Of a stretch of 64,000 nucleotides of DNA, positions 1 to 64,000 are shown piece by piece; the stretch's first letter is position 1, and every line of letters starts with the position of its first letter. The stretch is from Cantharellus purpuraceus. Taxonomy: Eukaryota; Basidiomycota; Agaricomycetes; Cantharellales; Hydnaceae. The notes under the pieces were generated by a model. The model saw only the letters and a list, made by a program, of their open reading frames with translations. It ran no database searches and was not told the DNA's origin. The stretch lies in NCBI GenBank assembly GCA_025174535.1, contig JALBUN010000018.1, forward strand, positions 248,001 through 312,000. The letters run 5' to 3'. A program made the position numbers and the translations under genes.

Positions 1-46
1 TGGGAGATTGGATAGGGATCTGGGCATTAATGAATATAATCTAACA
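1..46 (-). repeat. End of a G-family gypsy LTR (remnant)
   Basis: The sequence is the reverse complement of the start of the G-family LTR seen at 20854, 35958, 46793 and 52282 (terminal TGTTATGACTATATTC, then the GATCCC-rich stretch). It ends in TAACA at 46 and abuts a gypsy reverse-transcriptase fragment. The rest of the LTR lies left of the window. If it is an insertion, CTATG (47-51) should be its target duplication. Confidence 0.7.
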
Positions 47-48
47 CT

Positions 49-276
49 ATGTACCAGACATTGATGAACTACTTGTTCAGTGCATTTATAGGGGTCTCTA
101 TGCACATATATCTAAATGATATTGTGGTCTATCCAGACATAATTAGTGACCATATAATATACTGCCACACCATACTTAGCATATTGCAACAGCAGAAGCT
201 GTATTTATCAACCCCAGACAAGCTCCAATTCTTTGCAACTAGACTGCATATACATATATGTGCGGTTCTTCTATAA
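49..276 (+). pseudogene. Ty3/gypsy reverse transcriptase fragment (element D)
   Basis: The translation contains YQTLMNYLF, then YLNDIVVY, then KLYLS and KLQFFA. This is the palm region of a Ty3/gypsy reverse transcriptase. The catalytic motif should read YLDD; here one aspartate is replaced by asparagine, so the fragment cannot be active. It begins at an inserted G-type LTR and ends soon after the FFA motif. RNase H and integrase are absent. The motif differs from the G and H elements and is closer to the B-type gypsy. Confidence 0.8.
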
Positions 277-336
277 AAGTACTCACAGAAACAAACATAC
301 AGATTGTCTGTTCTCTTCAAGAACAGGGAGGGTGAG

Positions 337-551
337 TGTAAGGAGCCAGTCTTGACTGGAGATGGAGACACAATACTATCTCTGACTAAGCATTACACTG
401 AGACAAGGGTTGCTTCCTCAATACAACTTGTTAGTTGACTGGTCCGCTGGTTACTTCTAAGTCTATTCGAAGTCTGAACTCGTACTTCTTTACACCCCAG
501 TCCCTATCTGAGCCTTCACCTCCCTCACAATGCAATGACAACAGAATACTT
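337..551 (+). repeat. Possible LTR of the element D/B gypsy type
   Basis: A purine-rich stretch (GGGAGGGTGAG, 326-336) precedes TGTAAGGAGCCAGT. This resembles the PPT and LTR start of element B (TGTAAGGGAGCAGT, minus strand from 18689). A possible end is ACAACA near 551. No second LTR or target duplication could be found, so the end is a guess. Confidence 0.35.
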
Positions 552-955
552 CTCTTCCCAAGTATCAGATCATGAATAATAGACCCCAATTCATCGCCAC
601 AGCGCTCAAGACTTCTCTATTTGCGAAGGATCGCGTCTGAGTTTGGAAAACCTCAGCGCGTGCATCCATTAGTTACCCGAGCATATCCATCTACCCCCTG
701 CAATCCTCATACTCCCTACGCTCTCCCCTCTCCGGTGCCCCAAACCCACGGCCACCCGCGCAGCCGGCAACTGAGGATAGGAGTTCTTTAGCACTTTATC
801 TGGGATATCTACACTCCATCATTCACAATGCAATGATTCTTCCCAAGTATCAGATCATGAATAATAGACTCCAATTCGGTCAAAGCTCAAGACTTCTCTG
901 TGCAAGCCATTGCGTCGGAGTTCGGGAAGCCTCAGCACGTGTATCCATTGAACAG
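530..955 (+). repeat. Direct duplication of about 130 bp (530-665 and 822-953)
   Basis: Both copies share CACAATGCAATGA, CCCAAGTATCAGATCATGAA, GCTCAAGACTTCTC and the GCATCCATT/GTATCCATT end, offset by about 290 bp. The sequence between them includes a GC-rich patch (720-780). No coding frame persists in both copies. From 955 to about 1125 nothing was recognised. Confidence 0.7.
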
Positions 956-1149
956 GTGCAGTGCTCCACTGGTCGAGCTGGTGCTGGAGTCCCATACTTC
1001 ACCATTTGTCCGACAGTACGCCAACATCACCAATTGTCTGGAGTTTATCGTCAAACCTTAGACCGCCAGGAGGATAAGACTGAAATGCGCATCTCCCGGT
1101 ACCCACTGTTCCTTGGGACGCTCCAATGGATTTCTCCGCGAATTGGCTT

Positions 1150-1440
1150 GGCTGGTTCCTGAGGCTGTCCCCACTATTCAGGGAGGACGATCAGAGGCTG
1201 GCGCACCGGATATCACAGGTATGCACTAGATTATCCTGTTTATAGACACTGGAGCTGACGGGAATTTTAAGGGGGGTTTCCACTTCGGGAGTGTTATGTA
1301 GCAGCTGCTGCGACACCTCACCTCTTATCTTTGTTACTACTCATGAATCAGAATTCAAAGGCATAGAAGCACATACTCTTGTCAACGTACTGCCAAAACA
1401 AGAAGCGGGTCTGAGCTTAGCAACATCAGGCGGGTTCAGG
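1150..1440 (+). other. Unrecognised coding-like segment upstream of the DUF6533 gene
   Basis: A frame beginning PMDFSANWLGWF (from about 1122) reads to ...AHRISQ and then meets a GTATGC donor-like site near 1217. A second stretch (about 1305-1440) reads SSCCDTSPLIFVTTHESE then EAHTLVNVLPKQEAGLSLAT. The right arm preserves the same frame as SSCGDTSPRIFVAADISE then EAHALANIAPKQKADLSLAT. The amino-acid similarity across both arms suggests exons of a second gene or an upstream part of the same locus. I do not recognise the family. Confidence 0.35.
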
Positions 1441-1728
1441 CCGAAGACTGCGGCATGAATCTGCTGGTCTGCCTTCTTTTCGGTCGGTTAGAATGTCTTG
1501 TTTTCAAGCCTTCAACCTAATGAATTGGCCGTGGATACAGTTCCCTGCAGTCCAGGACTTGTGAACTCGTCTGGGGATGGGCTTGCTTTGGCACACAGGT
1601 GCCGCGCCCAATTCCATTATCACTGTAGCCACGAGGTTGAATCACTATGGCATGATAAGAAACCGGACTGATAATCACTGTTGATATCTAAATGGTGTTG
1701 ATACAAGTAGCGCTCTCCAAGATTCCAG

Positions 1729-1736
1729 TATATATA
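1729..1736 (+). promoter_or_regulatory. TATA box of the left DUF6533 gene
   Basis: TATATATA lies about 90 bp upstream of the ATG at 1821. The same box is conserved in the right arm (6946-6954, minus strand) at a similar distance. Confidence 0.55.
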
Positions 1737-1820
1737 TGAGCCTCTCATGACGTTCTTCCCATCGCATTCTCCACATTCTAGTCCATATCTGTATACACAA
1801 CCTGTCATCTTTCCATCAAC

Positions 1821-3560
1821 ATGACATCTCAAGAAGAACAGGTGGCAATTCAAGCTGTATCGGATAGGTATGTGGCCGCTTGGTATTAGCGCATTGAAAT
1901 ATTGATATTTGAACTCATATGGCGCCAGCATGGCCTCCAGTTACACTCTGATAGCTGCCCTTGGCGAGTACAAAGCTTAATGTGCAACCCAGCTAACAGC
2001 CTTCCGCTCGGAACAGCTCTTCTTACCTACGATACCTGCTTATCAATAAGACACGAAATTGGTTACATATGGAATAGGAAGTTGAAATTGGGCACGGCCC
2101 TCTATTTTCTAGCACGATACTCGGTGATACTATATCTCTCGGTAGTGATAATCGAGGATTTCTTGAATATGTCACTTCAGGTGTGTTGCTCTGACAACTT
2201 TCCTTAACACATGCAGATGACAGTCGGTCAATTCAGTAAGTTCAAGGGGCATCCCTTGTAGCGCAGAATTCATAGCAATTAGGACATGTAATGGGTTCCT
2301 TCACTTTTTGGATAGTGTGCAAATCCTCCCGCACATCGGCATTCAAGGTGATGTGATATTCTGTTCATAGCAGTAGGCCATTGACAACAGTGAGGATGCA
2401 GGCCTTCTACTTGGGACGTATGCTCTCACCGAACACAAGAGACTAGTATTAGCCGTCCTTAGTGTTCTCGTGGGCTTCCCCATCATACTGGATCTGGTAT
2501 GTATGCATGTCTGCATTGCTGTGGAATTGCATGACGTCAGCCATCACAGGCTAGATCAATTATGGGTAGGTGTGACACCACCAGCGAGCAACTCCACACA
2601 ATCATCATGTGAGTGAGACACAATCTCAGATGCACCGTGCTCAACGACTTATCAGATGTACACCGTGAATCTGATCTGCATGATCATGACATTGATTCCC
2701 TTCTTGCAGTTAATTACGTCACGATCTTGACCATCTTGTTTGACACGGCAGTGGTGGCGGTGACACTGGCCAGCACACTCGGAACGTGGAGAGTATACAA
2801 AAGGTCAACATGGCACAGGCTCACACTCACACACCTACTGGCTCAGCAAGGCAAGTCATAGCCTCCGTTACAGAAGCGTGCTCACAGACAAATATTGATA
2901 TCAGGTCTGGTGAGATATGGGTATTTCATCCGCTATCCCTGCCAACGAATCCAGAATTGGTCTTTTACCAGATTTGTGCTGACAATCACGCTTTCAGATG
3001 CGATCCTTCGATTGGTATGTCAATATACCAATTATTACGCCCTGGCTAATTACACGTGCTAGGTCTTGCGAGTGAGTCACACACTGATATATGCTGCATG
3101 GCCGCTCCAACCCGACCTTTAGCCTACCCTACGAAATGATCTTGTATATATCCAGAACAGGTGGGTTGGAATCGGGCACTGCAGTCATTGACTAATTATA
3201 TGCAGCTTGTCCGTAATCATTATCTGCCGCTTTCACCTCGACCTGCAAAGAAGTCATGCACATCCTAACACCATCACCTCCTGGGGCTTACCTTTGATAT
3301 CCCTCGGAAGCTTCCATGCAGCCACCCAAAGTCTGCATGACGCTGTGATGGCCGAGTTTGGAGATTCGGACCCTGATGAGGGCATCGGACGCAAATCATC
3401 ACGGGAGGAGGCCATGCCTATGGATGAGGACATGCTAGCAGGGATGATGGAGAACGACGTCACGCCCGTAGAAGTTCAGTCCTGGCCACAAGATGTTGAA
3501 AGTCCCTTGGACACAGTGTTGGGCCATCAGTTCATCATGTTATTCAGTTGGGGTTATTGA
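1821..3560 (+). CDS. DUF6533-type multi-pass membrane protein, spliced
   Basis: The start MTSQEEQVAIQAVSD was chosen because the right arm has the matching MASQAKQAAIQAASD at its own start. Proposed introns are 1868-1928 (GT-AG, 61 nt) and 1964-2016 (GC-AG, 53 nt, branch GCTAACA). Splicing these gives MASSYTLIAALALLTYDTC, then EIGYIWNRK and TALYFLARY, which is the DUF6533 signature of agaricomycete membrane proteins. Later hydrophobic segments include HKRLVLAVLSVLVGFPIILDL, ILTILFDTAVVAVTLASTLGT and SVIIICRFHLDLQR. The acidic C-terminus ends at about 3558. Exon borders after 2180 were not resolved. Function is unknown; it probably lies in a membrane. Confidence 0.6.
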
Positions 3561-3776
3561 TGTGACAGAATTTCTAGGTGACGTGGTTTTTATCACGGAT
3601 CCTGTGGGAGGTGAAGGGAACCCCGTGTAGCTGTGTAGAACGGGTATTTATTCACGTCAATGTCTGCGCGAAGACCATAGACGTTGTCGTTTGAAGAATT
3701 TGTGTAACCACATTTGTATATTTCATAACATCCTTGATTTATAACAGTGCTCGAGGAATGGTGTCAGTTCGATGGA

Positions 3777-4924
3777 AGTAACCTCTTCTCCTGCATAAGA
3801 CCTCTCACACGATGCGCACATACCGGTGGACACGCGCCCCTCGATCCACCACCACCTCACGCGATGGTTTGGTTCCGATACGTTCATTAGCATGCCAATC
3901 GCTAAACTCTGCTATCAGGTTGCGTGTTGGTGGGAGAATCCTCAGTTTCCGGCCGCGAGGGCGGCCGTGGGTTGGGGACGCCAGAGAGGGGAGAGCGTGG
4001 GGAATATAAGGATAGACCCACGAGCCCGTCCACAGACAACCCCAACAACGTAATATATTCCTCGTATCCACGGCATATTTGTGTCCTATATGAAGAGGGC
4101 CGTCTGAGGAAAAGTTTGGTGCATGTTGTTCATGTCAGTCTCAACACCTACCAGCGCGAGGGATCAAGGACACTCATATACATTACAATAACCAGTTATC
4201 GCGATCAGATTGCCTTTATTGCATTGGTTCTAGTTCTTGTTCTGTTGATGCGCGTGCGACTAGGCCTTGGTACATGTCCAGAGTCGAACTGAGTGGACCC
4301 AACAGTGGTTGGCTCCGGTCAACGGACGACTTGGCGCCAAGAAGCTCCAGTCCTCCATCGCGCCGTGGCTTACCACGCTGTCCTTCCCCTTCCTATACCC
4401 GTTTCCATTTCCCTTCCCGTAGCCATGTTTGTAGGCATGAGCAGTAACACCCAAGCTGTGGGGGTAGTAGGAGGGACAATATCGCATGTGTTGTGCTGCT
4501 GCTGTGCGCCATGCTGAACGCTGAAGCTGGAGTCTGCCATCCCCGATCCACCCCTGGGCTTGAGTGTCAATCGAGCCATCCTCGGCTGCGGCCGTGCCAC
4601 TGCGGATGCGGATGCGGCACGGCTTCCACAGCGCCATGCTTACGAGGACGATCCCACCTATGGCCCCCCCGTGATGGCGGCTATGTAGGCCAATCAGGGC
4701 CATGATCGTTCTTGCGTGCCCGCCAAGCTGATCAACCACAATGACAACGGCGATGCCATGGTTTGCATTCAAGACTTGGGTGTATAGCTGTTGTTGCAAG
4801 AAAAGAGTATAAAGTACTCGGCGCGGGTAGATTGGCATTGTGATGAAGTACGTGTCAAGCCCTCTCTCTGCACAGGTACATCATACGCGAGTTCATATGC
4901 AGGAAAGCAAGTTACACTCATCTT
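3777..4924 (+). other. Spacer between the inverted arms
   Basis: This spacer separates the arms. It holds a GC-rich stretch (3805-4060) with overlapping ORFs on both strands, none recognisable, and the minus-strand ORF listed at 4260-4838. Nothing else is supported. Confidence 0.5.
4260..4838 (-). CDS. Hypothetical protein, possible single-pass membrane protein (192 aa)
   Basis: This uninterrupted minus-strand frame starts MPIYPRRVLYTLF. Residues about 45-75 contain a hydrophobic glycine-rich segment (GGAIGGIVLVSMALW) followed by arginines (RIRIRSG), as in single-pass proteins with a basic stop-transfer anchor. The region after it is Q/R/S-rich with no known motif. It lies alone in the spacer and has no partner in either arm. 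Overlapping frames on the opposite strand could instead be real. I do not recognise a family. Confidence 0.3.
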   Translation of the reverse strand: MPIYPRRVLYTLFLQQQLYTQVLNANHGIAVVIVVDQLGGHARTIMALIGLHSRHHGGAIGGIVLVSMALWKPCRIRIRSGTAAAEDGSIDTQAQGWIGDGRLQLQRSAWRTAAAQHMRYCPSYYPHSLGVTAHAYKHGYGKGNGNGYRKGKDSVVSHGAMEDWSFLAPSRPLTGANHCWVHSVRLWTCTKA

Positions 4925-5166
4925 ACCGACTGCATTCCTCGAGTAATAAATCTATGATGTTATGAAATATCGGTTACAAAAGTAGTTACGCAACTAAATT
5001 GTTCAAATGACAACGTCTCTCTATGATCTTTGCGCAGACTGACATGAAGAAATACGTTCTACACAGCTACACACGCTTTCCTCTATGCCCCACAGGATTC
5101 ATGTCATCTTGAAATTCTGTCACATCAATCCCAACAACGTGGAGCAGACTAACTGATAGCCCGACA

Positions 5167-6866
5167 CTAAATGTCCAAGGTCACTTCAACCTCTTGTGGC
5201 CGAGACTGAATTTCTACGAACGCCATATCACCCTCCGTCGTCCTTGCTGGAATCCCCTCATCCATACGCATGGTCTCCACCCTCGATGAGTCGGTTCCGA
5301 TATACTCATCAGCTTCCGAATCCCCAAACTCGGCCATCACAAAGTCGCACAGACTTCGGGTGGCTGCATGGAAGCTTCCGAAGGATATCGAAGGCAAGCC
5401 CCCAGAGGTGTTGGTACTAGGGTGTGCATGACTCCTGTGGAGGTCGAGGTGGAAACGGCAGATGATTATTGTGGACAAGCTGCGTATACTTAGCCGATGA
5501 CTGCAATGTCTAACACCAACTCACCTGTTGTGAATATTTGCAGGAACAGTTGCAACGGTAGACTAAAGTTCGAGTTGGAGCGGCCATGCAGCAAATATCA
5601 ATGTGTGATTCACTCGCAAGGCCTAGCATGCATAATTAGTCAGGGCATAAGAATCGATTTATTGACATACCAATGGCAGGATAGCTCCTGAAAGCGTGAT
5701 TGTCAGCACAAACCTGGTAAAGATTAGTTCTGGATTCGTTGGCGAAGATAGCAGACGGCATACCCAAATCTTATGAGGCCTGACATCAATATCTGTCTGT
5801 GAGCACTACTTTGTAGCGAAGACCATGACTTGCCTTGCTGAGCCAGTAAGTGTGTGAGCGTGAGCCTGTTCCATGTTGACCTTTTGTATACTCTCCACGT
5901 CCCGAGTGTGCTGGCCAGCGTCACACCAACCACTACCGTGTCAAACAAGATGACCAAAATCGTAGTGACGTCATTAACTGCAAGGAGGGAATCAATGAAA
6001 TCGTCATGTGGATCAGGTGCACGTGTCGTACAGCTGATAAGTCATTGAGCAAGTGCATTAGAGACTGTGTCGCACTCACATGAGGATTGTGTGGCTTTGT
6101 GAACTGGTGTTGCCACACCTGTCAAAAATGGACCTAACCTATGATGGCTGAGGTTACACATGTCCACAGCAATGCAGACATGCATACGTACCAGTTGCAT
6201 TATGATGGTGAAACCACCGAGAACCCCAAGGATGACTAACACCAGTCCCTTGTTTTCGGTAATGGCATACGTCCGTGCCAGTAGGAGGCCTGCATCATCA
6301 CTGTTGTCAATGACCTATTTCTGAGAATAAAATATAATATCACCTTGAACACCGATGAGTGGGAGGAGGTCAACACTATCCACATGAAGGAACCCATTAC
6401 ATGTCCTAATTAGTATGAATTTCTGCTGTACAAGGAATCCCCTTGAACTCACTATATTTACCAAGTGTCATCTACGTGCATCACGGAAAGTCATCAAAGA
6501 AACACACCTGAAGTGATATATTCAAGAAACCCACCATCATTAAAAGCGAGAGATCTAGTAGTGCGGAGTATCGCGCTAGAAAATAGAGGACAGTTCCCAA
6601 TTTGAACTTGCTATTCTATATGTAATTTATTTCTTGTCCTATTGTTAAGCAGGTATCATAGGTAAGAAGAGCTGTTCCAAGCGGAAGGCCGTTAGCTGGG
6701 TCGCACATACACGCACTTCACTTACCAAGCGCAGCTATAAGGGCGTAACTGAAGGCCATGCTGGTGCCATACGAGTTCAAATATTAATATTTCAATGCGT
6801 CAATGATGCGGCCACGTACTTATCCGATGCGGCTTGAATTGCCGCCTGTTTTGCTTGAGATGCCAT
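5167..6866 (-). pseudogene. DUF6533 gene, right-arm copy, broken
   Basis: The start MASQAKQAAIQAASD (ATG 6866-6864) leads through two GT-AG introns matching the left copy to MAFSYALIAALALLTYDTC and EINYI. The next codon is TAG where the left copy has TGG (tryptophan of YIWN), giving a premature stop inside the DUF6533 core. Downstream segments remain readable: VLVILGVLGGF, LASTLGTWRVYKRSTW, STIIICRFHLDLHRSHAHP, and an acidic tail ending at 5167. Introns 1 and 2 here have better donor sites (GTACGT, GTAAGT) than the left copy. Confidence 0.65.
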
Positions 6867-6945
6867 GTCGATGGGAAGATGACAGGTTGTGTCTATAGAA
6901 TGGAGAATACGGAGAATGCGATGGGAAGATCGTCACATGAGGCTC

Positions 6946-6954
6946 ATATATATA
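6946..6954 (-). promoter_or_regulatory. TATA box of the right DUF6533 copy
   Basis: The reverse-complement TATATATGAG sits about 80 bp upstream of the ATG at 6866 and matches the left-arm box in sequence and spacing. Confidence 0.5.
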
Positions 6955-7259
6955 CTGGAATCTTGGAGGGCACTACTTGTATCAATAACATCCGATGTGT
7001 GGCGCGGTACCTGTGTAGCGCAGCAATCCCGCCCCCAGACTAATTTAAGAGTCCTGAACTGAAGCTGTGTCCTGGACCTGTCTAACGTTGCCAAGCTCAG
7101 ATCCGCTTTTTGCTTTGGCGCTATATTGGCAAGGGCATGTGCTTCTATGACTTCGAGCTCTGATATATCAGCAGCAACGAAGATACGGGGTGAGGTGTCG
7201 CCGCAGCTGCTACTTAAACTCCCGACTTGTGGACACCCTAACTTTCCATCAGTTCCAGT

Positions 7260-7573
7260 TGTTGAACATAGACGCGTCAACGCGTTTATTTGGATCCACG
7301 GCGGTCCACAGTTTGTCAACAGGGGCGGCGGCACCAACTATTTATGGATGCCACCAGAGGTAATATATAAGAGAAAATTTTCACTCATTTAAATTTTTCC
7401 TCAGTCTTCATACATCGAGACTGAGGTTCATACTACAGTCCCTTCTTCATAGTTTAACAATGAACTAATAGTTCTTTTATAGTATCTCTTCTAGGTTAGA
7501 CAACAATATATTAGTCTTTGTACATCGAGACTGAGTATCTCTTCTAGCTTCTGTTGCATTATAATACTCTACA
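7260..7573 (+). repeat. 5' LTR of copia A
   Basis: It runs from TGTTGAACATAG to AATACTCTACA. It keeps several CpG sites (GACGCGTC, AACGCG) that are TpG/CpA in the 3' LTR. A TATA-like box TATATAAGAG lies at about 7364. Confidence 0.92.
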
Positions 7574-7587
7574 GGTTATGGGCCCCA
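7574..7587 (+). other. Primer-binding site of copia A (initiator-tRNA-Met half-molecule type)
   Basis: GGTTATGGGCCCC directly follows the 5' LTR. It is complementary to the anticodon region of initiator tRNA-Met, the internal priming mode known for Drosophila copia. Ty1/copia elements of this type use a half tRNA rather than its 3' CCA end. Confidence 0.75.
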
Positions 7588-8180
7588 TTGCCTAAAATTA
7601 TATGTCATGACTAACTCATCAACTGCCCCACCCATCGACAAGCCATCAAATTGCCTCTATGACATTCCTTATCTAGACAATGACAGTTCTAACTATCAAG
7701 CATGGAAATACTGTGTACAAACCGTTCTTGAACTACAAGGTTTATGGAAGGCTGTTGAAGGCACTGAAGCAGACAATGAGCAGATCTGAGATGCACATGC
7801 GCAAATCATCCTGACTTTGAAGGATGAGCCATTGAATGGCATCATTGGAGTCACCTCAGCTAAGGAAGTTTGGGACAAACTCAGTGCACAATATGAAGGG
7901 AAAGGCACACAGAAAGTAGCTTACCTTATTGGCAAACTGTTCCGTAGTAGCCTAGTGGACACAGAGCCCCTCAAACCACAGATCAACAAGATGCATTAGA
8001 CCACTCATACTCTCACTGCACTCAAGAACGAGATCAAAGACAATCTCATTGCCATTGCCATCATCCTTTCCCTACCAGCTTCTTACTTCACTCTGTAAAC
8101 AATTCTTATGTCACAAGACATGCAATCTACAGAAGATGTCATGGCAAAGATATATGCTGAAGAGGCTAGGAGGTGGGAGA

Positions 8181-8923
8181 TGTTATTTGGAAGACCGGAC
8201 TTCTAGGGGAGAGGGGAACAGAGGGGGAACAGAGGGGATAGGAGGAATAGGAGCACATAGGAGGCTCAGGAGGTTGAGGGGGAGGTAGGAAAGCGAAGGG
8301 AAATGGTTAGGAGGGAAGAGGAGAAGCCCCTGTAAGCTCCACACACATCAGAACATTCTCCTATATTTCTTTTATATTTTATTTCGTCATTTTTTCCCTA
8401 TTGGCTCCACCCCCCATTTCATTTTTATCACAGGTTTCTTTCCCATGTTTCAAATGACACAGAACTTTTAATCACGAGTTATTAGCATGCATATCTTGTA
8501 TAAAACATGCCTAGATAGATATGCAATGGACTAGAGAATTTTACTCTCACTCGTTTTTGTTGACTGTGTCTGAACTATTCATTTCTGGAATAACTCCAGA
8601 ATGAACGCGTATTTCTACAATCTTTTGCATACTCTTCCAGAGTATTGCAACATATATTCGAATCCCAGTTTGCGAAGCCTAAGCTCCACTGGTTGATTTT
8701 CTATTAAGCATTTACTCTCGTTCGAGTCATCTGCTCCTGATCCCTGCTTAAATTGTCAATATCTAGACGAAGATCACACCAAATCCCATCAAACTTCGTA
8801 GGAAGATACTACTCAAGTATATCTTCAATTCGACTATGCATACATCCAGTTCCCATCACTCCCTCTGTCTCTATTCGAAATCTACTCTCCACACACCCCC
8901 AGCAAGGCGAAATTTTTTCAACA
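8181..8923 (+). mobile_element. Solo LTR, family L740 (743 bp), in gag of copia A
   Basis: It runs from TGTTATTTGG to TTTTCAACA and is flanked by GGAGA (8176-8180, 8924-8928). A second copy is at 55260-55999 with its own duplication GTGAA. The R/U5 half holds stem-loops at 8578-8605 and 8627-8648 that correspond to stem-loops in the T-family LTR. Confidence 0.92.
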
Positions 8924-8983
8924 GGAGACAGCTGCACAAACTGCATTCATGGCAAGTTGAAAAGGTAATTGTTGGAATTGAAC

Positions 8984-11831
8984 CCAGAGCTCCCACTATG
9001 GTTCTGGCCTTGACACACTTGCTTGTCATAAGTGTGTATTGGGAGCTGTATACACACATCCATGGGGCATGGGTCAACTCCCTGCATCCATCATACCAGT
9101 AGTTCTATTGACTACTGGTCTATGGGTTGAGGAGGATGTGTTAGTCACATTCTCCAGGCATCACATACCATGGTGGTATTGTGTCACTTCCTCTATCATT
9201 CAAGCAGTTTTGTACAACTGCTTGATACTGCTAATGTCAGGGTTCAAATAAGTCATATTTTATTTTTAGTATTTTCTCTTGACACCCCTATCAGCACAGC
9301 CTGTCAGGGTGCGTCTCCCCTATTTCATTGCCCCTATCACTTTCCCTATCCTTCCTCCCTATTATTCCCCTATCTTGGTTCTCCTATCCGTCTCCATCAT
9401 TTAGTATAAAGACTTGCCTTGGTGCAGTGTGATCCCCTTAGCTTGATCTCTGAGGATATCCGCTGTACCAGGTAAGTCCCATGTATTTATCAGAAACAGC
9501 TGTATAGACTGAGGATATCCGCTGTACCAGCTGGCATTATCTCTTATTGGCTCTCATCTATTGAGTATCTTGTTGTTGTGGCCTCATCATCAGCATCTCC
9601 CTCACAGAAGATCAAGCTCATAAGATGACCCCACACCTCATAACCCTTTAGTGTGACTTCTGGACTCCAATGTTATACACAGTATTGGCTTGGAGGACAC
9701 CTGAATAGTAGTGTCGCTCTGTCGGAGTCGTGGGGAGGAGAAAGCAGTTCAGAAGGGAGAAGCGGAACAAGTAGGCTAAGAAGACGCCCTAAACATATGC
9801 AAAGCTTGAGTTCAGTACGTTGTCCTACCAAGACAAGCTACAGCCTTACCGAGAGGGTAATCCACAAACGTTGAACGTCTCACCCAATTTGGCAACTCAT
9901 CATCGCCCACACCGCCTTCCTCTCCCTCATCCTCTTCCACAATTCTATGCAGCATATCATCGGGCTCCTCACTAACCACCATACCTCTCATCACCTCAAT
10001 CACCCCTGTGCTGACGACCCGTCTTTCGCGTCCATAAGTTTGGACAGATAGCCTCTGACCTTCCCCGTCACCAGCACTCGCCCGTCACAATTTACTAGCC
10101 TTGGCCTCCCTCTGTTTCTCTGCCGCTACTCGCTCCTTCTCTTTTTCCCACCCACGTCGCCCATCTTCATCTTGTCCTCCAAACAATGCCTTGTCAGCCG
10201 CCTCGAGGTACCTCCTCACTGCCTCACGTTTAGTGCTCAATGCTTCCAGTGTCAAATCCTGCTTGTTAAGCCATCCTCCACCTAGCACGAGCCGTTCATC
10301 CCACCGCTCTCGTTTCTCTTCCGCGTCCTCATCTTCGTCCTCATCCTCATTGTCACTCCAGACTGGAACGGAGTTCTTCTGACTCGGTACTTTGACGACG
10401 GAAAACGAAAAAGACGTTGTGCTATCATTGTCGTCATCTCCCGATGTAGTCGTGAAAGGCGAGGCAACTCGCTCAGTTCCACTCGGAGTTTGTGCCCGGG
10501 TCGAAGATCCGCCGTCGCTCTGAACGTCATAGACGTCATCCGAGAGAGGCATCCTTGCTGCCTCCTCGAGATTTCTCAAAACGGTTAGAACATCCAGAGC
10601 AGAGCGTCGTATGAGGGTAAGAGAATCATTGACAGAATCAGGCTGTGACACTTTTCTCACAAGTGCGGCTTGTGGGAAGAGCGTGTGCGGCCTAAACGCG
10701 TAGCAAAATCATCTGGAAGCGAGACAAGAAAATTCCTGACAGAACGAATGGTGCGTGTCGTGGTTTTGAGGAGGGAGAGCACGTCAAATGTTCCCATGGT
10801 CGAATTACGTGAATCGCCACCGAGCAACTTTGGGTCGCGAGGTTTGTCGTGCTGCTGATCTGATCGACCGAGACCCCATGCATGTTGCACTGCGAGATCT
10901 TCAATACCACCGGGCTTGAGTAGCTCGGGATCGGTTTGGTATGTCTTGACAAACGGCGGGAACGCAGGACGCAATGGGGGTGGGACCATCGGCGATGGCG
11001 GGAGAGTTGGCATCGTGAGGTGTATCCGTATCTGTTTGAATGAGACCTGGTCCAATCTCCGGAACGAGATTGCTGTTAGGCTTAAGCGGACTACCATCTG
11101 GGACGTGAGATCCAAGCCACGAAAAGCATACAAGTTACAAACTTCTTCCGAGCAGCAATACTTGTTTTCGTAAAATAATGCTGCAAGTATTCAATGCTGC
11201 CTAGAGCCATTACACTTTCACGTTTAGCAGCGGATGGGTATGTGGGTGATTTCATTTTTAAAGCGCTCTCGTACTATACATATCTCTTTTTAAGCAGTTC
11301 CCAGCCTTTCTGTGTTGTGTGGTCTTGGGATTCCATGGACGGTTTGAAAGTGTTGGCATCTACTGTATCACTCACGGGTCGCGCCGGACTGACAGCAGCG
11401 CACGCGTAGGACGGGGAGGGCGTGGGAAACTCGAGGCTGGGTGCAGGACGTCTGCGTGTGCGGCGTGATCGCGCGCCATTGGATTGTGACACATCACATG
11501 TCACAGTCTGGAGCAGGTCAGCGGCGACACCAAGCACAGTCTGGAGGCACCCTTTGCTGTACAACACATCATCGGGTGCCGTGAAGCCCCAGACGTGAAT
11601 CCAAAGCTGGACATGCAACTCAACGCCTTACACATGACGCCCATTCATTGTCAGATTGCATTGCAGGGTCTTTTATACAGTAGTCATATTATAATACCGC
11701 TCTATAGCCATTGACTAGGATGGTATAAAATCCCCAGTCAGTCCAGTAGCCTGCCAGTGCACTCTCTTTTACTGCCCCACAATGTTCCACACAAGTGTGT
11801 TCAGCTCTCCTGACATCCGATTCTGCTCTGG
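8984..11831. mobile_element. Insert X: candidate TIR element carrying a host-gene fragment
   Basis: This 2848-bp insert splits gag of copia A. Its ends are CCAGAGC and GCTCTGG (7-bp inverted repeat), flanked on both sides by GAAC (8980-8983, 11832-11835). About 30 bp inside each end lies a related CACACTTG motif. No transposase was seen, so it would be non-autonomous. The left third (8984-9680) has AT/CT-rich noncoding sequence and a 20-bp direct repeat (GAGGATATCCGCTGTACCAG at about 9453 and 9513). The right end has a TATAAAA box near 11735. The short terminal repeats make the class uncertain. Confidence 0.5.
9673..11013 (-). pseudogene. Fragment of a host gene, unrecognised, with one intron
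   Basis: The likely start is MPTLPPSPMVPPPLRP (11013). Readable stretches include TFDVLSLLKTTTRTIRSV, NFLVSLPDD, DSLTLIRRSALDVLTVL, an acidic serine-rich region, RERWDERLVLGGGWLNKQ and VVSTGVIEVMRGMVVSEEP. There is a frame break near 10660 and an in-frame TGA near 10083. After YPLG a canonical donor GTAAGG starts a 61-nt intron (9789-9849, acceptor TTTAG), after which RLLSLLVPLLPSELL follows before truncation. I believe this is a conserved agaricomycete protein, but I cannot name it. Retained intron and composition show it derives from genomic DNA. Confidence 0.6.
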
Positions 11832-14800
11832 GAACAAGTCTGAAAAGGGCACACCTAAAGAGAAGAAGAAGCCACACAAAAAGAAGTGCGAAACATGTGG
11901 AAAACATCATAATGGCAAGTGTAGAAAAGGGAAGGAGGATGCAAAGGAAGAGAAGCCTGAAAAAGGCAAGGGCAATGCAGTCACAAAGGTCGCATGGATC
12001 AAACCAGATGAGCCAAAGCAAATTCAGCTCTTTGTAGCAGACAAGCTTGTGGCTCAGCGGCATATGACTCACAAGTGGATTGTAGACTCAGGCACATCTG
12101 TGGCCATGAGCTCCCATCGTGGTTTACCACCTACCAAAAGCTTAACCCTCCACAATAGGTTTGGCTTGGCGATGACCACTACATCCTAGCAGTGGGTGAG
12201 GGCCACCTGACACTCAAAATAAATCTTGGAAATCATAAGCTTCCTGCGATTGTCCAGAAAGTGCTGCACATACCCAATATACAAGGAAATCTTCTTTCCA
12301 TCTCAAATCTTACCCAAAATGGCCTATCCATCAATTTTAAGCCTGATGGGTGTCAGATCTTAAACCAGACTGGCGCATTAGTTGGACAAGGACATATCAA
12401 AGGAGATCTGTACATACTGCATGCCCAAGCACTCCCCTCCAAACATGTCTGCATCAGCAGAGTCACACTGGAAAAGGAGGACATGTATGACCACTTACTG
12501 GGATCAGCACTCACTGTGAAAAGTGAAGCCACCTCCAAAGCTGATATAGAGACTTGGCACCGCCAGCTAGGTCACATAACAGTCAACTCAATCCTGGAAA
12601 TGGTGCGCAAAGGGATGGTCAGAGGCATGACCCTGGTCAATGAATCAAAGCCCACAAAGGAACACACCTGTGAGCCATGCTTACATGGAAAGCAGTCCTG
12701 GCTACCCATTGCAAAGGAAACAGTGGACCAAAAGACCGTAATCCTAGCCCGTGTCTTCTCAGATGTTTGTGGAAGGATGCAGACCTGCTCATGCACCGGT
12801 CATCATTACTTTATTACCTTTATTGATGATGCATCACAACTTGTCAACATTGCTTTCCTGAAGGAGAAAAGCAAGGCATTAACTCACTTTCAAGCCTTTG
12901 TGGAGCATGCTGAAGTTGCAACTGGCACCAAGGTCCAGACACTCCGAAGCAATGGTGGTGGTGAGTATGGTTCCAAAACCTTCATGGCATACCTAGGTTC
13001 CAAAGGGATTCAGCATGAAAGAACCAATGCTTATACACCACAGGAGAATGGAGTAGCAGAAAGGATGAATCACACCTTAGTTGAGTCTGCGAGAGCCATG
13101 CTCCATGATGCCAACCTACCCAATTCCTACTGGGCAGATGCTGTTGAGTATGCAGTGCATATACAGAATGCTGTACCTACTCATGCTCTTTCAAGCAAAA
13201 CACCTCATGAAGCTTGGAGCGGAAACTCACCAGATATAAGCCACTTCCGAATCTTTGGCTGCAAAGCCTATGTGCACATCCCAGAAGAAAAGTGATACAA
13301 ACTGGACTCTAAAACAGTTCAGTGCATGTTTATAGGGTATGTAACAGACAAAAAGGCTTACCGCTGCATTAATCAATGGACTGGCACTGTTTATGAATCT
13401 TGGGACGTCATATTTGATGAGGAAGCTCAAGCCAGTCCAGAATGAGTCACCATCAGAGTCAATCCATCTCCTGACCCAGGCCCAGTGAGCGCTCCAACAC
13501 CAGTTGAATTTGACATCTATAATAGTAATAATCTATTATTTTTCTGGAAGAAGAAGAATCAGATGATGAAGGTGAAATATGCTACCTTTGCAAGACAAGA
13601 CCATACTAGAAGCCAAATCACCCCCTCAACCACACATACAGCCTGAACTACACCGCTCTGGCCAAAATTGCCACCAACCAGTTCATGATGATGATACACG
13701 TTATGAAACTACATCATATGGTCCTAGAAAAGTGACAAAGTCAGTGGCTGACATTCATGTGAAGGTCACACATGTTCAGTACAAGGAGCCAGAAACTTAC
13801 GAAGAGGCAATGGCTGGACCTGATGCACTGTTCTGGAAAGTAGCATGCGCTGAGGAACTCCTATCCTTCACTCAAACCGAGCTGTATGATGAGGTTGGAT
13901 GCCCTAAAGGTCGAAAGATAATCAACTGTAAGTGGGTATTCAAGGTGAAGAGAGGACCGGATGGGGAAATCACCAGGTATAAAGCACGACTCGTTGCATG
14001 GGGATTTACCCAGGTTGCTGGCATTGACTATACAGAAACATTTGCTCCAGTGGCCAAATTCACATCAATCCAGATGCTACTTGCTTTGGTGGCACTTCAA
14101 GACCTGGAAATGCACCAGATGGACGTCAAAACAGCATTTCTAAACAGTGATCTGAATGAAGAACCTACCTCCTGGATTCCGCAAGCCAAATGTAGTCTGG
14201 AAGCTCAAGAAGGGTCTATATGGCCTTAAGCAAGCAAGCCACAAATGGTACAAGAAAATACATACTGAATTTGAGGTGCTCAACTTCAAGCGATGCCAAA
14301 GCAATCATGGGGTTTTTCACCTATCAAAGGATGGCACACTGGTAATCATTGCCATCTATGTGGATGATCTATTAATTCTTTCAGATTCACTGGAAGCAGT
14401 AGATCAGGTCAAATCTGAACTAAAGAAAAAGTTTGAGATGACTGACCTAGGCAAAGTGCACTGGATCCTCGGCACAGAGGCCACTTGAAATCAAAAGAAT
14501 TGCACCATCAGCCTGTCACAATGCCAGTATGTGCAGGACATCCTGGAGTGACATGGCATGGCAAACTGCCAGCCAGTTTCAATGCCTATGGTTCCAAATG
14601 AGACATTAGAGAAGCTCACAAAACTGGAGATTGATGCCACAACTTACCAGAGTGCTGTGGGGTCCCTTATGTATGGAATGATCAGCACATGTCCTGACCT
14701 TGCACACGCGGTGGGCATGTTGAGTCAGTTCAGTGCAAATCCAGGTGTTACGCACTGGAAAGCACTCAAACACATGTTCCAATATCTGCATAGAAATGTG

Positions 14801-15332
14801 GACATCAGTATCATTTATGATGGAAGAAGTGGCAAAGTGACACTTACCGGATACATTGACACAGACTGGGCAGCCGATAGGAATGACCAATGCTCAATCA
14901 CTGGCTATGTATCCCTCTTATGTGGGGGTGCCATCAGCTGGAGTTTGAAGAAGCAGAGTTCTACAGCACAGTCCAGTACTGAGGCTGAGTACATGGCTGG
15001 CACGCATGCTGTGAAGGAGATTGCGTGGCTCAGGGCATTTCTTTCAGAAATAGGACAGATACAGAACTCATCAACCACCCTTTGGATTGACAACCAATCT
15101 GCCATTGCACTTGTGAAGAATCCCAAGTTTTATAACAGGATGAAGCACATAGCTGTTTGGTATCACTTCATCTGTGAGAAAATTGAGGATGGTGAATTAG
15201 ATCTGATTTATGTGCCTACTAGCGAACAGGTTGCAGATGTACTCACCAAAGGACTCCCAAAGGTCAAGTTTGACAAGTTCATGAGAGGAATGGGGGTTAG
15301 ACAAAAAGGTGTGTACATGTCGTGAGTGGGTG

Positions 15333-15644
15333 TGTTGAACATAGATGCATCAATGCATTTATTTGGATCTATGGTGGTCCACAGTTTGTCAACAGGGGCG
15401 GCAGCACCAACTATTTATGGATGCCACCAGAGGTGATATATAAGAGAAAATTTTCACTTGTTTAAATTTTTCCTCAGTCTTCATACATCAAGACTGAGGT
15501 TTGTACTACAGTCCCTTCTTCATAGTTTAACAATGAACTAACAGTTCTTTTATAGTATCTCTTCTAGGTTAGACAACAATATAAGTCTTCATACATCGAG
15601 ACTGAGTATCTCTTCTAGCTTCCACTGCATTATAATACTCTACA
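15333..15644 (+). repeat. 3' LTR of copia A
   Basis: It runs from TGTTGAACATAG to ACTCTACA, 312 bp. Compared with the 5' LTR, most differences are CpG to TpG or CpA (GATGCATC for GACGCGTC; CTATGGTGG for CCACGGCGG). Confidence 0.92.
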
Positions 15645-15649
15645 CCAGT

Positions 15650-15778
15650 GTCTATAAATAAATCTAGTGCGTACCTGTGTGATATCCAGTGCACCAGCCT
15701 CTGATCACTTGTCATGAATAGTGAAGACAGCCGCAAGAACCAAGCAAGCCAATTTGCGGAGATCCATTGGACACATCA
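15650..15778 (-). repeat. Right arm of the inverted duplication (end)
   Basis: This is the continuation of the right arm beyond copia A. On the minus strand it reads CCAATGGATC then CAAATTGGCTTG, matching 1122-1150 of the left arm, and TATAGACACTGG matching about 1240. One base is missing relative to the left copy, so the frame is lost. Confidence 0.8.
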
Positions 15779-16256
15779 GCAAACTCACGTCTGTTAACAA
15801 ATTAGTAAAGTATAAGTGACCATGACCCGTGATGATTAGGGCATATAGATCCAGCTTAAACAGCTTTTTGATGCTCCACCATGGTCTGAACTTAACCCAA
15901 CATTAGTCCAAAGTGGAGCAATGGTCCAGACCTGGACCAGCAACTTGTCAGACCACCAGCCAGTGTTTGTGAAGCCCTCCTAGTCACTCCTCCCAAACCC
16001 ACCTCCCTGGTTTTCAGAATCTTCTTCTCTGTGCCTGAGCACCCTCATCATTTATAGTAGCCTCACATCAGCATGGGAGTGAAGTTTGACACTCTCTTTG
16101 AATGGAGCCTCAAAGTGGCATGTGTGGAGCAACTGTAGAGCTTCACTGGAGCCTTGTGAACGCTCCACTGTAGCTTTTACTATGGCTCTCATAGCTAGTG
16201 AAACTCAGCATAAGTTGGTTCCATAAACACCCTATTGAATGATGAGAGTGGTACTA
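15779..16256. other. No gene seen; flank of copia C
   Basis: No coding frame was recognised. The segment repeats short GGAGC/GCTCC motifs (TGCTCCACCATGGTC near 15875, GTGGAGCAATGGTCC near 15913). These could belong to an old LTR or short element. Confidence 0.5.
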
Positions 16257-16628
16257 TGTTAAAATCTGTACAGACAGATCTCAGTCAGTATGTAGAGAAT
16301 ACAACTGTATTGCAAGTACCTGTACAGACAGATCTGTACGATGTAGTACATGAGTGAACCGACAGTAAATAAATAAGACTTAATTCCTTACCTCAGTCAG
16401 TATGTAGAGAATATGACTGAGGGGAAGGAATGACTGGTGGCCACTATATATATGGTCACCAGTGTGGAGTATGGAACAGTAGAATAGTAGTGGATGAGAC
16501 AAGTGGAACACAGCATGCTTAACCACAATCATGTTGACGCACTGTGGTATACGGATATGTTCCACATTCAAATACTCCCCTTCACTATGATGCTGGTAGA
16601 TATCATAGTGTGGATATATGCGTCAACA
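16257..16628 (-). repeat. 3' LTR of copia C (372 bp)
   Basis: On the minus strand it begins TGTTGACGCATATATCC just after the purine tract AAGGGGGAG and ends AGATTTTAACA. It contains internal direct repeats (CAGTCAGTATGTAGAGAATA twice, GTACAGACAGATCT twice). TACTA (16252-16256) should be one side of its target duplication; the other side must lie beyond the window. Confidence 0.75.
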
Positions 16629-18346
16629 CTCCCCCTTGCTGCAATGCTGGTAGGTGATGCAGTGCTGGAACATGCACCTTCAAGCACATGAGCATAAGCC
16701 CAGCATGTGAGTGAACTTTTCGTGCTTAGAACAGGATAGAGCCTTCATTAGAATATCAGCAGGCATTTCAGAAGTGGGAATGTATTGGAACAAAACATCC
16801 TTGTTCTCGACATGTTCACGTGTGTAGTGGTATTGATGTGTTTTGAGCAGGTGTGGAAAGTCAGGTCTTTTGTCAGAACAATGGAACCTGAATTGTCACT
16901 ATGAAGAGTGGATGTAGCCTGCTTATGGCTGAGTATGTCAAGTAAACGATGTAGCCACATAGCTTCCTTGGTTGCATGGCAGCTGGCGATGTATTCAGCT
17001 TCACAAGTGGAGGTCATGACGATGGCCTGATGCTTGGAACTCCAAGAGATTGATCCACATCCCAAGGTAAATGCATAACCTGAGGTGGATTGATGGGTGT
17101 CAACACAACCAGCATAGTCGGAGTCTGTGTAACTGTTAAGAATGATCTCCCCTGTCCTCCAAGAACCAGGGCATGATTGCATGTGTGCTTCAGATAGTGC
17201 AAGACTTGTTGGAGGGCAGTCCAGTGGGCCAGACCAGGATTTGAGTTGAACCAACTTGTTGCAAAGGTAATGTCTGGCCAGGTCACCAGTGATGCATACA
17301 TGAGAGAGCCCACACCAGCGAGGTAAGGAACCTTCTTCATGTGTTGTTTCTCCTCCTCGGATGTGGGTGACATAGACCTGGATAGGATTACATTGGGGTC
17401 AAGAGGGGTAGATATGCCATAGCTGTCCTCCATACCAAAATGTTTCGGGATTGTATCAATAAAAGCACTTTGAGAAAGGGAGATGGTTTGTGCCTCACGA
17501 TCCCATGTTACAGCCATTCCATGGAACCAGTGAATATCTCCCATGACAACATCAATAATTTGTTTAAGATTATTAAAAGTTGTTGTCAGAGTCTGCATGT
17601 TGCTAGTTGGAACAGCCATATCATCAACATGAATCGTGACCATTGCATCACCCAATGGGCTTTGTTTGATAAATATGCTGTGGTTGATGCTCACCCAGGT
17701 GAATCCAACTTTCTGCATTTCTCCACAGAGTCTCTCATACCAGCATCAGCCAGCCTGATGTAATCCATAGAGAGATTTGTGCAACTTGCATACCCAGTCT
17801 TCTTTACCCTTTTCCTTACATCCCTCAGGCTGCTCTATAAATATTTCTAGAAATGCAGTTTTTACATTGAATTGATGGATTTCCCAGTCAAGTGACGTGG
17901 CAATTCCAAGGACCGTTTGAACAGATTCCAGTCGAGCAACAGGGGCAAAAGTGTCCATGTAGTCCACCCCTTTGACTTGTGAGTAACCCTTTGCTACTAT
18001 GCATACCTTCTGTCTAGTGATTTTTTTTTTTCATCCCTGTTTTGGAAGAAAACAGCTTGGCTGCCAATAATTTGGTGGCCTTTAGGAACCATAGAGTGTG
18101 GAACTAAGCTCCAGACCCCATGATGTTGGAGTGATTTCATCTCATCATCATATCCCTCGTCCTAGTAAGGAGCATTGTAAGCCTCAGTAGCTTGCTTATA
18201 GGTGTGGGGGTCATCATCTGCTGTAAGTTTCCTCATTGCATTGAGTGTGCTTTTGGCTGACACATTTGAGGATTAGCTTTTGTGAAGTTTTTAAGGAACA
18301 AGTAATTTCTGTGAGTTCGCCATGTGTTGTTTCTAAGAACCAGGGA
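16629..18346 (-). pseudogene. Copia C RT and RNase H (minus strand), 5' truncated by B
   Basis: Reading leftward on the minus strand: VCIVAKGYSQVKGVDYMDTF, FAPVARLESVQTVL, NVKTAFLE, VCKLHKSLYGLHQAG, MVTIHVDDMAVPTS (the HVDD catalytic motif), YLAGVGSLMYAS, then RNase H with YTDSDYAGC, SGYAF and CEAEYIASC. Stops and frameshifts are present. The frame runs up to the LTR of gypsy B at 18352, so B inserted in this element and the rest of C should reappear right of the window. Confidence 0.88.
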
Positions 18347-18351
18347 AAACT

Positions 18352-18689
18352 TGTTATGCTATCTAACAAGTCTCTTATCTAATGTTGTGAAACAGATAGA
18401 TGGGTGTGGATCTGGAACAAAAAGAAGGAAGTAGTGGATCAACTAACAAGGAAGTGTGGTGATGGTGTGTGGAACCAGAACAAAAGGAATAGTGATTTGT
18501 GGAACAAGTAACAAATAAGTGTGGTGGCTTGTGGAATAATAAAGCATGATGTGGTATGGCCTGAAGTAAATGAAACAGAAAGAAATAGAACATACCACCA
18601 AAATGGTAACAGACTAGCAGATGAATGAGTGGTTTGATTAGACTGGTACTCCTGCTGTATCTCCACATAAGGAGCACTGCTCCCTTACA
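18352..18689 (-). repeat. 3' LTR of gypsy B (338 bp)
   Basis: On the minus strand it begins TGTAAGGGAGCAGTGC right after the purine-rich CCTGGGGAGG and ends AGCATAACA, where copia C sequence resumes. No second copy is in the window. Confidence 0.75.
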
Positions 18690-18757
18690 CCTCCCCAGGA
18701 CTACAAAAGTTGACTGTCCCTGGTCAACCTCCACATCAACTGGATGGAATTGCAAGA

Positions 18758-20853
18758 TTAGTCGTCATCAGGATGCAGGTTTGTGTCGTCAATGAGGGAT
18801 GTGATGGGAATACTGATCTTAGAGCATGGGTGGTAGGGAATCAAGCGAAAAGCCACATATGGACGTTTTGAGACCACACCATCTAGTTCTGCCAATATGT
18901 ATGCTCCATTCCTATTGTGATGAATAACAACTAGAGGCCCCAGATAATGCAGCTTTGTCTTGTGAGACAAGTCTGACTCAATGCAGGTATTGCGAACGAG
19001 GATGAGTGCATCCAGGGAAAAGTTATAGTCCATAATAAGGTTCGCATATTGTTTCTCAAACTGTGCAATAGAAGCATGATGCGTGCTCCTTAATAGCTTC
19101 CACATCATCTTGACACTTCTCAAGTTGTAGGCATGTATAGCGATAAGTTCTTCAGTTGCCATCAGAGCATCCTGTGGTTGTATGAGGTACGTGGCCTCTG
19201 TCACATCGAATGGCATTCAGCTCAACTCCATGTGCCATGTAGAATGGCAAATATCCTGTATCTTTATGAGTGGTGACACAATCCACCCAGAACACAAAAG
19301 GTGTGACTTCAGGCCAGCATCAAATGTTCCCCACACAAGTCTTGACAATCAAGTCTTGGATGGTGCAGTGGCTGCGCTCAACAATACCATTAGCTTGTTT
19401 ATTATAAGGTGAAATTCTGATGTGCACAATATGATATGTCTTCACCAACCAGTCCAGTCCTGCAACTATAGGTGCTCCGTTGTCTGTAATTTCTTCGACC
19501 ACCCCCCAGCGACATAAAATATCACTGAAGATAAAGTTGCCAATGGCTGAGCCTGTCTCATTTGCAAGCATATGGAACTCAGGATAGGATATAAGTGAAC
19601 AATGAGCTTGGATAATGTATGACATGCTGCCTTGGGCATGTGCATAGTGTCGATGTGTACACGACGGAACAGGGGTGCTGGTAACAGAACAGTTGGAGGT
19701 ATGTGGACATGCTGACTTGAGCAAACCTGACATTCATGACAAGTGTGCAAGAACCATTGGATGTTGCAATCCATGCTAGGCCACCAGAAATGATCTGCCA
19801 AAGCATGCCATGTGGAGAAGAACCCCTTATGGCCGAGTTGGTTGTGTGCTTATGAGACCAATGACACCCTCTGTGATGGTGTTAATATCACCTGCTGATG
19901 GAGACCCAAGACCTGGTGACACCATAGGCAACTGTCTTTGAAGACAAAACACAGTGCCTGCCGAAGGAAATGCACCAATGCTGTGGTAGACAGTGCTTCT
20001 GGCTTCAGCCCCACTGACAGGAAAGTTGTTATCTGTCCAAGCCACTCATCTGTCTGTTCATCCTGCTCATTCCTTGGGAAAGAAAACTGATCACTAACTT
20101 CTTCAAACAAGGAAAAACTCAGAAAAGAAACCATCCTGGGCCCATAGCCCCTCCCCAATTCACCTCCCTGCATGCTCAAACCCTGGTCCATCCTTTCCTC
20201 CCCCATCCTCCATGTGTTGACCCAAATTCCCAACTCCAATGCCTCATCTACCCAGTCGTCATCCATCTCTTCTACATCTCCCTCCATTATCCTTCACTGT
20301 GACAGTCCATCTGGTCCTCCGTGCTGCAATCCAGGAACATGGATGAGGTCAAAGTCAAACAGTGAGATTCCTGCTATCCACCTGTTCATTGCATTGTTTG
20401 GCTGAATGTCCAGGTTGTTCAGCATCCCTCAAATGTATTTTGCATCAACCTCAACTGTGAAGTGTGGGAAACTGACCACATGCATCCATAATGCTCACAG
20501 GCACCTATATAGCCCATACAACTTGACCTTTGCCTGTGAATATCTGGATTCACGCTCATTCCACACTATAGATCCATAACGCGAGGGCCTCTTCTGATCC
20601 TGGTGGTCAAGCTGAGAAAGGATCCACCCCACTGCTGTTTGTGAAGAATCAACAGTGACTATCACTTGGCAACCCAACTGGTAATCAATGGGAGCAAGTG
20701 CTGGCACTGACAGAACCTGTTCCTTCAGACTTTCCATGGCCATTTGGTGATGATTATTCCAGGTGAACTCAACATCCTTTTTGGTGAGTTCTACTAGTAG
20801 GTGGGCTAGTTCAGCATAGCCTTTAATAAAGATGCACACTACACCGCAGGTTC
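18758..20853 (-). pseudogene. Gypsy B RNase H and integrase
   Basis: Minus-strand reading: IFIKGYAELAHLLVELTKK, FTWNNHHQMAMESLK, VTVDSSQTAVGWIL (RNase H; aspartate visible), SLFDFDLIHVPGLQHGG, then integrase with HTCHECQVC, RVHIDTMHMP (first D), ITDNGAPIVAGLDWLV (second D) and QANGIVERSH (E). The C-terminal part runs VRNTCIESDLSHKTKLHYLGP to NLHPDDD (18758). Frameshifts and stops occur at several points. The upstream end joins 52811 after removing G1 (…EVQGFLGT + CGVVCIFIKG). Confidence 0.88.
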
Positions 20854-21382
20854 TGTTATGACTATATTCATTAACGCCCAGATCCCTGTCCGATCCACTC
20901 AGATCCCTGCACATATGAAATCTATACTCCATTTGGAATCCATCACATCTCCATTTATCTGTCTGATTGTCACCGCCAAATCTTGCCCATCCATCTCCAG
21001 TTCTGATTAATGCATCAGCATCACCATAGGAACCCAGACATCCATCCCCATCGGACTCAGACATACTCATGTAAGGCTGTCGGCCTCAGAGACCCATCAC
21101 CAGAGTAATTATTATTAGATTTCAAATATGTATTTAAGTTGCCCACCTGGGGACTTCATTCCCCAGTTTGAATATTGAATCATGCCTAGCTCCTAAGTCC
21201 AATCCTAACTATCTAAGTCATACTCCGTCTCTGAAATCTCAGACACCAGTATTAGTGAGGGCACAGCACATAAGCTGAAGCCAAGTCCGTATTAACCCCC
21301 ATGATGCACCCCGATTCCTGCTCTGACTCTGACTCAACCTCCAATCCAATCTCTGACCCCCAATCAGACCTAGTGTGTAACA
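20854..21382 (+). repeat. 5' LTR of G1
   Basis: It runs from TGTTATGACTATATTC to TAGTGTGTAACA, 529 bp. The internal region starts GTATATTCAAACTGCC. No TGG-type tRNA PBS follows; element H has a similar GTATATACGAACT at the same place. Confidence 0.92.
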
Positions 21383-21449
21383 GTATATTCAAACTGCCAT
21401 ACTCACTCCTACCAATGCCATGATCCACCACCAATTCTGAATGCACATG

Positions 21450-24401
21450 AACCATCAAGGTGCCCGCTCCCAGCATCAACACCATCCCTGAGGTCATCAA
21501 AGAACTGATGGACCACATAGAGGCCATCAATGAAGAGGATGACACTCTGCCCTCCCCAAACCTAGCGCAAGCCATCTCCCTGCTCACCAGCAGCATCCAT
21601 ACCCCACAAGTTCCTAAGTCCCAGACCTTGGTCTGGGAACCAATCCATGCAAGCTCCAACTGTTCTTGGTGCAATGCCAGTTGAATTTCTGTGACCACCC
21701 TGATGCATTTACACCCGATCAGGTGAAGGTCACCTTACCATGTCCTATCTCAAGGGCACCACACTGGGCTACTTCAAGCCGGCACTCATGGATGACTCCA
21801 ATGACCTGATATGGTCAGAAGACTACTCCGACTTCATCTCTGAACTTCAGACCAATTTCAGTCCTTACAACCCTGAGGCTGATGCTGAGAATGAACTCGA
21901 TCAACTTCGGATGAAGGAAAATCACAAAATTGCAAAATACATTGTGAGTTTCCAGCAGCTAGCCCCAAAAGTCCAATGGGGTGATGCCACACTCCAACAC
22001 CAATTTTATGTTGGTCTCCTATCCTGCATCAAGGATGAGATATCATGTGTCGGTAAGCTGGATACTTTGGTAAACCTTCACAAGCTCACCCAATCCATTG
22101 ATGCCTGTTATTGGGAACATCAATCAGAGGTCTCCCACAAAAATTTGGCTAACAACAAATCAGACAAATCATCGGACAAGACCCCAAAGTCCAACAAGGG
22201 GTCTGATAAGAAGACCACCACCAACTCAGGCCAGAAGTCAAACACTGGTAACACCACCGCTTCCGGTTCTGTTCAGAACAACTCTGGAAGCAGCAATAAC
22301 TCTGGAGCTTGCAAGAGCACTCCAGACCTCTCCACCAAACTGGGGAAGGAAGGCAAACTTACCCAGCAAGAATGCCAGCACTGCATAGACAACAACCTCT
22401 GTCTGTTCTGTGGAAAACCTGGCCACCAAGCCAAGGATTGCAACAAGGCAACCTCATCAGCAGCAAAGGCAAAGGGCTGCGCTGCCAATGCCATGACAGA
22501 CAAGTCCAATGTCAAGGTGACAGACCCAAAAAAAATAGCAAGCAGTCCTCTAGCCTCCATATGGGCTGAGGGCTGCGTTGGTACTCCCCATATGACAAAT
22601 GAGGTCCGCCTGAATGCATCCACTCTTTCCCACTCCAACTCCCTCACCCTCCTCATCTACTCCAACTCCATTCCTGATACCTCTATCCAAGCATTAATTG
22701 ACTCCAGTTCTACTCACTGTTTCCTTGATTCCTCTTTTTCCAATTTACATAAACTCCATACATACACCATAACTCCGATATTGCTCTGATTATTTGATGG
22801 CACTACTAATGCTGTTATTTCATGAGCTATAGATATGTCTGTCCATTTTTCTGTTGGAGAAATCCAGAACCTTACATTCTATGTTACTCTGCTTGACTCC
22901 AGCTGTTCTGTGGTTCTTGGACATAATTGGCTCACCCACTACAATCCGTTGATTGACTGGGCATTGGCCATATCACATTCTGTTCTCCAGTGCAGGCTGT
23001 GTCACTCCCGACATCACCAGCAGCTTTAGGTGCAAAATTATCTTCCACCTCTGCTGACTCCGCTCTGATAGATACTCCATCTACCCTTCCATTTATATCA
23101 ATGGTGGATGCTATGTCTTTGCCAGACTAAGCAAACTGGATGGCTCTCACACATTCCAGGTCCACCTCTCCAATCCGATGTTCCTCACCACCCATTCTGC
23201 CCGATCAACTCCACCGGACCTATCTATGGTTCCTAAGGAGTATCATGAGTTCGCTGACGTGTTCAGCAAGTCTAAAGCCAACTCCCTAGCAGAACACCGA
23301 CCATACGATCTCAAGATTGAGTTGGATGACAACTCCACCCCTCCGCTTGGCCCTATCCACTTGCTATCCCAAAAAGAGCTACTGGCTCTCCGGACATTCA
23401 TAGACAAGAACTTGGCCACAGGCTTCATCTGCCCATCCCTATCCCCCCATGGAGCTCCAGTCCTATTTGTCCACAAAAAGGATGGATCACTCCATCTATG
23501 CGTCAACTTCTGTGGACTTAACAAGATCACCAAGAAAGACCAATACCCAATACCCTGCACCACGGACCTACTTGAGAGCCCTTGAAAGGCTAAGATCTAT
23601 TCCAAAATAGATCTCTGACATGTCTACCATCTAGTCTGCATCTGGGAAGGCAATGAGTGGAAAATGACTTTCCACACTCGATATGGATCTTTCAAATGGT
23701 GCATCATGCCCTTTGGACTAACCAATGCTCTGGTCACCTTCCAGAGGTTCATGAATGATACCTTCACCAACCTCCTCAATGTGACCGTCCTCGTTTACTT
23801 AGATGACATTTTGGTATATTTGGATAATGAAGAAGAATATCGGACACATGTCCAAGAAGTACTTCAACATCTCTGAAAACATGGCCTCTTTGCCTGTGCC
23901 AACAAATGTGAATTCCACTCCAACTCAGTTGAGTATCTAGGCTATATCCTCTCCCTGGCAGGACTGACAATGTCCAATGACAAAATTAAAGCCATACAGG
24001 AATGGCCAGAACCCTGGAAAGTCAAAGACATACAGTCCTTCCTGGGGTTTGCCAACTTCTACTGCTGCTTCATTTACAGCTACTCTAATATTACCGTTCT
24101 GCTCACCTGACTTACTAGGAAGGGTATCCAATGGAATTTCACTGACAAATGTAGACAGAGCTTTGAGACCTTGAAGAAGGCCTTTACTACTGCTCCGATA
24201 CTGACTCATTGGGTTCCAGACGTTCCTATCCTATTAGAGACCAATGCTTCCAACTATGCACTTGCTGTGATCCTGTCCATCATCTGGAGAGATGATGGAC
24301 AAGTCCATCCGATTGCTTTTCGCTTGTGTACATTCACACCCCCTGAACTGAATTATGACATCCATGACAAAGAGCTCCTTGCCATATATGAAGCCTTCCA
24401 G
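21450..24401 (+). pseudogene. G1 gag, protease, RT and first part of RNase H
   Basis: Gag runs from about 21460 (SINTIPEVIKELMD) through SYLKGTTLGYFKP and ENELDQLRMKENHKIAKYI to a CCHC knuckle CLFCGKPGHQAKDC (about 22398). Protease has ALIDSSSTHCFLD; the G2 copy has DSGS, so the active-site glycine is lost. RT spans 23178-24000 with [12 protein letters not shown] intact. RNase H starts ILLETNASNYALA (the catalytic aspartate of TDAS is N). TGA stops occur at 23583, 23614, 23874 and 24107, where G2 has CAA or CGA. The frame is cut at 24401 by solo LTR U1. Confidence 0.92.
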
Positions 24402-25810
24402 TGTTGGTTCACTTATGGAATAGATCCTATAAGCCTGCGCACAATGGTCCTAGCAAACAGACAGTGTGTAATGCAGTTGTTCAGCATGCCAAAGAACAAT
24501 CAGGTTGAGGGGTGGGGGTAGCACTGAGTAACAGGAAAGTGTAATAGTGCTCTGTGGTTGGAGGAGGATGGGGAGTGAAAAGGGACAGTCCAGATGGTTG
24601 ATTGTGCTCTGCGACTGGATGACAATGGGGAGCCCAGTTGACAAAAACTGGTTTCAGGAGATGTGACCTCTGGATAGCGGAGGGAAATCTGATCATTGAA
24701 CCAAGGTGCTTTACCTCAGTGTAGAGCTGATGGATTGTGATGTAGAGCATAGAGCATAGACTTAGAGCGTGGACTTTGACTTTAGAGCATTGGCTGAAAA
24801 CTTGTTGATTGATTCCAAAGGCGAAAACTAGTGCCCTTTATATACAAATCCCCAGGGCACAATGATATGAGGAGCAAATGATGCAATATGATGCAAGAAA
24901 TGCTGATCAAGCCAGCTGATGAAGCATGTGAAGTTGAACTACTAAAGGGGAAATCATGGAGAAATGAAATAACAGATAGGGGTAATCTTTGTAAGAATAG
25001 GAGGTGATGAGTAATAAAAGAACCAAAAATAGAACAAGGATGAGTAAGTCATGTATGAATGAATTAAAAGATGAAACAGAGGTGAGTCATATAAAAGAAC
25101 AATAGAAACATCCACCAATACCATCTTCCCTACAGCTCTGAAGGTAAATCAACCCTGAGTCACATGAGGACTTCAGTCAGCATCCACAACAAATACTCCT
25201 TATTGTCTTAGTGATCTGTCTCCATATGGTATCCCATTCCAAGGGTATTCAGTCCCTTTTCCTGACATGATGTAACCTGAGTTGGATTGAAGTGGGAGGA
25301 TAGGTTGGCGATGGTGACTGAAACTCTACCTCATGTTCGACTCTTCTATCCATGTTATGATATAGAGGCAAAATGCTGAGGAATGTATAACAGATTTGTG
25401 AAAGAATATAGGATTGCCAATGGCATAAGAGAGACATGGTGGGGATCTTGGATGTTGAAAGAGTTTTGGATGTATTTTGACATGTGGAGGTGGCTTAACA
25501 TGCCTGTGGAGCTCAGCGCATTTTTGATGGTCCTCTGTGTCAGAGACCAGTGTGATGTATTATTATGAGAGATATTGGAGAGGGGAATAGAATTGGAAGC
25601 CATGTGAATGATGATGAAAGGATTGGTGTGAATAGAAGGCTGATAATGATTGATGGCAATGAAACACAAGTGATGATTGATGGCTAGAATTAGAGACTGA
25701 GGTGGAGAGGGAGTTGCGGTGCTATTTAAAAGTTTGATATGAAAAGATGCTGGTGGAGTTGGACTGTCAGAGTGGTTTGATATACGTCCTCAATGTGTCC
25801 TGGCTCATCA
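24402..25810 (-). mobile_element. Solo LTR U1 (family U, 1409 bp) in RNase H of G1
   Basis: On the plus strand it runs TGTTGGTTCAC to CTCATCA, with CCAG on both sides (24398-24401; 33066-33069 after removing H). On the minus strand a TATA box TATATAAAGG (about 24838) places the promoter. Two more copies are at 43062-44486 (plus) and 44674-46104 (minus). A 4-bp target duplication is seen for U1 and U2. An ORF starting MASNSIPLSNIS lies on the minus strand at about 25601. Confidence 0.82.
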
Positions 25811-25811
25811 C

Positions 25812-26390
25812 TGTTAAGTGCTGAAAACTCAGAGTTTAAAGGAGTAGCTGGTGTTTGGATACTAGTGAGGAAGGGGATGGGACTTTACTGTTCCAGTTCA
25901 ACAGGAGACAGATGGGGACGAATAACTATTGAGTCAGATCGAGTGGACTTGGCTTCAACTTATGTGTTGCACCCCCTCGAATCGTCGGTCCAATATTTCA
26001 GAGTTCAGAGTATGGAGTTGGATCAAAGATCCAGAGTTTGACTTGTCAAGAAGCTAGTAACCAAGAAGCTGATGGGGAATCTTAGTCAATATACAAACTA
26101 CTGTAACATACAAGAAGTAGCCCATATAAGTATGTAGAGAATTGAATGGTAAAACTAAAAGCGATAAGACAATAAGACTAATATGGAATACAACATGGAA
26201 AGGAGTTCGGAGTTCGGACTCATGTCCAAACTAATACTAAACAATTAGAAAGTATAACGGTTGTTGTAACCCATAAGAAGAAGACTACTAATGAGGAGAA
26301 CAATGGCGGGGTCCAGAGTTGATGGAGGTGGAGTTGATGGAGGTGGGGATGGAATCCAGAGATTGGAACTCGGTGTTACAGGATGTAACA
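25812..26390 (-). repeat. 3' LTR of H
   Basis: On the plus strand it runs TGTTAAGTGCTGAAAACTC to GGATGTAACA. It has two copies of the 15-bp GAGTTGATGGAGGTG unit, against nine in the other LTR. Confidence 0.92.
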
Positions 26391-26535
26391 GTATCTCCCT
26401 TCTAGATTGAGCCCATGAGATCTTAGTCAGTACTGTGGGAACGTTGCAGGTATATGCAGTTGAATTGGCACATGAGGTGGGGCCCTTATTAAAACATGTG
26501 TTACCTTGTTCCTTATCTCTTACCACCATCTACTA

Positions 26536-27360
26536 TGCCTTCCGCTGAGGAACTTTGCCAACAACGTGCCAAATTGGACTCGTCTATCGCTGAGGCTGAT
26601 GCCACGGAGAAAAAGGCGGAGGAGAAGAAGAAAGAGGTGGCTCGCACGAGGGTTGCTGAGGCCGCACAAGTCAGAGTGGAGGCCACGAAGAGGAGGGCCG
26701 CATCACAAGTAGCCGTCAAAGGCAAGGAGGTCATCCAAGCTGGACCTCGTCTGTGATATGTGCATTAAGCGCAAGGATGTATGTGAATGGGCCATGGTAA
26801 GTGAATCAGTGAATGCAGATTTTTTTTTTTTTTTTCATACTGATTTTCTCTTTTTGTTTTTAGACTGGAAAATCTCGCTCCTGTCTTGCGTGCCAGAGTA
26901 ACCGGCTGAAATATGAGGTGAAAGGCAGCACTCCTCTGCGATGCAAACATGATCGCAAGGAGGGTGTAAGTGCAGCGGATCCATCTCCCAAATGTCGTAG
27001 GATGCAGACCATGTCCTCAGGTCCTGGGGTTGAGTCAATACTGCCAGCATTGGTAAAGGCCATGCAGGACGTCAGCCTCAACTCAGCCATGGTGGCTCGT
27101 CGTTTGATCAACATGTCTGATCATGGCGAAGGAACAATCGTGGCCCTTCAGGGCATGGCATCGAGGCTCATTTGGGTGAGCTCGCAGGAATGTTCCATCA
27201 CTACATGACGGAACCGAGATGGGGTCCACTCCAAGGGGAGTTGGACTCGTTGAAGCTGGAACTCCTGGGTGCTGTATATGACACGGACTCAAACTCCTCT
27301 GGGTCTTGGGATACCATGGATAACTTTGATGGGTTGGATGACGAGGAGTGGAGGCCATAG
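26536..27360 (+). CDS. Antisense Zn(II)2Cys6-like gene of H, with intron, frameshifted
   Basis: This ORF lies antisense to H, between its chromodomain and 3' LTR. MPSAEELCQQRAKLDSS is followed by a charged helical region (EADATEKKAEEKKKEVAR). A one-base frame change near 26745 leads to CDMCIKRKDVCEWAM. A canonical intron 26797-26863 (GTAAGT...TTTTTAG, 67 nt) follows, then TGKSRSCLACQSNRLKYEV. Spacing is CX2CX6C-X10-CX2CX6-Y, the fungal C6 zinc-cluster pattern with the sixth Cys replaced by Tyr. Downstream reads VESILPALVKAMQDVSLNS and, after another frameshift near 27165, HLGELAGMFHHYM to EEWRP (27360). A DNA-binding role is inferred from the cysteine pattern only. Confidence 0.6.
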
Positions 27361-27599
27361 GAGGAGATCAACAGGATGCTTGAGGATCAGAGACTGGAGT
27401 CGGAGATTCCGGAGCAGGAGATTTTGGAGAAGGGGGGAACAGTGGATGGGGGTTCTGAGGAATTGGATGTAGGGGAGTCGGAGATCATGGAGTCTTGATG
27501 TAGTTAGAGAATGTGATGAATGATCAATTGGAGTTTCTTGGAGAAAATGGAGTGAATTAAGGCAAAATGGGGCCAGGTTTATGAGGATAGGCCATGTGG

Positions 27600-30500
27600 A
27601 AATCAGAGATGATCTCTGTTGCATGTCCTAATTCCAAAGCTGGTAGCCAGGAAGTTTCTTCATCTGTTCCTTCATATCCTGCCCACCTGACAAGGTATTG
27701 CAGTTTACATTTTCGTCTCTTGTCAATCTTGGAGTCCAGAATCGCTGATAATTCGTACTCCGGTTCTCTGTCTATGATGACAGGAGGAACTGGAGTTGGT
27801 TCTCGACCGGAGAATGGATCTGGAAGATGGGGTGTATGGAGCGCATGCTTTCTTGGAGACGGAGGGTAAAGGAGTTAGAGCCTGCTTGAGCGATGATTTC
27901 GAAAGGACCAAGATATTTCTCTGATAGTTTCTTGGAAGGTCTCATAGTACGTATGCTGTCAGATTTGATGAAAACCTTGTCTCCAACCTTGAAGTCCAGA
28001 GCCAGAGATTGATGGTGGTCAGTGGAGGTGGAGTAACGGAGTTGGGCATTGGAGATGGTCTTTCAGAGATGCTGGTGGAGTTCATGGAGATCCACAGCGA
28101 AGTCTCAAGCTCTTGAAGAAGCAAGGTCTCGTTCTGGATGTACGGAGATGTTTGGGTGGTAACCCTTGTTGGCAAAGCATGGAGATAAGTTAGTAGTGGT
28201 GTTCAGAGCATTATTATATGCAAATTCTGCGAGTGGAAGTAAGTTGGACCAGTTGTCCTGTTGGTAGTTGCAATAGACTTGGAGGTACTGTTCCAAAGTC
28301 TGGTTCATTTGTTCGGTTCGTCCATCGGCTTCTGGATGGTATCTGGAGGTGAAGTGGAGTTTAATGTCCAAGGCCTTTCCGAGGGTTCAGAAGAAAGAGG
28401 ACACAAACTCCATACCTTGGTTGGAGGTAATGTGTGATGGAACCCCATGCTTGGAGAAGACATGGAGCACGAATAATTTTGCAAGCATAGGAGCTGTGAT
28501 GGTGTCAACTGTAGGAATGAAAATGGACTGCTTGGTGAGGTGATCCACAATAACTAGGATGGTGTCATAACCGGAGGAAGCTGGAAGCTTCTTGATGAAG
28601 TCCATGGATATGGAGTTCCACAGCCTCTCCAGAACGGGGAGTTGCTTGAGTAGTCCATAAGGACGATGTCTCTGTGACTTTGAGCGCATACAAGTGGTAC
28701 ATGATTTGATGTAGGACTTAATGGAACCACAGAGTTCGGGCCAGATGTAGTCTCGTCTGATTAGGTCTATAGTTCGGTTTTGTCCAAAATGACTGGAGAT
28801 CGGATGGTCATGTTTATTCTGGAGTACGTGGAGTCAGAGATTGTTCACATCAGGAACGTAGATGCAGTTGTCTAGATGGAGTAAGCCTTCCAAGTCAATG
28901 GACCAGCGATTGGTCGGTTTATTGAGATGATCGGAGATGGCTGGATCTGATTGGAATGTGGATCGGATATCGGAGTGGAGTGTGTCAATGTCCATAGTGA
29001 TGGCTGCTCAGAGGACCGGGGAGTAGAACGTCATAGCTCGGAGGGATGCCGTTAACTGTTCATTAGTGAACACAGGCCTAAAATTATGCGGATTTACTGC
29101 TGCATAATTATTTCCTCCCTCTTTAGGATAGACACCCCATCGTCTAGTTAACAAGTCTGGTTTTGTACTGAGTTTGCCAGGACGGAATCGGATTACCAGA
29201 TTGAACTGGGACAGGAATTCAGACCAGCGGGCTTGCCACCATGTAAGGTGTTTGGTAGTTGAAAAGTATTTGAGGTTCTTGTGGTCTGTGATGACATCGA
29301 TCGGAGTTGGGGATCCTTTGAGGTAATGTCACCAGGACTTGAAAGCTTCAAAGATTGCAAGTAGTTCTTTATCACGGACATCGTAGTTGAGTTCCGCTGG
29401 AGTGAAAGTCCGGGAGTGGAAAGCTATTGGGTGGACCTCATTATCTGTTGGAGAGACGGTTGATAGGATGGCCACTAGTGTGTAGTCAGAGGCATCGGTT
29501 TCTACAATGATTGGGGATCCAGGGTTCCATTGGGATAAGACCGGAGCTGTGATGAAAGCTCTCTTTAACATTTCAAAGGATGTCCAACAGGAGTCCGAGA
29601 ACTCCCATGGAGTTCCTTTACGAGTTAAACAAGTCAGTGGAACTGTGAGATCGGAGTAATTGAATATGAAACACCTATAGAAATTGGCAAATCCTAAGAA
29701 GGATTGCACGTCCTTGACTTTGTGAGGTTCTGGCCAATCCTGTATTACCTGGACTTTGCTGGAGTCCATAGTAAGTCCATTTGGAGACAATATATATCTG
29801 AGGTACTCAACCGTGCTCTCGTGGAAAGAACATTTGTCGGCTTGAGCATACAGCTTGTGCTTCCAGAGTCAGAGAAGGACTTCATGGACATGGTTGCTGT
29901 GTTCATTGGAGTTGTTGGAGTATATCAGGATATCGTCCAAGTACATGAGGATGCATATATCCAGGAGGTCAGAGAAGATGTCGTTCATAAGACGCTGGAA
30001 TGCTGCCGGAGCATTGGTAAGTCCAAAGGGCATAACGCACCACTCAAACGAGCCATAGCGAGTGCGAAACGTGGTCTTCCATTCATCACCTTCATGAATC
30101 CGGACAAGGTGGTAAGCATGCTGGAGATCGATTTTGGTGAAGAATCGAGCCTTTTGAGGACTGTCAAGCAAATTGGATGTGAGGAAGTGGATAACAGTCT
30201 TTTTTGGTGATTTTATTGAGACCCTTGAAATCAATGCAAAGTCAGAGGGATCCATCTTTTTTCCAAATGAAGAGGACTGGAGCACTGCCCAGAGATCGGG
30301 TCGGCTGGATGAAACCATAAGATAGGTGCTCATCGATGAAACCATAAAATAGGTGCTCATTGATGAATTCTCGAAGTCTCAATTGAGCCTGGAGTTCACT
30401 CTGGGACAAGGAGTAGATCAGACTGAAAGGAGATGTTCCATCTTCCATTTCAATCTTCAAATCATATGGCTTGTGAGCAGGTAGTGTGTTGGCACGGGTT

Positions 30501-32230
30501 TTGCTAAAGACATCCATGAATTCATGATATTCAATTGGAATGTTTTTCATGTCGACTGGAGGGTCCTCGGAGTTCTTTGGAACTGTTGAGGGGATGAACA
30601 ACTTGAATGTTTGCGCATCGGCTTGGGAAGAGTCATGGGCAAAGGCTGCCGCGTTGATGAAAGCTATTTTCGGAGCAACGGGCAGAGACGGAGTTACGGA
30701 GCTGAGTGGAGCTAATGCTACTGACTTGGGTGGCGCCAAGGATTTAGTCTCTATTGGAGTTCGGAATGAGATACTGCCCAATACCCAGTCAATCAACAAA
30801 TTGTAGTGGGTGAGCCAGTTGTGTCCCAGAACTGCCAAGCAACTAACATCCAACGGAGTTACATAGAAAGCAATGGAGTGGGTTTCTCCCATAGGAAAAC
30901 AGAGTGGCAATTCAATTGTGGAATTGATAACAAAGTTAGAAGATCCGTCGAAAAGCTGTAATGGAATTGGAGTGATGTCTTTAGATTGGAGATGATGTCT
31001 GGAGACAAACAAAGTGTCGAGGAAACAGTGAGTGGAACCAGAGTCCACTAAGGTTGGGATTGGAGTTAAGGGAATGAGATTGGAGGTAAGTCAGAGTGTC
31101 AAGGAGTTAGGATCAGAAAGAGTGGATGCGTTGAGATGTAGCTCTGTGAAAACACCGATGAGTTCAATGCAACCCTTGTTCGGTGCCAGAGTCAGAGGGT
31201 TGCTTATTATTTTTTTGGCTCTGTAGCCTTGGCTTTGGAGCTCTTGTCAGACTTGTTGTCTGTCAAGGCAGCATGGGCTTTCATGGCTGCAGAGGTGGTC
31301 TTTGGACAATCCTTGGCAACGTGACCTATTTGTCCACAGAAGAGGCAGAGATTCTGCTCGATACGACGTTGTCGTTCCTGTAGAGTAAGTTTACCATATT
31401 TACCAAGCTTGGTAGAGAGGTTGGGGGTCTGCTTTGGAGTTCTGGAGGTAGAGGCTGTGGGGGTGGATCTGGGGTTTCCAAATTTACTGGAGTTGGGCTG
31501 CTTCTTGTTGTTGCTGCCCTGGGTGTTAGAGGATGAGGTGAGGTGGACTTGCCCTTGTCGTTGGACTTGTCCTGGTTCTTGCCTGAGGTGGTCTCACAAG
31601 CTACCTTGGAGTGTTGTTCCCAGTACCGAGCATCGATGGACTGTGCTAGAGTCTGGAGTTTGGCTAGGGTGATGGGTTTGCCTACTCTGGCGACCTTGTC
31701 CTTAATCTGGGACAGGAGGCCATTGTATAACTGGCATTGGAGTGCAGTGTTTCCCCATTGGACATGAGCAGCTAGTCAATTGAAATCAACTAGATACTTA
31801 GTGATCCTCTGGTTATCACGCATTCAGAGATTCTTGAGTTTGGCCTCGGCTTTGGCCTCTGGGTCATGAGGTCCGAAGTTGGTTTTCAACTTGGACATGA
31901 ACTTGGAGTAGTCATCTAGCCAAGAGGCTTCAGAATCGGAGGTTAGGGTGGGTTCGAACCAGTCGAGTGCAGTTCCCTTCAAATAGGATAGAGCATAAGT
32001 AACTTTAGCACTATCATTGGAGAACACATCAGGACAGTCATGGAAATTGAGGGTACATTGTGTGAAGAAAGGCTGGAGTTTGCGGGAATCAGATCCATCG
32101 AAGGTATCTGGTTCTCAGACCTTGGTCCAAGCAGAAGACTTCTTCAGAGATGATATGGAGTTAGCCAACATACTGAGGGCTTCCGCAAGGTTAGGGATTG
32201 GGACGGATGATAGATTGGCTGGAGGAGTGC
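27600..32230 (-). pseudogene. gag-pol of gypsy H with chromodomain
   Basis: Minus-strand order: gag (YLKGTALDWFEPTL, knuckle [14 protein letters not shown] near 31340), protease (MDSGSTHCFLD, about 31040), RT ([21 protein letters not shown] near 29930), RNase H ([26 protein letters not shown]), integrase (SMDFIKKLPASSGYDTILVI; SNQGMEFVSSF; DGRTEQMNQTLEQYL), then a C-terminal chromodomain (YELSAILDSKIDKRRKCKLQYLVRW split over about 27690-27790). Stops are numerous and mostly TGA/TAG. Chromodomain presence places H in the chromovirus lineage of Ty3/gypsy. Confidence 0.92.
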
Positions 32231-32368
32231 CTTCCTAGAGGTTAGCCTCAAGCTCCCGGTTGGATGATGGTGCTTTTCCTCAATGGTAGTGGGTGGTACT
32301 CCCACTCGGATGGAGGTCTGGGTGCTTCAGGGTGGCATGACGATTTGAGGGTAGTAGTTCGTATATAC

Positions 32369-33061
32369 TGTTAAGTGCTGAAAACTTGGAGTTTAAAGGA
32401 GTAGCTGGTGTTTGGATACTAGTGAGGAAGGGGATGGGACTTTACTGTTCCAGTTCAACAGGAGACAGATGGGGACGAATAACTATTGAGTTGGATCGAG
32501 TGGACTTGGCTTCAACTTATGTGTTGCGCCCTCTTGAATTGTCGGTCCAATATTTCGGAATTCAGAGTACAGAGTTGGATCAAAGATCTGGAGTTCGACT
32601 TGTCAAGAAGATACTTGTCAAGAAGCTAGTAACCAAGAAGCTGATGGGGAATCTTAGTCAATATACAAACTACTGTAACATACAAGAAGTAGCCCATATA
32701 AGTATGTAGAGAATTGAATGGTAAAAGCGATAAGACAATAAGACTAATATGGAATACAACATGGAAAGGAGTTCGGAGTTCGGACTCATGTCCAAACTAA
32801 TACGAAACAATTAGAAAGTATAACGGTTGTTGTAACCCATAAGAAGAAGACTACTAATGAGGAGAACAATGGCGGGGTCTGGAGTTGATGGAGGTGGAGT
32901 TGATGGAGGTGGAGTTGATGGAGGTGGAGTTGATGGAGGTGGAGTTGATGGAGGTGGAGTTGATGGAGGTGGAGTTGATGGAGGTGGAGTTGATGGAGGT
33001 GGAGTTGATGGAGGTGGAGATGGAATCCAGAGATCAGAACTCGGTGTTACAGGATGTAACA
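32369..33061 (-). repeat. 5' LTR of H (expanded)
   Basis: It is the same LTR as 25812-26390 but 114 bp longer. The difference is accounted for by seven extra 15-bp units (105 bp), one extra 15-bp duplication (GATACTTGTCAAGAA, about 32610), and loss of 6 bp. Confidence 0.92.
32881..33020 (+). repeat. 15-bp minisatellite, nine units, in the H LTR
   Basis: The unit GAGTTGATGGAGGTG is repeated nine times with no interruption. The other LTR has two units. The array reads VDGGG in one frame, but no supporting coding context exists. Confidence 0.95.
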
Positions 33062-33069
33062 ATCACCAG

Positions 33070-33933
33070 ATATGAAGACACTACCTCAAAGGCCCCTCTG
33101 ATCCGGTGGATGTCATAACAGACCACAAGAACTTGGAATACTTCTCCACAACAAAACTACTCACCCAGAGACAAGTCTGATGGTCTAAATACCTGTCTCA
33201 GTTCAACCTCATTATCCATTTCCATCCTGGTCAACTCAGCCTGACACATTAACTAGACACTGGGATGTCTACCCTAAAGAGGGGAGTAGTGACTATGCCA
33301 CTGTAAACCCACACAACTTTCATCCTGTGTTTACTAACAAGCAGCTGGCATCATCCCTATGGGCATCCACCCTCATGACTCCCACCCTCTGAGCTGTCAC
33401 CATTATGGACATTGACCAACTCCACTCCGACATCCACTCATCACTCCAATCCGATCCTGTTGCAGTTAAACACTTGGATGACCCTTCCGATCCAAAGTGG
33501 TCACTTGACCCCAAAGGACACCTCCAACACAATGACTGGATATACGTTCCAGACACCAATGGTCTCCGACTCCAAGTTTTGCAGTATTATCATGATCACC
33601 TGATCTCTGGCCATTTTGGGCAAAACTGCACACAAGGGTTAATCCAATGAGACTACGTATGGCCAAAAATGCGAGAATATATTCAACACTACTGTAACTC
33701 TTGTACCACATGTATGTGCTCAAAATCGCAAAAGCACAAACCCTACAGAACACTTAAGGTCCTGGAGCAACCATGGAACTCCATCTCCATGGATTTCATA
33801 GAGAAGCTTCCCCCATTGCTTGGATATGACACCATACTTGTGATTGTCAACAGGTTCACTAAACAGTCACTATTCATTCTGACGCATGACACCATCACCT
33901 CTGCCTCACTAGCTAAGTTGTTCATTCTCCATG
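33070..33933 (+). pseudogene. G1 RNase H end and integrase N-terminal half
   Basis: It resumes at the U1 duplication (CCAGATATGAAGACAC) with the RNase H end, then the integrase zinc region (YYHDHLISGHFGQNC; CNSCTTCMCSKSQKHKPY), then SMDFIEKLPPLLGYDTIL with the first catalytic D. It is cut at 33938 by a 1433-bp solo LTR. Stops include TGA at about 33649. Confidence 0.88.
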
Positions 33934-33938
33934 TATTC

Positions 33939-35371
33939 TGTTTTGGAACCCGCAAAATTATGGTGTTAGGGCAAACTCTAAATCACCACAATTCCATGAA
34001 TGAACAGCTGAGAAGAATATCAAACCCTGCTGCAGCACAACTCCAGAAACAATTTAACGTTTGTACTTTGGTTACAATCCTTTGTATTGGTCAATGCAGA
34101 CTATACGCAGAAAGGTAATACGTTTCTTAGCAGCAAGAAATGAATAAGACTTCCAGAGTCTAGAGTTCACGGATGCTTAGGGGTCCAGATATTCCAAAAA
34201 AGAGGGGAATGCACTTAGAGGCTAAAGGAAGTAGGTGGATGAATCCAACCGTCCAACCAGTGGCACTCAGAAGCGGGTAACAGCGATGTGTGAAGTAGTC
34301 TAGCAACTGCTTCACATGAGTTCAAGCTTCTAATGCTCTGCAAAGGCAGTACACACTAGTTACTTAAACAAGAGCACTAATGGCAGGACTATTGACAGAC
34401 AATCTCACCCTGTAGATTTGTAGTCACGTGAGGCAGATACTACACTCACGCCCAAAGCAGGAATATCACTACTTCAAGTGCAATCAAGTACAGTTACACA
34501 ACTGTAAAAGATCCTTGAACTGGTAATCAACAGTTACTGAGATAGAGGATGACACTGTATGTCACTCTAGTCACACTGGTGTGCAGAAGATGGGTAGAAT
34601 ATGATGATATGTTATTCTTTCAGAGGCAGAATGGCCTCCTTATATATTGTATTTACAGGGGCTGACTAATGCTTCTGGAATATTCTACCTATTAATAGAT
34701 GGAAACTACTGGAAGGTTGTGGAAGGTGGAAGAAAGGGGTAGAATATTCCAAGCCAATCACAGGATCTGATCACAGCACTAACACTGATCAGGAGCTGAA
34801 TAATGGTTCTGGAAAGTTCTATCTAATAATAGAGGGAAACAGCTAGAATGTTATGGAAAGGGGTAGAATATTCCAAGGCAATCACCTGATTTGATCACCC
34901 ATCAGCTGATCTGATCCCTGAGCTAGGCACTGATCAGGCAAAAAGAAGGGTGTCCACCCTGTTTTCTGCACTGGTTTGGACAGCCATGGATAGCCACATG
35001 TCAGGTGATGATCTCCACGGAAAATAGTGCCCTGAGAGGCTGTGGTTGTTAAGTTAGAGAATATTTATTGATCAGAGACATCTGAGCTTGAATTCAGGCC
35101 AAATGCCTGGTCCAAAAGGGGAGAGCCGGCTGTGCGAAGGTTTGTGGGCACCTATGGGTCCACAACTGTAGCACAGCAGAAATAAATGATTCTGAGCTGA
35201 GTTCTGCATGGAATATTCCCGGAAAAATATGGAAAAATAGAGAATATTTGAATAAGTCCATTCCAGGTACAAGCATCAAATATATGCTGATATTTAGGAA
35301 TGGAAAAGCAAAGAATAGCACATTGGTGCTGCATAAATGGAATTTGATAGGGAAAAGGTGGTTCCCATACA
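33939..35371 (+). mobile_element. Solo LTR, family L1433 (copy a), in G1 integrase
   Basis: It runs TGTTTTGGAACCC to TTCCCATACA, 1433 bp, flanked by TATTC (33934-33938, 35372-35376). Joining the flanks restores LFILHVFSKHGVPLH of the integrase. No internal gene is recognised. A tandem duplication of about 130 bp (GGAATATTCTACC / GGAAAGTTCTATC repeats) lies near 34670-34890. It has a TATATATTG box near 34642. Confidence 0.92.
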
Positions 35372-35376
35372 TATTC

Positions 35377-35957
35377 TCTAAACACGGAGTCCCATTGCAT
35401 GTCACATCCGATTGGGGCTCAGAGTTCCTCTCTGCCTTCTTCCACAGATTAGGAAAGGCTCTTGACATGAAGCTTCATTTCACCTCCAGATACCATCCCG
35501 AAGGAGACGGACAAACAGAACAAATGAATCAGCCCCTGGAACAATATCTCTGAGTCTATTGCAACTATCAACAAGACAACTGGGCTGATCTACTTCCGAT
35601 CACAGAGTTTGCCTACAACAACACTGCAAATGCAACCACTGGCATCTCTCCATTCTTTGCTAATAAAGGCTACCCTCTGAACATCTCCATCCACCCCAAG
35701 AAGGAACTTGCCTCCACCAAAGCCCACCAATTTGTAACTGACCTCAATCAACTACACCAACATCTCCAAAAAAACCATCTCCAATGCCCAGAAACAATAC
35801 CAAGTCTCTGTGGACCAATGCTGCATTCCGGCTCCAGACCCGCAAATCAGAGACAAAGTATTCATCAAGGCTGAACACTTCCAGACCACCCATCCATTGA
35901 AGAAACTCTCCAAGAAATACTTAGGTCCTTATGAGGTCATTGCTCATGCTGGCAGCA
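35377..35957 (+). pseudogene. G1 integrase, C-terminal part
   Basis: It continues SKHGVPLHVTSDWGSEF (second D), PEGDGQTEQMNQ (catalytic E), VYCNYQQDNWADLLP, and ends at YEVIAHAGS near 35957, where the LTR of G2 begins. A TGA lies at about 35551 and a frameshift near 35770. Confidence 0.88.
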
Positions 35958-36257
35958 TGTTATGACTATATTCATTAACGCCCAGATCCCGATCCGATCC
36001 ACTCAGATCCCTGCACATATGAAATCTATACTCCATTTGGAAACTGCTACGTCTCCATTTTCCTGTCCGATTGTCACTGCCGATTCTGCCCATCCGTCTC
36101 TGGTTCTGATTGATGCATCAGCATCACCATAGGAACCCGGACATCCATCCCCATCGGACTCAGACATACTCATGTAAGGCCATCGGCCTTGGAGACCCAT
36201 CACCAGAGTAATTATTATTAGATTTCGAATATGTATTTAAGTTGCCCGACTGGGGAC
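35958..36257 (+). repeat. Truncated 5' LTR of G2
   Basis: It matches the G LTR from TGTTATGACT to CTGGGGAC, then breaks off. The last about 230 bp of the LTR and most of gag are replaced by the next segment. Confidence 0.88.
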
Positions 36258-36836
36258 GGTATGGGAACTGGTTTTCCCTTAAAAGATCTTGTTTAAAGTC
36301 CCGAAACTGTACAATTTCGCTTGATGGCCTTAAAATATCAGCATATATCTGCTGCTTTCTCTTGATTCAGGGCCATTCAAATATTCTCTATTTTTTCATA
36401 TTTTTTTGGGAATTTTCCATGCAGAAATGAGTCTACAAACTTATTGTTCTGCTGGGCGAAGTTTTGGGACCCACATGGACCCACAAACCTTTGCAGATAT
36501 CAGCAGCCCCAAAGTCAGCCGGAGTCACCTGGACAACTGACTCATTTTTGATCACATGACTCATTTCAATCTCCGACTCAATCTGGTCACCACTGCCAGT
36601 AAATGCTCAATATCTTCGCAACCACTGCACCTCCTGACTCCATTTTCAGTGGAGAGTTCAATAGAAGCTGTGCCTACCCATATCTGTGCTAATCAGCCTG
36701 GGAAACGAAGTATTGACCGAGTTATTTGAGTAATGGTGACTCATGCAATGACTCCTGCCATGACTCATGCTATGACTCCTTCCATGACTCATACCATGAC
36801 GCCTTCCATGACTCATACCATGACTCCTTCCAAGCG
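36258..36836 (-). repeat. L1433-like LTR fragment (minus) plus unexplained sequence
   Basis: From 36258 to about 36525 the plus strand reads TATGGGAACTGGTTTTCCC, TATCAGCATATAT, ATTCAAATATTCTCTATTT and GGACCCACAAACC. These match, in order, the reverse complement of the 3' part of L1433. From 36525 to 36730 nothing was recognised. From 36731 a tandem repeat follows. Confidence 0.65.
36731..36832 (+). repeat. Tandem repeat, about four units of about 24 bp
   Basis: The unit is approximately GACTCATGCCATGACTCCTT with ending variants. On the minus strand it reads SHGMSHGRRHG-like repeats. It sits at the junction where G2 gag is lost. Confidence 0.85.
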
Positions 36837-39800
36837 ACAGACCCAAAAAAATAGTAAGCAGTCCTATAGCCTCTATATGGGCTGAGGGCTGCATTGGTAC
36901 TCCCCATATGACAAACGAGGTCCGCCTGAACGCATCCACTCTTTCCCACTCTGACTCCCTTACCCTCCTCGTCTACTCAATCTCCATTTCCGATACCGCT
37001 ATTCAAGCATTAATTGACTCTGGTTCTACTCACTGTTTCCTTGAGTCCTCTTTTTCCAATTTACATAAACTCCATACATACACCATAACTCCAATATTGC
37101 TCTGATTATTTGATGGCACTACTAATGCTGTTATTTCACATGTCTATCCATTTTTCTGTCAGAGAAATCCAGAACCTTACATTCTATGTTACTCCACTTG
37201 ACTCCAGCTGTTCTGTGGTTCTTGGACATAACTGGCTCACCCACTACAATCCATTGATTGACTGGGCATTGGGCCATATCACATTCCGTTCTCCCGTACA
37301 GGCTGTGTCATCCCTGATGTCACCAGCAACTTTAGGTGCAAAACTATCTTCCACCTCTGCTGACTCCGCTCCAATAGATACTCCATCTACCCCACCATTT
37401 ATATCACTGGTGGATGCTATGGTCTTTGCCAGACTAAGCAAACTGGATGGCTCTCACACATTCCAGGTCTACCTCTCCAATCCGATACTCCTCACCACCC
37501 ATTCTGCCCGATCAACTCCACCGGACCTATCTATGGTTCCTAAGGAGTATCATGAGTTCACTGACGTGTTCAGCAAGTCTAAAGCCAACTCCCTAGCAGA
37601 ACACCGACCATACGATCTCAAGATTGAGTTGGATGACAACCCCACCCCTCCACTTGGCCCTATCTACTCACTATCCCAAAAAGAGCTACTGGCTCTCCAA
37701 ACATTCATAGACGAGAACTTGGCCACAGGCTTCATCTGCCCATCCCTATCTCCCCATGGAGCTCCAGTCCTATTTGTCTGCAAGAAGGATGGATTACTCC
37801 ATCTATGTGTCAACTTCCGTGGACTCAACAAGATCACCAAGAAAGACCAATACCCAATACCCCACACCACGGACCTACTCAAAAGTCCTCAAAAGGCTAA
37901 GATCTATTCCAAAATAGATCTCCAACATGCCTACCATCTAGTCTGCATCCGAGAAGGTGACGAATGGAAAATGAGTTTCCACACACAATATGGCTCTTTT
38001 GAGTGGTGCATCATGCCCTTCGGACTAACCAATGCTCCAGCCACCTTCCAGAGGTTCATGAATGATACCTTCACCAACCTCCTTGATGTGACTGTCCTCA
38101 TTTACTTAGACGACATTTTGGTATATTTGGACAATGAAGAAGAACATTGGACACATGTCTGAGAGGTACTCTGACGTCTCCGAAAACATGGCCTCTTTGC
38201 CTGCGCTGACAAATGCGAATTCCACTCCGACTCAGTTGAATCCCTAGGCTATATCCTCTTCCCAGCAGGATTGACAATGTCCGATGACAAAATCAAAGCC
38301 ATACAGGAATGGCCAGAACCCCGGAAAGTCAAGGACATACAGTCCTTCCTAGGGTTTGCCAACTTCTACCACCGCTTCATTCATGGCTACTCCGATATCA
38401 CCATTCCGCTCACCCGACTCACTAGGAAGGGTATCCAATGGAATTTCACTGATGAATGTAGACAGAGCTTTGAGACCTTGAAAAAGGCCTTTACTTCTGC
38501 TTCGATACTGACTCATTGGGTTCCAGACGTTCCTATCCTATTAGAGACTGATGCCTCCAACTATGCACTTGCCGCGATCCTGTCCATCATCTCTCTGGAC
38601 GACGGACAAGTCCATCCAATCGCTTTTCACTTGTGTACATTTACACCCCCCAAACTGAACTATGACGTCCACAACAAAGAGCTCCTTGCCATATATGAAG
38701 CCTTCCAGATATGGAGACACTACCTTGAAGGCCCCTCTGATCCGGTGGACGTTATAACTGACCACAAGAACTTGGAATACTTCTCCACAACAAAACTGCT
38801 CACCTGGAGACAAGTCTGATGGTCTGAATATCTCAGTTCAATCTCATTATCCGTTTCCGCCCAGGTCGACTTGGAGCAAAGCCCAACGCTTTAACTAGAT
38901 GCTGGGACATCTACCCTAAAGAGGGGAATAGTGACTATGCCACTGTAAACCCACACAACTTTCGTCCTGTGTTTACTAATGAGCAGCTGGCATCGTCCCT
39001 ACAAGCATCCACCCTCATGACTCCCACCCTCTGAGCTGTCACCATTATGGACATCGACCAACTCTGCTCTGACATCCGCTCATCACTCCAATCTGATCCT
39101 GTTGCAGTTAAACACTTGGACAACCCTTCTGATCCAAAATGGTCACTTGACCCTGAAGGACACCTCCAACACAACAACAGGATATACATCCCTGACACCA
39201 ACGGTCTCTGACTCTGAGTTTTGCAGTATTACCATGATCACCCGATCTCGGGCCACTTCAGGCAAAATTGCACACAAGGATTAATCCAATGGGACTATGT
39301 ATGGCCTCAAATGCAAGAATACATTCAACACTACTGTAACTCCTGCACCATGTGTATGCGCTCAAAATTGCAAAGGCACAAACCCTATGGAACGCTTAAG
39401 CAACTTCCAGTCCTGGAGCAACCATGGAACTCCATCTCCATGGATTTCATAGAGAAGCTCCCCCCATCGCTTGGATTTGACACCATACTCATGATTGTCG
39501 ACAGGTTCACTAAACAGTCACTATTCATTCCAACGCATGACACCATCACCTCTGCCTCACTAGCTAAATTGTTCATTCTCCACGTATTCTCTAAACATGG
39601 AGTCCCATTGCATGTCACATCTGATCGGGGCTTGGAGTTCATGTCCTCCTTCTTCTGCGCACTAGGAAAGGCTCTTGACATGAAACTTCACTTCACCTCC
39701 AGATACCATCCTGAAGGAGATGGACAAATGGAACAAATGAATCAGTCCCTGGAACAATATCTCTGAGTCTATTGTAACTATCAACAAGACAACTGGGCTG

Positions 39801-40224
39801 ATCTACTTCTGATAGCAGAGTTTGCCTACAACAATGCTCTGAACGCAACTACTGGCATCTCTCCGATCTTTGCTAATAAAGGCTATCATCCAAACATCTC
39901 TGTTCACCCTGAGAAAAAACTTGCCTCCACCAAAGCCCACCAATTTGTAACTGACCTCGATCAACTACACCAACATCTCCGAGAAACCATCTCTGATGCC
40001 CAGAAACAATATCAAGTCTCCACAGACCGATGCTGCATTCCGGCTCTGGACCTGCAAATCGGAGACAAAGTATTCATTAAGGCTGAACACTTCTGGACCA
40101 CCTGCCCATCAAAGAAACTCTCCAAGAAATACTTAGGTCCTTATGAGGTCATTGCTCGCACAGGCAGCAGGTCCTTCACCCTCCGCCTCCTGGACCACTT
40201 TCAAGCAGTTCATCTGGTCTTCCA

Positions 40225-41616
40225 TGTCAAGAATTTATTCAAGTACTACTATGACCTATTGGAGTAAGAAGGGGGAGTTTTATGATAAGGAAAAGTTGTG
40301 AAAAGTTTGGGGATTTTTGATTAAGGGATGAGGAGGAGGTGATTTTCAATTTTATTTTGTGAGCCATCCTTTCGTCCTATGGGGGTGGCTACTACTCAAA
40401 AAGGGAGGTATTATGATGGTTTTCATTCATCATAAACCTCAAATCAAATGGGTAAAAAACTCCTTTCTCTATAAAAAGTTTTTCCCTATGACATCACATA
40501 TTATCAGTATCCACATCATTTCTTTTATCATATGTTTCAATCTTACTAAAAGGCTTTTTTATCATGTGATTTCCAAATTGTATATTAGCTACAACTGTGT
40601 ACAAGTATCTATCATCGGATTCACTATTCTCAATCCCTTCCAAGCTGCAAACAAACAGCTTGTGTTATTTTTCTGTCGTTCCTGGAATAACTCCTAAATG
40701 ACCTATTCGATTTGAAATATTTTGCATATCCTATTAGGATATTGCATCATCTATTACTATCTCAAATTACTAACGATTTGGATTATTACATCCATTTCTA
40801 TTAAGCAAACACTTTTTTGAAGTGTTGCTATTCCCATTTCTGCTCAAATATTTTTCAGAAGTCCCAGTTCTTAACCAAATATTCTGATATTTGGTAACAT
40901 CACTCTACTAAACAACACCTCTCTATTGACCCCGCATATATTTGCATCCTTGCAGTAATTGCTCCTCTATTCAAAATTTATTGCGCCACCATCTCACACC
41001 TTCATCTTACACTCACACACAACACCCCTCCACATCTTTTCCTAAGATGCTTGTTCGGAATCATGTCAGTATACAATATTCTGATGTATAGGAGATATAC
41101 ATCAGGATTTCAATGATACATAAAGCCAGGGAGTTACAATTTGGATATCTTAAAAGATTTCAGATGTGTGAAATTTTCATAAATATAAACATATATTCTA
41201 TATTTTAATAAACTTTAAAAGATAAGATATTTGGTTGAGATGAACATAATTATTTACATGGATATAATAGGAATGTATATATGAATATAATTGGTATTAT
41301 ATAGGGTATTTAGATATACAAATACCAGGTGGGGATTGAAGATAGTTCAAATTATGTTACAAGTATTGTATAAGAAAGAATCAAATGATATTTGGATGTT
41401 CCTTCAAGAGAGTTGCCACCACTAAATGGGGAAAAAACAATTATTTTTGAGAATTATGCCAAAATATCAAAATATGTTTTAATCTAGTATATTGTGTAAA
41501 ATTTGAGAATCATGTTGAAATATGAAAATAAGTTTGAATTGAAGTGTATTGTATAAAATTTGAGGAAAATAGGTTGTACATACGTATTTGTTGTATTTCT
41601 GAACAAGCGTCTAACA
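40225..41616 (+). mobile_element. Solo T-family LTR in G2 integrase (contains a TIR element)
   Basis: It runs TGTCAAGAATT to CTAACA and is flanked by TTCCA (40220-40224, 41617-41621). Its length is 1392 bp. Subtracting the 566-bp TIR element and its 3-bp duplication leaves 823 bp, exactly the LTR length of intact element T. Confidence 0.95.
41046..41611. mobile_element. 566-bp MITE-like TIR element, TSD TAA
   Basis: The ends are GATGCTTGTTC and, reverse-complemented, GACGCTTGTTC, flanked by TAA (41043-41045, 41612-41614). The interior is AT-rich and has no ORF. The TWA-type 3-bp duplication fits PIF/Harbinger-derived MITEs; the superfamily is an inference. Confidence 0.85.
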
Positions 41617-42068
41617 TTCCATATATCAATGCTTGAACCCACTACTATGAACAAGATCTCTGGTCGCACACAACCTCCACCTCCCCTGATCATCATTGAA
41701 GGAGATAATGAATATGAGATATCTGAGATCCTGGACTTGAAGATCGACTGTCGACACAAGTGCAAGCTCCAGTACTTAGTCAAATGGACTGGATACAAAG
41801 GCACCAACGAAGAGTCTTCATGGATCTCTGCATCTGAACTCAATCATGCATCCAAATCCGTCTCTGACTTTCACTCCGCTTATCCTGACAAACCTGGCCC
41901 CCTTATGAATCTTTAAGTTTGATTACTAATGCTAATTCTATTATTTCGCATCATCATTTTATTACAAGTCACAAGGGAAATTACCAGCCTGCCCAAAAAA
42001 CTCCAAAGGAATATCACTCTGACTCATTTTTCTCTGCTCTGAAATTTATAATCATTTATTTTTTATTT

Positions 42069-45000
42069 TTATACATCGTGTTTCCTTTTTCCCTTCCCCT
42101 TATCTACCCCAGGCTCCGTCTCCGACTCATCATCACTCTCTACATCCAACACCCAATCTTTCTCATCCCCCATGTCTGAATCCTCATCCAAAGGGGCCAT
42201 GAACTTCCACAACCAACGTAACTTGGCTGTCCGCTGACCCTCCAGAACCTCCTTCCATTTCATCGTCTTCACCAAGTCCACTAGCAACCCCTCCATAGGC
42301 CGGAGGTGCTCTGACTGCAGGTTAACCAGCCAGATAAGCTGGCCCATGGTACTATTGGGTGCAGAGACACGCCCCATACCTGCACCAGTCATTGCCCCTT
42401 CTGATCTGACACCGCTACCCCCGGCTGCCACAGCACCTGTCTCCATCCACCACTTTTTGGTTGGACAACCTTCCGATTCTTTCTCTGCCCCTCCTTGTAC
42501 CACTAGTTGGGGCTTGACGCTCCAACTCCAGGGATCAAACTTTCCATTGATCCTACACCCTCCTTTCTGACCCCAACAATGATTGTAGGACCAAAGGAAG
42601 TGAGTTGGGCCAGTAGGCCACATGCACTCCATGCCCACATCACAACACAAGTCGCAAGTTCCACCAGGCCCACCAAATGGCTCTGTTGGAGCCAGAGCCT
42701 TGGGTGGTCTGCCCCTTCTTGATGTGGCCTCCAAGTGTTCCCTCTCCTCCTCCTTGTCCTGCTGTTCTGCCACCACCTTCTCCATCTCGCGCTTGCAAAG
42801 CTGGATCGCTGACCTCACGACACGCAGCTCCTTCTTACGGGTCACCAACACATGACTCTCCGCCTTGCACCATATGACCCTCTGATCTGCCTCCTGCTTC
42901 TCCATATCAGCACTTGGGTACGCCTTCAATGAAAAGACCACGACGTCGAGATTCTTCTTAGTGGTAGTGGCATAGAGCTCCACTCTTTTGTGAGCCTCGA
43001 CTGTGGCTACCCAAGCCATCTCCTCGTAGCAATTTGAAGTTGGATCCAGCTCCGCATCCGTTGACGAGCCAGGACGCATCGAGGACGCATATCGAACCAC
43101 TCTGACAGTCCAACTCCGCCAGCGTCTTTTCGTATCAACTTTTAAATAGCGCCACAACTCCCTATCCGCCTCAGTCTCTAATTCGAGCCATCGATCGTCA
43201 CTCGTGTTTCATCACCATCGATCATTATCAGCCTTCTATTCACACCGATCCTTTCATCATCATTCACATGGCTTCCAATTCTATTCCCCTCTCCAACATC
43301 TCTTCTAATAATACATCACACTGGTCTCTGGACACAGAGGACTATCAAAAATACGCCGAGCTCCACGGGCATGTTAAGCCACCTCCACGTGTCAAAATAC
43401 TTCCAAAACTCTTTCAACGTCCAAGATCCCCACCATGCCCCACCATGTCTCTCTTATGCCATTGGCAATCCCATATTCTTTCACAATTCCATTGAACCAT
43501 ATACATTCCTCGACATTTCACCTCTATATCGTAACACGGATAGAAGAGTCGAACGTGAGGTAGAATTTCAGTCGCCATCGCTGACCTATCCTCCCACTTC
43601 AATCCGACTCAGGTTACATCGTGTCAGGCAAAGGGACCGAATACTCTTGGAACGGGATACCATATGGAGACGGATCACTAAGACAATAAGGAGTATTTGT
43701 TGTGGATGCTGACGGAAGTCCTCATGTGACTCAGGGTCAATTAACCTTCGGAGCCGTAGGGAAGATGGTATTGGTGGACGTTTCTATTGTTCTTTTATAT
43801 GACTCACCCCTGTTTCATCTTTTAATTCATTCATACACGACTTACTCATCCTTGTTCTATTTTTGGTTCTTTTATTACTCATCACCCCCTATTCTTACAA
43901 AGATTACCCCTATCTGTCGTTTCATTTCTCCATGATTACCCCCTTTAGTAGTTCAACTTCACACGCTTCGTCAGCTGGCTTGATCAGCATTTCTTGCATC
44001 ATATCGCATCATTTGCTCCTCATATTGTGTTGTTGTGCCCTGGGGATTTGTATATAAAAGGGTGCTAGTTTTCGCCTTTGGAATCAATCAACAAGTTTTC
44101 AGCCAACGCTCTAAAGTCAAAGTCCACGCTCTAAGTCTACGCTCTACGCTCTACATCACAATCCATCATCTCTACACCGAGGTAAACACCTTGGTTCAAC
44201 GATCAGATTTCCCTCCGCCACCGAGAGGTTGATTCTCCTGAAACCAGCTTTCGCGTACCTCCCAACCGGGCTCCGCATTGTCATCCAGTCACAGAGCACG
44301 ATCAGCCATCGGGACCGACCTTTTGCTCCCATCCTCATCCAACCACAGAGCACTATCCCACTTCCCTGTTACGTACCCCTCGCCCTGATTGATCTTTGGA
44401 GTGCTGAACAACTGCGTTACACACCGTCTGCTTGCTAGGACCGTTGCGCGCAGGCTTATAGGATCTATTCCTTAAGCAAACCGACACCGTCCCGACATCC
44501 ACACCCCCCTCAGGCTCCGCATTTGTGTCAAGCTCCATATTGGCATTGGGATCCACCTCCACCTCCGCCCTCTCCACCTCCACCACTTCATCTTCCTCAG
44601 CCGCACCCAACCCAAATAATGGCCATGCCCATGGATTTAATGGCGAGTCCTCCACAGTGACAGTTTTTGGATGAGTTGGTTTGCTTAAGGAATAGATCCT
44701 ATAAGCCTGCGTGCAACGGTCCTAGCAAACAGACGGTGTGTAATGCAGTTGTTCAGCACTCCAAAGATCAATCAGGTCGAGGGGTAGAGGTAGCACTTAG
44801 TAACAGGGAAGTGGAATAGTGCTCTGTGGTTGGATGAGGATGGGAGCAAAAGGTCAGTCCCGATAGCTGATCGTGCTCTGTGACTGGATGACAATGCAGA
44901 GCCCGGTTGGAAGGTACACGAAAGCTGGTTTCAGGAGAAGCAACCTCTCAGTGGTGGAGGGAAATCTGATCATTGAACCAAGGTGTTTTACCTCAGTGTA

Positions 45001-46675
45001 GAGATGATGGTGTAGAGCGTAGAGTGTAGACTTAGAGCGTGGACTTTGACTTGAGAGCGTTGGCTGAAAACTTGTTGATTGATTCCAAAGGCCAAAAACT
45101 AGCGCCCTTTTATATACAAATCCCCAGGGCACAACGACACAATATGAGGAGCAAATGATGCGATATGATGCAAGATATGCTGATCAAGCCAGCTGATGAA
45201 GCATGTGAAGTTGAACTACTAATGGGGAAATCATGGAGAAATGAAGCAACAGATAGGGGTAATCTTTGTAAGAATAGGAGGTGATGAGTAATAAAAGAAC
45301 CAAAAATAGAACAAGGATGAGTAAGTCGTGTATGAATGAATTAAAAGATGAAACAGGGGTGAGTCATATAAAAGAACAATAGAAATGTCCACTAATACCA
45401 TCTTCCCTACAGCTCTGAAGGTAAATTGACCCTGAGTCACATGAGGACTTCAGTCAGCATCCACAACAAATACTCCTTATTGTCTTAGTGATCTGTCTCC
45501 ATATGGTATCCTGTTCCAAGGGTATTCAGTCCTTTTTCCTGACACGATGTAACCTGAGTTGGATTGAAGTGGGAGGATAGGTCAGTGATGACGACTGAAA
45601 TTCTACCTCACGTTCAACTCTTCTATCCGTGTTATAATATAGAGGTGAAATGCCGAGGAATGTATATGGTTCAACGGAATTGTGAAAGAATATAGGATTG
45701 CCAATGGCATAAGAGAGACATGGTGGGGCATGGTGGGGATCTTGGACGTTGAAAGAGTTTTGGAAGTATTTTGACACGTGGAGGTGGCTTAACATGCCTG
45801 TGGAGCTCAGCGTATTTTTGATAGTCCTCTGTGTCCAGAGACCAGTGTGATGTATTATTAGAAGAGATGTTGGAGAGGGGAATAGAATTGGAAGCCATGT
45901 GAATGATGATGAAAGGATCGGTGTGAATAGAAGGCTGATAATGATCGATGGTGATGAAACACAAGTGACGATTGATGGCTAGAATTAGAGACTGAGGTGG
46001 AGAGGGAGTTGCGGCGCTATTTACAAGTTGATATGAAAGGATGCTGGCGGAGTTGGACTGTCAGAGTGGTTCGATATACGTCCTCGATGCGTCCTGGCTC
46101 TTCACCATCCATGTAATGGAGATGATGGCGACTTCAGGGGTCCCTGTTGGTATAGGCACACTTGGGCTTCCTGGACTGGTCGCCCCTGCCCCGGTCACCT
46201 CCTCCTCTACCTCCATGGCAGCTTCTAGCTCGTGTGCCTGCTCCTCCACTTCCTTCAGTCTCACAGCCTCCATCGTGGCTGCAAGTTCCTTGACCCTGCA
46301 GGCTCTCTCAGCCTTCACTTCCTCCTCTTTCCTTCTCCATTCTGTCTTCGCCGCCTCTTTCCGCCTCTGCTCTTCCTCCTCCTTCCATCTCTGTTCCACC
46401 TCCTCCTCCTCCTTGCGTCTCTGTTCTGCCTCCTCCTCCTCCTTGCATCTCCGTTCCGCCTCCTCCTCCTTCCGCCTCCATTCCACCTCCTCCTCCTCCT
46501 TGCATCTCCATTCCACCTCCTCCTCCTCCTTCCGTCTCCGTTCTGCTTCCTCCTCCTCTTTCCATTTCTGCTCCTCTTCCTCTTCCTTTTGTTGGGCCAA
46601 GAGCAACTGCTCAAGCTCAGCCATGCTCATGCTTGCCAAAGGGTTTGACATCATTGAGGATAAGACCTCAATCAT
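42069..46675 (-). CDS. Antisense Zn(II)2Cys6-like coiled-coil gene of G2, split by U2 and U3
   Basis: Pieces in reading order are 46675-46105, 44670-44491 and 43057-42069, joined at U inserts; about 580 codons without an internal stop in these pieces. The N-terminus (MIEVLSSMMSNPLASMSMAEL) precedes an E/R/K/W-rich repeat array (EEEEAERRRK units, coiled coil). Next are ELAATMEAVRLKEVEEQ, an acidic linker (DPNANMELD), EARKRAELYAATTKKN-like helices, then CDLCCDVGMEC and HCWGQKGGC. G1's version reads CX2CX6C-X12-CX2CX6C, the C6 zinc-cluster spacing; here one Cys is lost. The tail reads MGQLIWLVNLQSEHLRPMEGLL and ends DKGKGKRKHDV. Localisation is presumed nuclear by domain type only. Confidence 0.65.
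43062..44486 (+). mobile_element. Solo LTR U2 (1425 bp, plus)
   Basis: It runs TGACGAGCCAGG to CAAACCGACA, flanked by CCGT (43058-43061, 44487-44490). A TATA box TATATAAAAGG lies at about 44050. An ORF starting MASNSIPLSNIS is at 43268-43495. It interrupts the antisense ORF of G2. Confidence 0.85.
43268..43712 (+). CDS. ORF inside LTR U2, unrecognised
   Basis: MASNSIPLSNISSNNTSHWS continues to DYQKYAELHGHVKPPPRVK (43268-43495). An overlapping frame (to 43712) continues with YRNTDRRVEREVEFQSPS and TSIRLRLHRVRQRDR. The start is preserved in all three U copies (about 25601, 43268 and 45896). A frame change between the two parts, or an intron, would be needed to join them. No family is recognised. 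Confidence 0.35.
44674..46104 (-). mobile_element. Solo LTR U3 (about 1431 bp, minus)
   Basis: It is the inverted counterpart of U2, separated from it by 187 bp. It ends CTCTTCA at 46104. The other end reads AGTTGGTTTGC where TGTTGG is expected, and no matching duplication is visible (GATG and CCAT). The left boundary is therefore approximate. Confidence 0.75.
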
Positions 46676-46680
46676 GCCCC

Positions 46681-46692
46681 ACCTTTTATATG
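46681..46692 (-). promoter_or_regulatory. Antisense TATA-like box of the G2 antisense ORF
   Basis: The minus strand reads CATATAAAAGGT, just upstream of the ATG at 46675. The same box is at 52171-52181 in G1. Its closeness to the first ATG makes a downstream methionine (residue 8, 9 or 16) a likelier start. Confidence 0.5.
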
Positions 46693-46792
46693 TCTCCAGA
46701 CCCCCAGTATAACTCCAACTGCACCCAACTGTCTCACCTATTCAATCCACGGACATGAGGCCTCAGGGGCTCAGCCTTAAATGGAGGGATAC

Positions 46793-47248
46793 TGTTATGA
46801 CTATATTCATAAATGACCACCGCCATGTCTCCATCTACCTGTCCGATTGTCACCGCCAATTCTGCCCATCCGTCTCCAGTTCTGATTGATGCATCAGCAT
46901 CACCATAGGAACCTGGACATCCATCCTCATCAGACTCAGACATACTCATGTAAGGCCATTGGCCTTGGAGACCCATCACCGGAGTAACTATTATTAGATT
47001 TCAAAATATGTATTTAATTGGCCCGACTGGGGACTTCATTCCCCAGTTTGAATATTGAATCATGCCTAGTTCCTAAGTCCGATCCTAACTCTCTAAGTCA
47101 TACTCCATCTCCGAAATCTCAGACACCGGTATTAGTGAGGGCGCAGCACATAAGCTGAAGCCAAGTCCATTCCGACCCCACGACATACTCCAAACCGACC
47201 AAACCTCTGACCCAATCTCCAACTCCCAATTGGACCTAGTGCATAACA
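46793..47248 (+). repeat. 3' LTR of G2 (456 bp)
   Basis: It runs TGTTATGACTATATTC to TAGTGCATAACA. It lacks about 70 bp found in the 529-bp copies, soon after the start. The purine tract AAATGGAGGGATAC precedes it. Confidence 0.9.
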
Positions 47249-48878
47249 CTTTTTCCCTTCCCCTTGTCTACCTCAGGCTCCATCTCCAATGCCATTTCCG
47301 ACTCATCATCACTCTCTACATCTGACACCCAATCTTTCTCATCCCCCATGTCCAAATCCTTGTCCAAGGGGGCCATAAACTTCTGCAGTTGACACAACTC
47401 TGCAGTCCACTGACCCTCCAGAACCTCCTTCCATTTCATAGTCTTCACTAACTCCACTAATAACCCCTCCATCCGCCGGAGGTGCTCCAACTGAAGGTTA
47501 ACCAGCCAGATAAGCTGGCCCACAGTACTGTTGGCCTAGAAACATGCCCTGTACCCATGCCGGTTGTTGCTCCTTCCGATCTGACACTGCTACCCCCAGC
47601 TGCCACTGCACCCATCTCCATCCGCTGCTTTTTGGTTGGACAACCTTCTGATTCTTTCTCTGCCCCTCCTTGTACCACTAGTCGGGGCTTGACACTCTGA
47701 CTCCAGGGATCGAACTTGCCATCGATTCTACACCCTCCTTTCCAACCCCAACAACAATTGCAGGACTGAAGGTGGCAAGTTGGGCTGGTGGGCCACACAC
47801 ACTCCACACCTGCGTCATGACACAAGCCACAAATTATGCCAGGCCCACCGAATGGCTCCATCAGAGCCAGAGCCTTGGGTGGTCTGCTCCTTCTTGATGC
47901 AGCCTCCAAGTGCTCCCTCTCCTCCTCCTTGTCCTGCTGTTCTGCTGCCACCTTCTCCATCTCACACTTGCAGAGCTGGATTGCTGACCTAGCAACACAC
48001 AGCTCCTTTTTACAAGTCACCAATACGCAATTCTCTGCTTTGCACCATATGACCCTCTGATCCACCTCCTGCTTCTCCATATCAGCACTCAGGTGCACCT
48101 TCAATGAAAAGACCATGACCTCAAGGTTTTTCTTGGTGGTAGCAGCATAGAGCTCTGCCCTTTTGCGAGCTTCAACTGCAGCTACCCAAGCCATCTCCTC
48201 ATAACAATTTGAGGTCAGATCTGACTCCATATCCGTCCCAACATCCACACCCACTTTGGGCTCTGCATTTGCATCGAGCTCCATGTTGGCATTGGGATCC
48301 GCCTCCACTTCCACCCTCTCTGCCTCCACCGCATCATCTTCTTCAGCCACACCCACCTCAAATAACGGCCATGGTCACAGACATAACAGTGAGTCCACCA
48401 GAGGGACAGTTGTCAGATGGGTCAACTCCATCTGTGTGATTGAGATAATGGTGACCTCAGGGGTTCCTGCCCATATTGGCACACTTGGACTCCCCAAGTG
48501 ACTAATCGCCCCTGCCCCGGTCACCTCCTCCTCTACCTCCATGGTGGCTCCTAGCTCATGTGCCTGCTCTTCCACTTCCTTCAGCCTTGCGGCCTCCATC
48601 ATGGCCGCAAGCTCCCTGACCCTGCAGGCTTGCTTGGTTTTTGCTTCCTCCTCCTTCCATCTCCATTCCACCTCTGCCTCCTCTTTCCATCTCCACTCCT
48701 CACCCTCCTCCTTCTGTCTCTGTTCTGCCTCCTCCTCCTCCTTCCATCTCCGTTCCACCTCCTCCTCCTCCTCCTTCCATCTCCGTTCTGCCTCCTCCTC
48801 CTCCTTCCATCTCCATTCTGCCTCCTCCTCCTCCTTCCATCTCCATTCCACCACTTCCTCCTCCTTCCATCTCCATTG

Positions 48879-49700
48879 TGTCAAGAATTTATTCAAGTAC
48901 TATTACAACCTATTGGAGTAAGAAGGGGGAGTTTTATGATAAGGAAAAGTTGTGAAAAGTTTGGGGATTTTTTGATTAAGGGATGAGGAGGAGGTGATTT
49001 TCAATTTTATTTTGTGAGCCATCCTTTCGTTCTGTGGGAGTGGCTACTACTCAAAAGGGAGGTATTATGATGATTTTCATTCATCATAAACCTCAAGTCA
49101 AACGGGTAAAAACTCCTTTCTCTATAAAAGGTTTTTCCCCATGACATCACATATTATCAGTATCCGCATCATTTCTTTTATCATATGTTTCAATCTTACT
49201 AAAAGGCATTCCTATTATGTGATTGCCAAATTGTATATTAGCTACAACTGTGTACGAGTATCTATCATCGGATTCACTATTCTTAATCCCTTCCAAGCTG
49301 CAAACAAACAGCTTGTGTCAACTTTCTGTCACTCCTGGAATAACTCCTAAATGACCTATTCAATTTAAAATCTTTTGCATATCCCATTAGGATATTGCAT
49401 CATCTATTACTATCTCAAATTATGAACGATTTGGATTATTACATCCATTTCTATTAAGCAAACACTTTTTTGAAGTGTTGCTATTCCCATTTCTGCTCAA
49501 ATATTTTTCAGAAGTCCCAGTTCTTAACCAAATATTCTGATATTTGGTAACATCACTCTACTAAACAACACCTCTCTATTGACCCTGCATATATCTGCAT
49601 CCTTGCAGTAATTGCTCCTCTATTCAAAATTTATTGCGCCACCATCTCACACCTTCATCTTACACTCACACACAACACCCCTCCACATCTTTTCTTAACA
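48879..49700 (+). mobile_element. Solo T-family LTR in the G1 antisense ORF
   Basis: It runs TGTCAAGAATT to TTCTTAACA, 822 bp. Flanks are CATTG (48874-48878) and CATTC (49701-49705), a 4/5 match. It keeps the TATAAAAGG box near 49122. Confidence 0.9.
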
Positions 49701-49769
49701 CATTCCACCTCCTCCTCCTCCTTCCGTCTCCATTCTGCCTCCTCCTCCTCCTTCCATCTCTGTTCTGCC

Positions 49770-52032
49770 TGTTTTGGAACCCGCAAAATTATGGTGTTAG
49801 GGCAAACTCTAAATCACCACAATTCCATGAATGAACAGCTGAGAAGAATATCAAACCCTGCTGCAGCACAACTCCAGAAACAATTTAACGTTTGTACTTT
49901 GGTTACGATCCTTTGTATTGGTCAATGCAGACTATACGCAGAAAAGTAATACATTTCTTAGCAGCAAGAAATGAATAAGACTTCCAGAGTCTAGAGTTCA
50001 CAGATGCTTAGGGGTCCAGATATTCCAAAAAGAGGGGAATGCACTTAGAGGCTAAAGGAAGTAGGTGGATGAATCCAACCGTCCAACCAGTGGCACTCAG
50101 AAGCGGGTAACAGCGATGTGTGAAGTAGTCTAGCGACGGCTTCACATGAGTTCAAGCTTCTAATGCTCTGGAAAGGCAGTACACACTAGTTACTTAAACA
50201 AGAGCACTAATGGCAGGACTATTGACAGACAATCTCACCCTGTAGATTTGTAGTCACGTGAGGCAGATACTACACTCACGCCCAAAGCAGGAATATCACT
50301 ACTTCAAGTGCAATCAAGTACAGTTACACAACTGTAAAAGATCCTTGAACTGGTAATCAACAGTTACTGAGATAGAGGATGACACTGTATGTCACTCTAG
50401 TCACACTGGTGTGCAGAAGATGGGTAGAAGTGGTAGAATATGTTAAGATAAGATATGGAGGGGTGTTGTGGGTGAGTGTAGAATGAAAGTGAGGGATGGT
50501 GGCGAAGTAGATTTTTGAATAGGGAAGCAATTACTGCAAAGATGCAGATATATGCGGGATCGATGGAAAGGTGTTGTTTAGTAGAGTAATGTTACCAAAT
50601 ATCAGAATATTTGGTTAAGAACTGGGACTTCTGAAAAATGTTTGAGCAGAAATGGGAATAGCAACACTTCAAAAAAGTGTTTGCTTAATAGAAATGGATG
50701 TAATGATCCAAATCGTTCGTAATTTGAGATAGAAATAGTTGATGCAATATCCTAATGGGATATGCAAAATATTTCAAATTGAATAGGTCGTTTAGGAGTT
50801 ATTCCAGGAATGACAGAAAGTTGACACAAGCTGTTTGTTTGCAGCTTGGAAGGGATTAAGAATAGTGAATCTCCTTATTGATACTCGTACACAGTTGTAG
50901 TTAATATACAATTTGACAATCACATGATAAAAAAGCCTTTTAGTAAGATTGAAACATATGATAAAAGAAATGATGTGGATACTGATAATATGTGATGTCA
51001 TGGGGAAAAACTTTTTATAGAGAAAGGAATTTTTACCCGTTTGACTTGAGGTTTATGACGAATGAAAATCATCATAATACCTCCCTTTTTGAGTAGTAGC
51101 CACCCCCGTAGAACGAAAGGATGGCTCACAAAATAAAATCGAAAAAACACCTCCTCCTCATCCCTTAATCAAAAAATTCCCAAACTTTTCACAACTTTTC
51201 CTTATCATAAAACTCCCCCTTCTTGCTCCAATAGATTGTAATATTACTTGAATAAATTCTTGACAGAATATGTTGCTATTTCAGAGGCAGAATGACCTCC
51301 TTATATATTGTATTTACAGGAGCTGACTAATGGTTCTGGAATATTCTACCTATTAATAGATGGAAACTACTGGAAGGTTGTGGAAGGTGGAAGAAAGGGG
51401 TAGAATATTCCAAGCCAATCACAGGTTCTGATCACTGGACTAACACTGATCAGGAGCTGAATAATGGTTCTGGAAAGTTCTATCTAATAATAGAGGGAAA
51501 CAGCTAGAATGTTATGGAAAGGGGTAGAATATTCCAAGGCAATCACCTGATTTGATCACCCATCAGCTGATCTGATCCCTGAGCTAGGCACTGATCAGGC
51601 AAAAAGAAGGGTGTCCACCCTGTTTTCTGCACTGGTTTGGACAGCCATGGATAGCCACATCTCAGGTAATGATCTCCACAGAACATAGTGCCCTGAGAGG
51701 CTGTGGTTGTTAAGTTAGAGAATATTTATTGATCAGAGACATCTGAGCTTGAATTCTGGCTGAATGCCTGGTCCAAAAGGGGAGAGCTGGCTGTGTGAAG
51801 GTTTGTGGGCACCTATGGGTCCACAACTGTAGCACAGCAGAAATAAATCATTCTGGGCCGAGTTCTGCATGGAATATTCCCGAAAAAATATGAAAAATTA
51901 GAGAATATTTGAATAAGTCCATTCCAGGTACAAGCACCAAATATATGCTGATATTTAGGAATGGAAAAGCAAAGAATAGCACATTGGTGCTGCATAAATG
52001 GAATTTGATAGGGAAAAGGTGGTTCCCATACA
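49770..52032 (+). mobile_element. Solo LTR, family L1433 (copy b), with a nested T LTR
   Basis: It runs TGTTTTGGAACCC to TTCCCATACA, flanked by CTGCC (49765-49769, 52033-52037). Removing the inner T LTR and its duplication (830 bp) leaves 1433 bp, the exact size of copy a. Confidence 0.95.
50441..51265 (-). mobile_element. Solo T-family LTR (minus) inside L1433 copy b
   Basis: The plus strand runs TGTTAAGATAAG to AAATTCTTGACA, 825 bp, flanked by GAATA (50436-50440, 51266-51270). Confidence 0.95.
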
Positions 52033-52281
52033 CTGCCTCCTCCTCCTCCTTCCATCTCCGCTCCTCTTCTTCTTCCTTCTGTCAGGCCAAGAGCAACTGC
52101 TCCAGCTCAGCCACACTCATGTTTGCCAAAGGGTTTGACATCGTTGAGGATAAGACCTCAATCATGCCCCCCTTTTATATGTCTCCAGACCCCCAGTATA
52201 ACTCCGACTGCACCCAACCATCTCACCTATTCAATCCATGGACATGAGGCCTCAGGGGCTTGGCCTTAAATAAAGAGATAC

Positions 52282-52810
52282 TGTTATGACTATATTCATT
52301 AATGCCCAGATCCCCGTCCAATCCACTCAGATCCCCATGCATATGAAATCTATACTCCATTTGGAATCCATCATGTCTCCATTTATCTGTCTGATTGTCA
52401 CCACCAAATCTTGCACATCCATCTCCAGTTCCAATTGATGCATCAGCATCACCATAGGAACCTGGACATCCATCCCCATCTGACTCAGACATACTCATGT
52501 AAGGCCATCGGCCTCGGAGACCCATCACCAGAGTAATTATTATTAGATTTCAAATATGTATTTAAGTTGCCTGACTGGGGACTTCATTCCCCAGTTTGAA
52601 TATTGAATCATGCCTAGCTCCTAAGTCTGATCCTAACTATCTAAGTCATACTCCATCTCCAAAATCTCAGACACTGGTATTAGTGAGGGCGCAGCACATA
52701 AGCTGAAGCCAAGTCCATTCCAACCCCCACGATGCACCCTGATTCCTGCTCCAACTCTGACTCAACCTCCAACCCAATCTCCAACCCCCAATTGGACCTA
52801 GTGTGTAACA
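52282..52810 (+). repeat. 3' LTR of G1 (529 bp)
   Basis: It runs TGTTATGACTATATTC to TAGTGTGTAACA and has the same length as the 5' LTR at 20854. The purine-rich AAATAAAGAGATAC precedes it. Confidence 0.92.
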
Positions 52811-53577
52811 GGTTCCCAGAAAACCCTGGACCTCAGACACAGTCTCGCAAGGAGGCCAATTCACTATCTTTGCTATGCAGGTACAATCTGGAACACGTCC
52901 TTGATAGTTGCATGTGTGACCGATGATGTTGACCTCAGAGATGCACAGGAATAGCTTGTGACCTGAAAAAGTTCCTCCAGCATGTTTCATGCGGTGAAAA
53001 ACCCTGTTGACATCAGACAGATGCTCCCAGACAAAGCAGCAAATACCATCATTTTCTGGAATAGTTTTGTAAGATCCATCCTTTCTTTTGTACCTTGTGC
53101 AAGGCCCTAGAATCAGTATGTTATCCAAATATGGTGGAGCAACCTCTATCTCATCCTGCAGAATGGTGACATGTCCTTGAAATATGGCCACTGAGTTTGT
53201 CCATCCCATAGGAAGGCACGTCAATCAGTGAGGTCCAAGTGGTGTCTGAAAGGTAAATATAGATCACGCAATTCTTCTGCCACTGATGCATGGTCAAAAC
53301 CAGTGAAAAGATCACCCAGTGTGTAAATCGTCCTTCCTGCTGCATTTTCTGCAAAGGGCTCAATATTTGGAGGCACACTGGCATCCTTAATTGTTACTGC
53401 ATTCAATGGTTGCAAATCGTGAACAATACAAAAACTGCCATTTTTCTTAGGGATGCAAAACCAGCAAGATTGGTAGGATGACCCAGAGGGTTTGTAAGTG
53501 CCACTTGCAATCTTTTCCTTGATGAACCTAACAATCTCTTCTTGTAAGCCATGTGGAATTGGTATGTTTTTCAGAGT
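52811..53577 (-). pseudogene. Gypsy B reverse transcriptase core
   Basis: Minus-strand reading: NIPIPHGLQEEIV, FIKEKIASGTYKPSG, CWFCIPKKNGSFCIVHDLQ, NAVTIKDASVPPNIEP, IYTLGDLFTGFDH, TCLPMGWTNSVAIFQGHV, APPYLDNILILGP, and EVQGFLGT at the G1 boundary. The catalytic YLDD is YLDN. Frameshifts are at about 53220 and 53150. Confidence 0.9.
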
Positions 53578-53582
53578 CCATG

Positions 53583-54908
53583 TGTTTTGGAACCATGAAC
53601 TTCAACCTAAACTGTGGTGTTAATCACAATCTAAGTTTAGCATGAGGATGTATGACCTTTCAAGGATAGCAATAAGCTTGAAACTATTTTAACAGAGAAC
53701 CCAATTAAGAAATTATACTCCAGTGAACAATCACAATCAATGTTGCCACAGGAAGTGAAGCAATAGAGATTTATGCTTGTCACATGTAGTTCATGCTTTA
53801 CTGCTGATGCAATGTAAAGTCAAAGGTTGACAGGCATTCAAAGGTTCAGATACTTTAAAGGGGGAAGTAACCTAGTGCCTTAGTACCACAGGTTGAGTGG
53901 ATTAAAGCTAACAATAATCCCTTCAACATAAAAAGATAGATACACACTTGAACACTTCCTTCTGAACAAGTGTATTCACTGTATGTGTTATCCATAATAG
54001 AATCAACAGTCAAGGGATATTAATCTCATCTCAAAGAGGTGAGTTAATAGACTGTGTTGTTGATTTATTGAAATGCCCACAATTGAACCAACCGATCAAT
54101 AGCAAAGTATGTGTTAACCTGACTAACCTCAGAGTCTCAATTAAATGTGCAGCATTCTTGACCAATCAATAGCCTAGTACGTATTAACCTGACTAACCTC
54201 AGAGTCTCAATTAAACATGCAAGATTCTTGATTATAACCAATAGCCCAATACATGATAATTTGACTAACCTCAGAGTCTCAATTACATGTGTAAGGTTCT
54301 TGATCAATGAATAACAATTAATACACTTCAAGTTACTGCTCCAAGTGGGCTTGTAGTGTATTAATTACTAATCAGTTACTCCATAATAACTTCTGGCTTC
54401 TCCAAGAGTCAATCAAAGTTAATATACACTAAGAGTAGCTGATATGAGTGTGATGCTTATGTGATGATTACTCAATGCTTGAGTAGACACTGCTCTGTGT
54501 GTGTGGTAAAAAGATCTTATTTTTGCACTGCTGTTGCAGCCCTTTTTATATACATGGACTATCTAGCTTATGTAACTAATCAGAGAACATTCCTGGTGCT
54601 TAAAGAAGCCCCTGGAAGGAAAGAGAAGGCTGGGGAACCTTGTGGAAGGTCCAGGAAGGTGTCAGAACCTTCTGTGGCTGCTTTTGGCTGAAGTGCACAA
54701 ACTCCAATGATTATGTAATGCATGCATCATTCGCTCATCGGAGTTGAATGCCAGATTATATCAGCAACTGACCCCTTGTGTACACTTGTGGGCTCAAATA
54801 CACAAAAAAGCAAAATATAAGTACATTCAATAGAACATTTGAAATACCTTTAAACTACTAAATAATAGTCCTTATTTGAAGTAGTTTAGAACTGCATATA
54901 CCCCAACA
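53583..54908 (+). mobile_element. Solo LTR L1326 (1326 bp) in RT of gypsy B
   Basis: It runs TGTTTTGGAACCATG to TACCCCAACA, flanked by CCATG (53578-53582, 54909-54913). Its first 12 bp equal those of L1433, but the rest differs, so it is a sister family. A TATA-like box TTTATATACATGG is near 54545. Orientation is taken from that box. Confidence 0.9.
54109..54310 (+). repeat. Three tandem units of about 64-69 bp in L1326
   Basis: Each unit contains GACTAACCTCAGAGTCTCAA (about 54120, 54190 and 54263) and TTCTTGA...CAAT. Confidence 0.85.
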
Positions 54909-54913
54909 CCATG

Positions 54914-55254
54914 TTCGATCATGGGAACCACAATTGCACAAAGTAATTGTCTCTGAACTGTCCTTTTTCCAAATCGTCCCATGCCAGTGCTTCTTCATTT
55001 TTCATTAACATGTCAAATGCTAACTTCACCTCTTCATTCCACAGAAAGCCCTGTGCCTGGAGACCCAATGCTTCCCACCGGTCTTTGGTAAGTCTCTTTC
55101 CAAACATTGTAATCAGAGGTGGTTGACATGTCATGGCTGGCAGCATGTGCAATGGGTTTTCTGGAAAGCAGCGCTTTGGTCTGGCCACTTCTGGCAGAGT
55201 TGTGGGTACCAGTCATACTTTCTGATCCACAGGTTTGTATCAAAGACCGGAGTT
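54914..55254 (-). pseudogene. Gypsy B segment before RT
   Basis: Minus-strand reading: YKPVDQKV, VPTTLPEVARPKRCFPENP, FGKRLTKDRWEALG, NEEALAWDDLEKGQFRDNY. This is the typical stretch between protease and RT in fungal gypsy polyproteins. It joins 56005 across L740 and 53577 across L1326. Confidence 0.85.
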
Positions 55255-55259
55255 GTGAA

Positions 55260-55999
55260 TGTTATTTGGAAAACCAGACTTCTGGGGAGAAAAAGGAGAG
55301 GGGGAACAAAGGGGATGGGAGGGATAGGAGCATATAGGAGGCTCAGGAGCTTAGGAGGGGATAAGGAGACGAGGGGAAACAACTGAGAGGGGAAAGGAGG
55401 AGCCCCTGTAAGCTCCACAATGATCTGAACATTCACCCTAATTTTTCTTTGATTTATTTCGTCATCTTTCCCTATTTGACATCACCCCCCCCATTTTGTT
55501 TTTATTATAAATCACTTTCCCTTTATTCACATGACACAGAACTTTTATCACAAGTTATTAGCATGCATATCTTGTATAAAACACCTAGCTAGATATGCAA
55601 CGGACTAGAGAATTTGCTCTCACTTGTTTTTGTTGACTGTGTCTGAACTATTCATTTTTGGAATAACTCCAGAACGAACATGTATTTCTACAATCTTTTG
55701 CATACTCTTCCAGAGTATTGCAACGTATATTCTCATCCCCGTTTTCAAAGCCTAAGCTCCACTGGTTGATTTTCTATTAAGCATTTACTCTCGTTCGAGT
55801 CATCTGCTCCTGATCCATGCTCAAATTGTCAATATCTAGACGAAGATCACACCAAATTTCATCAAACCTTGTAGGAAGATACTACTCAAGTATATCTTCA
55901 ATTTGACCATGCATACACCCAGTTCCCATCACTCCCTCTGTTTCTATTCAAAATCTATTCTCAACACACCCCCAGCAAGGCGAAATTTTCTTTTTAACA
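55260..55999 (+). mobile_element. Solo LTR, family L740 (740 bp), in gypsy B
   Basis: It runs TGTTATTTGG to TTTTTAACA, flanked by GTGAA (55255-55259, 56000-56004). It is a close relative of 8181-8923. Confidence 0.92.
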
Positions 56000-56004
56000 G
56001 TGAA

Positions 56005-56084
56005 CTTGTAGGTGTCCTTCATGTAAAACCTACTTAGCAGTGAATTAACCAAATCAAACTGAGGGGTCATAGCTATTGGTACTA
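56005..56084 (-). pseudogene. Gypsy B short coding piece between L740 and T
   Basis: Minus-strand reading VVPIAMTPQFDLVNSLLS, then FYMKDTYKF. It joins NTMVSSG at 62208 through the CACCA duplication of element T and continues to FDT at 55254. Confidence 0.85.
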
Positions 56085-56089
56085 CACCA

Positions 56090-56912
56090 TGTCAAGAATT
56101 TATTCAAGGAATATTACAATCTATTGGAGCAAGAAGGGGGAGTTTTATGATAAGAAAAAGTTGTGAAAAGTTTGGGAATTTTTTGATTAAGGGATGAGGA
56201 GAAGGTGTTTTTCGATTTTATTTTGTGAGCCATCCTTTCGTTCTACGGGGGTGGTTACTACTAAAAAAGGGAGGTATTATGATGATTTTCATTCGTCATA
56301 AACCTCAAGTCAAACGGGTAAAAACTCCTTTCTCTGTAAAAAGTTTTTCCCCATGACATCACATATTATCAGTATCCACATCATTTCTTTTATCATATGT
56401 TTCAATCTTACTAAAAGGCTTTTTTATCATGTGATTGTCAAATTGTATATTAACTACAACTGTGTACGAGTATCAATAAGGAGATTCACTATTCTTAATC
56501 CCTTCCAAGCTGCAAACAAACAGCTTGTGTCAACTTTCTGTCGTTCCTGGAATAACTCCTAAACGACCTATTCGATTGGAAATCTTTTGCATATCCCATT
56601 AGGATATTGCATCAACTATTGCTATCTCAAATTACGAACGATTTGGATCATTACATCCATTTCTATTAAGCAAACACTTTTTCGAAGTGTTGCTATTCCC
56701 ATTTCTGCTCAAATATTTCGCAGAAGTCCCAGTTCTTAACCAAATATTCTGATATTTGGTAACATTACTCTACTAAACAATATCTTTCCATCGACCCCGC
56801 ATATATCTGCATCCTTGCAGTAATTGCTCCCCTATTCAAAATCTACCTCGCCACCATCCCTCACCATCATTTTACACTCACCCATAACACCCCTCCATAT
56901 CTTTTCATAACA
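56090..56912 (+). repeat. 5' LTR of T
   Basis: It runs TGTCAAGAATT to TTCATAACA. The TATA position reads CTCTGTAAAAAG, whereas older solo copies have CTCTATAAAA. Four predicted stem-loops lie at 56540-56567, 56589-56610, 56673-56691 and 56739-56760. Confidence 0.96.
56540..56760 (+). other. Cluster of four stem-loops in the R/U5 part of the T LTR
   Basis: Arms: GTCGTT/AACGAC around GGAATAACTCC; GCATATCC/GGATATTGC; AACACTT/AAGTGTT; ACCAAATAT/ATATTTGGT. L740 has hairpins at comparable places with different arm sequences (TTCATT/AATGAA; GCATACTC/GAGTATTGC; ACTC/GAGT; GAAGATA/TATATCTTC). Confidence 0.65.
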
Positions 56913-56940
56913 CGATTAAGAGTCTCAAACTCTTCGATTG
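56913..56940 (+). other. Region downstream of the T 5' LTR: hairpin, no canonical PBS
   Basis: The sequence after the LTR is not the copia GGTTATGGGCCC nor a TGG-type PBS. It contains AAGAGT-CTCAA-ACTCTT (56918-56934), a 6-bp stem. On the complementary strand it can be drawn as a 5-bp stem with a 7-nt loop like an anticodon arm. Confidence 0.5.
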
Positions 56941-56950
56941 AAACGTCATA

Positions 56951-59900
56951 ATGGCTCAGCCACAAAAGCATGATGTTCATAAATTTAGGGAAATCAGGCC
57001 AAAGCTGAGTAGAGACAATTGGGTCCCATGGAAGAGAGAATTACTTGCTACAGCTCGTGACAGGGGACTTTATGCGACTATTCTGGGGACAGACGAGTTA
57101 CCAACAGTGAAACAAGTCACTCTTACAAATATCGAAGGTGTTCAACTCATTGGAGAAACCCCTCTCCCACAAGCTGTCAGCGAATGGCATGATCGGAATA
57201 ATGCCGCGTATAATCAACTTTTATTAACTGTCTCTTCCGAATATCAAAGCGCTATTGATACTACGGATCAAGCTTCGATAGCGTGGTCGATACTTACAAA
57301 CAAATTCGAGTCTAAAGATCCAAGCAAAATCAGCATTGTCCGGATGAGATATGAGAATTATCATATGGTTGAAGGCCAGTCTGTCAGTTCCTATCTGACA
57401 ACGATGAGAGAATATAGGAATCAGCTCGATAGAATGGGAGAAAAGATTCCAGACTCAACTCACGCCGCTACAATCTTGCGAAACGTACCTGAGTCTTGGA
57501 GATCGATCGCTCAAACGATTCAGATGATACACACAGACGTTAATCAAATTGAGCAGAAATTGGAGGCTCACGAAGCTAATATCAGTGCTCTTGAGTTCTC
57601 TACCCAATCTTCTACAGCCTTTTCTGCTAAAGCTTCACCACAAAATCGAAATAGCGTCCCTACACTTTATCCCTCCCAAATTCATCGAGACATCACTTCC
57701 TCGACAACTAATCCATCATCTATTACTGGTCCTTTTTTCTCTCGCCAGGCGAATTCCTACTCTAATCTCTGCTGTACGAATTGTGGGAGGCGTGGACATA
57801 CGATTATCAAATGTTATGCGCCAGGAGGCCATATGGAGGGCAAAGCGCCTTGGAGCAACCAGATTCAATCAAATAGCATGTCAAAAAATCCTTCCATTCC
57901 CCTCCCTCGCCAAAATCAGTCTACTATGACTCCTCAACTTATCACACCTAAAGCTCCAACTTCACCCGCAGCAAAATCTTCTGGACAAAAGAAGCCTAAT
58001 ATTGCGCTTATGGCGCATATATCTGGTGCCAATCCTCCAATCGTACCAAAGGTGGTCGTATCCACCAATACCTCTATGTTCTCATCAATGGAGAATGATC
58101 CTCACCTCTGGTTTATGGATTCAGCTGCATCCAGTCATATATGCGGGAGGAAGAACCTTTTCGACACAATGTATACGGTTCCCCCTCTCACCATTGAAAC
58201 CGCCAGTGGAGAGTCATTCACTGCGAATCAACGAGGGAATATCAACATCACAATCATATCTGATGATGTTGACGATGCATCATTCACTCTACTGGATGTT
58301 GTATACGTGCCGAAGCTTCAAGTAAATCTTTTATCGGTCGGACGAGTCACCAATGCCAATGTGAATGTATCATTCACAAAGACTCATTCGTTTTTATCTA
58401 TGGACAACACCATTATTGCACAGGGTTCAAAGATCAATAATCTATTCGCATTCAAAGCTTTCATAGATGAACCTCCTCAAATTGGTAATAATCAAGTTCA
58501 TTCATCTATTGAATCTACGGATGCCACCATTTGGCATCATCGACTCGTGCATACAAGCTATTCCACGATCGATAAAATGTTGAAGAATAATACGGCCATT
58601 GGTCTTCCTTCAAAAATAAATTTCGATGAGACAGTTCAGTGTCAAAGCTGTCCATACGGGAAGCAAATTCGCGCTCCATTCCAGAAGATAGAGGAGATCC
58701 CAAATGATATCGGACAGATTGTCGTCTCGGATCTCTGTGGCCCATTTGAGCTATCTATAGGAGGATACAGGTATTTTATTACCTGGATCGATTTGAAGAC
58801 AAGATACGCGAGCATCGAGTTCCTGAAGAACAAGGAATGCAAGACTGTTACAGATTCATTCAAAAAAATTTTATCATGGATTTCGAGGCAGAAGAATACA
58901 CAGGTGAAACGAATTCGAACAGATAATGGCGGTGAATATATTGGACATGAATTCGAGCAATTATGCGGTGAGCTCGGTATAATACACGAAACGACTTCAC
59001 CGTATACTCCAGAGCATAATGGGGTCGCCGAACGATATAATCGAACGCTTCAAGAGGGCGCATTAACCTTACTACACGACTCATCACTACCGTTTAAATT
59101 CTGGGTCTCGGCAGTCCATACTACAAACTTCGTCAAAAACCGCCTCCTGCACTCACGCATTCAAATGTCTCCATACGAAGCATTTTGGGATAGAAAACCC
59201 CGCATCGATTGGCTCAAGACTTATGGCGTAAAATGTTGGGTTCTTGTACCCAAACAGATCCGGAAGAAAGGAGATTTTAGGTCGATTGAAGGAATATTTG
59301 TTGGTTACTTCGACAATTCAAAGGCTTACAAAGTATGGATCCCACGCACGCGAACAATCATGAAATGCCGCGATGCAATTTTTGATGAGTCAAATCATGT
59401 TGAACGAGTAACTATCCATGCTACTGATGATGATGACCTCCCGAATCTCTGGGAAAAGGATATCATCACTCATATCACTCCAATCGACACACCATCCCCT
59501 GGAACTCGTTGGACAGATGATCGCGAGCTTCCATTTGCATCCGAATTCGAGGAGCCGGATAGAGGAATTGAAGTTGAAGAAGTGGAAAGAGAAGCTGAAA
59601 CAAAAGAAGCTGAAGAATCAGAAGAGTCGCAGGAAGAGCGCATATATGCACCCAAGGACTTTGAAAAAGGCGCCTGGCTCGATCCATCAAATGTCACATA
59701 TGGACGAGGTAAACGAGTCAAAGCATTGTATAAAGAGTTATCTGCCCTATCAGAGGGTACAATGACTCTTGAACAAACAGAACAAATCTTCGTAACTCTA
59801 ACTGATGATGAACCATCAAACTACCGTGAAGCTATGAATTCTTCAAATGCCGAAAAATGGAAACAAGCCTGCCAGGCCGAAATGAAGAATCTATCAAAAT

Positions 59901-61372
59901 ATAATACATGGACACTCGTTGAACAACCCAGTGACACGAATATCCTTGGAAATAGATGGGTTTTTCGTCTCAAAAGAGATAATCTAGGACAAGCTTATAA
60001 AACTAAATCTAGACTTGTCGCTCAAGGATTCTCTCAAATTCCTGGCATTGACTATGACGAGACATTCTCGCCCACTATCCGATTCACATCAATTCGTTTT
60101 ATTCTCGCACTTGCAGCTAAAAACGACCTTGAACTACGTCAAGTGGATGTTAAGGGGGCGTATTTAAATGGAATACTCGACGGAGATGTGTATATGCGCC
60201 AACCTGAAGGTTTCATCATCAAAGGGAAAGAGAACCTCGTATGCAAACTTAACAAAAGCGTCTATGGTCTTAAACAGTCGGGACGTATATGGCATCAAAC
60301 ACTTAAATCCAAGTTAGAGGGACTTGGGTTTAAATCCGGATTAGCCGATGAAACTGTGTTCTTTCGAACACAAGAACCAGGGAATATTGAAATTGCTGGC
60401 TGGTATGTTGATGACGGATTGCTAGCCACTCGAACAAGAGAGGCGATGGACAAACTTGTTGAGGAAATTAGCGGTTGTTTTGAAATTCAAAATCTAGGCG
60501 AGCCAATACGTTTACTGGGCATCAAAATTAATAGGAATCGCACCGATGGAACTATCCATATTTCCCAACCAGCATTCATTCATAATATTGCAAAGCGATT
60601 CAAGATTTCACCTGGAAAATCCATCAATAGCCCGATGGATATATCACACGATCTAAGGAAATCCACCGATTCAAATGATGAAATTGATGTCCCATATGCA
60701 TCACTCATTGGCTCAATCAACTTCTGCTCAGTATCTACTCGACCGGATATTGCGTACGCCTCTAATCGATGCGCTCAGTTCACCTCTCATCCCACGACCG
60801 AGCATTGGGAGGCCGTCAAGAGGATTGTCAGGTATCTAATGCATACATCAGATCTTGGCATATTCTATAAGAGGGACGGCAAAGGCATGGAAGGATATGC
60901 CCACAACCTAGCTGGATTTACAGACGCGGACTTCGCTGGCGATGTAAACGACCGAAAATCCACTACCGGTTGGATGTTCACTTACAATGGCGCGCCTATT
61001 TCATGGGCCTCGAAGAAACAAACTTGCATCGCCAGATCTTCAATGGAATCGGAGCTCATCGCAGGGTCATTCGCATCTACAGAAGGAATATGGTTGATCA
61101 AATTGGGAGCAGATTTCACACTTCCGTTCACCCCAATTCCTGTGTTCACTGATAATCAATCTTTTATCGCATACGCGAACAATGATATCAGTAATACTCG
61201 CACAAAACACATCGACACACACTATCACTACACTCGTGATCAGATTGCGAATGGAAACATTGTCCTTCATTATATTCCTACACATAACAACCCTGCCGAC
61301 ATCCTTACAAAGCCATTATCTCCGCGCAAGCATCAGCATTTACTCAAGCTTCTTGGTATATGCTGTGCTTGA
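56951..61372 (+). CDS. Gag-pol polyprotein of copia T, intact (1473 aa)
   Basis: A single frame covers all domains in Ty1/copia order. Gag occupies about 1-330, with the knuckle CTNCGRRGHTIIKC near 275. Protease has WFMDSAASSHIC near 387. The GAG-pre-integrase zinc region has WHHRLVHTSYSTI to CQSCPYGKQ (about 526-575). The integrase core has VVSDLCGPF, IRTDNGGEY and PEHNGVAERYNRT, supplying D, D and E (about 595-700). An acidic linker follows. RT spans about 985-1220 (NRWVFRLKRDNLGQ, VDVKGAYLNG, GWYVDDGLLA). RNase H has FTDADFAGD, SSMESELIAG and PADILTKPLS. The start MAQPQKHDVHKF lies 38 bp after the LTR. All catalytic motifs are present. Gag and pol are in one frame, with no frameshift signal. 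Confidence 0.97.
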   Translation: MAQPQKHDVHKFREIRPKLSRDNWVPWKRELLATARDRGLYATILGTDELPTVKQVTLTNIEGVQLIGETPLPQAVSEWHDRNNAAYNQLLLTVSSEYQSAIDTTDQASIAWSILTNKFESKDPSKISIVRMRYENYHMVEGQSVSSYLTTMREYRNQLDRMGEKIPDSTHAATILRNVPESWRSIAQTIQMIHTDVNQIEQKLEAHEANISALEFSTQSSTAFSAKASPQNRNSVPTLYPSQIHRDITSSTTNPSSITGPFFSRQANSYSNLCCTNCGRRGHTIIKCYAPGGHMEGKAPWSNQIQSNSMSKNPSIPLPRQNQSTMTPQLITPKAPTSPAAKSSGQKKPNIALMAHISGANPPIVPKVVVSTNTSMFSSMENDPHLWFMDSAASSHICGRKNLFDTMYTVPPLTIETASGESFTANQRGNINITIISDDVDDASFTLLDVVYVPKLQVNLLSVGRVTNANVNVSFTKTHSFLSMDNTIIAQGSKINNLFAFKAFIDEPPQIGNNQVHSSIESTDATIWHHRLVHTSYSTIDKMLKNNTAIGLPSKINFDETVQCQSCPYGKQIRAPFQKIEEIPNDIGQIVVSDLCGPFELSIGGYRYFITWIDLKTRYASIEFLKNKECKTVTDSFKKILSWISRQKNTQVKRIRTDNGGEYIGHEFEQLCGELGIIHETTSPYTPEHNGVAERYNRTLQEGALTLLHDSSLPFKFWVSAVHTTNFVKNRLLHSRIQMSPYEAFWDRKPRIDWLKTYGVKCWVLVPKQIRKKGDFRSIEGIFVGYFDNSKAYKVWIPRTRTIMKCRDAIFDESNHVERVTIHATDDDDLPNLWEKDIITHITPIDTPSPGTRWTDDRELPFASEFEEPDRGIEVEEVEREAETKEAEESEESQEERIYAPKDFEKGAWLDPSNVTYGRGKRVKALYKELSALSEGTMTLEQTEQIFVTLTDDEPSNYREAMNSSNAEKWKQACQAEMKNLSKYNTWTLVEQPSDTNILGNRWVFRLKRDNLGQAYKTKSRLVAQGFSQIPGIDYDETFSPTIRFTSIRFILALAAKNDLELRQVDVKGAYLNGILDGDVYMRQPEGFIIKGKENLVCKLNKSVYGLKQSGRIWHQTLKSKLEGLGFKSGLADETVFFRTQEPGNIEIAGWYVDDGLLATRTREAMDKLVEEISGCFEIQNLGEPIRLLGIKINRNRTDGTIHISQPAFIHNIAKRFKISPGKSINSPMDISHDLRKSTDSNDEIDVPYASLIGSINFCSVSTRPDIAYASNRCAQFTSHPTTEHWEAVKRIVRYLMHTSDLGIFYKRDGKGMEGYAHNLAGFTDADFAGDVNDRKSTTGWMFTYNGAPISWASKKQTCIARSSMESELIAGSFASTEGIWLIKLGADFTLPFTPIPVFTDNQSFIAYANNDISNTRTKHIDTHYHYTRDQIANGNIVLHYIPTHNNPADILTKPLSPRKHQHLLKLLGICCA

Positions 61373-61379
61373 GGGGGCG
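61371..61379 (+). other. Polypurine tract of T
   Basis: GAGGGGGCG overlaps the stop codon of the polyprotein (TGA at 61370-61372) and directly precedes the 3' LTR. It would prime plus-strand DNA synthesis. Confidence 0.8.
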
Positions 61380-62202
61380 TGTCAAGAATTTATTCAAGGA
61401 ATATTACAATCTATTGGAGCAAGAAGGGGGAGTTTTATGATAAGAAAAAGTTGTGAAAAGTTTGGGAATTTTTTGATTAAGGGATGAGGAGAAGGTGTTT
61501 TTCGATTTTATTTTGTGAGCCATCCTTTCGTTCTACGGGGGTGGTTACTACTAAAAAAGGGAGGTATTATGATGATTTTCATTCGTCATAAACCTCAAGT
61601 CAAACGGGTAAAAACTCCTTTCTCTGTAAAAAGTTTTTCCCCATGACATCACATATTATCAGTATCCACATCATTTCTTTTATCATATGTTTCAATCTTA
61701 CTAAAAGGCTTTTTTATCATGTGATTGTCAAATTGTATATTAACTACAACTGTGTACGAGTATCAATAAGGAGATTCACTATTCTTAATCCCTTCCAAGC
61801 TGCAAACAAACAGCTTGTGTCAACTTTCTGTCGTTCCTGGAATAACTCCTAAACGACCTATTCGATTGGAAATCTTTTGCATATCCCATTAGGATATTGC
61901 ATCAACTATTGCTATCTCAAATTACGAACGATTTGGATCATTACATCCATTTCTATTAAGCAAACACTTTTTCGAAGTGTTGCTATTCCCATTTCTGCTC
62001 AAATATTTCGCAGAAGTCCCAGTTCTTAACCAAATATTCTGATATTTGGTAACATTACTCTACTAAACAATATCTTTCCATCGACCCCGCATATATCTGC
62101 ATCCTTGCAGTAATTGCTCCCCTATTCAAAATCTACCTCGCCACCATCCCTCACCATCATTTTACACTCACCCATAACACCCCTCCATATCTTTTCATAA
62201 CA
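61380..62202 (+). repeat. 3' LTR of T
   Basis: It is 823 bp and identical by eye to the 5' LTR, including the TGTAAAAA variant at the TATA position. Confidence 0.96.
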
Positions 62203-62207
62203 CACCA

Positions 62208-63025
62208 GAGGAGACCATTGTGTTCACCTGGTAAGTTGGGATGTTGTCAGTCCTTGATGATCCTTTTGCTGACAAAAAATGAGCATGTGGCATATGGGGG
62301 CTTGTGTGTGGATGCATAGGAATGCACAAATGGTGTCCTGGTTTCTTTGGGTCTGTGATAATAAGAACATCCCCTGCATCTTCTGTATCTGCATATCCTG
62401 CCAGCTGAAATGGTTGTCCTAAGAGAAGGCGGTAGGGTGCATCTTCAATAATCCATGCATGCACTAAAATAGAGACCCCATTAATGCAAATGTCCAGATT
62501 CTCAACAATGCCAAATGTCGTTTTCATCCCCCCATTCACATCACACATGGAGAGCCGCAGATCTGGGTTAAATGACAAGTGCAGTTCTTTTGCAGCCTTA
62601 GCACTGACGCATACCAACTCTGCACCTGTGTCATATAATGCTACTTCACGATGCTTGCTGGCCAACTCAACATCAAGTTCCATGATGGGCACCGTGTACA
62701 AAGGGGTTGCCTGTGCTACCAGTGAGGTCGTGAGGACTGGTTTAGATGGTTTGTCCATGTTAACCAAATAAATTGGTATGCGATTCACTTTGCATGACTC
62801 TACAAAAAGCTTCCTGAGGTCAGGAGACACAGCTAGCAACTCACCTGGAGTAACTGAGATGGAGGCATTTATAGCATGGTTATACAGCCTTTGAGTGCTG
62901 TCTGGATCCTCGACTTTAGCATGGTATTGAAACTGTCCTGCCCTTTTGTCTGAAGCAGTCTTCAGGTCTGTCTTCAAACCAGGAACTGTGGAATCTGCCT
63001 GGTCTTGCTGTGCTGCCAGTGCCAC
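62208..63025 (-). pseudogene. Gypsy B protease region
   Basis: This frame (276 codons, minus) contains LDVELASKHREVALYDTGAE and LVCVSAKAAKEL, the aspartic-protease DTG motif, then WIIEDAPYRLLLGQPFQ, the usual LLLGQPF landmark after the active site. It ends at the T insertion, where NTMVSSG continues at 56084. This piece is open. It is labelled pseudogene because the element as a whole is broken. Confidence 0.88.
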
Positions 63026-63043
63026 TTGATAGGCTTGGTAAGC

Positions 63044-64000
63044 TCATGCAACTTCATCGTCCTGCTCTACTTCCTCAATATATGCTGCCATTGGTGTAGA
63101 AGCCCTCTGCACCAGATTGACTTCAAAGTACATGGCCTGATGCAGCTCTTTCCCAGGGGCCTGTGATTGCTGCTTGGAGCATTCTTCAAAAGTTTTGTCT
63201 ATGACAAACTTCATGCCTTGAGGGTGAGTATCAATGCATGAGTTGTCTGGCCAACAGTACCACCCATCTACTTTAATTACTTTATTAGCACGCACATAGG
63301 CCTGACCCACTGGGCAGAACCTTGTGGAATGACTGGGGCAATTGGGTTCATGGCAGAAACCACATATTCATGGGGAGGGTACTGTGGGAGTCATGGTAGA
63401 AGAAGGGGCAGGTGAAGTGGCCATAAAAACAGTGGGTTTTGCAATCACATCAACCAGCTGTGGATAATCAATGACCAGCCATGCATATGTTGTCATGTAG
63501 TCGACTTCATTGACTTTAAGACCTGCAAGCCAATGGATTAACACACCAAGATCCTCCCCTCCTGGCTGTAGACCTGGTGAGGGCAACTGAGCCATTGTCT
63601 GAACAATGTGGGATGTGGTGCCATGATGGAGGTGATTGTGAGTCACTGGAGTCATAGTTAGATTTTGGGGGAGACTAAGGTCAAAAGCATTAGCATCAAA
63701 AACATAACACCCTGCTTTATACACGTCCATGACTGCATAGGGCTTGGAGCAGGGATGGTCTGGAAGAGTGATGGCTAGCCTGTGTTCAATGGTAAGTCTT
63801 GTATGTGGATGCAGACCAAACCAGTAATGTCAATCACGTTCTGCAGGTGCCAGCTCTCTGTCTTTGATCAAGTAAGCCATAATAGCTTGGAACTGCCTAT
63901 GATAGGCCCATAGTGCTGGATCAGATTGGATAGGATGTTTGGAAGACTGCTTAACAAATTGCTCCAATGATGCCAAAGTATATTTCTTTACTTTGAAGGC
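63044..64000 (-). pseudogene. Gypsy B gag, C-terminal part
   Basis: Minus-strand reading from the window edge: KKYTLASLEQFVKQSSKHP, YHRQFQAIMAYLIKDRELA, a TGA near 63827 where arginine is expected, then HYWFGLHPHTRLTIEHRLA, DYMTTYAWLVIDYPQLVD, and a zinc-knuckle-like CGFCHEPNC then H and RFCPVG near 63350-63300. The N-terminus and 5' LTR lie right of the window. Two frame breaks occur at about 63365 and 63043. Confidence 0.85.

Follow-up and report, generated by a model that had tools for sequence, protein, structure and literature searches.

Two Gypsy families of Cantharellus purpuraceus carry a conserved cysteine-cluster protein gene antisense to gag-pol

Among the closest described systems are the Boty-like Gypsy elements of Botrytis cinerea, which carry the antisense gene brtn (Zhao et al. 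2011, as cited in PMC8365987, PMC7264820, PMC4227169 and PMC5987419). Like the elements considered here, they are described as fungal Gypsy chromodomain elements with an extra gene antisense to gag-pol, located between pol and the 3′ LTR. Antisense open reading frames at the same place are present in plant elements, and their function is not known according to one review (PMC7264820). The antisense frame of Grande is described as having a promoter of its own and a product found in the nucleus, and the antisense TRP28 of Retand is predicted to bind DNA (PMC11963269). In HTLV, the antisense promoter is placed inside the 3′ LTR (PMC7264820). Another element-encoded factor is VANC of the VANDAL transposons, described as a sequence-specific anti-silencing protein acting on its own family (PMC5735166, PMC10398659). 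As plants and Boty have antisense genes in this position, the kind as such is already known from a fungal Gypsy element, and what is new in Cantharellus purpuraceus is the cysteine cluster together with the antisense intron. Judged by their titles and the beginnings of their abstracts, none of the literature matches listed reports an antisense zinc-cluster gene in a Gypsy element of a fungus. The original prediction named no described fungal Gypsy element with an antisense C6 gene; brtn is an antisense gene in such a fungal element.

Two Gypsy families of C. purpuraceus, G and H, are confirmed to carry a gene for a conserved cysteine-cluster protein antisense to gag-pol. In family G, a Gypsy chromovirus, the antisense protein has about 560 residues and the layout CX2CX6C-X12-CX2CX6C, and it is coded between the chromodomain and the 3′ LTR. 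The carrier contains the aspartic protease, RT, RNase H, integrase and chromodomain in this order between the LTRs (PF08284, PF00078, PF17919, PF00665, PF00385). The gene is convergent with pol in both families, and the predicted position between pol or its chromodomain and the 3′ LTR was found both for G2 and H in the window, i.e., the whole 64,000-nucleotide stretch of DNA that was analysed (Table 1), and at further loci.

Table 1. Location of the antisense genes and neighbouring features in the window
Element	Feature	Position	Strand	Remark
H	3′ LTR	25810..26390	-	matches 32367-33061
H	antisense gene, exon 1, ending with first cysteine triplet	26535..26796	+	frameshifted in window copy
H	antisense gene, intron, 67 nt	26797..26863	+	GTAAGT...CTGAT...TTTTTAG; phase 0 in copies spliced
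H	antisense gene, exon 2, with the second triplet of cysteines and the acidic C-terminus	26864..27498	+	frameshifted in window copy; end set by alignment to L071
H	chromodomain, end of H pol	27560..27874	-	
H	5′ LTR	32367..33061	-	
G2	gag-pol remains up to pol end	36845..41913	+	convergent with antisense gene; interrupted 40226-41616
G2	antisense gene, C-terminal part with cysteine cluster	42069..43053	-	cluster 42555-42656; Cys4 = Tyr
G2	antisense gene, middle fragment	44487..44664	-	flanked by two insertions
G2	antisense gene, N-terminal part, charged and helical	46099..46651	-	start codon 46651
G2	TATAAAAGG box of antisense gene	46682..46690	-	first base 39 nt upstream of start codon
G2/G1	LTR separating the two antisense genes	46827..47248	+	
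G1	antisense gene, C-terminal and middle part	47249..48899	-	all six cysteines (47730-47831); more than one frame in window copy
G1	antisense gene, N-terminal part past inserted DNA	52033..52141	-	start codon 52141
G1	TATAAAAGG box of antisense gene	52171..52179	-	first base 38 nt upstream of start codon
G1	LTR downstream in pol sense	52282..52810	+	

The G1 cluster on the minus strand reads CGLCHDAGVECVWPTSPTCHLQSCNCCWGWKGGC, which is the cysteine layout originally predicted for it. When all six frames of the window were searched with a relaxed six-cysteine pattern, nothing else matched. The G2 cluster has the same layout, but a tyrosine replaces Cys4. Compared with the extents first assigned to them, the starts of both genes are better placed at the start codons of Table 1, 39 (G2) and 38 (G1) nt past the first base of TATAAAA. 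Insertions break up both genes: in G2 they are two oppositely oriented copies of one repeat (43054-44486 and 44665-46098), and in G1 the inserted DNA lies between about 48883 and 52032. G1 abuts G2 and consists of a remnant of the gene with an LTR on either side, lacking a gag-pol. The window copies of the antisense gene in G1 and H show frame breaks, and a third G element in the window has lost the gene along with the end of pol.

The family was scored at no fewer than 108 places in the genome; the copies compared are the best-scoring ones, and the conservation counts refer to those. The antisense gene is present on the opposite strand at 30/30 of the best-scoring pol 3′ ends fetched. When the search starts from the gene loci, a pol 3′ end adjoins on the opposite strand, again in all 30, one of them with just 37 pol residues. 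The two gene ends are about 150 nt apart, and an LTR follows on the far side of the antisense gene within 1.5 kb in 25 of the 30 loci. An example of a structurally complete copy is G000:C6 (L039/L040), with the 5′ LTR, gag, pol, chromodomain, antisense gene and 3′ LTR; its gag-pol is broken into several frames.

The antisense frame is kept in other copies as a coding frame. Its 330-codon core is free of stops in 21/30 copies, compared with 0/30 in each of the other five frames. With CpG-type transitions excluded, its dN/dS is far below 1, as predicted: 0.11 for transitions (bootstrap 0.06-0.16) and 0.13 for transversions (0.07-0.23). The values for pol in the same loci are 0.22 (0.15-0.30) and 0.61 (0.40-0.91), respectively. 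The antisense frame is thus under purifying selection at least as strong as that on pol, and the two other frames on its strand give ratios of 2.6-4.1. The ratio is also low in the reverse frame sharing the wobble positions (0.17 for transitions, 0.40 for transversions), but this frame contains 6.2 stops per copy. Therefore, the antisense frame is the coding one, and selection merely mirrored from the reverse frame is ruled out.

In family H, the homologous gene contains a canonical intron of 59-73 nt between the cysteine triplets, and its spliced product reads CX2CX6C-X10-CX2CX6C. The earlier reading of the second H triplet as CX2CX6-Y is correct for the window copy, but it is readable only once the 67-nt intron is removed, and the tyrosine is private to this copy (cysteine in 7/7 other H copies fetched). 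The intron signals are kept in 6/8 H copies with a divergent intron body, and two of the eight have lost the first triplet. The dN/dS of exon 2 is 0.18 (transitions) and 0.24 (transversions). The antisense proteins of G and H share 24-31% identity, against 56-73% in gag-pol. A profile comparison of the G-type relatives with H identified a common domain (probability 78%, 31% identity, 86 columns).

Across 31 G rows, five of the six cysteines are present in 31/31 and the sixth in 30/31, so the predicted conservation of the spacing in further copies holds. Taken alone, this within-G conservation is weaker than it appears, because Cys codons are immune to the dominant CpG decay, which in the G copies suggests host methylation. 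Beyond this genome, metagenome relatives of the protein were found at 34-43% identity, and the eight covering the domain keep 47/48 cysteines. A search of a large protein set with the H-type protein gave no match at E ≤ 0.01 among 7995 scored candidates, and none of the 575 pattern matches of an IMG/VR scan was a relative. A chance origin of the cluster was rejected on the single six-cysteine match in six frames of 64 kb and on the persistence of the cysteines at 34-43% identity.

The spacing CX2CX6CX5-12CX2CX6-8C defines the Zn(II)2Cys6 cluster, and the cysteines of G, H and the metagenome relatives fit it. The predicted assignment to this class stands as far as spacing is concerned, but none of 16 copies and relatives scanned as proteins (13 G-type, ten of them covering the cluster, and three H-type, i.e., 13 cluster-covering proteins) matched Pfam Zn_clus (PF00172), even with E allowed to reach 10, and a scan at E up to 1 gave no match either. 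Comparison of profiles with eight host Zn_clus domains, made without a negative-control profile, was weak (probability 29.5% and 17.1%), with the six cysteines co-linear. A circularly permuted cluster, with the first triplet resembling the second half of Gal4, was rejected because all 12 rows of the second scoring are nearer to the host first half, some of them by small margins; the triplets were scored first against two host references per half and then against three first and eight second halves. AF2 models bear out the structural part of the prediction for the long helices, which are confident, but not for the cluster and its surroundings, which remain at low confidence (block means about 28-57 pLDDT). 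The cluster is followed by a basic patch (PTKKRR in the G copy L033, PAKRRR in the metagenome relative P0004), and the C-terminus is acidic in G and H, with no acidic tail in P0004.

Instead of a Gal4-type cluster, the six cysteines may form another zinc fold, such as one that binds RNA or protein. Such a fold would be compatible with several of the functions proposed below. The missing Pfam Zn_clus match, the lack of a useful match in searches of PDB and solved structures by sequence and the low AF2 confidence speak for it. The spacing shared by both families and the metagenome relatives, along with the weak but co-linear alignment to the host domains, speaks against it, and we regard it as less likely than not.

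A conserved TATAAA lies upstream of the G antisense start and outside the LTR, in 24 of the 25 blocks found among 29 G loci, and the first base of TATAAAA is 38-39 nt upstream of the start codon. The best explanation as a whole, whose chances we regard as evenly balanced, is that the antisense protein is a DNA-binding regulator of its own element, perhaps an anti-silencing one. The gene would be transcribed from the conserved TATA promoter, and the H mRNA would be spliced. The H intron makes sense only on antisense RNA, and it could survive retrotransposition because the genomic RNA would be the other strand. The protein may dimerise through its long helices and enter the nucleus by means of the basic patch, while the six cysteines would fold around zinc in a Gal4-like manner and bind DNA, most likely sequences of the own element. 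The transcription of the element might then be adjusted by an activator or an anti-silencing factor, independent of the sense LTR promoter, and the acidic C-terminus of G and H would suit activation. As they have a conserved regulator-like antisense gene of their own, the elements may control their own activity.

Alternatively, the protein could serve the retrotransposition cycle within the pre-integration complex, e.g., by assisting the chromodomain integrase in nuclear import or in the targeting of integration. Every one of the 30 pol ends fetched has the gene next to it, the basic patch is of a nuclear type, the long helices could make protein contacts, and the review on plant elements proposes a comparable role for antisense frames (PMC7264820). 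Such a structural or cycle protein, however, would be more easily made from the sense RNA, and the TATA box that the antisense gene has to itself beyond the LTR would point to expression apart from gag-pol. This role is considered unlikely. Less probable still is that the antisense transcript itself is the product, forming dsRNA with gag-pol RNA and controlling copy number via small RNAs. The option is raised in the plant review (PMC7264820) and would suit convergent genes with such closely spaced ends, but as the only function it is largely refuted by selection at the codon level, with dN/dS of 0.11-0.13 in the protein frame versus 2.6-4.1 in the two other frames of the strand; the cysteines kept across families at 24-43% identity also speak against it. 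The idea of a captured host zinc-cluster gene hitchhiking with no benefit to the element draws on the host-like intron and cysteine layout, the Zn_clus domains at 19 or more places in the host genome and the G copy without the gene, but it is highly improbable for a gene that accompanies every one of the 30 pol ends sampled, occurs in two families, has distant metagenome relatives and is under constraint at least equal to that on pol in the same loci.

The proposed regulator has in common with the Gal4-type Zn(II)2Cys6 proteins the spacing of its cysteines, helices, a basic patch that follows the cluster and, in G and H, an acidic tail, and differs in the lack of a Pfam match, the long N-terminal helices preceding the cluster and the similarity of both triplets to the host first half. 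VANDALs are Arabidopsis DNA transposons, whereas the carriers described here are retrotransposons for which anti-silencing by the antisense protein is a proposal; as with VANC, the gene diverges fast between families, and here too CpG-type decay suggests host methylation. HBZ is a bZIP protein with a promoter in the 3′ LTR; the C. purpuraceus protein has a cysteine cluster instead, and the TATA box of the G gene lies beyond the LTR. Pfam scans of the antisense proteins matched no bZIP family. HBZ of HTLV-1 (named in PMC11963269) is likewise an antisense-encoded nuclear regulator of a retroelement on the 3′ LTR side, if the protein of C. purpuraceus is indeed a nuclear regulator. The plant antisense frames are similar in position, strand and presence in most copies (PMC11963269); their hosts are plants, and the C. 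purpuraceus protein has a cysteine cluster and is without TRP28 (PF04195), which is absent from the 21 families matched at E up to 10. For Boty brtn, the descriptions consulted mention neither a zinc cluster nor an intron (PMC8365987, PMC4227169, PMC5987419, PMC7264820).

In the boldest and more tentative form of the proposal, the elements encode a dedicated, spliceable Gal4-like transcription factor with its own antisense promoter, which would recognise CCG/CGG sites in its family's own LTRs and lift host silencing or drive sense transcription. Motif counts are equivocal on this: TCCGA/TCGGA, a motif picked after inspection, reaches a high density in the G LTR, with 9 per 509 bp, and the H LTRs are unenriched for it. 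The fungal system makes the function of antisense retrotransposon proteins directly testable. If the proposal is true, the gene would play in retrotransposons the part of HBZ/Tax or VANC and evolve together with the sites it targets, which would explain the strong constraint within families and the rapid divergence between them in comparison with gag-pol.

In G and H, the two Gypsy (chromovirus) families of the window at G000:C18:248001-312000, an antisense gene lies between the chromodomain and the 3′ LTR, which bears out the original prediction. A fungal host is suggested by the kinds of element, a short intron and Zn_clus genes. Across the genome searched (40.15 Mb, 50 contigs), the gene follows on the opposite strand after all 30 pol 3′ ends considered (the best 30 of 150 matches listed; 804 candidates), a convergent pol 3′ end is present at 30/30 antisense gene loci, one of which retains just 37 pol residues, and an LTR starts on the far side of the gene in 25 of these 30 loci within the 1.5 kb examined; both sets comprise top-scoring copies, and the proportions may drop in poorer ones. 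The same arrangement is found in H and in a structurally complete G copy elsewhere in the genome (C6 copy). The G2 antisense protein has 109 matches in the genome (108 scored among 1498 first-look candidates), of which 55 are stop-free; 40 of these 55 belong to open frames 500 residues or longer. Exon 2 of the H gene has 66 matches (81 candidates), 38 to 81% identical, the window copy itself excepted; seven were fetched.

Features of the G and H elements and of further elements in the window
Feature	Position	Strand	Remark
Structurally complete G copy (C6)	G000:C6:514001-530000		L039/L040
C6 5′ LTR	1847-2362 of G000:C6:514001-530000		
C6 gag	starts ~2404		
C6 pol	ends 7170		
C6 antisense open frame	7323-9113	opposite to gag-pol	597 codons
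C6 3′ LTR	9239-9747		
G2 gag-pol remains	36845-41913	+	C6 copy mapped onto window
G2 antisense gene region	up to 46792	-	split by two insertions; LTR next
Repeat inserts in G2 gene	43054-44486 and 44665-46098	opposite to each other	
Tandem units, N-terminal helix	46287-46617 and 48616-48895		~30 bases each
Third G element	20854-35957		5′ LTR 20854-21382
H chromodomain	27560-27874	-	Pfam
H antisense gene	26535 to ~27498	+	
H LTRs	25810-26390 and 32367-33061		
Young Copia element	56090-62131	+	LTRs 56090-56841 and 61380-62131

The domain order in the G element is protease, reverse transcriptase, RNase H, integrase and chromodomain (Pfam). Between its two LTRs the C6 copy shows 91.7% identity. 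Several frames are needed to read its gag-pol, which is broken, and the first portion of its antisense frame is unlike that of other copies. In another fetched copy (L033) the antisense gene is open for 564 residues, beginning MSNPLAS. Within the window, the G element lies on the plus strand and its antisense gene on the minus strand, and H shows the reverse orientation. G1 is an antisense gene remnant flanked by two LTRs, without gag-pol. The third G element has no antisense gene, and its truncated pol directly abuts the LTR at 35958; this element is broken up by H and further insertions. The inserts in the G2 gene are copies of one repeat, whose longest arm pair measures 884 nt at 95% complementarity. 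The number of tandem units in the N-terminal helix region seems variable among copies. The LTRs of the Copia element are identical at 752/752 positions, and its gag-pol frame is open for 1473 codons (56951-61372).

The gene almost certainly encodes a conserved protein. The core of the G antisense frame (330 codons, 30 copies), which was predicted to persist in further copies, holds 0.33 stops per copy and is stop-free in 21/30, against 6 to 17 stops per copy in the five other frames, none of which is stop-free in any of the 30 copies. The commonest single-base differences among G copies are CpG-type transitions, and many in-frame stops in G copies genome-wide are TGA, as expected of methylation decay after insertion. 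With CpG-type transitions set aside, pairwise dN/dS of the antisense gene is 0.11 for transitions (bootstrap 0.06-0.16) and 0.13 for transversions (0.07-0.23), the pairs being non-independent and dN maybe somewhat lowered by the choice of copies by protein score. The corresponding values for pol at the same loci are 0.22 (0.15-0.30) and 0.61 (0.40-0.91), a clear difference for transversions, with intervals that just overlap for transitions. The CpG class is reversed: the antisense gene looks nearly neutral (0.81) and pol is more constrained (0.60). Values of 0.32 and 0.47 were obtained for the pol ends of the 30 best-scoring pol 3′ end loci, and of 0.18 and 0.24 for H exon 2 (8 copies). Two other antisense-strand frames give ratios of 2.6 to 4.1. 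One reverse frame is also low (0.17/0.40), because wobble positions are common to both frames; with 6.2 stops per copy, it was rejected as a coding frame.

The predicted cysteine spacing recurs in further copies. Among 31 G rows, five of the six cysteines are kept in 31/31 and the first cysteine of the second triplet in 30/31. Since CpG decay cannot change cysteine codons to another residue, conservation between families carries more weight. The G protein has 11 metagenome relatives (34-43% identity), eight of which span the domain and keep 47/48 cysteines in the spacing CX2CX6C-X12-CX2CX6C. In a profile alignment over the cluster domain, H matches the G type with a probability of 77.8% and 31% identity over 86 columns; by direct comparison, the antisense proteins of G and H share 24-31% identity, and the gag and pol segments 56-73%.

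The Zn(II)2Cys6 cluster is defined by a spacing that the antisense protein fits, and this part of the predicted identity stands. The HMM search does not bear it out: Pfam Zn_clus (PF00172) matches none of 16 proteins at E up to 10; three of these are H-type and 13 G-type, 10 of the latter spanning the cluster. A PDB sequence search with the protein returned nothing useful, similarity by profile to eight host Zn_clus domains is weak, and two AF2 models (mean pLDDT 60.7) contain long confident helices and do not resolve the cluster. Because the spacing fits but these results speak against membership, the cluster is best called Zn(II)2Cys6-like rather than a member. A charged N-terminal helix lies near it, a basic patch follows ~30 residues past it (PTKKRR in L033, PAKRRR in the metagenome relative P0004), and an acidic C-terminus occurs in G and H and is absent from P0004.

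The two triplets of the window H copy stand in separate frames, and the 67-nt stretch between them carries GTAAGT, CTGAT and TTTTTAG. The donor GTRAGT and acceptor YAG are retained in 6/8 H copies (seven fetched and the window's), five of these six with a branch-like CTGAT. Scripted splicing of five fetched copies restored a continuous phase-0 frame across both triplets in L071 (73-nt intron), L074 (62 nt) and L077 (59 nt); L075 and L076 yielded no such frame. In the remaining two, L072 and L073, a common deletion has taken out the donor site together with the first triplet; their exon 2 is nevertheless open for 207 and 204 codons, and they may represent a derived sub-lineage left with half a cluster. 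An intron on the antisense strand would persist if the retrotransposed RNA were the other strand, and its retention in H would fit an antisense-transcribed gene.

A block before the start codon, between the antisense gene and the 3′ LTR, was found in 25/29 G loci (query copy excluded) and is absent in four; 24 of the 25 blocks contain TATAAA. In the window, TATAAAAGG begins 39 nt (G2) and 38 nt (G1) before the ATG, and TATTAAAA was read by eye, unscored, 48 nt before the ATG of H. The block is a candidate promoter of the gene's own.

The chances are about even that the antisense protein binds DNA and regulates the element that carries it. No more than a lead to its putative target is TCCGA/TCGGA, a motif chosen after inspection: both LTRs of the C6 copy contain it nine times each, where shuffled sequences would give 1.1 and 1.7, and the probability that some 5-mer attains nine occurrences there is 0.045 and 0.033. 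Its share of CpG sites exceeds that of the internal region (Fisher p 0.0017 in the 3′ LTR, 0.025 in the 5′ LTR). The two H LTRs contain it 2 and 3 times, with no enrichment.

Plant elements are reported to carry antisense genes at the same place as in G and H, between pol and the 3′ LTR (PMC7264820, PMC11963269), their function being given as not known (PMC7264820). Another such antisense gene is brtn of Boty in Botrytis, as cited or mentioned in PMC8365987, PMC4227169 and PMC5987419. A literature search of titles and abstract starts, mostly without subscription papers, returned no fungal Gypsy with an antisense zinc-cluster gene among the entries listed. Since these precedents exist and no such fungal case is listed, the zinc-cluster gene of G and H is, among those entries, a new form of an arrangement already known from plants and Boty.
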